DNA of 64,000 nt from Limonium bicolor (taxonomy: Eukaryota > Streptophyta > Magnoliopsida > Caryophyllales > Plumbaginaceae), in assembly GCA_023374045.1 (NCBI GenBank), contig CM041779.1, positions 268,470,131 through 268,534,130 of the forward strand. Direction: 5' to 3'. Each line of letters opens with the position of its first letter. Position 1 is the first letter of the stretch. Below the pieces are notes generated by a model. It was not told where the DNA came from. It saw only the letters and a program-made list of their open reading frames with translations, and ran no database searches. The translations under genes and the position numbers were made by a program. Positions 1 to 64,000 of this stretch are shown here, one piece after another.

Positions 1-266
1 AAAAGAACTTTGTCCCCAAAGTTCACACTTCCCACACGTCTTTTAAAATAGAACACGGGGATTACTTGTAAAACAACACTTTCATAACAAACATACTTAC
101 ATAATAACCCTCGGACTCTAGGTCCGGGTAACATAACATTACTCAGACTCAAAGGTCTATAATATAACAACATAGACAATGTATTTCAATACATGCCGTA
201 CATACATAACCGAAACGGCTCTACCCCCCTTAAAAGGGGTACGCCCCGTACCCTATACATACAAAA
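1..266 (-). other. Element A untranslated 3' region between pol stop and polypurine tract
   Basis: Non-coding interval of element A downstream of pol. It parallels 46104-46400 of element B, including a shared motif near the left edge (AACTTTGTCC followed by AAAGTTCAC) and shared text around 'CCCCTTAAAA.GGGGTACGCCCCGTACCCTATACA' near 220-260. No coding signal is seen. Confidence 0.7.
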
Positions 267-651
267 CTAGTGAGTAAACAATGACGGGTACTTCGCCCTC
301 ATTTTATCTTCCAGCTCCCAAGTGGCCTCCTCGACTTCCTGGTTAGACCAGAGGACCTTCACCAGTCGAACAGGCTTATGGCGAGTGTCTCAAGTCTTAG
401 TATCCAGAATCCGTATGGGAGTCTCCACTAATCTCATGGTCGGCTCTAAAGTTAGCCTTTCGGGCTGATGCACATGAGACAGACGAGACATATATTTTTT
501 CAACTGAGACACATGAAATACATCATGTACCTTGCCCAGCTCAGCAGAAAAATCTAGCCTGTAAGCTACCGGGCCTATCCGCTCCGTCACAACATAAGGC
601 CCCACATATTTCGGGCTCAACTTGCCTTTCTGGCCAAAATGAAACACACCC
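267..651 (-). pseudogene. Element A pol, C-terminal part: integrase tail and chromodomain
   Basis: The minus strand encodes the end of the chromovirus integrase ([15 protein letters not shown], then [14 protein letters not shown]) followed by a chromodomain-type tail containing VEEATWELEDKM and ending YPSLFTH. The chromodomain is thought to direct integration by binding modified histones. A TGA interrupts the frame between the integrase tail and the chromodomain (KT-stop-DTRHKP); element B has Arg (CGA-type codon) at this place, so a C-to-T change is likely. The coding continues on the other side of the nested element, at 9005. Confidence 0.85.
647..651. repeat. Target-site duplication, left copy (CACCC)
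   Basis: CACCC immediately left of the nested LTR element, repeated at 9000-9004 directly after its right LTR. A 5-bp duplication is normal for LTR retrotransposons and fixes both element borders. Confidence 0.93.
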
Positions 652-1143
652 TGTTATACCCAAAATTTCAACCCCCCGGAAGAGAGTCTCTACTAATAGG
701 CTAGTAGCGAGGGTTCCCAGTTCGATCGGCACATTTCAGAGTACTAGGGGCAGCTTAGTCTTCTCCAGGGGTATTTCGTAATTTTTCAAGGCTCCTAAGC
801 CCTCTATAGGCTTCCTCTCTCCTCCAAAGAAAGGTCAAATCAATTCAAAATGCTTTGAAATTTTAACCCATGATAGAGGATGACATTTTAAGCATAATAG
901 CGTTGGAATTTTGATTTTTCGAATTTCCAATAATTTTCTAGCAATTTCTGATTGAATCTGACGAGAAATTGAATTTAAAAATATTCCAATATCCAAAAAA
1001 ATTCGATTCCACTTTAGAAAATTCAGAAATATCATCCTTTACCCATGTGTAAAATTTCATAATCAAATTCCTTTTGGAAGCCCTTAAGCTAAAACGTTGG
1101 TAAATCTCGGTTTTTACCGGATCTTTCTATCTTTAAGGAAGCC

Positions 1144-1150
1144 TATATAA
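1144..1150 (+). promoter_or_regulatory. TATA box of the nested element's 5' LTR
   Basis: TATATAA within CCTATATAAGGAACC, about 490 bp into the LTR and just upstream of a pyrimidine-rich leader. It is conserved at 7741-7747 in the right LTR. Transcription would be expected to begin about 30 bp downstream. Confidence 0.65.
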
Positions 1151-1719
1151 GGAACCTTATCCCATGATCAAAGAGGAACCTCAAGAACCCTAGACTCTCA
1201 AAGAAGGCAGCCGTCTCTCTCTCTCTCCACGTTTTGAACTCCAGAGCCACAGTCAAACACCGAAATCTCACCGAAATCAACACCAAAACACATTTTTCAA
1301 CTCCCACAACATCATCCATCATCAAACCCTCACCAAAACAGCACCAAAACGTGAAGAACATCAAGAACAGCAAGGAGTCAGAAGCTCGGTTCGAAGTTCC
1401 TCCGGATCCGCCATCAACGAGGCCTCCGAAGAATCCCGACGTGAAGAAACACCACGAATCTGAAGGTAAAACAGGTTGCAATTCTACTTTTCTAACTCCA
1501 CGACCTTATTAACTCTCTGTCAAATTTTGGGTTCAAACTAACCTTTTTACGCTTCTATATTGCTAATTACTTTTGTTTCTGCCTTGTTACTTGTTCGTCA
1601 AGTTTCGTACATAATTCGACTTCAAACTGCAATCTTTCAATTACTAACGAATTGTATACCTTTCAGGCTACACGTGCATAAATTTTGAGCCGAAAACACC
1701 TTCGGGAACCACCATAAAA

Positions 1720-1985
1720 CCCCTGTCCGTGGGTGGTCCGGGATCTCGGACCTATGGTCCGGGACCACGGACGGGTTGTCCGTGGCCACGGACACCCACG
1801 GACGGCGGCGGGATTTTAAAAAAATTCAAAATTTAGGTTTTCAAATAATGTCCGGGCCCACGGACAGCCTGTCCGTGGCCCCGGACTTTGCAATTTTTTG
1901 TTTTCCTTTAATTTCGACTCTTCTGTATAATTAGGTTAACTGGGGTTCGTGGTCTCGGACATGGGGTCCGTGGCTACGGACGTAA
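1720..1985. repeat. GC-rich inverted-repeat block in the 5' LTR
   Basis: Repeated GTCCGTGG / CCACGGAC and GGTCCGGGA / CCGGGACC elements, including a perfect 16-bp palindrome at 1778-1793 (GTCCGTGGCCACGGAC). The block recurs in the right LTR (palindrome at 8374-8389). It can fold into several alternative hairpins. Confidence 0.75.
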
Positions 1986-2416
1986 GCAAAATTCGACCTA
2001 ATTCTGCCTCTGAAACCCTAGTTTAGGTAGCTTTTAATTTCACTTTAATTTTCTGTCAAAAATGCTAAAAAACACAAAAAAACAGAAGTTCGCGCACTTA
2101 GGTTAAAACGACTCGTAATAAGCCGTAATTAAACCAAGTAGAGGAAAATCGACCTAGGAGGGGTAATGAAAGTAATTTGAACCCTAAATAAGCCGAATAC
2201 CAAGCCCCCGAACCCGAACTCTACCTTTCCTAATTTACCCTAGGTTAAAATTAGGTGGCGACTCATAATAGGTTCCAGTGAGCTAGCTTAGGTTTTAATA
2301 ATTATTGTTATATGACATAGTTATTAATCTTAGGTTATAAGTGGACCTAAAACCCGGTTTGATCCTAATCAGCTTTAATCAACACAGGATAGGGTTTAAA
2401 ATCGAGGCTCACAGAC

Positions 2417-2435
2417 TGGCGACTCTGCTGGGGAC
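2417..2435 (+). promoter_or_regulatory. Primer-binding site, tRNA-Arg type
   Basis: TGGCGACTCTGCTGGGGAC starts 3 bp after the 5' LTR. It is complementary, with one difference, to the 3' end of plant tRNA-Arg(ACG) (…CCCAGCGGAGTCG-CCA). This primer type is characteristic of Tat/Ogre elements. Confidence 0.8.
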
Positions 2436-5434
2436 AAACTCTTAATATTAACTTGTTTAATTTTAAGAAAGAGGGCTTAACTCGAAAAATGTTTATTTAT
2501 GGCTTTATTACTTTGTTTGTTTACTTTTGTGCGCACTTTAATTTTCTGCACCTTTGCATCATATGAGAGCGAGGGTCCACCTAAACCGATTTCATCCCGG
2601 GACCCGTTTGGGGGTCCCCTGTCAGGGACTCACACCTTTTAGGTGATGTGAATAAGCGGGGGAAAAGAGGAGGGTGTCGTCTAACCACACCCCCTTAATA
2701 CCTGGGCTTTAGCCCCAAGCGTTTTCCTGGCAGTGCCCTTACCTAGCCTTTTGTTTGGTCAGTCAAAGACCCGACCGTAGACGCACACCTTCAGGTGATG
2801 TGAAAAGCGTGGGGAAGCCCAAAGAGAATAGCGTACAAGCCCTATTCCTTTGTGGTGACCTGGGCCCGCGCCCCAAGCACCTCTCCGGATCGATCCATAC
2901 CCAGTTTGATTTAAACGTCTAGTGAGGACATGTTGAATTTGTGTGGGCCTTGTTTGCCTGTATGATCGGCCCACTACCCAGCTTAGAGATTGATAGGAAC
3001 TTCTCCTACATCGACCTAGCCCAACACGAATTGGCAGCTCTATTTGTTTGTGGCCCAGAGGCCCTGTTTGGTTTAACATGTGAGTCGTTCAGGCTTCGGC
3101 CCAAAAGCCTAGACTTAGGTGATTTCTCTTCTGGCCCATTTTGAATTATCCAATTAGTTCTAGGCCCATAAAAAGGAAATCCACCTGAACTTGAAATAAC
3201 TCACAAGTCCTGAAAATAAAATCTTTTTCGGCTTAGCAACCATCTTCTCTGGCCCGAAAAAAGTTAGGCCCATTTGTGATTTAGGGACCATTCCAGCTCA
3301 TGTGCTTTACTTCAGGCCCAAACACATTCCGGCCCAAGGGCTCATTCTAGTCTAGGTAGACTTCTTATCATGACCCTAACCCAAAACCTTAGATCTAGGT
3401 GCCATCTGTTAGGCCCAACCAAAATCACTCGGCCCAAATTCCAGTTCACATATAGAGCAATCATTCTGGCCCAAGTACCACACTCATAACTCATTCCATT
3501 TGAGCCCATAGACCAATTCATAGTTTTGGCCCATGAGCTTCGCTCTCAATCCAGAATTTCGGCCCATAAAACATTTGAATCCAAGATAGTTTGCATAATT
3601 CGTTCATTCCAGTTTCCGGCTTCAAGGCCCAACAAGAGCATCAAACAAATCTAGACTTCAAGGATTATCCCTCGGCCCAGTGGCCCATTCACGGTCCGTG
3701 TGATTTCTTTCAGCTTGTTTGCTCAATTTCTGGATTCAGGCCTACATGTCCGTTCCAGTCTAGGAATCACTCTAATCTATGCACTTCACTCTCAGTTTGG
3801 CGAAGACTCAGGCCCAGTTACTTCCTACATAACCCATGGGCATTCCTAGTTCAGACATTTTACAGGGCCTACTCGAGTCTTGGAAGGAAGACAATCATGG
3901 TCAATGGCGCCCCGACGGTCAACAGCTCCAGTCTTCAACACGTTGGCATCAGACTGTTCAACATCACTATTTCAGAAGTTTTCTCGATTTAGTAGTTTTC
4001 TTTTCTCAATCATTCTTATAACTTTTATGGTAGTTAGCTTCCATTATCATTTTAGATTACAACTTTTGATGTTATCTTTCCATTCGTGAATAAGAGCATA
4101 GTTCGATTTTCGTTATTTTTTGTGCATTCATTCAACAAAACAAAAACACAAAAATTTGTTTTCTTTTTAAGGGATCACAGAGTAATCATTTCCCGACTAT
4201 GGAATAAAATGACTTGTCTTTTGTTTCTAAAAGGGTGAACATGTCCGTCCTCACACCATAGACTATCCCATAATATCCACGAAGCATTCCAAAATCCGCA
4301 TCTATTTAAGGGTTGTCATAAACCCCAGATCAATACTGGGGGCAATCTGAGTTCAGGATCGTCATCTTTAATCTTTCGTTTAACCGTGTGAACTATTCTC
4401 TAAGTGAAATTCACGAGAGTGTCTTGAGCGGAAAAACCATGAGTGAACGAGCGTGTCATTTTTACACGACTCCGGTGAGACCACATACAAAGGAAAAGGT
4501 AAATGGCATAACTCTGACCGAAGGAGATAATTTGTAAATTTACTCTTAGACCTGCGAAAAGTAACAAGGAACAGATACACGACTATCAGGAATGACGAAG
4601 CACCTAGGTACAGCACCACATAGCCAAAAGCTTGTAAACCCTATCGTTAAACCTTAGGCACCCCCGTTGAGCCTTTTGTATATCCCTTTTTGATATTATG
4701 AGCTCCACAAAATAACCCAGCCAATGATGAATGTCCGACCCGGTGACCAAAGGAAGCGAGGATCCCAACTCTCAGATAACATTCTCATCAGTCCAAAGAA
4801 GCAATGCCGCAATCAGCATGACGAAGCGATCCGTAAATGGTCCCAGAATGACACAGGATCAATAGAGCTCACATCAAAACAGCTCACGAAGCCCAAAACC
4901 GGGAAACACAAGAACCCCGAAGGCAAAGTCAAGAAAGGATAAAACAAAAAGGCAAACCCGAAGTGCCTCGAAGAAGTCCAAATGACAAAAAAAGGAGAAA
5001 TGGTGTAAAGGACAACTCCAAAAGTCTAGGTCCAGAAGCTCGAAAACAACGTCAACATGAAGCAGCCAGACAACTTCAAGACAATGAAGATGAATCCGAG
5101 AGAAGACGCAAGTTGCAACTTTGGTCACCCATTTAAGCTCCACATACCTCAAATATCCCTCCATGATCCCGTCGTCTTTCATCACGCCCTATGGCCACGT
5201 TATAAGCTTTAAAGACTTCCGACTTGATAGTTGTGTGTCCAATCACGTGAAAGTAACAGATCAAATGTGTAAATCCATCAAATATCGAATTCAATGGTTT
5301 AGAAGTTAGGACCATGAGTGAGAAATGAGTGCAAACACCGACCACATCGAGTGTAGGTTAGGAAGCACCACATCAAAGAATAAGCCTCAACCCTGTGAGG
5401 ATGAGACTTGTTCGCACGTTTAATCAAAGAAAAT

Positions 5435-5467
5435 ACTGGGGGCAATCGATCGTTTCGATCGATTGCC
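5435..5467 (+). repeat. Internal polypurine-like motif followed by a perfect hairpin, copy 1
   Basis: TACTGGGGGCAAT runs into a perfect inverted repeat at 5441-5467: 12-bp arms GGCAATCGATCG / CGATCGATTGCC around a TTT loop. Confidence 0.8.
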
Positions 5468-5500
5468 ATGAACTCTAGCTCGGATTGTCCTAAGGAAAAA

Positions 5501-5533
5501 TACTGGGGGCAATTGTTGGTTCCAACAATTGCC
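5501..5533 (+). repeat. Internal polypurine-like motif followed by a perfect hairpin, copy 2
   Basis: The same TACTGGGGGCAAT start, then arms GGCAATTGTTGG / CCAACAATTGCC around TT (5508-5533). The inner six bases of the stem differ completely from copy 1, yet pairing is perfect. Confidence 0.8.
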
Positions 5534-6117
5534 ATGTCAACACCAATTGAAACCCAAAGCTTGAGCACCACCATCCCACCACAGACACACATAAGCCCTT
5601 ACCACCACACACACACTCTCAAGCCCGTTATTGGCCTTACCTCCACAAAAACATCAGGCCCGTTATAACCCTGACCACCATCCAAAATCACAGCCTAATC
5701 TCAGGTCTATCACAAATCCTGAACACCGGAAAAAGCTTTTAACACCACAACAAACACCACACACTTCCATCAATGACATGTTCATTTTTCAAGAAACAAA
5801 TTGCAGATATGAAATTTTTAGTCAGGAAATGATCATTTCACTTTCCTTTTTCAGCAGAGTCTTTCTCAAGCATTGCCATGTTTGACACATTTTTCAACAG
5901 TTCCTTGTTTTGGGCAAGCTTCCAACAAACACTCTAGTTGCATTTTACATAACACCTCAACATTGCCAAGTTCGGCACCTTTTCCAACAGTTTCCTGTTT
6001 TGAACGAGTATCTTTCATATATTTTGATTGCATACGTCTTATCATCATTGCCATGTTTGGCACTCCAGTAATCAGTTTTCATCATTTGCACGAGACCATT
6101 ATCTTCCTAACTCATTT

Positions 6118-6560
6118 TTAGTTCGAGACCCAAAACAGTGCGAGGCCCTGCAGTTTCCTCATTCAGTACGAGACCTAGCATCTTCATTCAGTGCGAGACC
6201 CATCTTTTCCTTCAGTGCGAGACCCACCATCTTCATCAGTGCGAGACCCATCATTTTCAAGACTTTAGTACAAGACATCTTCATTCAGTGCGCGACCCAG
6301 AATCAGTGCGAAATCCAGCTTTTTCTTCATCCATTTATTACAAGACTTCAGTGCGAGACCATGCATCTTCATCAGTGCGAGACCATCACTTTCGTCAGTG
6401 CGAGACCCATCATCTTCATCAGTGCGAGACCTATCACCTTCATCAGTGCGAGACCTATCACCTTCATCAGTGCGAGTCCGAGCATCATCATCCAGTGTGA
6501 GACCAGTACGAGACCTAGTATCATCTTCAGTGCGAGACAAGTACGAGACAGAGCATGATC
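6118..6560 (+). repeat. Minisatellite in the nested element (CAGTGCGAGACC units)
   Basis: About twenty degenerate units with core CAGTGCGAGACC and spacers such as CATCATCTTCAT, often 21-24 bp apart. Open frames over it on both strands are products of the repetition, not genes. Confidence 0.9.
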
Positions 6561-6565
6561 TAAGT

Positions 6566-6710
6566 TGGCGGGGCAGAGGCAATAAGTCCCCATCTTCATG
6601 TCAACTTCTCGGGAGAAACAACTAGTGGGCAGTGGCAATAAGTCCCCTTGGTAATCTAGAAGTTATCCCAGCACCCCAGTTGGTGGGCAGAGGCAATAAG
6701 TCCCCATAGT
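6566..6710 (+). repeat. Three copies of a GGCAGAGGCAATAAGTCCCC motif
   Basis: Three spaced copies (starting near 6570, 6628 and 6685) of a motif reading GGGCAGAGGCAATAAGTCCC, one with GTGG for GAGG. Confidence 0.75.
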
Positions 6711-6753
6711 ATACCAACCAGGAGCATTGGAACGGGTTTCGGTCCCCAGAAGC

Positions 6754-6815
6754 ATCCGAGCATCGTCAGCATCGTCAGCATCATCAGCATCGTCAACATC
6801 ATCACCATCATTAGC
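6754..6815 (+). repeat. Short AGCATCGTC/AGCATCATC repeat
   Basis: Tandem 9-bp units alternating AGCATCGTC, AGCATCATC and AACATCATC. Confidence 0.8.
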
Positions 6816-6837
6816 ATTTCAACATCCTTGCATTTGC

Positions 6838-7125
6838 ATACCACCCGATTTTCACTTGTTAGGTTGTCAACGCCTTAGAATCGCTTGACATTATCTCAAT
6901 TTCACATTTTAGGTAGTCAACGCCTTAGAATGGCTTGACATCATTTCATTCATTATAGGTAGTCAACGCCTTAGAATAGCTTGACATCGTATCATCCTTG
7001 TAGGTAGTCGGCGCCTTAGAATAGTCTGACATTACTTCATTTTTACCTTTAGGTGGTCGACGCCTTAGAATCGCTCGACATCCTTCCCCTTTACTCATAG
7101 GTAGTCAGCGCCTTAGAACAGCTCG
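6838..7125 (+). repeat. Tandem repeat with GTAGTCAACGCCTTAGAAT core
   Basis: Six units of roughly 50-60 bp with the core AGGTAGTCAACGCCTTAGAA followed by an imperfect inverted partner (GCTTGACAT). The 4-bp TCAA/TTGA, TCGG/TCTGA and TCGA/TCGA variants partly co-vary. Such arrays just before the polypurine tract are typical of Tat-lineage elements. Confidence 0.85.
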
Positions 7126-7232
7126 ACGCAACTTATCGGATTTCAATTGCATATGGGGTCTTTTAAGATCAAAAGTTTTGGGGTATCACTCAAGCATCAA
7201 CTAGCCTTTTCATTTCCATTACAAAAACTAGT

Positions 7233-7247
7233 TGATGGGGGGCAATC
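7233..7247 (+). promoter_or_regulatory. Polypurine tract of the nested element
   Basis: TGATGGGGGGCAATC directly before the 3' LTR, the primer for plus-strand DNA synthesis. Confidence 0.8.
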
Positions 7248-8999
7248 TGTTATACCCAAAATTTCAACCCCCCCGGAAGAGAGTCTCTACTAATAGGCTA
7301 GTAGCGAGGGTTCCCAGTTCGATCGGCACATTTCAGAGTACTAGGGACAACTTAGTCTTCTCCAGGGGTATTTCGTAATTTTTCAAGGCTCCTAAGCCCT
7401 CTATAGGCTTCCTCTCTCCTCCAAAGAAGGGTCAAATCAATTCAAAATGCTTTGAAATTTTAACCCATGATAGAGGATGACATTTTAAGCATAATAGCGT
7501 TGGAATTTTGATTTTTCGAATTTCCAATAATTTTCTAGCAATTTCTGATTGAATCTGACGAGAAATTGAATTTAAAAATATTCCAATATCCAAAAAAATT
7601 CGATTCCACTTTAGAAAATTCAGAAATATCATCCTTTACCCATGTGTAAAATTTCATAATCAAATTCCTTTTGGAAGCCCTTAAGCTAAAACGTTGGTAA
7701 ATCTCGGTTTTTACCGGATCTTTCTATCTTTAAGGAAGCCTATATAAGGAACATTATCCCATGATCAAAGAGCAACCTCAAGAACCCTAGACTCTCAAAG
7801 AAGGCAGCCGTCTCTCTCTCTCCACGTTTTGAACTCCAGAGCCACAGTCAAACACCGAAATCTCACCGAAATCAACACCAAAACATATTTTTCAACTCCC
7901 ACAACATCATCCATCATCAAACCCTCACCAAAACAGCACCAAAACGTGAAGAACATCAAGAACAGCAAGGAATCAGAAGCTCGGTTCGAAGTTCCTCCGG
8001 ATCCGCCATCAACGAGGCCTCCGAAGAATCCCGACGTGAAGAAACACCACGAATCTGAAGGTAAAACAGGTTGCAATTCTACTTTTCTAACTCTCCACGA
8101 CCTTATTAACTCTCTGTCAAATTTTGGGTTCAAACTAACCTTTTTACGCTTCTGTATTGCTAATTACTTTTGTTTCTGCCTTGTTACTTGTTCGTCAAGT
8201 TTCGTACATAATTCGACTTCAAACTGCAATCTTTCAATTACTAACGAATTGTATACCTTTCAGGCTACACGTGCATAATTTTGAGCCGAAAACACCTTCG
8301 GGAACCACCATAAAACCCCTGTCCGTGGGTGGTCCGGGATCTCGGACCTATGGTCCGGGACCACGGACGGGTTGTCCGTGGCCACGGACACCCACGGACG
8401 GCGGCGGGATTTTAAAAAAATTCAAAATTTAGGTTTTCAAATAATGTCCGGGCCCACGGACAGCCTGTCCGTGGCCCCGGACTTTGCAATTTTTTGTTTT
8501 CCTTTAATTTCGACTCTTCTGTATAATTAGGTTAACTGGGGTTCGTGGTCTCGGACATGGGGTCCGTGGCTACGGACGTAAGCAAAATTTGACCTAATTC
8601 TGCCTCCGAAACCCTAGTTTAGGTAGCTTTTAATTTCACTTTAATTTTCTGTCAAAAATGCTAAAAAACAGAAGTTCGCGCACTTAGGTTAAAACGACTC
8701 GTAATAAGCCGTAATTAAACCAAGTAGAGGAAAAGCGACCTAGGAGGGGTAATGAAAGTAATTTGAACCCTAAATAAGTCGAATACCAAGCCCCCGAACC
8801 CGAACTCTACCTTTCCTAATTTACCCTAGGTTAAAATTAGGTGGCGACTCATAATAGGTTCCAGTGAGCTAGCTTAGGTTTTAATAATTATTGTTATATG
8901 ACATAGTTATTAATCTTAGGTTATAAGTGGACCTAAAACCCAGTTTGATCCTAATCAGCTTTAATCAACACAGGATAGGGTTTAAAATCGAGGCTCACA
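7248..8999 (+). repeat. Nested element 3' LTR
   Basis: 1752 bp, closely matching 652-2413, with only scattered substitutions and a few short indels (for example one CT pair fewer in the TC run). TATA box at 7741-7747. Ends GGCTCACA and is followed by the CACCC duplication. Confidence 0.93.
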
Positions 9000-9004
9000 C
9001 ACCC
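9000..9004. repeat. Target-site duplication, right copy (CACCC)
   Basis: Matches 647-651. Confidence 0.93.
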
Positions 9005-10281
9005 TTCATGGGGGAAACTCTAAGAAATACCTGATTGCCCACGACGAACTCCAGGTCACGTCGGCGTACATCAGCATATGATTTCTGCCTATCTTGAGTT
9101 GCCTTCATGTTAGCTCGTATCTGGCGTACTTCTGCTTGTACTTGCTCCAGATATTCAGGTCCTATAATGACCGTCTCACTCGACTCATCCCAGCATAAAG
9201 TCGTGCGGCATGGTCTAAAGCCTGGAAGGGAGACATCTTAATCGAAGCATGGTAACTGTTGTTGTAGCTAAACTCGATCAAGTGCAACTTATCAATCCAG
9301 CTGGTCTGAAAGTCAAGTGCACATGCACGTAACATATCCTCGAGCGTCTAGATGGTGCGCTCACTCTGACCATCTGTCTGAGGGTGGAACGCTGTACTCA
9401 GCTTCAGCTCGGTACCAAGCGCTTCCTATGTTGATCTCCAGTACCTCGAGAGGAATCTGGTATCCCTATCAGACACAATAGTTTTCGATACCCCCATGAT
9501 GTTGTACAATCTCCCGGTCAAAGAGCTCTGCAAGCTTTGCCACTTTCCAAGTGTCCTTCATCGGTATGAATCGGGCCACCTTGGTCAGTCAGTCAACGAG
9601 CCATATCATATTTAGACCTCCCCTTGTAGGCGGGAACCCTACTACGAAGTCCATGGAAATGTCATGGAACTTCCACTCTGGCACTGGCATTGGCTGCACC
9701 ATACCACCAGGCTGTCGGTGCTCAAACTTGACCTTCTGACAAGTGAGACACCTTACAACATAATCATTCACATCCTTTTTCATGCAAGTCCACCAGAAAT
9801 ACCGTTTCATGCCCTTATACATCTTTGAAGCTCTAGGGTGAATCGAAGTAGTAGAACAGTGGGATTCACTCAGTATGCGCTCCTTTAGCTCGGCGCTACT
9901 TCTCAGAATACACACTCGACCATTCATCCTAATCAGGTCATCATCGTGGAGTCGGAAATCATACTTCTGACCCTCGAATGTGCCATCAATAAGCTTCTGC
10001 CTAATCTCTTGCATGTACTGATCCGACATCTGAGCACTCCGCACCTCTTCAACCAAGCTAGAGTGAGAGACTAGCGAATGGAGAGAGTGTGCTCGGTGAA
10101 TCAATGCGTCAGCTACCACATTTTCCTTACCCTCTTTGTACTGAAGGTTGATGTCGTAGTCGTTAAGGAACTCGACCCACCTTCTCTGCCTCATGTTCAA
10201 CTCCTTCTGAGTGAACAAATACTTTGAACTCTTGTGGTCTGAATAAATTGTCACGCTTCCCCATACAAATGATGTCGCCAT
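9005..10281 (-). pseudogene. Element A pol: RNase H end and integrase
   Basis: The minus strand encodes the end of RNase H ([20 protein letters not shown]), then the integrase zinc-binding region ([21 protein letters not shown], then CLTCQKVK) and the start of the DDE core ([20 protein letters not shown]). The frame breaks near 9590 through small changes; the rest of the core (an equivalent of TAFHPQTDGQTERT, around 9350-9400) is readable but interrupted, for example a stop beside the dimer region near 9350. The last part of the integrase is displaced to 267-651 by the nested element. Integrase inserts the element's cDNA into the genome; this copy cannot. Confidence 0.88.
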
Positions 10282-11990
10282 ATCTTCAAGGCAACAACAA
10301 TGGCACCCAATTCTAAGTTGTGGGTAGGGTAGTTCTCTTCATGCTTCTTCAGCTGTCGGGAGGCGTATGCTACGACCTTCCCATGTTGTATCAACACACA
10401 ACCCATACCTCTTCCAGACGCGTCGCAGTAGACCTCAAAACCATCTGTACCGTCTGGTATTGTCAGGACTGGTGTTGAGGTAAGAGCGTCCTTGAGACTC
10501 TGGAAGGAACTCTCGCAGTCGTCTGTTCACTCGAATGGTGCATCCTTCTTCATTAAGGAAGTCATCGGCTTCTAGACACTGGAGAAGTCCTTCACAAATC
10601 TCCTATAATATCCTGCTAGACTGAGGAAGCTCCGAATGTCGGTAATCGTCTTCGGTCTAGGCCAGGTGCGCACTGCATCTATCTTGGCCGGATCAACAGC
10701 GATCCCAGCCTCCGAAATAACATGACCAAGGAATGAAACTTGGTTCAACCAGAATTCACACTTAGAAAATTTTGCATATAACTGATTTTCTCTCAACGTT
10801 TGCAACACACATCTCAGGTGGCTTTCATGCTCACCCCTCGACTTGGAATATACAAGAATATCGTCGATGAAGACTACTACTGACTTGTCCAACTGATCTC
10901 GGAACAAGCGGTTCATTAAGTCCATAAGCTTGGATGGTGCATTGGATAGACCGAACGACATAACCGTGAACTCGTAGTGATCGTATCTGGTTCGGAACGC
11001 GGTCTTCTCAATGTCACCCTCTCGAATAGCAATCTGGTGGTAACCGGATCGTAAGTCGATCTTGGAGAATACTGATGCTCCTTTCAACTGGTCAAATAGA
11101 TCATCAATGCGTGGTAAAGGATATCGGTTCTTCATCGTAACAGCATTCAGCTCCCTGTAGTCGATGCAAAGGCGGAGACTACCGTCCTTCTTCTTCACGA
11201 AGAGGACCGATGCTCCCCATGGTGAAATGCTCAGGCGTATAAATCCCTTGTCGAGTAGGTCTCGTAGCTGCTCTTTGAGCTTAGTCATCTCAGCTGGAGC
11301 CATACCGTAGGGCGCCTTCGCTATTGGCCTGGTTCCCGGCACCAATTCAATCTCGAATTCCACTGCCCGTGCTGGCGGCATGCCCGATAGTTCCTTAGGA
11401 AAAACATCAGGAAACTTCAACACTACCGGCACATCTGGGCTAAACTCCGGATCTCTCTCTATGTCCTGGACATAGCAGAGGTATACATCACTCTTCCTTC
11501 TCCACTCATGATACATGCCCATAGCGGTGATGATCTGAGTCAAAGCCTCCCTGGGCCTCTGGCGGTATGAAAAGGTAACCCCAGTCGGACTCCGAAGAAG
11601 CAGTCGATGCTCGGCACATAGGATTCGACCCTTGTACTGCTCCAACCAGTTCATCCCCACAATCACATCAAATCTGAGTGCCTTGAACTCTTTCATGTCG
11701 ATCGGACAACTCTTCATCTTTGATTCGTACAATAGCAGCTCGGTGATAGCGGGTACACTTGATCCGCTCTTTTGACGGGAGAGTGACTAGAAAGTCAGGC
11801 ATCTCTTCACCGTCTAACCCCAGCCTCTTCGCAAAAGAAAGCGAGACAAATGTGTGCGAGGCTCCAGAGTCGAACAAGATCGATGCATCCACACCATTAA
11901 CTGGAAAGGTACCGGTGAGGATAGTGCCGCTTTTGTCGGCTTCTACCTCATTACACACACCCAGTATACCTCTCATTCCAAGTGCACAAC
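10282..11990 (-). pseudogene. Element A pol: protease, reverse transcriptase, RNase H
   Basis: Reading leftwards: an aspartic protease with [12 protein letters not shown], a linker containing [16 protein letters not shown] with [25 protein letters not shown] and the catalytic [13 protein letters not shown], then RNase H with [13 protein letters not shown] and [15 protein letters not shown]. The frame shifts near 11700 (between protease and RT), and again between 10571 and 10282 where a stop follows the RT. The start at 11990 is a likely splice acceptor (GAATTAG before GTTGTGC), the same as in element B. Pol normally follows Gag as one polyprotein; here an AlkB exon lies between them. Confidence 0.9.
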
Positions 11991-12179
11991 CTAATTCAGT
12001 TCACAAACTTTATAAGTACACAGTAACAACACGGCTAACATACTTCAAAACAACGTCGTTTTATTCATTAACATACTCCTTACACCACAAGTAGGTTTAC
12101 ATTGTCGACTTAGCTAACATATAGCATCCTTAACATAAAACTGTTTTCACCCATTACATGGTTACACAAGGCTTTAGAA

Positions 12180-12913
12180 TTACCGAAATGTCAAATTTAA
12201 ACGTCCGGGTTTCATGTGTGTGGCATTGATTAATGTCGGAGGTGCAATATTCAGTTTGATCTTCTTGATACTGTGATATAGTATCCTCGACTACCCACCC
12301 ATGATTAATACATCTCCTGACTTTAACACCAACTTCTTTGCGAGATCAGCACGCTTCTGCTAGCCATATATAAACACTACGGTATCACCAATGGACCAAG
12401 ACACCACGGGTACTCCCTTACTTAGAGACTCGGGTGTTTCGTCCTTATCTTGGTGTAAACCTAACCGTCCACCTTTCTGGTAGAAGTTCAAAATACACAA
12501 ATCTGCTTTAACACTCGGAATTGGATCCGATTCAACTCGCTGAGAAATTCCCACGGCGTGGTTAATGACCGCAAGGAACTCATCAGGTATCCTTGGTACT
12601 GTTGCTCAGTCTTCCGCTCGCACGTCGTGATATGTCTTGGTGTAAGGATTCCAGTCCTTTCCCATGCACATCATCTTCAACTTCATCTTCGACCCATTCG
12701 GGTATTCGGGTGTGTAGAAACCTCCAGGTGCTACTCCCAGTTCGTCGCATTGTCGGATGATGTGGATTTGTGCTTCGGGTGTCAGGTATCCATTTAATAA
12801 TATCATACCTGGCTGGATAACCTGACATTGCTCCCTCGGGAATTCGATGATGCTGATGGTGGTTTCTTCGGGGTTCGGTGTGGGAGGGATTGGATGACAA
12901 ATATTGAAGGTTC
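12180..12913 (-). pseudogene. Element A AlkB-domain exon (2OG-Fe(II) dioxygenase, ALKBH1-like)
   Basis: One continuous frame of about 244 codons with no frameshift but three in-frame stops (TGA near 12605; TAG near 12360; TAG at 12291-12293). The N-terminal part carries FNICHPIP, QPGMILLNGYL and GGFYTPEYPNGSK. The core has LCILNFYQKGGRLGLHQDKDE: the NxY-type 2OG contact and the HxD iron ligands (12438-12455). Then come VVSWSIGD, SGDVLIMGG, the distal His in LYHSIKK, and the C-terminal RPGRLNLTFR arginine motif. This order matches plant ALKBH1-like AlkB proteins, which remove methyl groups from nucleic acids. It is flanked by a likely acceptor (CCTTAG before GAACC) and by Gag and protease exons. 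It is conserved in element B at 49933-50670. Confidence 0.88.
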
Positions 12914-13058
12914 CTAAGGTTTAGAATTATCTAACTTAGGTAAATTATACATTATACTTTAACTTTTTACTTATATAATTGTACATTTGGACTTGCTAAC
13001 CCTCATGCATGAAATGCGGTAAGCAGTCAATTATCTCACTCAACAGTTTAAGTAGTAC
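12914..13058 (-). other. Likely intron between Gag zinc-knuckle exon and AlkB exon, element A
   Basis: AT-rich 145-bp gap. Minus-strand donor CCAG|GTACTACT and acceptor AACCTTAG|G. Its position matches the 133-bp gap at 50671-50803 of element B, with the same CCAG|GTAC donor. Confidence 0.6.
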
Positions 13059-13399
13059 CTGGTCTAGAAGAGGGTCCAGCAGCCTCTGACCGGTCTACCA
13101 CATTCAGGGCGGTCTTCCAGCTCTTGACCCTTTCCCCTTCTGGGAGTTCGTGTTCCCCTGATCTAAGGACGGCTGGTTAATCGCCTTCGGGCTTTCAGTG
13201 GTCGCGGCAGTCTTACCCTTCCATTGCCCCTTAGGCCTGTAGTTTCTACCATTGGGGTTCTGGTAGCACTCGTAGTCACGGTGCCCCATCTTCTAGTAGT
13301 AGCGACACTACACATCATTTCCCTTGCAGTCCTTGTCGGGGTGGTCTCCGTTACACCACTTGCAGTTGTAGTGGCGCTCGGATCCAGAGCTCACGCTAG
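13059..13399 (-). pseudogene. Element A gag exon 3: CCHC zinc knuckle
   Basis: 341 bp, the same length as in element B. The minus strand encodes CKWCNGDHPDKDCKGN and then a second Cys-His box ending MGHRDYECY, in which two Cys positions have become stops/Tyr (CRYY-stop). It ends PSSRPG with one leftover base, followed by the donor GTACTACT. A basic tail (RPKGQWKGK) suggests RNA binding. A one-base indel shifts the frame before the end. Confidence 0.7.
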
Positions 13400-13481
13400 C
13401 TGCTATCACATTACACATTCAGTACACACTCACAACTTAACAACACACACTCTAACTTGGTATTCGGAATTAAGTAGTTAC
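13400..13481 (-). other. Likely gag intron 2, element A (82 bp)
   Basis: Minus-strand donor CCCAAGG|GTAACTAC and acceptor GATAGCAG|CTAGC, AT-rich inside. Element B has an intron of exactly 82 bp at the matching point (51145-51226), although the two intron sequences are clearly diverged. Confidence 0.6.
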
Positions 13482-13739
13482 CCTTGGGCGGGTGAGAGCG
13501 TAGGGGCTTTGCTGCATAGGCATAAGTGAGCTGCAGTGGCTCCTCAGCGGCGGTGGTCTGGGCTTGGCCTTCGCCACCCTGCTGCTGGCCTTTCTGGGAC
13601 TGGGGATAATGCTTCTTCTTCTTTCCTCCCCCGTACCCTTATGTGTTTTGGCCCTCGCTCGTAGCCTTGCGCTTGTGCGCATTCTCCTCGTCCCTCAGTC
13701 GGACGGTGATCTCGACCTTAGCAGCGGCATGATAGCACT
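13482..13739 (-). pseudogene. Element A gag exon 2
   Basis: The minus strand encodes a Lys/Arg/Gln-rich linker beginning with an equivalent of ECYHAAAKVEITVRLRDE and ending near LRSHPPKG. It parallels 51227-51479 of element B. No globular domain is recognised. The frame is interrupted. Confidence 0.55.
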
Positions 13740-13838
13740 CTTATATTTAGGATGTCAGTCATGCCCCGCAAATTAAACTCACATTCACATTTACTCACTG
13801 TATACACTTATTCACATCACATTGTATTTTAATTAGCT

Positions 13839-14525
13839 ATAAGGTAGCATATTCAGCTGGCCCCATCACGTAGAGTAGGCGGTGGCTGAGTCCGTTGTAA
13901 AAACGGTTTACCAGAACCCGGTTCGAGTATCCCAGGTCTGGTAGCAGGTGGATAAGGTCGGTGAAGGCGGTGTAGTACTCGTCTACCGACATCTTTTCCC
14001 CTTGTCTTAGACTGTCCAGCTCAAGGCGCTAAGCCTCTTGTACATGCACCGGGTAGTACTTGGCTCGCAGCAGAGCCGTGTACTCCCTCCATCCAAAAGC
14101 AGGGTCTACAATCTTGTCAGCCCGCACTAACTTCCACCAATTTCTTGCCGAACCCTTCAGGTAGTAAGCGGAAAGATGAACCTTGGCACCAGCAGCCACA
14201 TCCAAGGTCTCGTAGGTGGTCTCCAGCTCAGAGATATACGCCTCCAGCTTACTAGGGTAGGTCTCCCCTTTGAACGACGGGGGTCTCAAATCTGCCAATG
14301 CTTTGACCCAATTGGTCTCGCATGGCTGTGGTTGCGGTTGTGGGCCTTGTTGGTCCGCACCGCCTTGCTGCTGCTGCTGCTGCCCTTGTCGCATCGCAGC
14401 TACTAACTGTGGGACCATCTGGGCTACGGCGGCCGCTACAGCGTCGGTCATAACTTGTGCCGTAGTATTCTCCCCTGGGTCTCCAATACCGAGCCCGCGG
14501 CCTCTACCATGTGGTCATCCTGCCA
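13839..14525 (-). pseudogene. Element A gag exon 1
   Basis: The minus-strand start ATG is at 14523-14525, by analogy with element B (MAG start); the fourth codon is TGA where element B has Arg. Downstream frames carry the retrotransposon Gag region: WVKALADLRPPSFKGETY, KLEAYISELETTYETLD, YYLKGSARNWWKLVRA and EYTALLRAKYYPVH. A further stop falls at about 14030 (after HVQEA), and the domain continues beyond it. Gag forms the virus-like particle. Gln- and Pro-rich stretches precede the domain. A likely 90-100 bp intron follows at about 13740-13838. Confidence 0.78.
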
Positions 14526-14706
14526 TCTGAATTCACACGAACATACATTAGCATTATGCTTGCAAACTTATCGGTTCCAACGGTTGTAAATCCACACTTA
14601 ATTAGTGGTTAACCTTTCCTTAACTGCTCACTTAGGTAACTAAGGTTAAATTTCCTATCTCGGTATGTTCCTAAGCTCTGTATTCCGGTCATCAGAGCGA
14701 TACTTA

Positions 14707-14718
14707 GCTCTGATACCA
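14707..14718 (-). promoter_or_regulatory. Primer-binding site of element A (initiator tRNA-Met)
   Basis: The minus strand reads TGGTATCAGAGC, the standard plant iMet primer site, 5 bp from the LTR edge. Confidence 0.92.
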
Positions 14719-14723
14719 CTTTT

Positions 14724-17700
14724 TGTAACACCCCTACTGTAAACTTAACGATAAACCAAAACTGCAGTGGAAATACATAACTTAAACGATAACTAAACGA
14801 GTTGGTGTTACACGCCGTTAGCCACCCACGATGCTAACAAGGCAGAATGCATACGTTTGTATCGGTCTGATGCGCAGACTCCCGAGTATAGTACTAAAAA
14901 CCATAAACACAACCACCTATACCGAGTATCAATATTTACAACCATCATTGTAATCCATTACTACCAAAATATACCACCGCGAAAGCACAGGCGCATCCCG
15001 GGTCCAACATCCAAAACTAACAAAAGCATTTCATACGCCTATGATCTAAAGCCACTCCGCTTCCTCGATCCTCATCCTACAAAATGAAATATGGTGCCCC
15101 AAAGGGGCTCAGCAACCCATGGCTGGTATGGTCAACCTGCAGCCCGTCAGCTACCGGGATACACGCAACCAATTGTCATGATAACATGGCATTTATTTTA
15201 ACACAGAACTTAAACAAGCATAGCAATAAACATTGCATAGCAACAACAACATATAACATAACAGGAGTGTTCCCCTTTAGGAAACAAACCAAGCATTAGT
15301 TAGTCAACTTGGTAAGCCTAAAGAATGATCTCACTCTCATCTTGTTACATAACTCGTTACCGTTCTGTTGCCGAACGAATCACTTAACCCAAAGGTGTGT
15401 CGGATATAGTGATCCAAGCACACCGTACATATATTCCCCCTAGTCCGATCAATAGTCAGATAGGTAAGCCTTGGTTAAGCTTGTGGGTGATTGTAATCTA
15501 ATAAGGAAAAACAACCATAACATAAAGAGAGGCGAATCTGATTCCGATATCAACTCCCGTACATACACGCGTGACCGGAACGACCGGATTCCTCACTCCC
15601 TGGTTAATCACTTGTTAGAAGTCCCATTGATGGAACTTAACACATTCAATCACAAATAAGCATTTAAGCCCAGTTAGGCACACAAGGGAGATGGGATACA
15701 CTTAAACAACACATACCACAACAAGCTTATACATAGTCGTAGTTAGAACGTTTCTTAGGTGGAAACGTTAAAACCGGGTACCGCTCTCTTACGAATCCTA
15801 GTTTGGTCAACTAACGGGTTAGCACGTATTCGAGGTTAACAGTATCGGTACTCACACGCCACAATAATAACAATGACGGTAAACTCATTTCATGATTTAA
15901 GTCTTACAAAGTCATAAACATTTAGAAAACAAAAAACACACAAGCCGGTGTAAACTGGTAGTAAACAGACTCCAAGAAAACCATACCTTGGTCCCTGCTG
16001 CGTTTGGTTCCACCGAATGCAACTCCTATACATAATTAATAATGTCGGTTAATTACAATATTTAACTTCCAATTTACTATGTATTTTACATACTTAAATG
16101 ACATATTTTACAATCAACCTTACACTTGATTATCCTCATTATACCCACTAAAGTTTACTACATAAGTCACATTTCTTTTCTGTTTTTTTAACAAGTATAG
16201 GCCGACCGACCCAACCCCTTGGTCGGTCCGTTCCAGTAATAACTCCGGGTTTGAAAGTTTTACTCTGACCGACCTTGACAGGGTTGGTCCCAAGGTCGGT
16301 CCATTCTAGAGACATTTTGGTTCTTTGTTTTTAGCCCGACCGACCCAACCCCCTGGGTCGGTCGATTCCAGAAACATTTCCGCCAGCCTTATTACAGTCC
16401 GACCGACCCAACCAGGGTCGGTCCCCTGGGTCGGTCGACTGCAGAACTTTTCCAAAACTTGTCAAATTTTTTCCAAACTTTTCCTCAAGTCTCCTAATAT
16501 GTTCTAACATCATTTGGCACCCTAAAACCTTCATAGAACATTCACCAAGCTCATTTTCCAACCCACTTCTAAACTCCTCAAACACTTACTCATTTTCTTG
16601 CAAAACCTCCTAACACTTATAACATTTTCCTTAGCTTTCTAAGTGGTAATTAATGCCTACAATATCAACTAACCTAAGTGTTCTCCTCCATCATTTTAAC
16701 CACTCTCAAACATCATTTTGCATTATCATCCTTTCCCTTATACATACTCCTTAAGGTCTTTTCCACAAGTTCATACTTAACCCTTTACAATACATTATTT
16801 TTCCCTTGTTTTTTCAAAATTGCACAAGTCTTAAACACACTCCCACCATGACTTTGGTGTATCTTAAATCACCCTTTCTATCCCCAAACTTCCATGGACA
16901 ATGCCTAAGTCATCTTAATGCTTATAAACACTCTAATTCCCTTTCCATTCACCAAATCAATCCTTAACACTTCCTAGTACAACCTAGGTCACTAAACTTC
17001 ATTTAAACACCTAAGATTCCTTATTTACTCACCTAATTTTGACATAGTTTCACTAGCACTTTCTTACACCAAAACACATAGTTTTCACCTTTAAACAATC
17101 AAAAACATTCATCCACACAAGAAATGTTCTTTACACACTTTAAACAATACATTCATCACCATAAACATAATTCATCACACACTATAACACAACACAACAC
17201 TAAATATACACTAAACTAATAATATCTTATAAACTAATCTACTCCCTTAATATACTCTTATCTTCCTTCCAAATTGCGTAAATCTTAAACACTGAATTTC
17301 CCATATAATATTGCCTTTAACCTGCAAATACATACAACATCACATATGTCTTTAATAACCTCCTTGAGGATAGTTTTCTAACTCATTTACCATTGGCTCC
17401 TTAGGTAGTTTATTAAGCATTTAAAGCTCAATTTTCCTAAGACACAATGACCACATTAAGTCAGGTTATTTACCTCTTTCTTCAAGGTTTCTTTCCTTGT
17501 TTTCTTGGATTGAAACTTATCCAGGAACTTGATCACTTGTCAACCTTCTAACCATACACACATATAAGGGTAATGAGCTTTAAGATTCATACTTAAACTC
17601 ATATATAAACCCTAGTTTTACATAGGTGTTTTAAAACATTAAAATAGAAGTTTACCTTGGAATTGAATGAGAATTGGATTAAGTAACAAAAGAGGACTCC

Positions 17701-18758
17701 TCCTAGTCCTTTGAAGTTTGGAATAAAGCTAAGAATGAGCAAGAAAAACACCATCAAGAGGTGATTTTTGTCACTAACAAAAATGAGAGGAAACATAGAT
17801 TTTCTTTGGTTTTCCTTACCTTGAAGCAAAGGAGAACAATGAGGTGTAAAAAGATGAGTTCTTGCTCCTTCAATGGTGAATCTCCATGGCACCTAAATGT
17901 TGTTTTTGAAGATTTGAAAAGACATAGTTGAATAGCTCGCTCTAACTAGAAGAATGGTAGTTTTGGAATTAATTTTGGAGCATGGAGCTAGGAGTTATAA
18001 GGAATTGAAGATGAAGAATGGTACTAATGTTGTAGCAAAACCAATGGAGAGGGAGGAAGGAAGTTGGAGACGGTGGGAAACAAGAGGGAAAGAAGACAAT
18101 GAGGTGAGAGGTTTACTTTTGAAAGAAATTTAAGTTAAAAGCAAATAGTCTTTTACTTATTTCCTTCTCCTTCTTCCTCATTGGCTAACAAGTGGGATGA
18201 CTCCCCACTTTAAAACCAGCCCCCTTATCCCTCTTGGGATATTTATGGTCTTTGTTGACCATTTAATTGACTTATGTTGACTTAATGCTAAACTAGCACT
18301 ATTTGAGCACTATTCACAAATTAGTGCACATAATTGTGAAACTTTTGATTTCCCATTGATTTAGACTTCCTAATGTGATACTAAGTAGTACACATGTTGA
18401 TTAAAGAGTAATGATGGACATTTAGCCACTCAAAACCCATTTCCAAGACAATTTTTCAAAAATGTGCTTTAAGACTCCTTAAAGCACATTTTATGTTTTA
18501 ACTTGTTTTCAAGCTTGGTTTTCTTTATTCATTGGTTTAACATGTTCATTAACATGTAAATAAATTCTTGGTAGGCTTTTAGAGTCTTAACCAAGGTCAT
18601 CCCAAGCTTAGAGCACGGTTTTGCTCTAATTGCCTTTATGGTACTTTATTGTGTTTTCTATGGTTTAAATTGTTCAATAACATTTCTAAGGCACTTTTTA
18701 GTCTTAAAATACCATAGTTTAAACATTTAAACAACGTATCAAGGTTTTGGGTATTTCA
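14724..18758 (-). repeat. Element A 5' LTR (4035 bp)
   Basis: Begins TGTAACACCC at 14724 and ends GGGTATTTCA at 18758 on the plus strand, so TG...CA in both readings. It is related to the LTRs at 59324 and 63119 (same family, opposite strand) and more distantly to those of element B. It holds a hairpin-unit array (16196-16445) and conserved splice-like sites. Open frames such as 17599-17892 (minus) have no recognised domain. Confidence 0.9.
16196..16445. repeat. Hairpin-unit array in element A LTR
   Basis: Four units about 65 bp apart. Each has a left arm such as GACCGACCCA or GACCGACCTTG, one or two matching right arms (TGGGTCGGTC or CAAGGTCGGTC), then a tail like GATTCCAGAAACATTT. Stems vary between units but stay paired. 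Confidence 0.85.
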
Positions 18759-21695
18759 AGAGGGGTTGTTTGTAATCCTGGTGAAAATTGGTCTTAAAAT
18801 GATGAGTTAAATAATTAAGGTGTTAATGTAAAGTTTCAAGTATTAAAATGAAAGTTTACAAAATAAAAGGGGGTTGTAGTGTAATTACAAGAAAGTTAGG
18901 GTGGAAAAAATAAATTTGAGAGGATAGGGGCTGTTCGCAAATTATATGCATATATATATACACCTACCATAATGTTTGGAAACCTTAAGTTATAAATTAA
19001 TAAGGTTAGAAATGTAACAAATATAATATATGGGTTAGTTTTGTAAATAATCAAGAATATGTGGGGGAGGTATTGGGATTTCTGGAAACACTAGGTGTTG
19101 TTCAGAATTATATACATAGTATATGTATATGATAATGTTTGAAAAACCTTAGGTTATAAAGTAATAACATTAGAAATGTAGTAGTTATATATATGGGTTG
19201 ACTTTATAAATAATCAAATTGAAGGGGTAAATATTAGAATTACCGAAAAATACATGGGATCTCTTGGGAATTTATAACATGTGGACATGATATAATGTAA
19301 GGTTTTGGGTGATATAGTGTGACATTATATTGAAGTATAATGGAATATATTATAAGGAAGTTATTAAGGAATAAATATGTATTATAAACATTTTCATAAA
19401 ATAATGGATCTAAGTTGGAAACTTGGAGAATATAATATATGGTAAGGAACCTTATGATATGAGGAACATGGTGATGTGTAGAATATTTTATATAACATTA
19501 AGATGAATTCTTAATAAGAGATTCGTTAATGAAAGTCACAAATAAATAAATGTAAACTTCACATGAAATGATAAATTAATTCATTATGGAGAAAAACCTT
19601 ATAATTCATACCATCTGAATTCATGATGTGGACTAAAGATATAATATGATTGATAAATCGTACAAGGTATCATATAACTAAAAGTGATAACGTAACTTGG
19701 TTAAATAAAGTGTAGTAACAACTATATTATATGCATGCGCAAGTGAATAGCATGCATGCATACATGCGCGTAGAAAGAAATACGTAAACAATGACGTATA
19801 CTAGCAACTATAATATATGCATGCATAAATATATATAAATGTTCATGCAAGCTCTTAAGTATAACTACGTAAATTATTCCGTATAACGAGAGAGTTTAGA
19901 TTTCATGCATGCGAGTACGTAAACGTTATTCTCGCATGCATGCACCCCGACAAATACATGAACAGTTCGAAAACGTAACTTCCACGTAATAAGTATTATT
20001 ATCGTAGCAACTATTGCATGCTTGTGAACTATAACAAGTAATTAAATCTAAATCCCTAGGATTAGTGAACATCAAGTTGAACAAAAAAATCAACTAGGAA
20101 TTAGCTACGGGATGGAAGTTAGAGTTTGGTCTAGGAATGATTAAGTGAGTTCGGGATTATCAACACTGATATTAGAACAATGTATGTTCCAGAGTACTGG
20201 TTGATAGATACAAGTTTCATGAGCGCTAGGGGATACGCGAGGGCTATCACGCTAGCGTTTCGACGGTGAACGGTATGTGGATGGTGTGGTCTGAATTGAC
20301 CTGAGTAAAGGTTCAGACATTTATGTGTGTTTTAAGAATGTTATGTGTATGCTTATGTGCATATTTGTGTGAATTAAGAATGTATGCATGATTGTTTATC
20401 TCGTACCATTATTATTGTACGCGATCGTCTTTTCGACTAATACTACGTTGACTATAGGTCGACTTATATAAACATACATATACGCGGAATGTGTTGTAGT
20501 TGTGGTTATCTAATATAATACAATTAGTATTACAATTATATAAATAAACTAAGTAAAATGCTTAGGCACGAGACACGACAATGTCGGTCTCTAGAGCTTG
20601 GATCTCGAACATGAATGTGACCTAGACCATTTCTAGGAAGTGCGTAAACCCCGAGGGCTGCCATAATAAATATGAAACTATCCATAACCTAACACAATAC
20701 TTGAGGTAATTGATTAACAAGTTAATCACATAATGGAGGTTTGGTGTATGAGGGAAACCCAGTGTAGTCTCAGACTAGTTGGTTGCGCATAATGATCACA
20801 ATAGAGTGGATGACTGATACAGGTCTACTCGTAAGGTATTCCATTTGTTCGCATAGATCATTGGACAGAGTCCCCACGTAAAGGAGATGGCTATGGCTAT
20901 TGGTGTCCCTCCATATAATAGGTGACATAAGGAGGATACGAGTTCCCACGTTACGGGAATGGCTACTGCCGCTGGTGTCCCGCCATATAATAGGTGACAA
21001 CAAGAGAATGTGTGGAGGACAAGTCTTCTACTAACAAGACGTCTGTCATTGGATATTGGTGATTGAGAGTAATAACTAACAAGTGAACTTAATTGGTATT
21101 ACGAGGCTTAATTCATGCTCATACCATACGTGTGAATAACAACTAAACGGGCCTTAAAGGCCAATTGACAAGCGCCTATCGTGTTTAATTACTTCCACGT
21201 TGTTTTGTGGTTGTTCTTTGACTGTATCATATTGTGCGATGATTACTTGTGGATTGTAGTGAACTTGATGATTGAATACTCGATGTTTACGCATGTTTTC
21301 TTACAACATTTAATATAACTGTAAACCGGACAAAACATGAAATGAATCTAATATTAAGATGGCTAAAATGACTTAAGTGACCGATAGGGTCCACTAAGCA
21401 TACTCAGCGTTTATTGCTGAGCCTCCACAGCATGCTGTCAGGTGGACGATCAAGCTATGAAGCCGGAGTGCGGGACTTCTGGGTAGACGACGGCGACCTT
21501 ACTTTTATTGTAGTTTTAGAATCAGTTGTAGTAGGTATGTTGTAATCATGGGGAGTATTTTAGTAGCTCACGGATTTTTATATCATGTTGTATTTAGGTT
21601 AGTGTAGTACCATCTCGTTCATCAATGCGGTTGAGTATTGTTGTTATTGTTGTCATTTGGTTTTGCTTCCTTACTCGCATGGGCGAGTAATGGCA
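18759..21695. other. AT-rich intergenic/repeat DNA, no gene seen
   Basis: No coding motif. It contains a diverged tandem duplication of about 155 bp (18925-19260), a region rich in GCATGC/ATGCAT palindromes (19725-19950), and a 63-bp tandem duplication (20875-21001; shared CATATAATAGGTGACA). The part at 21400-21690 resembles the promoter-distal part of a plant LTR but lacks clear borders. Confidence 0.5.
20875..21001 (+). repeat. Two-copy tandem duplication (about 63 bp)
   Basis: Two units, each with CCCACGT, GGAGATGGCT or GGAATGGCT, GGTGTCCC and CATATAATAGGTGACA. Confidence 0.8.
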
Positions 21696-23932
21696 TGTGA
21701 CACCCATTTGAGAATTAATACCATTTAGAATTCCGTTGCGAGACGCCTTTAATTATGCTACGTGAGAGATTAATTACGAGTTTAACAAGTGGGGTGTTAA
21801 AGGGACTTAATGCAAGACTTAAGTCCAAGACCAATGTTACAGGCAATTTTTGATAGTTTTTTAGGTGTTGGTCCGGGACCTTTTCCTGGACTTAAGTCAT
21901 GGACCCTATAACTTCCTGTTACATTTTTCACTTTGATTTTGCTATCCTAACATCATTTGTTACTCATTTCTTCCCTAATATTACCCAAAGCATTTAAGAA
22001 TGTTCTGACACCATAATTTTGCTTTAAACCTTCCTAAACCATTGAACAAACTCATTACTCAATTTTTGATTAACTTACTCAATTTCCACTCTTATTCTCC
22101 TAGGACTTGCACTTAGTTTCCTAGGTTCTAAAATGCACTTTGCTCTCATTGTTCTACTCATTCATTGTTTCAAAACTAATGCATTATTAGTATTCCACTA
22201 TCATCACTTTCACTCCAAGTTTTAACCAACAACATAACTCACTTCCAAACTAGTTCTAAGGTAACATTTTACCAAGTTGATCTCTACACTCACCTAGTTA
22301 AATCTAGGCCATTTCTTCTTACAAACACACCTAAAACTCTTAATTTCTACACAAATTTTGACACATTTTCCCTGCGATTTTGACATCCTCACATTATTTA
22401 TTTAGCTCACCTAAAACAGTTTATTCACCACATTATTCTAGACACTAGACATACATTAATTTCAGCACTTTCACAACACTAATATCAAAGTATATCAACC
22501 TTAATCACTTGGTTCCAACAACACTTAACCATTCAACATAAATTCAACCTAAAACAACTCTAAAACAGAGTAAGTTAAACCCACAACACAACTCAAAAAT
22601 TCAGTTCAAGGTAAGACCATTACCTTTGATTTTTAGGTCTCTTTTTCCTTTCTCTATTCCTTCTTCTTGTTTTGCAACAGGTTAATGGGGTAGTAACTTG
22701 CTAATTCTACAGACCATGCCCAAGGAATACAAATTAAGGGCTAATTATACTCTTAATCTCTTGGAAGAAAATCTGGAATTAAAAGAGAAGTGCTTAAAGC
22801 ACTTTTAAAGGAGGGAATTGCCTTATAACTTCAGAATGAAGTATTTGGCAACCACTTAATCCAACTCCAACCCTTCTTGATCGTAAAAATAGGGCTAGAA
22901 CAATGGGAGAACAAGGTTCAAAAATCTGAAAAATCTAGGTTACAAGGAAAAGCTAGGAAAATGAGTGTTTTGATGATTTTCTTACCTTGGAACCACCAAG
23001 AAGTGGTCTAGCTTCAAGAAGAGCTGCTCTTTACCTCAAAATGAGCTACAACCATGGAAATGAAGTTCACTGTTTGGGGATTTTGGAGGATGGAAAAGAT
23101 TTTCTAGGCTAAGGTGAGCAAGAATATGTGTTTATTTTGTGATTTTAACTTGATTTGGAGCTTGAATAAGGGAGATGAATGTTGAGCTGGGTGAGGTTCA
23201 GCAAAGCTCCATGTGAGGAAGAAATGAAACAGAGTGGAGTTGCTGGAGAAGAAAGGAAATCGTAAGAGAATGGAGGGATAGAAGAGAGAGACTCCAAAAG
23301 TAAAGTTACTTTATGCTTTTTGTCCTTTAGTGAACAAATGTAAAATAGAGTATAGGAGAGGGAGGGGGAAAATGTGACTTATAATGGAAAAGGGGGTTCC
23401 AGGTTTTATTTTACAAAAGTAGAGAGGAGGGCACTTTGGTCATTTAGCAAATAACACCCATAAAACCTAAACTATCACTATTCATTAATCCGGGCCATTT
23501 TCCGGATTTTTCTTGTTTTGTTAATTTTAATGGTTCTTAGACTTCCATTAGTGTTTAATTATAGTTATATGATTTACTATAATTTTTACGAGTCCATTAA
23601 ACCCGCTTAAAGTCACATTTTTCGGGTTCCTCGAAAAGCATGCTTTAAGACTCCGTTTGCGTTTTTAACCCACTATATGGATCTGTTTTCTTCGGGAATT
23701 TTTCCCACATATTATTAGTAACTAACTAAGTCCTAGGAATCCATTTAGGACCCTATTTAAGGTTATATACCTCCTATAATTACATAACACGTGTTTCCAC
23801 GTTTTGTGACTTTTACGCGTTTTCCTTTTCCTTTTTGCTTTTTTTTCTTCACCAATGTTCTTAAGGAATTAATTAGCCTTAGAATATCCTAATTACATAA
23901 TTTATTAACACATCTAAATTTGGGGTATTTCA
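21696..23932 (-). repeat. Diverged LTR-like block (possible solo LTR)
   Basis: Starts TGTGACACCC and ends TTTGGGGTATTTCA, resembling the borders of the chromovirus LTRs here, and contains TTACCTTGG-type motifs and an inverted-repeat cluster (about 21800-21910) at LTR-like places. No primer site or polypurine tract flanks it and the outer 5 bp do not match, so borders and status are uncertain. Confidence 0.45.
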
Positions 23933-23939
23933 TAGTGTG

Positions 23940-25170
23940 AACCTTTTATTTATTGAAATTGAATCATTTGTTTAAAAAAGTAAATTTTATCTTTAAGAAA
24001 AATGAACCTTTCACATTTAACAATGTGAATCATTTGTGTTTTTAAAAGTGAACCTAAATCCTACTCAACAAACCCTAACAATTCCTCCGACGTTTTTAGT
24101 TAACCTATGGTGATTTTTAGGGTGTACATGTGGTGTAAAGTAATCTTTTCTGAAGTTGTTATATATTTTATAATGTCGTCACTGACTCGGCAGTATTTTA
24201 GGGTTTGTGGTTGCGGAATTAGACTGCACTACTAACCCTAAAAATGTCTTCGAAGTTTTTTTAGTGTTCCTATGGTGGTTTTTAGGTTGTATGATGTAGG
24301 GTAATCTTTTTTGAAGTTGTTCTATACTTTATATTGTCTTCATCGACTCGACGATTTTTTAGTGTTAGTGGTTCAGGGTAAACCCTGCACTATAAAACCT
24401 AAAAATGTCTTCAACGTTTTTAGCTTTCCTATGGTGGTTTTTAGGGTTCAGGGTTTACGTAAACATAAGATTCACTTCTGTAACACTTCATTTTACGTAA
24501 ACATAAGATTCACTTTACACAAACACGTCAAAATATATAGGAAACTTTTATAATCTTCACTTTGCACTAACACATCAAAATGTATAGGAAACTTTTATAA
24601 TCTAAAACTGATTTTTTTAGCAGAAAAAATAATTAACTTTTATAACTCTACTGATTCATTGTACATAAACGTAAGATTCACTTTGATAACATTATAGTAA
24701 CTATAAGTGTCATGCTAGTGGACCGTTATCAAACAATACTTATAGCAGTGACTATAATTATATACCAGACAATAGTTCACTTTTATAACACTACTGATTC
24801 ACTTCACGAAAAACATAAGATTCATTTTGCACTAAAACATTAAAATGTATAGGAAGCTTTGTAATATGAAACTGAATTTTATAGTAGAAAAAATGTAGTT
24901 TTATAGCACTACTGATTAATTTTACGTAAACGTAAGATTTCACTTATATAAGATTACTGATTCATTTTACGTAAACATAAGATTCACTTTGCACTAACAC
25001 GTCACAATGTAAAACATAAAATTAAAAGTTTACTAAAATATATTCTTCACATATTTTTTTTGAAGAGTGCAAATTATGATGAACAATTGTATAATTATCT
25101 TTATTTTTCACTTATATTTTATAAGTTATAACATTTTGAATTAATTTTTTTTTGCTCTTCTCTCCAGATA
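23940..25170 (+). repeat. Truncated copy of the GTGAATC-rich inverted-repeat element
   Basis: Shares with 33365-34557 the sequence around GGGTAATCTTTT...GAAGTTG, a GATTCACTTT-rich part (repeated TTACGTAAACATAAGATTCACTTT-like units, 24450-25010), and the arm around GATGAACAATTGTATAAT (25075). It has its right arm only; 24070-24440 is internally duplicated. No coding sequence. Confidence 0.6.
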
Positions 25171-26141
25171 ATGAAGACCACATTGAACCCTCCATATGTG
25201 CGTGTGTGTACTTTAAAAAAAATTGTATTATCTTTTTTCACTTTATTTTTTTATTTTTGCACTGACTCCTCCACTTATCTAACTTTTAAGCCACAAAAGA
25301 AGGTGGAGCTAGCTTCAGCTTCTCCTAACTGTGTAAATAAAAGTGATTAAGGTAACAGAGTTCCTGGATGAATTTCCACTTCATTTTTTTAATACATACT
25401 CACACTAAGTAACTTGTATTTATTTTTAAAATATAACTATTCATTAATATAAATATACAAGTATAAATCTGTTGATATTTAGTTAGATCCTTTTTTACTA
25501 TATTTCTTAAACTACCCTTCATTAATTACTAAATCAATGGAATATTACATTTTTTTAATTATTAATCAGTACAATTACATGGTCGTTACTAAATTGATGG
25601 ATTATACCTCGATCATATTTTGTTGAATAGTATTTCTTTAGTTAAATTAAGCTTACATGATGTTTCTAATTAAATTATGTGTATTATGTAACCAATACAT
25701 ATTAATACAAATTTAATCAGTCTGATTTTATGGTACGAGGTACATATTTCATTATCGAACGGTCTTTATTTTAAAAAATATTGGTGTTATAATATCGAGA
25801 GAATAAGAAAGATTGAAGTAGACAAGGTAGACCGTAATAGGTATACTCATTTTCATTCCATTGTACATCCTTATATAGTACACAATACCAACCATTACCG
25901 AACCTTTGAGTGATAGAAAAACAAGATATCACAGGTCTTCTAACTAAAAGTTTGGAGAGGTTACGAAAGTTATACAAACGTAACCGTATAACAAAGAGAT
26001 GAGAGGTTATCACTAAATTAACGGACTACTAATCATTATTTTGCAAGGATAATGATACTCTACAGCTTCACCCGAAAAAGAACAATGGTGACACATGTAA
26101 AATCAAAGGAATAAAGGAAAAAGAGAGGCGATTTCGAATAT
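25171..26141. other. AT-rich DNA with no recognised feature
   Basis: Very AT-rich with poly-T runs. Scattered short open frames (for example 25771-26013, minus) have no domain. I see nothing functional here. Confidence 0.5.
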
Positions 26142-26310
26142 GGCTCTTGCGCCATATTGTAATATGGAGATGGTGCCACATGTCAGCATTTTATTAGAGG
26201 GAAATAAAGGAAAAAGATAAAAGGAAATAAGAGGTAAGTCAGGTGAGTAGGGGAAAGGAGTAGGTGAGGAGGAGAGAGAATTTTTTTTTTCAAAATGTCA
26301 TAAATTACAA

Positions 26311-26313
26311 AAT
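26311..26313. repeat. CACTA target-site duplication, left (AAT)
   Basis: AAT before CACTAGTG, matched by AAT at 33365-33367. Three base pairs is the standard for CACTA elements. Confidence 0.85.
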
Positions 26314-26329
26314 CACTAGTGTAGAAAAG

Positions 26330-26740
26330 GTTTTTAACCACGGTTATTTTGCCTAAAAACCACGGTTAAAAACCGTGGTTTATACTCCCGTCGCAAAAAA
26401 AAAGCTATAAACCACGGTTTAAAACCGTCGTTTTAAAGTAAGACTATAAACCACAGTTTGTTATAACCGTCGTTTAAGATCGTTTTTTGTCGCGGTCTCA
26501 CCGACTTTATACAACAGTTTGGTTAAAGAACTGTGGTATATAGCCCACTTTAAACGACGGTTTCTACTAAAACCGTGGTATAAAGTCCACTATAAACGAC
26601 GGTTGCTACTAGAACCGTGGTATAAAGTCCTCTATAAACGACGGTTTTCAAGTAAACCGTCGTTTATAGTCTTACTCCATTAAGTTTTAAACCACGTTTT
26701 TTTTAATTAACCATGGTTTTTTTTAGTTTTTTAGCCTCTA
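26330..26740. repeat. CACTA left subterminal repeat region
   Basis: About fifteen AACCGTGGTTTA / AACCGTCGTTTA-like motifs in both orientations, many as inverted pairs, with TATAGTC or TAAAGTCC spacers. Confidence 0.85.
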
Positions 26741-28025
26741 CCATGTGTATTTAAACACAACAACCCAATATAATCACATATACAACCTGTACAGGGCATC
26801 CAACTGGTATTACCCTTTGGTAACCAACCACACTATATATATGACTATAAAACAAGTTGTCAATTTGAATTGTAACATCAAAAATGAATTGCAAACAAAA
26901 GTGTAACTCTAATTACACTAGGAGAAGAGTTGAACTTTACAAACTTTTAAAGTCCACATTACTTCAGCACAAACAAAGTGTAATTCTAATTACACTAGGA
27001 GAAGATCTAAGATATGCTTAAGTCATTTTTACACCAAAACTGTGATAAATGATCTCTTACAAAGTTCAGATTCACTTTGGCATACGTGCCTCGTGCTTTT
27101 ATGAAAACGAAACGATCTGTCCATAAACAGAAACTGGTCATCATTAGTACACACAATTTTATTTTACACGCAATAACAACTACAACTTTGATTGGTATCG
27201 GTTACCTTGTCATCATCACCAAGCGTGTCAATATGTTTAACAATCTCATACATGTATCGCATTACATAATAGCCACAGCTCCGTGAATAAGGCTGTTTAG
27301 GACACTGTCATCACACCATCCATGGATTACTAACTTTAGACATATCAAGAAAATTAAACGTTACTTTAATACAAGCATGCTTAAATAAATAATTACTTAC
27401 ACGTATGTAATGGAATTTCAAAATGGAGAATGGTTTACTCATGTCACTTAAACCAAGCTTATGACCACTGCATAAATATAGCATTTTAAAATGAAGTCAT
27501 TTATTGCCAAAAAGGACAAGCTTAAAATAAATAGAAATGCATTAAAATTTTAAAGACTCACTCCTTCAAAAATTTCTCTATAGCAATCTCTCAAAGCTCA
27601 TCAGTGCCCAGCAGGTCTAGTATCAACATGCATGAGAAGTCGATACACAACACCAACAACATCCAATTATTGCTACCACAGGTAAACACAAAGAATATGT
27701 TGTAGAACAAATATTTTTAATTATCACATAAATGTAATTAGAAAGCAAAATATTCCAGTTATTGTGTACTTACATCTGATGATATGGGATCACCAAATAT
27801 CTGCTTCGTCTTCGCACTCACAAAATCCATGCCTCATGTGCTGTGCACATCCCTCATCCAGTGCGGCCTGATCTGCTGACATCAATTGCCGACACAAGAA
27901 AGTGATGGCAAATAATATGTTGTTCACTTGCAGTCTAGCAGTCAAACACCTAAACAACATTTTTAAAAAAGATATATTAAATAGCTTAAAGAAATGAAAG
28001 ATAATTTTAATAATTTAAAAGATAC

Positions 28026-28289
28026 TTACACACAATAGGTCTGAATCACAGAGATGTTAAGCAGGTCTCTCATCAAAAATTCTCTAACATCGCTTATGGT
28101 AATCATCAGATCCATAGGCTCGAGGGCGTGGAAAACATGCATAGGCACTTTCATGTTGAAGTTGGTGACAGTCTGCTCCTTTGTCATGAGAAATTTGTAC
28201 AACATCTTTCGTTTATCTGTCAACTTCTTCAGAATTTTGGGTGTCAGAATGGGGGATCTCCTAGGAGTCATATCAAAAGGTTTCATCAC
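28026..28289 (-). pseudogene. CACTA-borne Ulp1-type protease gene, exon fragment
   Basis: The minus strand encodes an 87-residue stretch with RRSPILTPKILKKL, MHVFHALEPMDLMITIS and DVREFLMRDLLNISVIQTYC, resembling the segment just before the catalytic domain in Ulp1-like proteases of plant CACTA elements. It ends at a good donor (TTGT|GTAAGTATC), so it is probably an exon. The His-Asp-Cys protease core itself was not found to its left. Confidence 0.5.
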
Positions 28290-28537
28290 TTCCTTTCTCG
28301 CACTCTGACTCTCCTCAGTTTCATTTCACCACTTCATTCCCCTTATCCATTATCCTCTTCTTAACCGGTCTTTCCTTATCAATCTAATAGTATAGAAAAT
28401 TTAAATAATAAACATACAAGTCAACAATCAAGTTAAAACTAAACATTAAGCATGTAAATAGTTTGTCTTGCCACTGACATCAATGAGAGAATATGACCAT
28501 GGAAAACTGAAGATTTTGCGTCAATTAGTTTACTCCA

Positions 28538-28729
28538 CTAATTCCACTCCAATGGAAGCGGAGATTCCTCATGGCCATGCACAATGGCGTCTATCGACAC
28601 ACGATCGTGGAGAGGTGGGAAGAGCTTGAAATGTACTATAGCATTCGGTCTGGTCGGTAAAACCGGACCGTATGCAACATGCACAGTCCCACCATCCAAC
28701 ACATGAAATAGCTGGCATGATTTAGCCAC
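28538..28729 (-). pseudogene. CACTA-borne Ulp1-gene-associated domain fragment
   Basis: The minus strand encodes a piece with VAYGPVLPTRP and RVSIDAIVHGHEESPLPLEW. It resembles the domain that often precedes Ulp1 protease domains in plant CACTA genes (ending in a 'LP.P..' strand). It is followed by a stop; the usual continuation is missing. Confidence 0.4.
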
Positions 28730-28879
28730 CTACATCAACTCACAACAGTAAGCCAGTTAATAAAAATTATATTGTTTTAAAATTAATGTTAAAATAACTA
28801 AGGTGGTGGAAAAAAAAGAACAAACCTAAAGGTTTTCATAAGGGAATGTGTCTTTTATAGAAGAAGAAGAAGAAGGTGT

Positions 28880-29113
28880 AGGAGGGGTCTACGAAGGAGC
28901 AGAGACCAATGTAGTAGTAGCATGGGTCGGTGTAGGAGCAGAGACCAATGTAGCAGTAGCAAGGGTCGATGTAGGAGCAGAGACCAATGCAGCAGTAGTA
29001 GGGGTTGGTGTAGGATCGTCGACCATCAGTGCATCCGGCGTCACGGTAGGAGCAGACATTGGTGTAGGATCTGGTGTCGGTGTATGAGTAGGTGTCGGTG
29101 TAGGAGCATGCAC
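28880..29113 (-). repeat. Tandem repeat encoding a Pro/Thr/Ala-rich spacer
   Basis: Three near-perfect units of about 57 bp (core GGAGCAGAGACCAATG...GTCG[GA]TGTA) followed by shorter GGTGTAGGA units. The minus strand reads as repeats of ATLVSAPTPT. It lies between the Ulp1-like and transposase-associated pieces, and a low-complexity linker is typical of such genes. Confidence 0.75.
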
Positions 29114-29575
29114 CTGGCCTAGTACTAAAGCCTCAAGTGCTTATGTGGTTTCTTCACAGGAGAACCCACTTTAGTGCTTATGTGGTTTCTCTCACCCTTT
29201 TTAACATTACGTGATTCCCCTCATTCAGAGCAATGGTCATCAAACTCATTATCCTTCCAGTACAACATACACCCATTTGGACCAGCATGTATTTTTTCAT
29301 ATTACATACCCATTGGACACATTAACTTCTTTGCTTCATAAGTTGTTATGGGTATAACATTATCCTTTGGTAGTACATCCTTAGTTTCCTTACAGAGTTG
29401 TAAAACTGACATCGCTCCATCATACCTCGCCTTCAGATTGAATAGTTTTAGGACAACGCTCAACTTGTTTTGCTTCTGCGCGTATCACTTCCACTATACA
29501 ACGGTTCCTTGGATGACTGCATCAGATTTTCGAACGTTTTGGGGTTGTTGGAAAAATGTTGTTCAACATCTTCCA

Positions 29576-29947
29576 TCAATGCATTAAGGTACTCCTCATC
29601 TGAATCACTAACCAGTGAATCATCTTGAGTATCCCAAAATCATGTGAAGCATCCATTTCTGAATGTTCTGCAACAACGTCATCAGCACATTCAAACACTT
29701 GTACTGAATGTTGACCTTGCAGTATTTTTATGGCTTCATAATCTTCTATAAACCCTCTGCAAATCAGATGATCCTTAATCTTGTCCACACCTCAGTATTT
29801 GAAGTCGTTCTTGCAATCGATACAAGGACATCGAATATATCCCTTATCCCTTGGTTTAAGATTGTCAACAAGGACTTTACAAAATTTATTGACCCCTTCT
29901 AGGTACTGGATCTCCAATCTGTCGTTGTACATCACTAAGCGCTCCAT
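29576..29947 (-). pseudogene. CACTA transposase N-terminus (transposase-associated zinc domain)
   Basis: From the ATG at 29945-29947 the minus strand reads YLEGVNKFCKVL, then IRCPCIDCKN, a stop (29792-29794), and continues in the same frame with IKDHLICRGFIEDY. The CxxCxxC...H...C pattern is that of the N-terminal zinc domain of plant CACTA TNP2-type transposases. The usual sequence after the domain (a 'W.WHGE' motif) is lost, and the catalytic region is absent. Confidence 0.7.
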
Positions 29948-30032
29948 CTCCTTTTTCAACACACACCAGATGTCGTGAACTCATTCCACTGATCTCCTCT
30001 TTTTTATTTACAGATTTAACAACCTAAACCTA

Positions 30033-30238
30033 TCCAATCACCTTTTATCTCACCTAGGAACAAGTTAATAATATACAGTAGTTCAGTGATAATTTCAGCA
30101 GCATTACCCTACAGTTCTCCTAGTGTAGATATATATACACTAGAAGAACACTAGGGTAATGCTACGGAAATTATCACTGAACTACTGTATATTATTAACT
30201 CATTCACATCCTAGATGGTGAGATCAAAGGTGATTGGA
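30033..30238. repeat. 206-bp near-perfect hairpin inside the CACTA
   Basis: Left arm from TCCAATCACC to TAGTGTAGATAT; the right arm ends GGTGATTGGA. Arms of about 95 bp match over long stretches, including TTAATAATATACAGTAGTTC and its complement. The centre is ACACTAG-type sequence. It may be a MITE captured by the CACTA or a source of small RNA. Confidence 0.85.
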
Positions 30239-30879
30239 CAGTCCCAACATGGACTATCTAAGACATACCTCTATCAGGTAAATCTTAGACAGGTAATTCT
30301 GTGTTTGAATTGATTTTCCGTTGTTTAATAGAAAAACAAGAATAAACTTGAAACATTTAAATACTAACCTGATGAGTACTGATGGTCAGCTAGCGCAGAC
30401 AACACAGAAGAAGGACAAGTAGGCAGATGCTCTTGCACGTAGTATATAACACATATTCAATAAAAAAAAGAATCAAGTTAAATTCTGGAAAAAAATTTGA
30501 CATGACCTTTGCGTATTGTTAGATACTCCACACTTTTTTAGGCAAAACAAACACAATAGCAACTCACATGTTGACACAACCAAACTTCCAACATATTTTA
30601 TAACATCACATTAACATTGTAGAGAAATCAAACCAGCTATGACAACTTAAAAACATTTTTCACATCATATATATTTTATTCATTGAATTCGACAAACTTG
30701 ACTGCAATACTATTTGTCCTTTCCTTTCAACTTAGAATAGCTAGTTTTAGGTTTGCTATACTATCTATTCTCAAGTATTAATTGCTTCGGAAACTGGTAT
30801 ATAAAAAAATTGCTTAGCAAATTTTCATCAACTAATTGGGTCAATATATTACCCCCACCCTGTTTGGTCCGATTTTGAA

Positions 30880-30902
30880 CATATATATATATATATATAT
30901 AT
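30880..30902. repeat. (AT)n microsatellite
   Basis: About 11 AT units. Confidence 0.9.
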
Positions 30903-32599
30903 TAATTATATTATAGAAGCCTGAATTAAGAAAAATACTAACCTAATCAGTAATGATGGTCAACTCACGACATAGGATGGGAGGGAGACAGCTGAATGAG
31001 TTCCAACTGTAGTAACACCTATATATCCAATTAAAATTAGAATATTAAGGTTAAATTCTAGAAAAAAAATTTGGCATGACTTTTACGTATTTTTAGGCAC
31101 TCCACACTTTTTTATATGCAAATCCAAACACAATACATCATTCTCAGCAAAACTCACACAGTAGGTCGGCATCATCAGAATGGGAAGTATGCATATTATG
31201 TTTATGTCAAGAAGTAGCAATTTAGAGTAGTAGATCACTCAAATTAATAATCATGCCACTACTTTACATATTAAATCTTTCGTTATTTTGTAGTAATAAA
31301 CAATGCGCTACTTTACATAATTAAATTCGAGTATTATACCAGTTCTGTTTGGTCCCCTCGCGTCTTCAGTTTGATTCTGGTCGAGCTCGAAGCAACCTAC
31401 AAATTGCCGTTTCAAAAAACTAGTTAGCGCAATAAGAAGGTAACAACTAAATAAAAATGTAGCTATAGATATATTAAATACAATAATCAATTGGGATGTT
31501 TTGGTTTAGGTCCAGATAATCAATTGAATCTAATAAGTAAGTTTTAGTGGGAGCAAGACAACATTTAGCTACACCTATATAGAATTCAACTATCATATCT
31601 GTCGAAATATATTGAGAATATTATTATTGTAGCATAACATTTAAGGTTAATAGAATTGAGGTTGTGACTTAACCACTCAAATAAGGTAGTTTTTATTGTT
31701 CTCTTCTCTTCTCTTCAAGATGCTAGTTAGTTCGCAAGAAAAAGAAAATTAATTGCTAGCACTATGCCAGGTTACTACCGTGGGTTCTGATCAGGCAAGC
31801 CGATGATAGAGGTTGGCGTGGCAGCAGTTAGGGCGACAACCGGTCTCGTCAGAAATTCAAGACTGCGACTTCAAGCAAGAAATGATAAGTTCATCTTAAA
31901 AGTTATAAAAACAATCAAAAATGATATTGTGCAAGAGATGAAAAAATTAAAACTATGAGTAATTATGAAGAAGATATATAAGTTCTAAAATAATTGTAGG
32001 TGGTCTCGGTTCGTATATATTCGTTATCAGAGGCAAAAAAATATGCTGCAAGCACCTATCGAGTGAATTATAATTATGTTTAATTCAATAAAAAATTGGC
32101 ATGACCTATGCATATTTTTTAAGTACTTCACACTTGTTACACATAACCAAACACAATAGCAACATCATGTATATATAAGATTAAGGAAATGTTAGTCCTT
32201 GTATGCATTCTATCATTATTTCCAATATCTACCCAATAAAAAATTCAACCGAAAACACACCATCTAAATAAAAAAATATTGATCAATCCAAAAAGTCTAA
32301 TTTAGCATACACTATATTTTAACAACCAAACTATAGTTAACTAATAACCGAGTTTTTTTGTGTGTATTTTTTAAAACAAATAAAGCAATTTGTTGAAGAA
32401 AACTCTTGTCTACACCTATTTGTAGCAAGAGATGGTTGCTAATGACCCACTTCAATTCTCAAACCCTAATCTATAAAAAACACTAACTACTAATCATAAA
32501 GTTTACAAAATCCATATTATATACAATTAATAACATGTCAAAATGTAAAAATTAGTAGAGATCTCAAATTTATAATGCTTAAACTAGTTAACTAATTAC

Positions 32600-32960
32600 C
32601 TAGCCAGTGGGCGTGCGGCGTGCGCGGGGCGGTGGAGACTACTAGCGTGCGCGGGGCAGTGGAGACGACTGGCGTGCGTTGTGTCGATGGTGGCACACAA
32701 CTCTAGCGCGGCTTTGACAAGGCGGGATTCGGACAAGGCACGGAGCTACGGTGGAGGGTGGCTTCGGAGGAGCTACGGTGGACTGGCGCAACTTCGGGCG
32801 AGAGTTGGGGCAGTGGAGTTGCGAGTAATCAACTGGCAACAGCAGGGCGACGGCGGAAGTCGGGGCAAACGCCAGGGGTCGACGGTGACGGGAAAGAGGG
32901 ATGGGAATCGACGGGTATCGCACAGGGAGGAAAGCGTGGGAGGAAGAAGAAGAAAATGAG
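32600..32960. other. GC-rich island near the right end of the CACTA
   Basis: An abrupt GC- and CpG-rich patch in otherwise AT-rich DNA, with a repeated GTGCGCGGGGC[GA]GTGGAGAC motif (32613-32665). Open frames on both strands are Arg/Gly/Ser/Pro-rich and unrecognised. On the minus strand it lies at the 5' side of the transposase genes, so it may be their promoter/leader or a captured host fragment. Confidence 0.5.
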
Positions 32961-32979
32961 GAGTCAGGGTTTTTTAATT

Positions 32980-33355
32980 AAACGACTTTAAACGACAGTT
33001 CATAGAAAAACCGTAGTTTAAAACCTATGTCACGGGAGCAATAAACGACAGTTAGCAATGAAACCGTGATTTTTAATTTTTGGCGCAAAATTTTTAACGA
33101 TGGCTCAAACGGAACCGTGGTTTATATGCACTTTATACGACGGTTAAGACGCAACCGTCATTTATTCTGATGATCCGTGCAACATAAAATGACGGTTCTG
33201 CTTGAAACCGTGGTTTATAAGCGCTTTATAAGACGGTTAAGACGCAACCGTCATTTATTCTGATGAGCCGTGCAACATAAATGACGGTTTATAGATTTTA
33301 AATGATGGTTATATGCTTAACCGTGGTTTAAAGTGCGTCATTCAAAATCTTTTTT
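32980..33355. repeat. CACTA right subterminal repeat region
   Basis: Multiple AACCGTGGTTTA, GACGGTTAAGACGCAACCGTC-like and ATGACGGTT motifs in both orientations, the counterpart of the left region. A block of about 75 bp is duplicated (33125-33205 and 33215-33285). Confidence 0.85.
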
Positions 33356-33364
33356 CTACTAGTG

Positions 33365-33367
33365 AAT
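33365..33367. repeat. CACTA target-site duplication, right (AAT)
   Basis: Matches 26311-26313. Confidence 0.85.
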
Positions 33368-33519
33368 ATAAGTGCAAAAATAAAACAAATTATACCATTG
33401 TTCATCATTTTTCGTACTCTTCCAAACAAAATGCATCATTGATATGTTTTGATAAATTTTAAATTTTAAATTTTTTGTATGTGCATATTTTTTATGATTA
33501 ATTGTGAATCTTAAGTTTA

Positions 33520-33985
33520 AAAAAAGTGAATCAAAGGTTGTTAAAAAGTGAATAAGAGAGTAGCTTAAAAGTGAATAAGATGTTTAAAAAAGTGAATCTT
33601 ATAAACATAGATTGTTTAACTAAAGTGATTCTAATTGTTTGACTAGTGTGAATCAGAGGTTTTAGAAAATGAATCAAAGGTTTTTAAAAAGTGAATCAAT
33701 AGTTGTTACAAAGTGAATCAAAGTAATAAGAGTGAATCTTGTAAGCATAGATGGTTTAATTAAAGTGATTAAGAGGTTTAAGAAATGTGAATCAGAGATT
33801 TTTATAAAGTGAATCATGAGTTTAAGAAAAGTGAATTAGAGGTTTAAGAAAAGTGATTCTCAGAAATAGAGATTGTTAACTAAAGTGAATAAGGTTCAAG
33901 AAAAATGAACCAGAGGTTTAAGAAAAATGAATCGAAGGTTTTTTAAGGGTGAATCAAATGTTTAAGAACAGTGAATATTTTGTTT
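33520..33985 (+). repeat. Degenerate GTGAATCA repeats
   Basis: Some twenty irregular units such as AAAAGTGAATCAAAGGTTTT and AAGTGAATCAGAGGTTTAAG. They form the core of the inverted-repeat element. Confidence 0.8.
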
Positions 33986-34565
33986 TAATACTAGTTAAAG
34001 TAAATCCTACCACAAACTTATACGAGGGTGGATTTTAAGGTGTTTGGGGGTAGGGTAATCTTTTTGGCATTAGTCTACACTTTATATTGTCGTTACTAAC
34101 TCGACAAATTTTTAGGGTTTGTGGTTTTGGTACAACCCATAAAATTACGGTTTTTAGAGTGTTTGGGTAAGATTCATTTTGTACATTAATGAATAAGGTT
34201 CATTTATTATTAAAAAAAGATTCATTTGTTAATGACTATGATTCACTTAAAAAATATGTAATATATACTTCTTCTAAAAACATGAAATTTAAGTTTACCA
34301 AAACATATCCATGATGCATCTTGTTTTGAAGAGCACGAAAAAGGATGAACAATGGTATAATTTTTTTTTAATTTTGCACTTATAGTTTAAGTTATAACAT
34401 TTAAAAAAAAATACAATTTCTCTCTCCTACCCACCTACTACTCTCCCTCCTCTCCGTACCTGTGCCTGACTTCCCTCTTATTCTTTTTTTAATTTTTTTC
34501 CACTAATGTCTTGTTGACATGTGGACAGTCTTCATATTACAATATGGCACCGACACCGGCACCAT

Positions 34566-35498
34566 TAGGGATGGCATTGGTCCGACCCATTTCACCCGGT
34601 CACCCGACCCTTAAACCGGGTGAAAAACCCGCATAAAACGGGTGAAAAACGGGTGCGGGTGGAACGGGTACGGGTGCGGGTCGGGTGACGGGTGAACATT
34701 TTTCACCCTCACCCGACCGCTCACCCGCATAGATTATAATATATAATATATAATATATATATATATATTATATTAAATTGTTACTTATTATTCATTCTCC
34801 TTCACTCATGATTTTTGTAACCCTAACTAGTGAACAAGGAACATTCATGCTCTGGGTCTGCGCCATTCTTTATTCTCACCACTCTTGGTAATTTTACAGT
34901 CCCAGCATACTTGCTCTACGCAGTTTCTAATTATCTTCACTGAAGGTAATTGCAACCCTAACTGGTAAACATGGAACAAAGATGCTCCGTATCTCTTTTT
35001 TTTCTTCACTCTCGTTTTTGAACCCTAACTAAAAACAAATAACTTACATGCTCTACGAGTTTTTCATTCTCTTCACTGAAGGTAATTTTGCAATCCTAAC
35101 AGGCGAACATTGATCATACATGCTCTGCGCCTCTATTTCTCTCTTCACTCATGGTAATTTTGCAACCATAATTGGCGAACATGAAACGTACATGCTCTGT
35201 GCAATATTTCATTATTTTCTCTGAAGTAAATTTTGCAACCTAACCGGCGAACATAGAACATACATGCTTTGTGTCTCTATTTTCTCTCCCTCACAGTAAT
35301 TTGCAAACCTTAGTGGCGAACATGAAAATAAAACAAACGGGTAAATGGGTAAACGGGTTCACCCGCTTCACCCACGGGTGACGGGTGAAATGGTGATGGG
35401 TGATATATACGGGTGACGGGTCGGGTACGGTAGCGGATGAAGTCGGGTGACGGGTGCGGGTATGGTCCACCCGCCCAAACCCGACCTTGCCATCCCTA
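34566..35498. mobile_element. Non-autonomous hAT element (933 bp)
   Basis: Ends TAGGGATGGCA and TGCCATCCCTA, flanked by the perfect 8-bp duplication GGCACCAT (34558-34565 and 35499-35506), the size expected for hAT. Both ends are rich in ACGGGTGACGGGTG / CACCCGTCACCCG motifs, likely transposase sites. The centre (34790-35325) is about eight diverged units of roughly 70 bp. No transposase is encoded. Confidence 0.92.
34790..35325 (+). repeat. Tandem array inside the hAT element
   Basis: Roughly eight units with the pattern TTTTGCAACCCTAACTGG, GAACATGGAAC, ACATGCTCTG, then a T/C-rich stretch and CTTCACT. Confidence 0.8.
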
Positions 35499-35506
35499 GG
35501 CACCAT

Positions 35507-36050
35507 GCTCTCCATACTGAAAAGAAAAGCAAAAAAGATTGACAAAAACCAACTCAAAACGACAAAAAAAACTGTGGACCAGAAGAGAAACAGAATTCCA
35601 AACAAAAGAATGGTGGGACTGGGTAACTTGTAAGTTTTTTTCTCTTCTAAGAAAAAAGAAAACATATTTTTGGACCAGAGGGTAGGAATGTATGAGACAT
35701 GTAATCTTCTCTTTTGGACAAGACGCTACTAGTTTTATCTTTTTATTAAATAAAAAGAAAGAACTTGTAGGATTAATGTGTGGGTAGCCACTCATAAGCA
35801 AGAAAAGTAATGAAGAAAAAGTCTAGAAACAATCAAAGAACGGATCTAGAGGCACCAAAAAGTGTGTCTAAAGGTAGCCGAAAAGTATGCCCGAAGGCGA
35901 CTAAAGAACATGTCCATAAATAACTAAAAAGCTGGTCTAATAAGCTAGTATTCTTATCTTTAAGTTAATAGGCTGACATGTTGACAGACTGACATGTAAA
36001 AGATTCATTGTAAAAAGTATTATATAAATAAGGGCAATTCTCGCATAATA
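35507..36050. other. Intergenic DNA, no gene seen
   Basis: A-rich with poly-T/poly-A runs. An open frame at 35291-35665 (minus) extends into the hAT element and has no domain. Confidence 0.5.
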
Positions 36051-36273
36051 CTCTCTCCTGTTCTTAATAGATGATATTTAAGTGTTGTCACTTTTTTCAA
36101 AATTTAAGATTTTTTGGTCTTTTCTACCACTTACATTCCTCATTTAACCCTCAAAATTGAAGTTGCATTACTCTCATATTCCTCATAGCAAAGTAAGGGT
36201 AAAATAGTTCAAACTTGTCTTCTTAATTTTCGTGTGTTATGCTTGATAATCATCTATTAAGAACAAGAGAGAG
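36051..36273. mobile_element. Stowaway-type MITE (Tc1/mariner), 223 bp
   Basis: Terminal inverted repeats CTCTCTCCTGTTCTTAATAG and CTATTAAGAACAAGAGAGAG, flanked on both sides by TA, the mariner target duplication. No coding sequence. Confidence 0.88.
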
Positions 36274-36890
36274 TAAAAATTTATGCAATGTTACACTCAA
36301 AAATGAAGTTGCATTATTCTTCAATTCTCTCTTTTCTCTCCCTCATGCAATCTCAAAATTTTGGTCAAATTTCTACCCGCTATGGGCGAAATTGCCCAAG
36401 TCTCCACCTTGATTCTAAGTACCAAAATCATGAGTGTGATAAGATTTCAATCAGTACATGGTAAATATCAATCGTAGGTTTCACGTAAATGGATCTTAAT
36501 AGTATTTAGGGGAAATAGGACTTTAGGCAAGTAGATTTAGTAATGCAATCAGAAATGTACCACAACACTTCTTGTCAACACACTAGTACAAAAGCTCACA
36601 AGGTGTACTTGTATAACATTTTAAGTTTTTTTTTAATGTTGTAAATGTTAAAAAATCATAAAACTCTAAGATAGAAGACGAGAATTACTTGAAATGAACA
36701 AATAAAAATGTTTCAAAAAATAAGCTAGATTACCTTTTTGAAATTACTTTTTTCTTCTTGTTGTTCAATTAATATAATAAGCTATTTCTTGAACTAATTT
36801 TCACTTTGATTTCAATTGGTTAGTTAGTATTTTAAATGATCATGAACACGAAACCCATTATTTAGTTGAGAACTTGAAACTGATTATATT

Positions 36891-37017
36891 TGTTTAATTG
36901 CGCTGGTTTGACTGTGCAACAACGTTTTTTTTTAAAAATTAAAAGTACACAAAATACCCTTGTTTGGTTTAATAGTTTACAATATGCTACTATTTAAGTT
37001 TAGCATTTTACAAACTG
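36891..37017 (+). repeat. Direct repeat, copy 1
   Basis: About 127 bp starting TGTTTAATTGCGCTGGTTTG and containing AAAAGTACACAAAATAC; repeated at 37971-38110. The 950 bp between has no recognised coding, but base composition changes (GC-richer, 37025-37200). Confidence 0.8.
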
Positions 37018-37970
37018 TAAGTAGTGTAAGCCTAGCTAGCCGTATGGGCGGTTAGCGGCGTTGTATCACCCGCCGTAGGAGTAGTATTTCCGCTGCGACG
37101 TAGTAGGATTATTGGGATGATTAGACAGTAAGCAAAGGATTAGCGGTACGGGTGTTGCAAGTAGAGTCGGGAACACGGGAAGTAGTCGACTCCATACTAC
37201 GGTCCGCAGTAAAGTCATACAAAAGCTAAGGATTACCACGAATGGCTGAAGTAAAGGAACCCAGTTAAGGTAAAGGGACTAAAGGAATTGGTGAGTTTAT
37301 TTCAAGGAAATGTTTAAGAGTCAGGAAGTGCGAAGTGCACTGGTTAGTAAATAAAGACATCCCATATGTCTTAAGAATCCCCAGGGATAAACAAGGTAGC
37401 TGGAATGGTGACCCAGCCTATACATGGCAAGGCAGATGCAAGATACATGTGCAGAAGCTAATATGACGGTGGATGCCATGTAAGTCAGTGCTATACAATG
37501 AGTAAGAACACGGTGCACAGTAAGCGACCGTTGTATAAGTATTATTAAACGATAATATGACAAATAAGCAAAGTTATGAGTTAAACTCCGTGGAGATACA
37601 ATGGCAAGTGATAGCAAATAAACTAGGCAGTAAGCCAGTAGCCACTATAATGAAATGTGGCTCTCATTAGAATGTGACGTGGATTCCTATTGAACAAAAA
37701 TTTCAAACAAACCACCATTTACAAAACGAAAATATTGGTAAAATCTAGTGCATAAAAAAGAAAAAACAAATGAAATGAGATAATAACATAAAGCAAATCC
37801 AAAGTCTTCATTAATGGGAAATTCACAATATGGCATGATTTGGGTTTGTAGTTTACGATATATCCTTTTTGGAAGTTGTCCGGTAACGGATGTTAATTTC
37901 ACCGTTAACCCTCTCTCGACAATGACCAAAATGACTCTGACGAAAAATTTGATTTTCTTTTTTAAAAAAT
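37018..37970. other. DNA between direct repeats, no gene recognised
   Basis: Contains a GC-richer patch (37025-37200, GGCGGTTAGCGGCG) and open frames without a domain. It could be the interior of a small element bounded by the direct repeats. Confidence 0.4.
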
Positions 37971-38110
37971 TGTTTAATTGCGCTGGTTTGAGCGTGCAAT
38001 GACTTTTTTTTTTTTTGAAATATTTTAAAAGTACACAAAATACTCTTGTTTGGCTTTATAGTTTATAATATGTCACTATTTAAATTTAGTAGTTTATAAT
38101 ATGCTACTGT
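37971..38110 (+). repeat. Direct repeat, copy 2
   Basis: Same start TGTTTAATTGCGCTGGTTTG as 36891, with AAAAGTACACAAAATACTC and TAATATG.CACTATTTAA. The last part (AGTTTATAATATG.CACT) is itself repeated. Confidence 0.8.
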
Positions 38111-38271
38111 TTGAGTTTTTATGTTCATAAAATGCCCCTATTTTTTCTTGATAGATGTGATAGTTTTTGTTGTAGTTACCGCTTTTTGATGTCTAGCGGT
38201 TAGATGTGATTATGTGAAAAAAATGTGCAAACAGAAGTGTAAAACAACTACAATCACATGATTTTTTTAGC

Positions 38272-38275
<4 letters not shown>

Positions 38276-38323
<48 letters not shown>
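38276..38323. repeat. (TA)n microsatellite
   Basis: About 24 TA units. An open frame across it on the minus strand reads as an Ile-Tyr run and is not credible as a gene. Confidence 0.92.
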
Positions 38324-38327
<4 letters not shown>

Positions 38328-39226
38328 GTACTTCATCTTTTGTAGATACATATTACAGTTGCAAATATAACTACACCCCAAAGAAACATCTTTTTCATGC
38401 TTTGTTTCATCTTTTCTTTTAAGTTCCTTCTTTATTTCCTCCCTATTGATAAGATACGCATCAGCTGTCATGCTCTCTTGATGTGGAGCTTCAGAACGAG
38501 TATATACACCAGTAGAAGTAGAGGCTATCATAACTGAGTATGATTTGGTGTAGCCAACTTGTATTACCCTAGGATGAGAGAGTATCGATCTGCATCACTG
38601 ATGCCTACCACTTGAAGAAATCACACGCTCAGCAGTTGTAGGACGCCCTTCCTACCGAAGTTTCATTGTAGGAGAGGGTAAGGTTTGTTGGGGCTCCACA
38701 TTTGCAATGAATTGTTTGAAACTTTGTAAACATGGTCATGGCTTTAGCCTTTATAAAGACATTAAAACCTGCTTGGGAAGAGGTTTTTTCACTTTGATTG
38801 GGTAACATTTCAATTAGGGAAATAACCTACTACTTTTTTAACCAAGCACTCGCAGAAAATAACCTACTAACCTACTACTGATTAGGCATCAAACCACGAG
38901 ACAAGATATAAACTGAACCAGCCCAGCAAAGCAAGCAATCGGCATTAGACAACAGATGAGGGTAGAAAACAATAATGAGCATCTTGAAGGACTACCACTA
39001 ACCGTGGTGACATTAAGTACCATACAATTCACACACCACCACCTTATCTCAAAACCCAGTTTAAATAAGATAGACAGCTCTCTGTTTTGATCCAACTCAA
39101 GGCACCGGGCAGCTAGCTAACTAACTAGCAAGCTGCTGTTTATATAAAATATAAAATCAGCAAGATAGATGTAGACAAAAAGAAGAGTAAACCTCATTAC
39201 AAGCAGAGAAAATGAATCTAAGTCCA
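38324..39226. other. 3' flank of the RETICULATA-RELATED gene
   Basis: No second gene recognised. The part next to 39227 is presumably the 3' UTR of the minus-strand gene. Confidence 0.45.
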
Positions 39227-40293
39227 CTAATTGGTAGGAAGATTTGTCTGGTTCTGCTGATCATGAACTTCTTGATGATCCACCAACTTCAATTTCACAT
39301 CAGCATTTGCGTTTGACCCTGTCTTTACCACAATCGATGTTTTTTCTACATCATCCGGAGCGGCAGCAACACTCTGCGAACCAGTCATCCTAGCTAAGAT
39401 GACAAACGACATCCCACCGAGCACATTATTCACCAATCTCAACACAATCACAGAGCTCTTAAACACAGCTGACGGCAACACCCTAGCAAGAAGAAACTCA
39501 GCCCATTTAGCGTCCCATCAAATCTACTCAAATTACTACTCAAACCCATATGAAGCGCCCATGTCGTGGCATTCAACAGAGGCGGCGGGGGTTTATTCGG
39601 CGACTCAAACTCTGGATCCATCTTCTTCCTCACAGAGATCAATCCGTTAGATATCGCAGTCCCCACTAATCCGGCGGCAAACCCAACACCAGCGAATAGT
39701 ACACCCTTGTAGACGAATGTCCCCAATCGGTCTAAAAGCCCAAATGCTCCCGGTTCGAACATGTGGCTGGTGGGACAAGTGGCGAAGATGGATGGGAGAG
39801 TGGATGAAGAGGAGGCCATTGTAGGTGCGAGGAGGTACATTAAGACAAAGTTCATGATGGATCCGACAATTAGGGTGGAGAAGACGAAGTCGAGCTCGTT
39901 TAACCCGAAGTTCGGGCGGGATGCCATGTCGCCGAGGACGCAGGCGCTGACTCCGACTAATTCCTCCATCAGAACCTTGAATGGGAATTGGGGATCTGCG
40001 GTGACTCGGGATTTCCAGCCCTTGAGGAAGAAACCGAATGGGCCAAAATTGTCGTGGCGAGATGAGTCATCGGGGTTGTTATGTTTACCAAAACCGCCAC
40101 CACCGCCGGATCCTACCAGTGCCCATGTTGCCTCGCCAATGATTCCGCCGTCGCCGGTACTGGCGCATGGGCGGAAGGAGGATTTGGGAAGAAGATATAG
40201 GGTTTGAGGATGCGGAAGGGAGATGCGGGATGTGAGATCTCGCGAGGAAGGAAATGACGAGTTAGGGGGTGGATTGGCAGAAAGCGGGAGCAT
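39227..40293 (-). pseudogene. RETICULATA-RELATED (DUF3411) chloroplast protein gene, one frameshift
   Basis: The only host gene recognised. The minus-strand ATG at 40293 is the first in frame after an upstream TGA. The first 45-50 residues are Ser/Pro-rich with few acids, fitting a chloroplast transit peptide. Then a Gly-rich linker and the DUF3411 region: PQFPFKVLMEELVGVSACVLG, FGLNELDFVFSTLIVGSI, membrane segments near residues 140-160 and 195-215, and KKMDPEFESPNKPPPPLLNA. At about 39503 one G is missing in AATGGG-CTGAG; the next frame continues with LPSAVFKSSVIVLRLVNN and GGMSFVILARMTGSQSV to a stop at 39227. The match is closest to the RER3/RER4 type (about 360 residues); family members act in the chloroplast envelope and affect leaf mesophyll development. 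No intron is seen. A six-base in-frame oddity (LSRFDGTLNG for the usual LRYQTLNG) lies just before the shift. Sequencing error or true decay are both possible. Confidence 0.85.
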
Positions 40294-40700
40294 GGTTGGT
40301 GGTGGTGACGGCGGTGGTGGTTGGTGAGAGGGGAGTAACGTAGCTGAGACATAGTAGTCATCTCTGTAGCGACCGGCAGCAGCCTATTCACAGAGATTGA
40401 GGGACGGGAGAGAAACTGATCGGCCTGATCAGTCTACTACCTCCACTTTCAGTGCCAAATCAATGAATTCGATGACAGGAAAAGTAGGGTAAGAAAAAGA
40501 TAACTCTGTTAGGTTTTCCAACTAGAGAAGAAAACAAGAGTTGGTAGTCTTTGAGATCTCCGGGTGGGCAAGGTTGGCGAAAGGTAGAGGGACGGGCCCA
40601 GATTTTAATTTTACTTTGTTTCTAAAAGCAATCAGATCAGACGGCAAAGTCGCGATTTTTTTCTTTCAGCATTAGTAACAAGCAGAAACTTTGTAATTTA
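40294..40700 (-). promoter_or_regulatory. Upstream region of the RETICULATA-RELATED gene
   Basis: Pyrimidine-rich on the coding strand close to the ATG (CACCACCACC near 40295-40325), as plant 5' leaders often are. The promoter should be here, but no TATA box can be assigned with confidence. Confidence 0.4.
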
Positions 40701-41219
40701 TTTTAAAAAGCCAACAAACACCAGCACTGTACCAGCCACACTTATGTCTCATGGTACACAAAATTGGATTCAAAAGAAAAACGCCAGTCTTGTTAATTAT
40801 TAAATATATTTTTTATAATAAAAAAAAAAAATTTTTTATAATAAATTATATATTATAAATTTAATTATATAAAATAATTTATCTTATATATTAATATTTT
40901 AATAAAAATATATCATAAGATAAATAAAGAGTATATAATTTTACGGATCTATTTTTGAACAGAATAACAATCAACATCAACTTAATAATGAAGTCTAATC
41001 TCCTCAACACTTCAAATATCTTTTCAGAGAAGGACAGCAAGGGCAACAAAGGAAAGTAGAATAAAGTAAGTTCGGTTTTGCTCACATGTGGTCACGTGTA
41101 GCATGTTTGACTATATTCCAGCGTCGACGTGTCGTGAGCCAAAGGTTGGTTACCTCACCAGTAATCATCATTTCACTAGTTCGCAACACAGTATTTTAGT
41201 TTGGTCAATAGTTAATCAA
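40701..41219. other. AT-rich intergenic DNA
   Basis: Includes a very AT-rich patch with inverted TTTTTATAATA / TATTATAAA elements (40800-40930). No gene seen. Confidence 0.5.
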
Positions 41220-41562
41220 GGGCATCCACAATGGTGACGGGTTGCTTAACACATTTCTAGGTGTCATGTAATCAAAATATAAATTTTATTATCTAAGACA
41301 CCCTAATAATTTATCAATCTCTACAATGGTGGAGTATCTTAATATTCTCACTCCTCTCATCCACTATTTTTACCGTAGAATTCAATTAGGACTTATTTTT
41401 ATTTTATTATTGTTGCAGAGCTCCAGCCAATGATAGTTGTTTCAGAGCGTTGCTTAAATAAGCAACGAGGAGAGAGAATATGTGTGGATTCCACACCACT
41501 ACAGCAACATTTTTATTTTCTTACTGACACAAGAGGTGGAATCCACACCATTGTGGATGCCC
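41220..41562. mobile_element. MITE with 17-bp terminal inverted repeats (343 bp)
   Basis: Ends GGGCATCCACAATGGTG and its exact inverse CACCATTGTGGATGCCC. Flanking trinucleotides are CAA and TAA, so a 3-bp PIF/Harbinger-type duplication is possible but imperfect. It contains AAGCAACG-type internal repeats and no coding sequence. Confidence 0.8.
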
Positions 41563-41964
41563 TAAGAGACAGATAATCTCCATCTCTGTTGATAATAGTC
41601 CTTAGGAACGGGTTAGGCTGCCGGATTCAGAAATCTTGTTTAGGAGGGGTTAAAAAATTTTTTGACACGCAGAAATTGTTTAGGGGGACTAAAAATTTTT
41701 TTGACACAATTTTCTTTAAAACTTTATATTATATTGTATTTTTAAAAAATTATAAGAGTAATTTGACAAATTTTTAAAATTTTCAGGGGGCTAGAGCCCC
41801 CTAACCCCGCTCTGGGTCCGCCTTTTTTACACCAGTTTTGCAGTATTTATTCCCATTAATTTAGACTCTGGTGTTTTTACACCAGTTTTGCAGCATTTTT
41901 TAAGGTTTTTATAGTGACATGGAAACATATTTATAGTTATATAGGGAGGTGTGGGAGTATGTAT
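41563..41964. other. Intergenic, repeat-derived
   Basis: Contains duplicated AAAAATTTTTTTGACAC (41650-41710), GGGGGCTAGAGCCCCC palindromic sequence (41785-41803), and a 20-bp direct repeat TTTTTACACCAGTTTTGCAG (41824 and 41874). No gene seen. Confidence 0.5.
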
Positions 41965-44900
41965 TGTAACACAGCCCATAAAGCCTATCGTGTGTTATCG
42001 CAACCTTAGCACTTAATCGAATACGTCGCAGCGGAAATAAACAATACCTGGACCTTGCCACGGTCTGATCGTTAGAATATACCGGATTTACATTTACAAT
42101 ACTTAACCAAAATACTTATCCCACTCAAAACATCAGCATCCACAATCCCTCAACCAACCGAGTACTAATATCTCAAACGTAATTAAACTTACAACAGTTA
42201 ATATAACAGTCGGGTGCACAGGCGCAACCGAATTCAAAAATAATGTCCCCTCCTAAGTCTAACCGCTCCTATCTAGTGCGTGTGCCCTCATGGGCCTCTT
42301 ACCAGTAGTGTAAAAATAGCCCCCGAGGGGGTCAGCACGAATGCTGGTACACCCTCTCATGGCCCCCAAGCTAACGGGGCTACGACGACTAATTGTCGAT
42401 AGCATGGAAATTGATTACATACACAAACATAATATGAAGTGCATTAATAACAAAACCACAGATGAACATATATAGTTCACAAGCAATGAACGACTCTAGC
42501 GTTCCCTTAACAAGTGGGTTAGTAACCCCTCCTTAGTCCTCATTTCCTTAATCTCAGTTCCTTACCTTACCTTATTCTTAATCTCAATCTTAATCTTAAT
42601 CTCAGTATACAAACCTTTCCTGGAAGGGATTGGTTGTAGCTTAATTCGAACTGGGATTTAGGTGATCCCACCGCCACCATCTTAATGCCACCTACCCTGG
42701 ACGGGAGTCCAGCGTAGCTGAGCCGGCAACCGGCCCTAGGCTACAAGTCCGAAGACAAGTCCTTAAGCGGAGGGCGGATCTGATTCAGATACCGTCCCCC
42801 TTTTCACTTAGCATGCATGACCGGAGATCGGTCCCGGGTTTCCTCACTCAAGTTCCAGTTAGTAGACATCTTAAACACCATGTGCTAGTTAAGCCTCATC
42901 GGGCATTAACCAACAACCATCAAACTTAACTCTTATTCTTAAATCAGTAAGTACTAAACTTGGTTAGTAACCATCTTAAGCCTCGCGGGTTAGTGTAAGG
43001 ATAACACAAACACAACGAGAATAAATATAACCGGTTGCATGCTTTATCTTGTTTTAGTCATAGCAAATAAACAGATAGCACACAAGCCGAGGGACACCTC
43101 GTTAGCAAGCAGGTCACGAAAAGGATTGTACCGTTCACCGTCGATCGTTGTTTGTTTAACCTCCTTCGGGGTCCCAATTCACAAACCTAAAACATTCATT
43201 CATTTTTAGGTTATTAGTTATTTGCACCTTACTTAACTCACTTAGTCCCTAAGGACTTCCATTCAATAACCTCTCAAGTCTTTATCTCTTAGTCTTACAA
43301 CTTAACTTTAAACATTAAACTTATACTTAATCTTAACTTAATTCCTCAAGTTCTTAGGGTCCCAATCATTACTACCCTACCAAGGGCATACCTCATTACC
43401 CATTACCATTTTAGAAATTGAAATTTCTTTTTTTTATTTTTAGGCTCGACCGGACTTACCGACCGGACTTGCCAAGTCCGGTCCATTCCAGTACCTTTTA
43501 CCGTTGGAAAATTCACTCCGACCGGACTTACACGTCCGGTCCTATGTCCGGTCGATTCCAGAGACTTATAATCCGTACTAAATTCATGCCGACCGGACTT
43601 GACAAGTCCGGTCCCATGTCCGGTCCATTCCAGAAACATTTTCCCTCTCACAAAACAAGCCCGACCGGACTTGTAAGTCCGGTCCCCCAAGTCCGGTCGA
43701 TTCCAGAAACATTTCCCGGTAGTGTAACAGAGCCCGACCGACCTTGCAAGTCCGGTCCTAAGGTCGGTCGGCTCCAAAAACTTGTTTCTAAATTCCTTTT
43801 CAACTCCAAACTTCTCCTCATATATCCTCATATGTTATAACCTCATTTGGGCACCTCAAATACACCTTAAGCCCTACTTAAAATACCTTAAATCATCCAC
43901 CAAGTTTCACCTTAGTCATTATGCATTTTCCTTGCATTAATGCTAACACTTGTAATGTTTTCCTCTAGGTTTCTAGGTGGTGGTTCATACCTAATGTAAC
44001 CACTATGCCAAATGTTTCCTCACCACTATGACATCATCTCCCAAGCATCTCTCACTATCTAAAACTCTTTTAAACATTTACTTAAGGTTCCTTAACAAGT
44101 TAAACTTCCATCATCATCACATTATTTCCTTCCTAGATGTTTACCAACTTTTACCTAAGTTCTAAATACTCAAATACATTCTCTTGATTCATAAATCCTC
44201 CATGGTGATACCTAAGTCATTAAAACACCTTAACTTCACCCTTTTTCACCAAGACAATATCTAGAACATCCTAGTACCTCCTTAGTCATTAAATCCCCTT
44301 AGAATATCTTAAACACTTAAACTCTCCTTTAAATTTTGCCATAGGTTCTCTAGTATATAATACCTCCTATCACATGGTTTTTCCCCATCAAACAGCCAAT
44401 ACCACACAAATTCTTATCACAACACTTATCACACAATTTTCACTAAAACTTCACCACATCATCAAATAGTGCTCAACTTAAAATGCTTGGCACTTAGGCC
44501 CTTAAATGACAATAATCTTAACCACTGAATTTCCACATATATATGCCTTCAACCTGCAAATACATTCAACAAGGCTCCCATTGAAATAAAATGCTTCTTG
44601 TACTTCACCTTAACATTCTTAAACTATCTCTTTTCTCATGTTCCTTAGTCACAAGTTCACAAGAATAGTCATTGTTTCTCCTAGGTTTTATAGCACCTTC
44701 CCAATATAAACTCTACACTAAACTCATCACATACCCATATCTCATTCCCTTAAACAACAAGACAACTTAAGGTAAGTAATTTACCTTGTTTTCTCACAAG
44801 CTTACAAGCTTTCTCCTTAGGTTTTCTTTGTTCAATCTCGGTCACCAATGTGATTCTCCTTGCCAATGTTCTAACCAATATCCAATGACTCCAATGAGTA

Positions 44901-46091
44901 CTAGATAACACATTAACCCTAAGGAACAAACCCTAGGTTTAAAAATATGTTTTAAGGTATTAATGTGATTGTTTTACCTTGGTTTTCTCAAGACAACTTG
45001 GATGTGAAGCAAGAAGGACCTCCTCTCTCCTTTGAAGAGTAGAAACAAGCTAGAACAAGGCATAAACATGGAGTCCCATGAGTATATATTTTCGGTCAAG
45101 TGAAGAAAATGGTGGAAACCTAGATTTTCTTACACTTTCTTTACCTTAAGAGAATGGAGATGCCAATGGAGTCTCCAAACTTGAATTTCCTCCTCTAATG
45201 GTGGTTTGACTTGGCACCAAAATGAAGCTCTTGAAGTTTTGAAAAGATAGGAAGAAGGAGCTTGAGCTAACTAAGAGGAATATGTATTTTGTTTTGGATT
45301 TGGAGCTTAAATGAGCAAGTGGTGTGCAAGAGAAGGTGGAGCTTTCATGGAGGTGAGCTCTACGTGAATGGAGAAGAGAAAGAGAGCAAGAAATCGTGGG
45401 CAACAAGGGAAAATGAAGAAGTGAGGAGAGAGGTAAGCAAAAGTGATATTTATCTTAAAAGGTGAATAGTGTTTTATGCTTTATAACTTACTTATTTGCT
45501 TTCTCTTTACTTAGTTAGATAAGTGTGGTGAGTCACACTTAAAGAAACCGGCCCCCTTTAGTGAATGAGGGTAGTTTAGTCTTTGTTGACCAAATGTCTC
45601 ACTTATATAGACTTATGTTATAAACTAGCTTAATAAATTCACTATTCATCAAAACAAGGCACATTGTTGTGAAATTTTTGATTTCCCATTGATATAGACC
45701 TCCAAATGTGATACTATATAGTACACATATTAATTAAAGAGTAATGATGGACATTTAGCCATTCAAAACTCATTTACAAGACAATTTTTCAAAAGCGTGC
45801 TTTAAGACTCCTTAAAGCACATTTTGTGTTTTAACTTGTTTTCAAGCTTGGTTTTCTTTGGTAATTGATTTAAAATGACCATTAGGATATTACTAAGGTC
45901 TTAGAACAATATTTGGGTACTCTCCCATGTCTCTCCAAGCTTAGAGCACGTTTTTGCTTAAACTGCTCTTTTTGGTGTTTCCTTATATTTTCTTTGATTA
46001 GAAATGTTTCTTAATGTTTCTAAGGCATTATTTAGCCTCCTTATATCTTAGTTTATCATTTGAACACCATATCTAAGTTTGGGGTATTTCA
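41965..46091 (-). repeat. Element B 3' LTR (4127 bp)
   Basis: Starts TGTAACACAGCCC and ends TTGGGGTATTTCA. Pairs with 52441-56584. Contains the hairpin array 43440-43775. Open frames over that array on both strands are by-products of the repeats. Confidence 0.93.
43440..43775. repeat. Hairpin-unit array in element B 3' LTR
   Basis: Five units. The usual unit is GACCGGACTT (left arm), a short loop, then AAGTCCGGTC once or twice, and the tail [CG]ATTCCAG. The last unit uses GACCGACCTTG with AAGGTCGGTCGG. The copy in the other LTR is at 53915-54255. Confidence 0.88.
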
Positions 46092-46108
46092 ATCTACCCC
46101 CCTTAAAG
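46092..46108 (-). promoter_or_regulatory. Polypurine tract of element B
   Basis: The minus strand reads CTTTAAGGGGGGTAGAT immediately before the 3' LTR. Confidence 0.85.
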
Positions 46109-46400
46109 GAACTTTGTCCTCAAAGTTCACATGTGTTTAACCATTCACGGTACACAGTTCTCTTAATCTTAATACCACATCTTATATTCACATTCATACA
46201 TCTCAAGACTCAAAGGTCAATCTCAAATACAATACATAAGTATCATACATAACTCAGACTTACACCGAAGTGTAGCAACTTACACAAATCCACATCTTAA
46301 ACAACCAAACAAACGACAAACATGATCGTTTCCTAACTCAAAAGCGAGGAAGCTCTACCCCCCTTAAAAAGGGGTACGCCCCGTACCCTATACAGACGAT

Positions 46401-47951
46401 CTAGTCAGTAAATAAAGAAGGGTACTTCGCCCTCATCTTATCCTCTAATTCCCACGTGGCCTCTTCGACATCCTGGTTAGACCAGAGAACCTTCACCAGT
46501 CGCACTGACTTGTGGCGAGTGTCCCTAGTCTTTCTGTCCAAGATTCTCTGAGGAGTCTCCACGGATCTCATATTTGGTTCTAAGGTCAACCTCTCAGGTT
46601 CTAACACATGGGAGGGGTGGTGCATGTATTTCTTTAGCTGTGAAACATGAAAAACATCATGCACTTTACCCAGCTCAGCAGGTAAATTCAACCTGTAAGC
46701 AACCGGGCCCACCCGCTCCGTAATCTCATAAGGACCACAAATTTCAGGCTTAACTTGCCCTTCTGCCCAAACCTGAATACACCCTTCATCGGTGATACTC
46801 GCAGAAATACCTGGTCGCCCACTGCGAACTCCAGGTCCCGTCGTCGAACATCAGCATACGACTTCTGCCTATCTTGAGCAGCTTTCATGTTCTCCCTGAT
46901 TTGCTGAACTTCAGCCTTAACTTGCTCTAAGTACTCTGGTCCTATGATGACCGTCTCACTCGACTCATCCCAGCAGAGCGGTGTACGACATGGTCTACCA
47001 TACAACGCTTGAAAAGGTGCCATCTTGATCGAAGCGTGATAGCTGTTGTTGTATGAAAACTCGATCAGATGCAATCTGTCAATCCAACTGCCCTGGAAGT
47101 CTAAGGCACATGCTCTCAGCATGTCCTCGAGTGTCTGGATAGTACGCTCAGTCTGACCATCTGTCTGAGGATGGAACGCGGTACTCAGTTTGAGTTCTGT
47201 ACCCAACGCTTCTCTGGTAGCTCTCCAGTACCTCGAAAGGAATCTGGTATCTCTATCTGACACTATGGTCTTTGGTGTGCCGTGATGCCTCATGATTTCT
47301 TTCTCAAATAACTCAGCTAATTTGGTCACCTTCCAAGTATCCTTCATCGGTATGAATCGGGCTACTTTGGTAAGGCGATCCACCACCACCCATATCATGT
47401 TGAGACCTCCCCTAGCAGGTGGAAGCCCAACTACGAAGTCCATGGAGATATCATGGAACTTCCACTCCGGAACTGGCATCGACTGTACCATTCCGCCCGG
47501 TCGTCTGTGCTCGAATTTCACCTTCTGGCATGTGAGACACCTCAAGACGAACTCGGTAACATCTGTCTTCATTCCCGACCACCAGAAGTATCTCTTCATG
47601 TCTTTATACATTTTAGAGGCTCCCGGATGGATGGAAACTGAAGAACAGTGTGATTCTCTAAGTATACGGTCTTTCAGATCCGTGTTACCTCGTGGTATGC
47701 ATAATCGGCCCTTAAGTCTGATCAGATCATCATCATGAAGTCTGAAGTCGTATTTCTGACTCTCAAAGGTACCATCTGTCAGCTTCTGTCTGACCTCTCT
47801 CATATACTCATCAGTCCTCTGAGCCTCTCGCACCTCATCAACCAAGCTGGAGTAAGAAACTAGCGAATGGAGTGAGTGTGCTCGACGGCTCAGGGCTTCT
47901 GCTACAACATTGGCCTTCCCTCTTTGTATTGGAGGTCAATGTCATAGTCTT
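46401..47951 (-). CDS. Element B pol, second half: RNase H end, integrase, chromodomain
   Basis: A minus-strand frame from about 47951, with a shift near 47850-47950 linking it to the RT part and another near 46700. Integrase features in order: HCSSVSIHPGASKMYKDMKRY with CLTCQKVK (HHCC zinc site), DDE core with [29 protein letters not shown] and STAFHPQTDGQTERT, then [11 protein letters not shown]. The tail in the shifted frame contains [14 protein letters not shown], then a chromodomain with VEEATWELEDKM and the end YPSLFTD. It inserts cDNA, probably targeting heterochromatin via the chromodomain. Both shifts are single-base events, so the sequence may be functional or nearly so in reality. 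Confidence 0.92.
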
Positions 47952-49777
47952 TCAAAATTCTAACCATCTCCTCTGTCGAAGATTTAACTCCTTCTGAGTG
48001 AATATGTATTTCAAACTCTTGTGATCGGTGTAGATCGTGACACTAACCCCATATAAGTAGTGGCACCATATCTTCAAAGCGAAGACTACAGCTCCCAGCT
48101 CTAAATCATGTGTGGGGTAGTTCTCCTCATGTTTCTTCAACTGGCGTGAGGCATATGCCACCACCTTGCCATGTTGCATGAGCACGCAACCCAGCCCTCT
48201 GCCGGATGCATCACAATAAACCTCAAAGCCCTCTGTACCGTCTGGAATAGTCAATACCGGTGCAGTGGTCAGTGAGTCCTTCAAGCGCTGAAATGATCTC
48301 TCACAGTCAACTGTCCATAGAAATGGTGCATCTTTCTTCATCAGACTGGTCATCGGCTTCGCGACCTTGCTGAAATCTCTCACAAACCTCCTGTAGTAAC
48401 CTGCCAGACCGAGAAAGCTCCGGATGTCGGTAACAGTCTTCGGCCTTGGCCAGGTACGTACGGCATCAATCTTTGCTGGATCCACTGCGATCCCAGCATT
48501 TGAGATGACATGACCTAGGAAAGAGACCTGGTCAAGCCAAAACTCACACTTGGAGAACTTAGCATATAGCTGGTTCTCCCTTAATATTTCCAACACCCTT
48601 CTCAAATGTTCCTCATGCTCAGCCTTAGACTTTGAATATATCAATATATCATCAATAAAAACCACCACCGACTTGTCCAGCTGCTCCCGGAACAAGCGGT
48701 TCATCAGATCCATAAACTTCGCTGGCGCGTTCGACAAACCGAACGGCATCACTGTAAACTTATAGTGGCCGTATCGTGTCCGGAATGCCGTCTTCTCAAT
48801 GTCTCCCTCCTTAATGGCTATCTGATGATACCCCGATCTGAGATCAATCTTGGAAAACACAGATGCTCCCTTCAACTGATCGAACAGATCGTCAATGCGG
48901 GGTAGTGGGTACTTATTCTTCACTGTCACTGCATTCAACTCTCTGTAGTCGATGCAGAGGCGGAGACTACCATCCTTCTTCTTCACGAAGAGGACTGGCG
49001 CTCCCCACGGTGACACGCTTGGTCTAATGAATCCCTTATCCAACAAATCTTTCAGTTGTTCCTTTAACTCAGTCATTTCTGCCGGAGCCATACGGTATGG
49101 TGCCTTGGCTATCGGTCCGGTACCAGGTAGCAGCTCAATGGTGAACTCTACCTCCCGAGTGGGTGGCATGCCGGGCAGTTCCCGTGGAAATAAGTCGGGG
49201 AACTCCGACACTACCGGTAAGTCGGGGTCGAACTCAGGGTCTCTCTCTATGTCCTGTACATAGCAGAGGTATACTTCTTCCTTTCTCCTTAATTCTCTAT
49301 GCATTGCCATGGCGGTGATGATCTTAGTCGAAGGCTCTCTGGGCCTCTGGCGGTATGATATTGTTACCCCAGACGGACTCCTGAGCAGCAATCTATGCTC
49401 GGCGCAGAGGATACGTCCCTTGTGCCGCTCCAACCAGTTCATCCCGAAGATAACATCAAATCCTAGCTTGCTGAACTCAATGAAAATGACTGGGAAGTCT
49501 TCCCCCTTAATTCTGATGGTGGCTCCTCGGTAGTAACGAGTGCAACGAACCTTCTCCTTAGACGGGAGCGTAACCGTGAAGTCGGGTAGCTCATCAGCGT
49601 CTAGCCCCAACCTGCTCGCAAATGATGCAGAGACAAAGGTATGCGAGGCCCCTGAGTCGAAGAGAACTGGTGCCTCAATCCCATTGATCGGAAAGGTGCC
49701 GGTGAGGATAGTACCGCTAGCGTCGGCCTGTGCCTCTGTGAGTATGCTTAGTGCACCTTCCGTACCGAGTCCATGAC
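47952..49777 (-). CDS. Element B pol, first half: protease, reverse transcriptase, RNase H
   Basis: A continuous minus-strand frame. The likely exon start at 49777 follows the acceptor CACAATTAG. Protease has [12 protein letters not shown]; next are the linker [16 protein letters not shown] with [34 protein letters not shown] and the catalytic [13 protein letters not shown], then FLGHVIS and [14 protein letters not shown]. RNase H has [35 protein letters not shown] and [14 protein letters not shown]. It ends at a stop at 47952 through a one-base change; coding resumes in the next frame. The exon phase fits direct joining to the Gag zinc-knuckle exon. Confidence 0.95.
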
Positions 49778-49932
49778 CTAATTGTGTTCACAAGCTCCAT
49801 GAGTATTGATGGTATAACAAGAGTCGTAACAATTTATATGAACAACACTGTTATTTTATTTATGACCATCCTGTTTACAACATGTGCTTCAAACTTACAT
49901 CTCATTTCTCATCTCATTCTAAAATTACATGG

Positions 49933-50670
49933 CTAATATTGTCTAAAGGTTAGGTTTAATCTTCCTGGTCTCATATGCGTCGCATTGATTACTGCTGACG
50001 GTGCTGTATTCAGCTTGACTCTTTTAATCCCATGGTATAACATCCTTGATTATCCTCCCAAAATTAATACATCACCTGACTTAAGTATTATCTTATCTGC
50101 ACGGTCCGCACGCTTCTGCTCGCCGTATAAAAACTCCGCATCATCTCCAATGGACCAAGACACTACGGGTATCCCTCTTTCGAGAGACTCCGTTGTCTCG
50201 TCCTTATCCTGGTGTAGTCCCAGTTTCCCATCTTTTTCGTAGAAGTTTACAATGCAAATGTCTGGCTGGATGTCTGGAATCGGTTCAGCTTCCAACTGCT
50301 GAGCGATTTCCACGACTTGTTTAATAACTGGATGGAACTCTTCGGGTATCCCCGGTGGTGAGACTCCATCTTGCTCCCTTGTGGTTTGGTAATTCTTGGC
50401 ATACGGATTCCAATCCTTGCCCAAGCTCATCATCTTAATTTCATCCTTGCTCCCCTGGGTACTCCGGTGTGTAAAAACCTCCCGGTCCCATTCCTAGTTG
50501 ATTGCATCTCCTGATGATGGCTATTTGTGCGTCGGGTGTCAGGTATCCCCTTAATAAAATCATACCTGGGCGGATAACCTGACATTGTTCGGTTGGAAAG
50601 TGTGTGGTTTCGATGTCGGTGTGCTCCGGGTTAGATGTAGATGGTATAGGGTAGCAGATGTTGAATCTTC
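49933..50670 (-). CDS. Element B AlkB-domain exon (2OG-Fe(II) dioxygenase, ALKBH1-like)
   Basis: Minus strand. After the acceptor CCACTTTAG it reads FNICYPIP, QVIRPGMILLRGYLTPDAQ and GGFYTPEYP; one net frameshift follows near 50450, then MMSLGKDWNPYAKNY. The core has ICIVNFYEKDGKLGLHQDKDE (NFY contact; HxD iron ligands at 50197-50214), VVSWSIGDDAEFLYG and SGDVLILGG. A TAA (50050-50052) interrupts, after which the same frame gives SRMLYHGIKR (distal His) and RPGRLNLTFRQY (2OG-binding Arg motif), then TAG at 49933. AlkB enzymes oxidatively remove N-methyl groups from RNA or DNA using iron and 2OG; plant ALKBH1-type proteins are the nearest family by motif. It lies between gag and protease, as in element A. 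It may be made as a Gag-AlkB fusion. Confidence 0.9.
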
Positions 50671-50803
50671 CTAAAGTGGTAGTAGGTTATGTCTTACTTA
50701 GGTTCTAATGTCATCTTATTTTCACTTAACTCATATATTTCACCAAACATGCATGATAATGCGGTAAGCAGGTAGTTTTACTACTAAATAGTTATAGTGG
50801 TAC
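50671..50803 (-). other. Likely intron between Gag exon 3 and AlkB exon, element B
   Basis: 133 bp, AT-rich. Minus-strand donor GCCAG|GTACCAC and acceptor ACTACCACTTTAG|G. The donor leaves one base (G) of a codon; the AlkB exon begins GA, completing GGA. Confidence 0.62.
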
Positions 50804-51144
50804 CTGGCCTCGATGAGGGCTCAGGCTCATCGTCCCGATCCACCATGTGTAGAGTGGGCCCCGTCTTCTGGGTCGCCCGTGGGTTCTTGTCCGCCGGCTG
50901 CTGCACTTTCCTCTGACCGTCAGATCCAGCTCCCTGATCGGTCTTGCCCTTGCCCCTAGTGTCGGGCCTATAGGCTCTGCTAGCAGGGTTCCGGTAACAC
51001 TCGTATGCCCGGTGTCCATACACTCCGCAGAAGTTGCACTCCACTTTGTTTCCCTTACAGTCGAGCCGGGGTGGTCCTTGTGACACCATCGACAGATGAA
51101 GCGTCGCTGGTAGCCACCACCGGCTCCCCTCTCAGTCTCAGATC
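50804..51144 (-). CDS. Element B gag exon 3: CCHC zinc knuckle (nucleocapsid)
   Basis: The minus strand encodes FICRWCHKDHPG, then in the next frame LDCKGNKVECNFCGVYGHRAYEC, whose second half is a perfect CX2CX4HX4C knuckle. A Lys/Arg/Gln-rich tail follows (RGKGKTDQG), ending EPEPSSRPG. One base is missing between the two parts (near 51065). It binds the element's RNA. 341 bp, like its element A counterpart. The exon ends in a donor shared by the AlkB and pol joins. Confidence 0.78.
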
Positions 51145-51226
51145 CTGGTGATTCATATTGTCAATTCTCATATCTCAAACGGTTACTAATTTTATTTCTT
51201 ATCTCATTCAATATCAATTTCCTTAC
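51145..51226 (-). other. Likely gag intron 2, element B (82 bp)
   Basis: Minus-strand donor CCAAAGG|GTAAGGA and acceptor AATCACCAG|GATCTG. The same length as at 13400-13481. Confidence 0.65.
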
Positions 51227-51479
51227 CCTTTGGCGCCTTAGAGCGCAGGGGTGTAGCTGCAATCGCGTAAGTCAGCTTCAATGGCTCTTCCGAAGCCTTC
51301 TCCTTTTCCTCCTTCCCTTTCGGGTTCTGATTCTTCTGGGCCTGAGGCTGGTACTTCTGTTTCTTGTACCCTCCTTGCCCTTGACTCTCTGAGCTCTTAC
51401 CGGCACTCTTCCTCTTAGCATTCTCCTCGTCCCTCAGCTGGACGGTAATCTCAACCTTAGCAGCGGCATGATAGCACTC
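51227..51479 (-). CDS. Element B gag exon 2
   Basis: The minus strand reads ECYHAAAKVEITVQLRDEE, then a Lys/Gln/Glu-rich stretch (NPKGKEEKEKASEEPLKLTY), ending LRSKAPKG. It is a charged linker between the Gag body and the zinc knuckle; no domain is recognised. It joins exon 1 in frame if the intron runs from 51565 (or 51541) to 51480. Confidence 0.62.
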
Positions 51480-51565
51480 CTGCTTTTCCATGGTATTAGT
51501 CATACTTATTCATCATAACCTAAATCTTATTCATCACTTACTCGATTCTCAATCATTCTTATTAC
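51480..51565 (-). other. Likely gag intron 1, element B
   Basis: 86 bp with donor TTGCAT|GTAATAAG and acceptor GGAAAAGCAG|GAG; a branch-like GACTAAT lies 20 bp upstream of the acceptor. An alternative donor (CGA|GTAAGTG at 51541) is also in frame. Element A has a gap of similar length here, but its donor is lost. Confidence 0.5.
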
Positions 51566-52207
51566 ATGCAAGGTAGTGTAACTCGTCGGCCCCATGCCGT
51601 AGCGGAGTCGATGGCTAAGCCCGCCATAGAAGCGGTCTACCAAGATCTGGTCAGAATACCCTAGACCTGGCAGAAGACGGAGCAAGGCGGTGAACTCTGA
51701 GTAATACTCGTCCACCGTCATCTTGTCCGACTGCTTAAGCGCATCTAACTGCAAGTGCTTCTTCGTCTGGACATGGGCGGGGTAGTACTTTGCCCGTAGC
51801 AAGGCGGTGTACTGCTCCCAGCCGAACTCTGGGTTGGCCACATGCTCGGCCCTCACCAGCTTCCACCAGTCGCCCGCCGCCCCCTTCAGGTAGAAAGCAG
51901 CTAAGCGCACCTTGATCCCAGCAGGGACATCAAGGGTCTCGAAGGCGGTCTCCAGCTCGGAGATGTACGCCTCAAGCTTGGCGGGATCGGTCTCCCCCTT
52001 GAAATGTGCGGGTCGAAGATCTGACAGACTCTTCACCCAGTTTGGTTCCCTAGGCTGTGGCGGTGGAGGCGGTGCACCCACACCAGGCTGATAGCCCATG
52101 TGCCCTAAAGCGGCAGCTACGATCTCTGCGATCGTCTGCCCTCCAGGTATCCCTGGAATATCCTCACCCCGGCCGCGACCTCGGCCTCCTCTAGGGCGTC
52201 CTGCCAT
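51566..52207 (-). CDS. Element B gag exon 1 (capsid region)
   Basis: ATG at 52207 on the minus strand, 218 bp from the primer site. An Arg/Gly-rich start (RGGRGRGRGED), a Pro-rich linker, then the retrotransposon Gag region: WVKSLSDLRPAHFKGETDPA, KLEAYISELETAFETLD, FYLKGAAGDWWKLVRA, FGWEQYTALLRAKYYP and MTVDEYYSEFTALLRLLPG. It forms the particle. The frame is open, with no stop until the likely intron. Initiation at this Met fits the element A copy, which starts the same way. Confidence 0.9.
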
Positions 52208-52424
52208 CTGAACAAGCGTAACTTACATTAGATTCACATTCACCATTGTTTGGTTAGTAAATTTATAACGTCCGTAGACGGTAAAGACAATCCACACTTA
52301 TTAGTGGTCATCTGACTCTACTCACTCTAACTTCTCACACCCTTAACCCAATACTTATTCCTTAGCTTATATCCTAACTCGGTGGTCACTCATGTCCGGT
52401 ATTTCTTGATCAGAGCGTAACTAC

Positions 52425-52436
52425 GCTCTGATACCA
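52425..52436 (-). promoter_or_regulatory. Primer-binding site of element B (initiator tRNA-Met)
   Basis: The minus strand reads TGGTATCAGAGC, 4 bp from the 5' LTR. Confidence 0.93.
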
Positions 52437-52440
52437 CTTT

Positions 52441-55400
52441 TGTAACACCCCATCCAAAGCCTATCGTGGTTATCGCAACCTTAGCACTTAATCGAATACG
52501 TCGCAGCGGAAATAAACAATACCTGGACCTTGCCACGGTCTGATCGTTAGAATATACCGGATTTACATTTACAATACTTAACCAAAATGCTTATCCACTC
52601 AAAACATCAGCATCCACAATCCCTCAACCAACCGAGTACTAATATCTCAAACAATCTTAACTTACAACAGTTTAATATAAACAGTCGGGTGCACAGGCGC
52701 AACCCGAATTCAAAATAAATGTCCCCTCCTAAGTCTAACCGCTCCTACTCTTGTAGTGCGTCCTCATGGGCCTCTTACCTGCAAGTGTAAAAATAGCCCC
52801 CGAGGGGGTCAGCACGAATGCTGGTACACCCTCTCATGGCCCCCAAGCTAACGGGGCTACGACGACTAATTGTCGATAGCATGGAAATTGATTACATACA
52901 CAAACATAATATGAAGTGCATAACAATAACCACAGATGAACATATATAGTTCACAAGCAATGAACGACTCTAGCGTTCCCTTAACAAGTGGGTTAGTAAC
53001 CCCCTCCTTAGTCCTCAATTTCCTTAATCTCAGTTCCTTACCTTACCTTATTCTTAATCTCAACTTAATCTTAATCTCAGTATACAAACCTTTTCTGAAG
53101 GGATTGGTTGTAGCTTAATTCGAACCTGGGATTTAGGTGATCCCCCCGCACCATCTTAATGCCACCACCTACCCTGGACGGGAGTCCAGCGTAGCTGAGC
53201 CGGCAACCTCCCCTAGGCTACAAGTCCGAATACAAGTCCTTAAGCGGAGGGCGGATCTGATTCAGATACCGTCCCCCTTTTCACTTAGCATGCATGACCG
53301 GAGATCGGTCCCGGGTTTTCTCACTCAAGTTCCAGTTATTAGACATCTTAAACCCATGTGCTAGTTAAGCCTCATCGGGCATTAACCCACCCCATCAACT
53401 TAACTCTTATTCTAAATCAGTAAGTACTAACTTGGTTAGTAACCATCTTAAGCCTCGCGGTTTAGTGTAAGGATAACACAAACACAACGAGAATAAATAT
53501 AACCGTTTGCATGCTTTATCTTGTTTTAGTCATAGCAAATAACAGATAGCACCACAGCCGAGGGACACCTCGTTAGCAAGCAGGTCACGAAAAGGATTGT
53601 ACCGTTCACCGTCGATCGTTGTTTGTTTAAACCTCCTTCGGGGTCCCAATTCACAAACCTAAAACATTCATTCATTTTTAGGTTATGTTATTTGCACCTT
53701 ACTTAACTCACTTAGTCCCTAAGGACTTCCATTCAATAACCTCTCAAGTCTTTATCTCTTAGTCTTACAACTTAACTTTAAACATTAAAACTTATACTTA
53801 ATCTTAACTTAATTCCTCAAGTTCTTAGGGTCCCAATCATTACTACCCTACCAAGGGCATACCTCATTACCCATTACCATTTTTAGAAATTGAAATTTCT
53901 TTTTTTTTATTTTTAGGCTCGACCGGACTTACCACCGACCGACTTGCCAAGTCCGGTCCATTCCAGTACCTTTTACCCGTTGGAAAATTCACTCCGACCG
54001 GACTTACACGTCCGGTCCTATGTCCGGTCGATTCCAGAGACTATAATCCGTACTAAATTCATGCCGACCGGACTTGACAAGTCCGGTCCCATGTCCGGTC
54101 CATCCATTCCAGAAACATTTTCCCTCTCACAAAACAAGCCGACCGGACTTGTAAGTTCCGGTCCCCCAAGTCCGGTCGATTCCAGAAACATTTCCCGGTA
54201 GTGTAACAGAGCCCGACCGACCTTGCAAGTCCGGTCCTAAGGTCGGTCGGCTCCAAAAACTTGTTTCTAAATTCCTTTTCAACTCCAAACTTCTCCTCAT
54301 ATATCCCTCATATGTTTATAACCTCATTTGGGCACCTCAAATACACCTTAAGCCCTACTTAAAATACCTTAAATCATCCACCAAGTTTCACCTTAGTCAT
54401 TATGCATTTTCCTTGCATTAATGCTAACACTTGTAATGTTTTCCTCTAGGTTTCTAGGTGGTGGTTCATACCTAATGTAACCACTATGCCAAATGTTTTC
54501 CTCACCACTATGACATCATCTCCCAAGCATCTCTCACTATCTAAAACTCTTTTAAACATTTACTTAAGGTTCCTTAACAAGTTAATAAACTTCCATCATC
54601 ATCACATTATTTCCTTCCTAGATGTTTACCAACTTTTACCTAAGTTCTAAATACTCAAATACATTCTCTTGATTCATAAATCCTCCATGGTGATACCTAA
54701 GTCATTAAACACACCTTAACTTCACCCTTTTTCACCAAAGACAATATCTAGAACATCCTAGTACCTCCTTAGTCATTAAAATCCCCTTAGAATATCTTAA
54801 ACACTTAAACTCTCCTTTAAATTTTGCCATAGGTTCTCTAGTATATAATACCACCTCCTATCACATGGTTTTTTCCCCATCAAACAGCCAATACCACACA
54901 AATTCTTATCACAACACTTATCACACAATTTTCACTAAAACTTCACCACATCATCAAATAGTGCTCAACTTAAAATGCTTGGCACTTAGGCCCTTAAATG
55001 ACAATAATCTTAACCACTGAATTTCCACATATATATGCCTTCAACCTGCAAATACATTCAACAAGGCTCCCATTGAAATAAAATGCTTCTTGTACTTCAC
55101 CTTAACATTCTTAAACTATCTCTTTTTTCTCATGTGCTCCTTAGTCACAAGTTCACAAGAATAGTCCATTGTTTCTCCCTAGGTTTTATAGCACCTTCCC
55201 AATATAAACTCTACACTAAACTCATCACATACCCACCCATTCTCATTCCCTTAAACAACAAGACAACTTAAGGTAAGTAATTTACCTTGTTTTCTCACAA
55301 GCTTACAAGCTTTTCTCCTTAGGTTTTCTTTGTTCAATCTCGGTCACCAATGTGATTCTCCTTGCCAATGTTCTAACCAATATCCAATGACTCCAATGAG

Positions 55401-56584
55401 TACTAGATAAAACATTAACCCTAAGGAACAACCCTAGGTTTAAAATATGTTTTAAGGTATTAATGTGATTGTTTTACCTTGGTTTTCTCAAGACAACTTG
55501 GATGTGAAGCAAGAAGACCTCCTCTCTCCTTTGAAGAGTAGAAACAGCTAGAACAAGGCATAAACATGGAGTCCCATGAGTATATATTTTCGGTCAAGTG
55601 AAGAAAATGGTGGAAACCTAGATTTTCTTACACTTTCTTTACCTTAAGAGAATGGAGATGCCAATGGAGTCTCCAAACGTGAATTTCCTCCTCTTGTGGT
55701 TTGACTTGGCACCAAAATGAAGCTCTTGAAGTTTTGAAAAGATAGGAAGAAGGAGCTTGAGCTAACTAAGAGGAATATGTATTTTGTTTTGGATTTGGAG
55801 CTTAAATGAGCAAGTGGTGTGCAAGAGAAGGTGGAGCTTTCATGGAGGTGAGCTCTACGTGAATGGAGAAGAAAAGAGAGCAAGAAATCGTGGGCAACAA
55901 GGGAAAATGAAGAAGTGAGGAGGAGGTAAGCAAAAGTGATATTTATCTTAAAAGGTGAATAGTGTTTTATGCTTTATAACTTACTTATTTGCTTTCTCTT
56001 TACTTAGTTAGATAAGTGTGGTGAGTCACACTTAAAGAAACCCCGGCCCCCTTTAGTGAATGAGGGTAGTTTAGTCTTTGTTGACCAAATGTCTCACTTA
56101 TATAGACTTATGTTATAAACTAGCTTAATAAATTCACTATTCATCAAAACAAGGCACATTGTTGTGAAATTTTTGATTTTCCATTGATATAGACCTCCAA
56201 ATGTGATACTATATAGTACACATATTAATTAAAGAGTAATGATGGACATTTAGCCATTCAAACTCATTTACAAGACAATTTTTCAAAAGCGTGCTTTAAG
56301 ACTCCTTAAAGCACATTTTGTGTTTTAACTTGTTTTCAAGCTTGGTTTCTTTGGTAATTGATTTAAAATGACCATTAGGATATTACTAAGGTCTTAGAAC
56401 AATATTTGGTACTCTCCCATGTCTCTCCAAGCTTAGAGCACGTTTTTGCTTAAACTGCTCTTTTTGGTGTTTCCTTATATTTTCTTTGATTAGAAATGTT
56501 TTCTTAATGTTTCTAAGGCATTATTTAGCCTCCTTATATCTTAGTTTATCATTTGAACACCATATCTAAGTTTGGGGTATTTCA
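52441..56584 (-). repeat. Element B 5' LTR (4144 bp)
   Basis: Starts TGTAACACCCC and ends TTTGGGGTATTTCA. It aligns along its whole length with 41965-46091; differences are largely one- or few-base indels. Promoter and leader of the element; no TATA box could be assigned. Confidence 0.93.
53915..54255. repeat. Hairpin-unit array in element B 5' LTR
   Basis: Counterpart of 43440-43775, with a few small indels. It lies in the leader half of the LTR on the transcribed strand. Confidence 0.85.
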
Positions 56585-57600
56585 AGTATACTCAATTTAA
56601 AACAATTAGGGTAAATGCAATTTTGTTTATTAGTACCTAATAGGATAATTAATTTGTGACTGACAAATGTTCAGATAAATCCACATTTTAATAAACACAA
56701 GACAACAAAAGTCAATAGCCTACAGTCTGTTTTTTTTTAATTAAGCATCTATTAAATAATTTCCAAATTCTGGCATTTTTTAAAATTGTGATACTTTTTA
56801 TTGACGTATTATAAAATCTCTACTATTTTTTATAAATCTCAACAAACATTACCCAAACGGTGCTATATACGATCACATGTATAGATTAAAAGGTCGGTAT
56901 GATTTAAACAACAGACTAGTAAGCATATAATTAATAAACACAATAGCTGTTGAAAGATACATTAAGGTTTGTATACAATGCAACGATAACTTGTGATTCA
57001 CGAACTATAAGTTTCCTCACAAATACAAGTTTAACTAGACTACTAACAGCTAAAAAATCCTAACAATTTGTTACAAATTTCTTGAGCGTTCTTAGCCACT
57101 ACTATTACTTCTTCATGAATGATCTGTATATGTGGTGCACCATTGTACCACAACCACCCTCTAAAGCTTACCACCTCACCAATCTCACCCACTAAAACAA
57201 ATCCATAAACGAATAAACGTTTCACATGGCACATCTTGGTAAACGCAAGTTTCAGACCTGTCACGACGTCACAGTGTTCATGGATAATCTACATCAGAAC
57301 TCAACACAACAACCTTATGGAGACTCTTCCACAAACATTTGCATATCATCAAAATCTAAATCACCAGAAACCCAAAGAGACTCTCATGTACCAGGTACGT
57401 CTTCATAGAATATTGGCATCCCAAAGAAGCAAAAGTTGTTGTCGAGGCAACAAATGAGTTACTACTTGATAGACATATCTGATTAAGACCCAGATTGTAA
57501 GGCCACTGAGAAGCAAAACAAACTCACAAAACTACACAGATTACCGGCCAATGAACCAGAGAAATTCAAGGAACAATACTAACCCAAAGAACGTCCACCT
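56585..57600. other. Spacer with no recognised gene
   Basis: AT-rich at first (56585-57000). A 73-residue open frame on the minus strand (57043-57264) has unremarkable composition and is not recognised. Confidence 0.45.
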
Positions 57601-57739
57601 CCAGCCCAACTAGCAAGCAAACCAGGCGAAGAGGATACTTGTACAGACGAAGATGAAACGTCTGTAAATTCCCGAAACACAGAGCCTTAAATATTCCTGG
57701 ACACTAATCCACATATACACTTAACCACTTGCAACTAAG

Positions 57740-59309
57740 CGTGGTCATATCCTCTGCACCAGAACAACATTTGTCCCAGGTCAAAGAAGAAGTGGGAAAA
57801 TGGACATCCGTCAAGTCCATCACGACTCTCTCAAACTGGAAGTTTGTCATAGGCCTCTGCTCTGAAGAAGAAAAAACACTTAGCTAATAACACACAACCG
57901 TTGGCAAACTTGCAATGGGAATTAGGGAATGGTGTGTCTTGGACCAGGCATCAACTAGAACCACATCAATAGTGATTCGAGGCATCCCAATACACTCTTG
58001 GTGCGATCATCCATAATCAAGCTGGCCAGCACTGTCGGAACAGTCAAAGAAATCGAAGAGGACCTTTCATCCCTCCAGCCTTCCAAGAAGCGCATGTTCC
58101 AATCGAGACTCATCGTTGGTTTGCTATGATGGAAGGGAAAAAATCAGTATTGAATTAGTTGAAGTTTGTAGTGAGGAAATCACTGAGCACCGACATCGGA
58201 ACACCGACGACGATCCACTAGCAAAAAATGACAGTCCCTTCCAACAACATGTCGATGATGTGGTGAAACCTTCCTCTACCCCTGCTGACCTGGCACCAAT
58301 GGAAACAGAACCGACGCAAGAGAATACATTTAATAACTCATTGCTCCTTAGTTGGCACGAGAATGAATGTTTTCCTCTACCCCTGCAGACCTGGCACCTA
58401 TTGAAACAGAACTGACGCATGAGAATACATTTAATAACCCACTGCACCTCAGTTGGCACGAGAATGAACCATTACTTCCCCTTGAAAACAGAAAAATGAG
58501 TAATCATCTTATGATACTTACTCTAGGCGTACACAGCCTCGTGAAGACCGAAAATTCCATACCGTCAGTTATTACAACGCTAATTTTTTTATGGGAACTC
58601 TTGGAATTTAATGCCAGAATTTAGTCTCTTAGTATCAACCAGGGAGAATACCAATAGTCCCGACTCTTCCCAGCAGTACAATTCTGAAAACACTCTAGGT
58701 ACGATCCTGATCACTCCCCCTAGCCCATTCCAAACACAAGCAATACAGTCTCCCCCTTACCACCACAGACAAACACCTTGTCCGACACCTCCTGACCACA
58801 TCAGCCCAACACACCGCCCCCAAACACCCGTAACCCCACCAAATTTTGACCAAGATGCCTATCACCAAAGTGAGATCCATCTAGAAGTGGTCTTGAACCA
58901 CGAAACTCCCTCACAAATCACAGCCAATCAGCAGATTACTCCCCCAAAACTCCAAAATGCTTGGCTTTGGGAAAGAATAAATTGCCACATCCCTCACCCA
59001 GATCGCTCCTCCTTTAATCTAAGCAATTCCCTCAGAAGAAGCAAAAGAATTGAACTCCAACAACAAGTCTCAAATGGTAGGAGCAGTTCTGTAAGGACCC
59101 CAACACCACCCTGGTTGAGAGACTGTTACATGCCGCACACTTATTACCTAAGACACGCAAGGGCTACACTAACAAATTCCCAAACAGAATCACATACTCA
59201 TATTAATCATAAAGTACATCTTGTCTTTAAAAACCACAAGCAGAAGCTAAATACAACTGGAACTGAATACAAGGCAGCAGCCCAAACTGAAATACATAAC
59301 AGAAGCTAA
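57740..59309 (+). pseudogene. Decayed coding remnant, DUF4283-like (LINE/retroelement ORF1 type)
   Basis: The plus strand at about 57790-58130 reads, with shifts, WTSVKSITTLSNWKFVIGL..., RGIPIHSWCDH and then, one base off, KLASTVGTVKEIEED. This resembles the end of plant DUF4283 domains (a 'GLP.H.W' strand followed by 'G.V..ID'), found in the first ORF of many plant LINEs. A further open frame (58116-58415) and a long Pro/Gln/Ser/Thr-rich one (58611-59309, with LRRSKRIELQQQ) follow without known domains. A 100-bp tandem duplication lies within (58271-58470). No reverse transcriptase was found. Confidence 0.4.
58271..58470 (+). repeat. 100-bp tandem duplication
   Basis: Two copies beginning TCCTCTACCCCTGC and ending AGTTGGCACGAGAATGAA, differing at several bases. 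Confidence 0.85.
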
Positions 59310-61849
59310 TAAAAAAGGGCCCCTGAAATACCCCAAACCTTGATATGTTGTTTAAATATTAAAATATGGTATTTAAGGATAAAAAGTTCCTCATAATATC
59401 AGTGAACAATTTAAAACATAGTAGAAACAATAAAGTACCATAAAGACAATTTGAGTAAAAACATGCTCTAAGCTTGGGATAACCTTGGTTAAGACTCAAA
59501 GAGCTTGCCAAGACTTTATTAACGTGAAAAATATGATTTTATAAGGCTAATTAAGTTCTTAGAAAAATGGTATACAATTTAACCCAGAGAAACACAAGAA
59601 AACACACCATAAAGTCAATTTAAAACAAATACTTGCTCTAGACTTGGTGTAACCTTGTATAAGACCTAAAGGTCATTCCTAGACCTTATTTACATGTTAA
59701 TGAACATTTTAAATCAATTCCCAAAGAAAACCAAGCTAAAAAACAAGATAAAACACAAAATGTGCTTTAAGGAGTCTTAAAGCACATTTTTGAAAAATTG
59801 TCTTGGAAATGAGTTTTGAATGGCTAAATGTCCATCCTTACTCTTTAATCAACATTTGTAATACTTAGTATCACATTAGGAAGTCTAAATCAATGGGAAA
59901 TCAAAATTTTCATAATTATGTGCACTAATTTATGAATAGTGCTCAAATAGTGCTAGTTTAAGACATAAATCAACTTATTTAATTAAATAGTCAACATAAG
60001 CCATGAAATATCTTAAGTACTAAAGAGGGGGCCTGTTTTTAAGTGTGAGTCACCACACTTGACTAGTTTAATTAAAGGGAAGAAAAGAAAAGCAAGTAAA
60101 GGAAGTTACTTTTTACATAAATATCTTGTAAAAGCTTGCCTCTCACCTCATTTCTTTCTTTCCCACTCATTCCCACAATCTTCATCCTCTTCCTCCCTTT
60201 TCCAAAGCCATTTTGCTACAGTTCACCCCCATTATTGATCTTCTTTTACTTGTAACTCATAGCTCCATGCTCCAAATTCAATTTCAAGACGACCTTTATC
60301 TTAGTTAGACCAAGCTCTTCACTTCTATCTTTTCAAATCTTCAAGAACTCAATTTTGGTGCCATAGAGAATCTCCATTGAAGGAGGAAAAACTCATCTCT
60401 TCACACCTTGTGTTCTCCTTTGCTTCAAGGTAAGAAAAGTCAAAGAAAATTCACATTTCCTCTCATTTTCATACATGGCTGAAAATCACCATTAGTGATG
60501 CCTTGTCTTGCCCATTTTAGTAGCTTGATTCAATCTTCAAAGGACTAGGAGGAGTCCTACCTTGTTTCTTAATCAAGCTCCCTTTCAAATTCCAAGGTAA
60601 ACTTCCATTTTAGTGTTTTAAAAACACTTATGTAAATTTAGGTTTATATGTGAGTTTAAGTATGAAACTTAATGCTCATTACCCTTGTATGTGTATTAGT
60701 TAGAAGATTGACAAGTGATAAAAGCTCCTTGTCGATTTTCAATCAAGAAAGAACAGAGAAAAACAAGTGAGAAAATCTTAAAGAGAAGAGGTAAATAACC
60801 TATCTTAATGTAATGATGTGTCTTAGGAAATTGAGCTTTGAGAATGCTTAATAAAGAACCTAAGGATCCACTGGGAAATGAGTTAGTAAAATATCCACAA
60901 GGTGGTTATTAAGGGCATATGTGATGTTATGTGTATTTGCAGGTTAAGGCAATTATTATGTGGGAAATTCAGTGTTTAAGATTAATGAAATTTAAGGGCC
61001 TAAGAGCCATGTTATTTAAGAGCCTAAGTGCCAAGCAATTTAGTTATTGCACTATATTGTGATGTAGTGTAGTTTAAAGGTTTAGTTGTGTGTAAAGAAC
61101 ATCTCTTGTGAAGGTGAATGTCTTTAATGGTTAAAGGATGAAAAACCATGTGTTGTGTGTAAGAATGTGTATTAAGGGATTGAGTGTTCTTGGATTGTTT
61201 AAAAGTGAAAAACTATGTGTTTTGGTGTAAGGTGATACAAGAGAAGCTATGTCAAAATTTGGTGAGTAAACAAGGAGTTTTAGGTGTTTAAAATGGAGTT
61301 TGGTGACCTAGGTTGTACTATGAATGGTTAAGGTTTAAATTGGTGAAAGAAAGTGAGTTAAGGTGTTCTTAAGTGTTAAAATGTCTTGGGCATTGTCTTG
61401 GAGGTTTAGTGAGCGAATGGGTGATTTCAAATACACCGAAGTCATGATAAGTGTGTTTGTACTTGTGCAAAATTTGGTAAACAAAAGAAGTGTAATGCCT
61501 TGTGAAGGTTTAATTATGAACTTGTGGGAAAGACTTGAGGAGTGTGTGTAAAGGGGATGTGTGTGATGCAAAATGATGCTTTATGAGTGGTTATCTTATT
61601 GTGGAAGAACACTTTGGTTAGTGGAAGTTTTAAGCAAAATACAAGTTACAAGTGTAAGGTAAAATGTTCTAAGTGTTAAGGATTTAGTAAAAGCTTGAGT
61701 AAATGTTTAAGGAGTTTTTGGGATGATTAGAGAGGGTTTTAGTGTGCCAAAAGATGTTAAAACATGTGGGAAAACATGTGGAATGCTTAGGAAATGATTG
61801 GGTTGAAATTGGAGTTCAAAATGAGAAGAAAAGCACTTTGGAAAATGGG

Positions 61850-61975
61850 GTCTGTTGTGGACCGCCCCTAGGGACCGCCCCTATGGGGAGGTCCAGTGGA
61901 ATTCTGTAGGTGAATGTAGTTTCTGTTGTGGACCGCCCCTGGGACCTCCCCAGAGGGGCAGTCTAGACCAGACCA
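61850..61975. repeat. Hairpin-unit array in the third LTR
   Basis: Two units, each reading (plus strand) CTGTTGTGGACCGCCCCT, a second GGGACCGCCCCT or GGGACCTCCCC, and the opposite arm GGGGAGGTCC or GGGGCAGTC. The architecture (two like arms, one opposite arm, a short tail) matches the arrays in elements A and B, but the stem sequence differs. Confidence 0.75.
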
Positions 61976-62672
61976 GAGAGAAAGAAAATTTGTTTAAGGC
62001 TTCTAATGATGGGGGATTGGATGGTAGTGGTTTTAGATGATGTTTAGGCCTTGTTTGGTGACATCTAAAGGCCTTAAAAAGTGTAAACAGGTGTTAGGTT
62101 GATGTGAGAGTTGTGAACTTAAGATCACAAGAGTAAAATTAAGTATAACGGGATGACGGGGTTAACTATGGGCGCATTAGTCGTTAAACAATCATATTAA
62201 GTTAGTTAATGGAAGAATTGTATATTATACTTGTTGTAGATTATTGGAAGAGATAATAATGACAGACCACAAACAATAGAGTGGACCTTGGTGACAGGTA
62301 TGGTTTTCTTGCAGCCTGTGTTCTACCGGATTACACCGGCTTGTGTGCCAACCTGTTTTTCTGTGTGTTTGCCACCTTGCAAGAATAAGCATGAAATGAG
62401 TTGACAGTAATTCATTTATGTGGCGTACTTGGTTCCGATACCGTTTAACCTCAAATATGTGTTTAACCTTAGCTAACCGACTCTAGGATCACATAAGAGA
62501 TCGATATTCGGATTTAACGACCCAAACCATGGGAACGTTCTAACCACGGCTATGCGTGAGTTAGTTGTGTGTTGTTTGTGCGTGTAAGTATGTTTACCTC
62601 CCTTGTGTGTTTGACCTGGTTGTAACACCATATGGTATATGGATGTGATAGGTTCCATAATGGAGTTCTTAA

Positions 62673-62692
62673 CTATATATATATATATATAT
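62673..62692. repeat. (TA)n microsatellite
   Basis: About ten TA units. Confidence 0.9.
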
Positions 62693-63118
62693 TAATGGGG
62701 GTGAAGAATCCGGTCGTTCTGGTCGCGCGTTGTTTGGGAGTTGGAATCCATATTTGACTTACCTTCCTCTCTGTTATGTTATGGTTGTTTTCCCTTCTTG
62801 GATTACAATCACTGGTAAGCTTAACCAAAGCTTACCTACCTCGATTATTGTTCGGGGCAAGGGGGATATGTGTATAGTGTGAACGGTTCTATATTAAGCC
62901 CGAAATATCTAAGTAAGTGTGTACGGTGTGTTTGGAACTATGTATATCCGACACATCTTAAGTAAGTATACATTCTCTAAGTGGAACAATAAATTATTGT
63001 GTAACGAGTTTAACATGGGAATAGAAAGATTCTCTAGGCTCCAAAGAGAAAACTAACTCTCATCTTGGGGTACGAGCCCTCACGTGACTCTCCCCGAGTT
63101 ATGTTGTATGTATGTTAA

Positions 63119-64000
63119 TGAAATACCCCAAACCTTGATATGTTGTTTAAATGTTAAACTATGGTATTTAAAGGCTAAAAAGTGCCTGAGAAACATTAGT
63201 GAACAATTTAAACCATAGTAAAAACACAATAAAGCACTAAGACACAGTTTGAGCAAAACATGCTCTAAGCTTGGACTGAACTTGGTTGGGACCCAATGAG
63301 CCTAACAGGACTTATTAATACTCAATTATGATTTAATAAGGCTAATTAAGTCCTTAGGAAACTTTGGTAGACAACTAAACCAAACAAAACACAAATAAAT
63401 ACCTTAAAGTCAATAAGAGCAAAAATGTGCTCTAAGCTTGGGATAGTCTTGGTTACGACCTAATGAGCTTACCAAGACCTTATTTATATGTTAATGAACA
63501 TATTAAACCAATTACCAAAGAAAACCAGCTTGAAAACAAGTTAAAACACAAAATGTGCTTTAAGGAGTCTTAAAGCACATTTTTGAAAAATTGTCTTGTA
63601 AATGAGTTTTGAGTGGCTAAATGTCCATCATTACTCTCTAATTAACATGTGTACTACTTAGTATCACATTAGGAAGTCTAAATCAATGGGAAATCAAAAA
63701 TTTCACAACTATGTGCCTTGTTTTGTGAATAGTAACTAAATTAAGCAAGTCTATAACATAAGTCAATATAAGTAAGTTAATTGGTCAACAAAGACCAAAA
63801 ACACCCCTACGTAACATAAGGGGGGGTTTTTATTGTGGTGAGTCACCACTCTTGCTAGCTTGTTAAGTAAATAAGATGACAACTAAAGTTTACTATTTAC
63901 TTTATAAGTAATATCTTGTAAAAGCAAGCTCTCATTTCATTCCTTCCTTTCCCACTCATTTCCACCGTCTCCAACCTCCTCCCTCCTCTCTCCATCGGTT
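63119..64000 (+). repeat. Start of another LTR of the element A family, runs off the window
   Basis: TGAAATACCCCAAACCTTG again, closely matching 59324 onward; it lies inside or directly against the preceding LTR. The candidate target duplication is GTTAA (63114-63118), but its partner is outside the window. Confidence 0.8.

Follow-up and report, generated by a model that had tools for sequence, protein, structure and literature searches.

A predicted ALKBH1-type AlkB domain between gag and protease in a large Ty3/gypsy chromovirus family of Limonium bicolor

How does an exon for an AlkB-type dioxygenase come to lie inside a plant retrotransposon, and what could it do there? The question is raised by a 64,000-nucleotide stretch of the Limonium bicolor genome, here called the window, in which two copies of one element family, A and B, carry such an exon.

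The AlkB exon and its surroundings

In copy B the AlkB exon (2OG-FeII_Oxy_2, plant ALKBH1 type) occupies 49933..50670 on the minus strand. The motifs listed in the initial annotation are all present in the sequence, namely NFY, LGLHQDKDE, YHG and NLTFR, together with the N-terminal PGMxLL and GGFYTPEY. PF13532, the Pfam profile proposed for checking this assignment, matched the core frame 50050-50493 with an E-value of 4.7e-26 and 92.6 bits (cut-off 31.2), so that the lack of an AlkB profile match, which had been named as evidence against the reading, did not occur. The C-terminal piece (49933-50037) gave 1.1e-4, below the cut-off, and the N-terminal frame (50441-50686), taken alone, had no Pfam match. 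The borders of the exon also held, since 50670 is the first base past a TTTAG acceptor and 49933 the final base of a TAG stop codon; the initial annotation did not mention, however, that the AlkB of copy B is defective. It is split over two frames by a frameshift (overlap 50441-50493), and a TAA precedes the YHG motif.

The element around the exon, of 14,620 bp (41965..56584), was delimited by its LTRs and domain matches and lies, with all of its parts, on the minus strand. It is flanked by ATACT and ATACA, alike in four of five bases, which we read as a target-site duplication. The 5′ LTR (TGAAATACC...GTGTTACA; 4,144 bp, 52441..56584) is followed by the primer-binding site TGGTATCAGAGC (52425..52436), which we take to be of the initiator-tRNA-Met type, by a gag capsid ORF (51527..52222; PF03732, Ty3_capsid), by a middle open frame of gag that has no Pfam match and is possibly a separate exon (51204..51509), and by the CCHC zinc-knuckle frame, which runs to a predicted splice donor (50804..51131; CCHC matches below the Pfam cut-off). 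Beyond AlkB come protease, reverse transcriptase and RNase H (47952..49777, in an ORF of 47952-49787), the integrase open frame (46688..47935), the integrase C-terminus with a chromodomain (46401..46850), and a polypurine tract (46092..46104) adjoining the 3′ LTR (4,127 bp, 41965..46091). The earlier placement of AlkB inside an element with both LTRs, between gag and protease, thus agrees with the LTR pair and the domain order. LTRs, primer-binding site, polypurine tract, gag and the order protease, reverse transcriptase, RNase H, integrase are those of Ty3/gypsy elements, and the PF00385 chromodomain after the integrase, at 25.3 bits just over its cut-off of 25.1, is that of a chromovirus; the clade may be Tekay/Del. 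The LTRs differ at 54 of 4,095 aligned positions (K2P 0.0133), which at a rate of 1.3e-8 corresponds to an insertion about 0.5 million years ago. The LTRs thus make element B young although its AlkB is defective, so that it was either mobilised in trans or damaged once inserted.

Copy A is more diverged and differs from copy B at about 27% of the DNA over the aligned internal region. Its AlkB exon (about 12174..12913, minus strand) is in one frame with several stops, and is preceded by a short intron (12914..13058, minus strand) predicted from a donor and an acceptor equivalent to those of B; a predicted long intron (11991..13058, minus strand) ends at the distal acceptor AATTAG^GTTGTGC. One stop, in GG*SR, is common to A and B and was considered as a conserved recoding site or as inherited decay. 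Both were rejected because at this site A-type relatives have Q and B-type relatives E; we therefore read the two stops, a TAG in A and a TAA in B, as independent. A CTGCTTACCGCATT.TCATGCAT block is identical in the short introns of the two copies (50749-50771 and 13005-13026, minus strand), and the other intron sequence aligns poorly. Elsewhere in the window, a nested element lies inside element A (651-9002; LTRs of about 1.77 kb, 98.3% alike), partial copies of LTR-like sequence of the AlkB-element family lie on the plus strand at 59324-63982, and an open frame at 39448-40383 (minus strand; 311 aa), host-like in character, presumably encodes a relative of the RETICULATA-related chloroplast proteins.

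Abundance, enzyme type and origin

The genome that contains the window (2.92 Gb in 2,686 contigs) gave 38,325 first-look candidates in a PF13532 search. All 150 that were scored pass the cut-off, and 149 of them have no internal stop. A codon pattern for LHQDKDE, which leaves out variant copies such as LHQDRDE, occurs at 17,026 sites genome-wide (4,755 with a CTN leucine and 12,271 with TTR), and the reversed control pattern at none; together with the 150 Pfam matches, this excludes chance. If each site stands for one LTR-plus-internal unit of about 10.5 kb, the family makes up, as a rough estimate, some 6% of the genome. At C1:1430339-1461716, C1:7387137-7418973 and C1:497439466-497470353, AlkB copies are regularly spaced at about 10.0-10.6 kb, as would be expected of tandem LTR-internal arrays.

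The linkage of AlkB to the element was determined from the protease side. A protease motif of the family has 9,435 sites genome-wide. Of the 84 that fall in contig 1 up to 16.9 Mb, 61 have the AlkB motif 524-602 bp upstream on the same strand (about 1 expected by chance; 0 on the opposite strand and 0 downstream). From the 23 protease sites lacking the motif we fetched 20, and tblastn found AlkB in 18 of them, one with a weak match (L170, E 3.5e-7), and none in two. AlkB is therefore present at 79 of the 81 protease-marked copies examined; the motif-based part of this count depends on exact motifs, a choice that the 20 tblastn cases escape. The converse count over the same 16.9 Mb finds the exact protease motif downstream of 61 of 142 AlkB motif sites. 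Among the 20 top-scoring copies fetched, a pol frame follows AlkB in every one, and in 16 the script also recognised a gag frame ahead of it. Thus AlkB belongs regularly to this very large element family, and absence of the segment from all other family members, the second finding that had been named as speaking against the reading, was not what we saw.

The type of enzyme was assessed with an open copy (L083), which matches PF13532 with 169.6 bits over residues 1-194 of 194. Among sequences of solved structures its closest match is rice ALKBH1 (5xeg, 240 bits), followed at a distance by E. coli AlkB (83) and human ALKBH1 (47), and no ALKBH5 chain appeared in this PDB sequence search at E<=1. 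The structure prediction suggested in the initial annotation yielded an AlphaFold model with a pLDDT of 94.4 and a pTM of 0.92, whose closest Foldseek match is OsALKBH1 (TM 0.85/0.92), with E. coli AlkB at about 0.73/0.88 and the first ALKBH5 chain at rank 48 (TM 0.51/0.57). The copy falls below the NCBIfam AlkB equivalog cut-offs (NF011930, 117 of 267 bits; TIGR00568, 102 of 231 bits), as does the Arabidopsis host protein P0187. The Fe/2OG residues are well kept, with N, Y, H and D unchanged in 42/42 copies, the second H in 41/42, and the two R in 40/42 and 40/40, the first H and the D lying inside the motif by which copies were picked. By sequence and predicted fold, the element AlkB is of the ALKBH1/AlkB type and not ALKBH5.

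Three trees (59, 65 and 63 rows) address its origin; three long-branched bacterial rows were dropped after the first and P0007 in the third. The element copies form one clade in all of them (100/99, 94/81 and 95/99), and plant ALKBH1 and the element copies group to the exclusion of bacterial AlkB (100/99, 100/100 and 100/100), in trees composed without animal ALKBH1 and plant ALKBH5/9/10. The element clade is nested within plant ALKBH1. In the first (93/72) and third (86/72) trees it groups with 41 angiosperm hosts to the exclusion of a conifer host, at modest support, and the second tree leaves this placement without resolution. These results suggest that AlkB was likely captured once from a plant host, and they support the earlier proposal that a chromovirus lineage captured a host ALKBH1-like gene. 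The ALKBH1 gene proper to the window genome could not be told apart from the element copies; 87 places were scored, and the three fetched all fall in the element clade.

A bacterial origin was rejected, as the bacterial AlkBs (10, 7 and 7 rows) lie outside the plant-plus-element clade. In a scan of a contig collection, the 80 loci kept of 578 related ones all bear bacterial titles, with at most 47% identity, and include no plant contaminant; a scan of IMG/VR gave two stretches matching a pattern, neither confirmed, and a plasmid collection gave no match. The relatives P0001-P0004 (P0003 truncated) are placed among the element subfamilies of the window genome itself, and P0002 (AlkB) and P0241 (a pol frame of 1,095 aa), each on a 26,561-base contig, are probably from one and the same contig. 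A signature K-R-[MVA]-D is found in 14/14 element rows parsed from the second tree and in 0/38 parsed host rows, which mostly have R-D-x-D; L173, in the third tree, has R-R, and E. coli AlkB has K-R-N-D.

Predicted splicing and candidate functions

In this family gag and pol are not in one frame. The zinc-knuckle frame ends at a donor, CCAG^GTA, while AlkB begins at a proximal acceptor and protease at a distal one, TTAG^G[CT]T. In copy B these sites delimit a predicted short intron (50671..50803, minus strand; donor CCAG^GTACC, acceptor TTTAG^GAAG) and a predicted long alternative intron from the same donor (49778..50803, minus strand; acceptor AATTAG^GTCATGG), which would excise AlkB and join gag to protease in phase. 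Equivalent sites for both are present in other copies. In the 20 top-scoring copies the gag end at the donor is readable in 19, always at gag phase 1; the proximal acceptor is in phase in 18/18 cases located by the script, whereas L098 and L099, the two remaining copies, show AAAG^GAACC; and the distal acceptor was found in 20/20 and is in phase in 17 (L105 is out of phase, L108 ambiguous and L102 unread). The second sample of 42 copies gave 31/31 readable for the gag phase, 16/16 located for the proximal acceptor and 25/27 readable for the distal one, two of the 27 distal junctions being out of phase; in both samples the copies share ancestry, so that these counts are not independent trials. 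Where it was located, the short intron measures 122-147 nt and leaves every remainder modulo 3, which together with the kept phases indicates that the frame is held across a stretch of drifting length.

The stretch from the proximal acceptor to PGM comprises 32 codons, of constant length in all six copies that the script could parse, out of nine, and its differences fall 127/125/269 on the three codon positions. It contains no ATG in the B type, and in the s1 type one Met near its end. Constant length and third-position variation suggest that translation likely enters upstream of the first ATG, and we infer that it runs from gag across the junction into AlkB. The splice sites thus predict two products, Gag-AlkB and Gag-Pol. 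An annotated Gag-AlkB fusion (about 434-1,380 aa, over 60% identity) was not present among the best 120 of 298 matches. In the same top-scoring copies (L091-L110), gag itself seems to be split by two more short introns, at oriented positions of about 1,100-1,600, the place that corresponds to the middle open frame of gag in copy B. One, CAG^GTA..AG^GA[AG]TG, was located in 18/20 copies (phase 0; 89-105 nt, with every remainder modulo 3), and the other, AAGG^GTA..TAG^, in 17/20 (phase 1; 76-89 nt), of which one copy carries a stop immediately upstream; the scripts found neither in window copies A and B (gag of B, 51204-52222).

Taken together, we propose that the chromovirus AlkB, probably captured once, would be expressed as a spliced Gag-AlkB protein, packaged, and used to demethylate template, primer or cDNA, a reading to which we give even weight for and against. 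The single donor at the end of the zinc-knuckle exon would be joined either to the proximal acceptor, giving Gag-AlkB ended by AlkB's own stop codon, or to the distal one, giving Gag-Pol. The Gag moiety would carry AlkB into the virus-like particle, where it could demethylate the RNA template, the tRNA primer or single-stranded cDNA, and this demethylation may help reverse transcription and escape from host marking. More specifically, the alternative exon in the gag-pol intron may supply a base eraser that is packaged along with the RNA genome and tRNA primer, acts inside the particle and clears m1A, m3C and 6mA/m6A ahead of the reverse transcriptase, which we put forward as a tentative model, on balance doubtful.

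The possible substrates are deduced by analogy with relatives, rice ALKBH1 and E. coli AlkB. Rice ALKBH1 is reported to act on 6mA in ssDNA in vitro and to be needed for removal of R-loop 6mA, and E. coli AlkB to act on m1A and m3C (PMC10469495); in sequencing practice, AlkB enzymes are described as clearing marks that hinder reverse transcription (PMC8053708). The m6A-RNA substrate, drawn in the initial annotation from ALKBH9B and ONSEN, is by this analogy not the only candidate, because rice ALKBH1, the nearest characterised relative found, is the one reported with ssDNA. Against action in the particle, rice ALKBH1 is reported as nuclear, so that its activity on 6mA in ssDNA does not require a particle (PMC10469495).

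The best-placed alternative is an RNA demethylase, separate or Gag-linked, that would take m6A off the element mRNA, which could then leave stress granules or avoid silencing. The Gypsy-encoded ALKBH5-like protein of orchids is reported to demethylate m6A in ssRNA in vitro (PMC9289625), and a review describes ONSEN RNA as freed by ALKBH9B (PMC12786077). However, the sequence and predicted fold described above are not those of ALKBH5, and the lack of an ATG in the conserved N-terminal 32 codons of the B type argues against a free-standing start, with the caveat of the single Met in the s1 type. On these grounds we consider an mRNA-directed role unlikely, though a serious contender.

A role on nuclear DNA appears rather less probable still. 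AlkB would then demethylate 6mA or R-loops at integrated copies, or repair alkylated cDNA, and so raise transcription or integration, as the ssDNA activity and R-loop role of rice ALKBH1 would suggest (PMC10469495). OsALKBH1 is moreover the closest structure. The predicted Gag fusion instead points to particles, and the amount of 6mA in plant DNA is disputed.

Selection on the domain and comparison with known systems

A third alternative is that AlkB is a passenger, a captured host fragment without function. In its favour, both window copies are broken, and stops or frameshifts occur in most of the 42 copies sampled, a strict test for one open frame being passed by only 7/30 and 7/42 copies. 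The substitution pattern speaks against it. Between window copies A and B, 234 AlkB codons give pN 0.194, pS 0.666 and an omega of 0.136, with dS near saturation, and the differences fall 60/34/115 on the three codon positions. For 24 B-type copies, chosen by a 21-base motif and not for intactness, and taken mainly from the beginning of contig 1, the omega values are 0.195 in AlkB and 0.164 in pol. This leaves out L127, with which the 25 copies give 0.194 and 0.39, the pol value being inflated because the pol segment of L127 did not align. Top-scoring copies give 0.142 and 0.111, a choice that biases both values downwards. AlkB is thus under purifying selection, with a dN/dS of about 0.2, like pol. 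Since dN/dS is 0.11-0.20 at several depths, the catalytic residues are kept and AlkB accompanies 79/81 protease-marked copies, the passenger explanation is already disfavoured and seems very improbable. Retention of AlkB as a regular part of the element is supported by both the linkage (79/81) and an omega (0.195) like that of pol.

An AlkB domain in a plant Ty3/gypsy element was unfamiliar to the initial annotation, but such a case had already been published. In Phalaenopsis orchids, the 2-ODD ORF2 of Ogre/Tat Gypsy elements is reported to encode a functional paALKBH5-like m6A demethylase, and a screen of 121 plant genomes reports that, among LTR-retrotransposon consensuses, only those of two Phalaenopsis species have the 2-ODD domain (PMC9289625); a review of December 2025 names the orchid case (PMC12786077). 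Among the matches listed from the open-licence PMC literature, we found no report of an ALKBH1-type capture by a retrotransposon. The orchid and Limonium elements are alike in being plant Ty3/gypsy elements with large LTRs and an AlkB with intact Fe/2OG residues, but the orchid domain is of the ALKBH5 type and forms the C-terminus of a separate ORF2, in an element of 25.5 kb with gag-pol in one ORF (PMC9289625), whereas in Limonium it is of the ALKBH1 type, between gag and protease of a 14.6 kb element with a chromodomain and predicted introns. The ALKBH1-type domain therefore looks like an independent capture. That both descend from the same capture, as AlkB domains in large plant Ty3/gypsy elements might suggest, is exceedingly improbable, since the orchid domain is described as nesting with ALKBH5 homologs in a separate ORF2 of an Ogre/Tat element (PMC9289625), a description that sets it apart from an ALKBH1-type domain at the gag-protease position of a chromodomain element.

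One capture in orchids could be a curiosity; a second one, of another AlkB subfamily, in another Ty3/gypsy lineage and at another position, suggests that methyl marks are a repeated point of conflict for retroelements in plants. If AlkB does erase bases inside the particle, plant retrotransposons would have independently recruited two AlkB subfamilies for the same war, and one lineage bearing AlkB would have grown to well over ten thousand copies. The predicted use of a single donor for either an enzyme exon or pol would be a new way of setting the Gag-to-Pol ratio while making an accessory enzyme, and because the family is very abundant and selection maintains its AlkB, substrate, packaging and splicing are directly testable.

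Among cellular enzymes, rice ALKBH1 (LOC_Os03g60190; 5xeg, 5xoi) and plant ALKBH1C/D share about 50% domain identity with the element AlkB, and the same predicted fold and residues. The host proteins differ in having an N-terminal region and, mostly, R-D-x-D in place of the K-R-[MVA]-D of the element copies. The AlkB domains found in plant RNA viruses, as in Grapevine leafroll-associated virus 3 and other replicases, likewise belong to virus-like entities, but they have 10-20% identity and lower TM-scores among the models listed, and lie in replicases and not beside gag. For the predicted splicing a parallel is offered by Ogre, where an intron between GAG-PROT and RT is cited as experimentally shown and spliced in part of the transcripts, so that splicing is likewise used to reach the full polyprotein (cited in PMC6317226). 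The same paper describes the region between the two ORFs as short, averaging 172 and 274 bp (PMC6317226), whereas the intron predicted here precedes protease and contains, as an alternative last exon, an entire enzyme domain; gag of the Limonium elements also seems to have two more introns.
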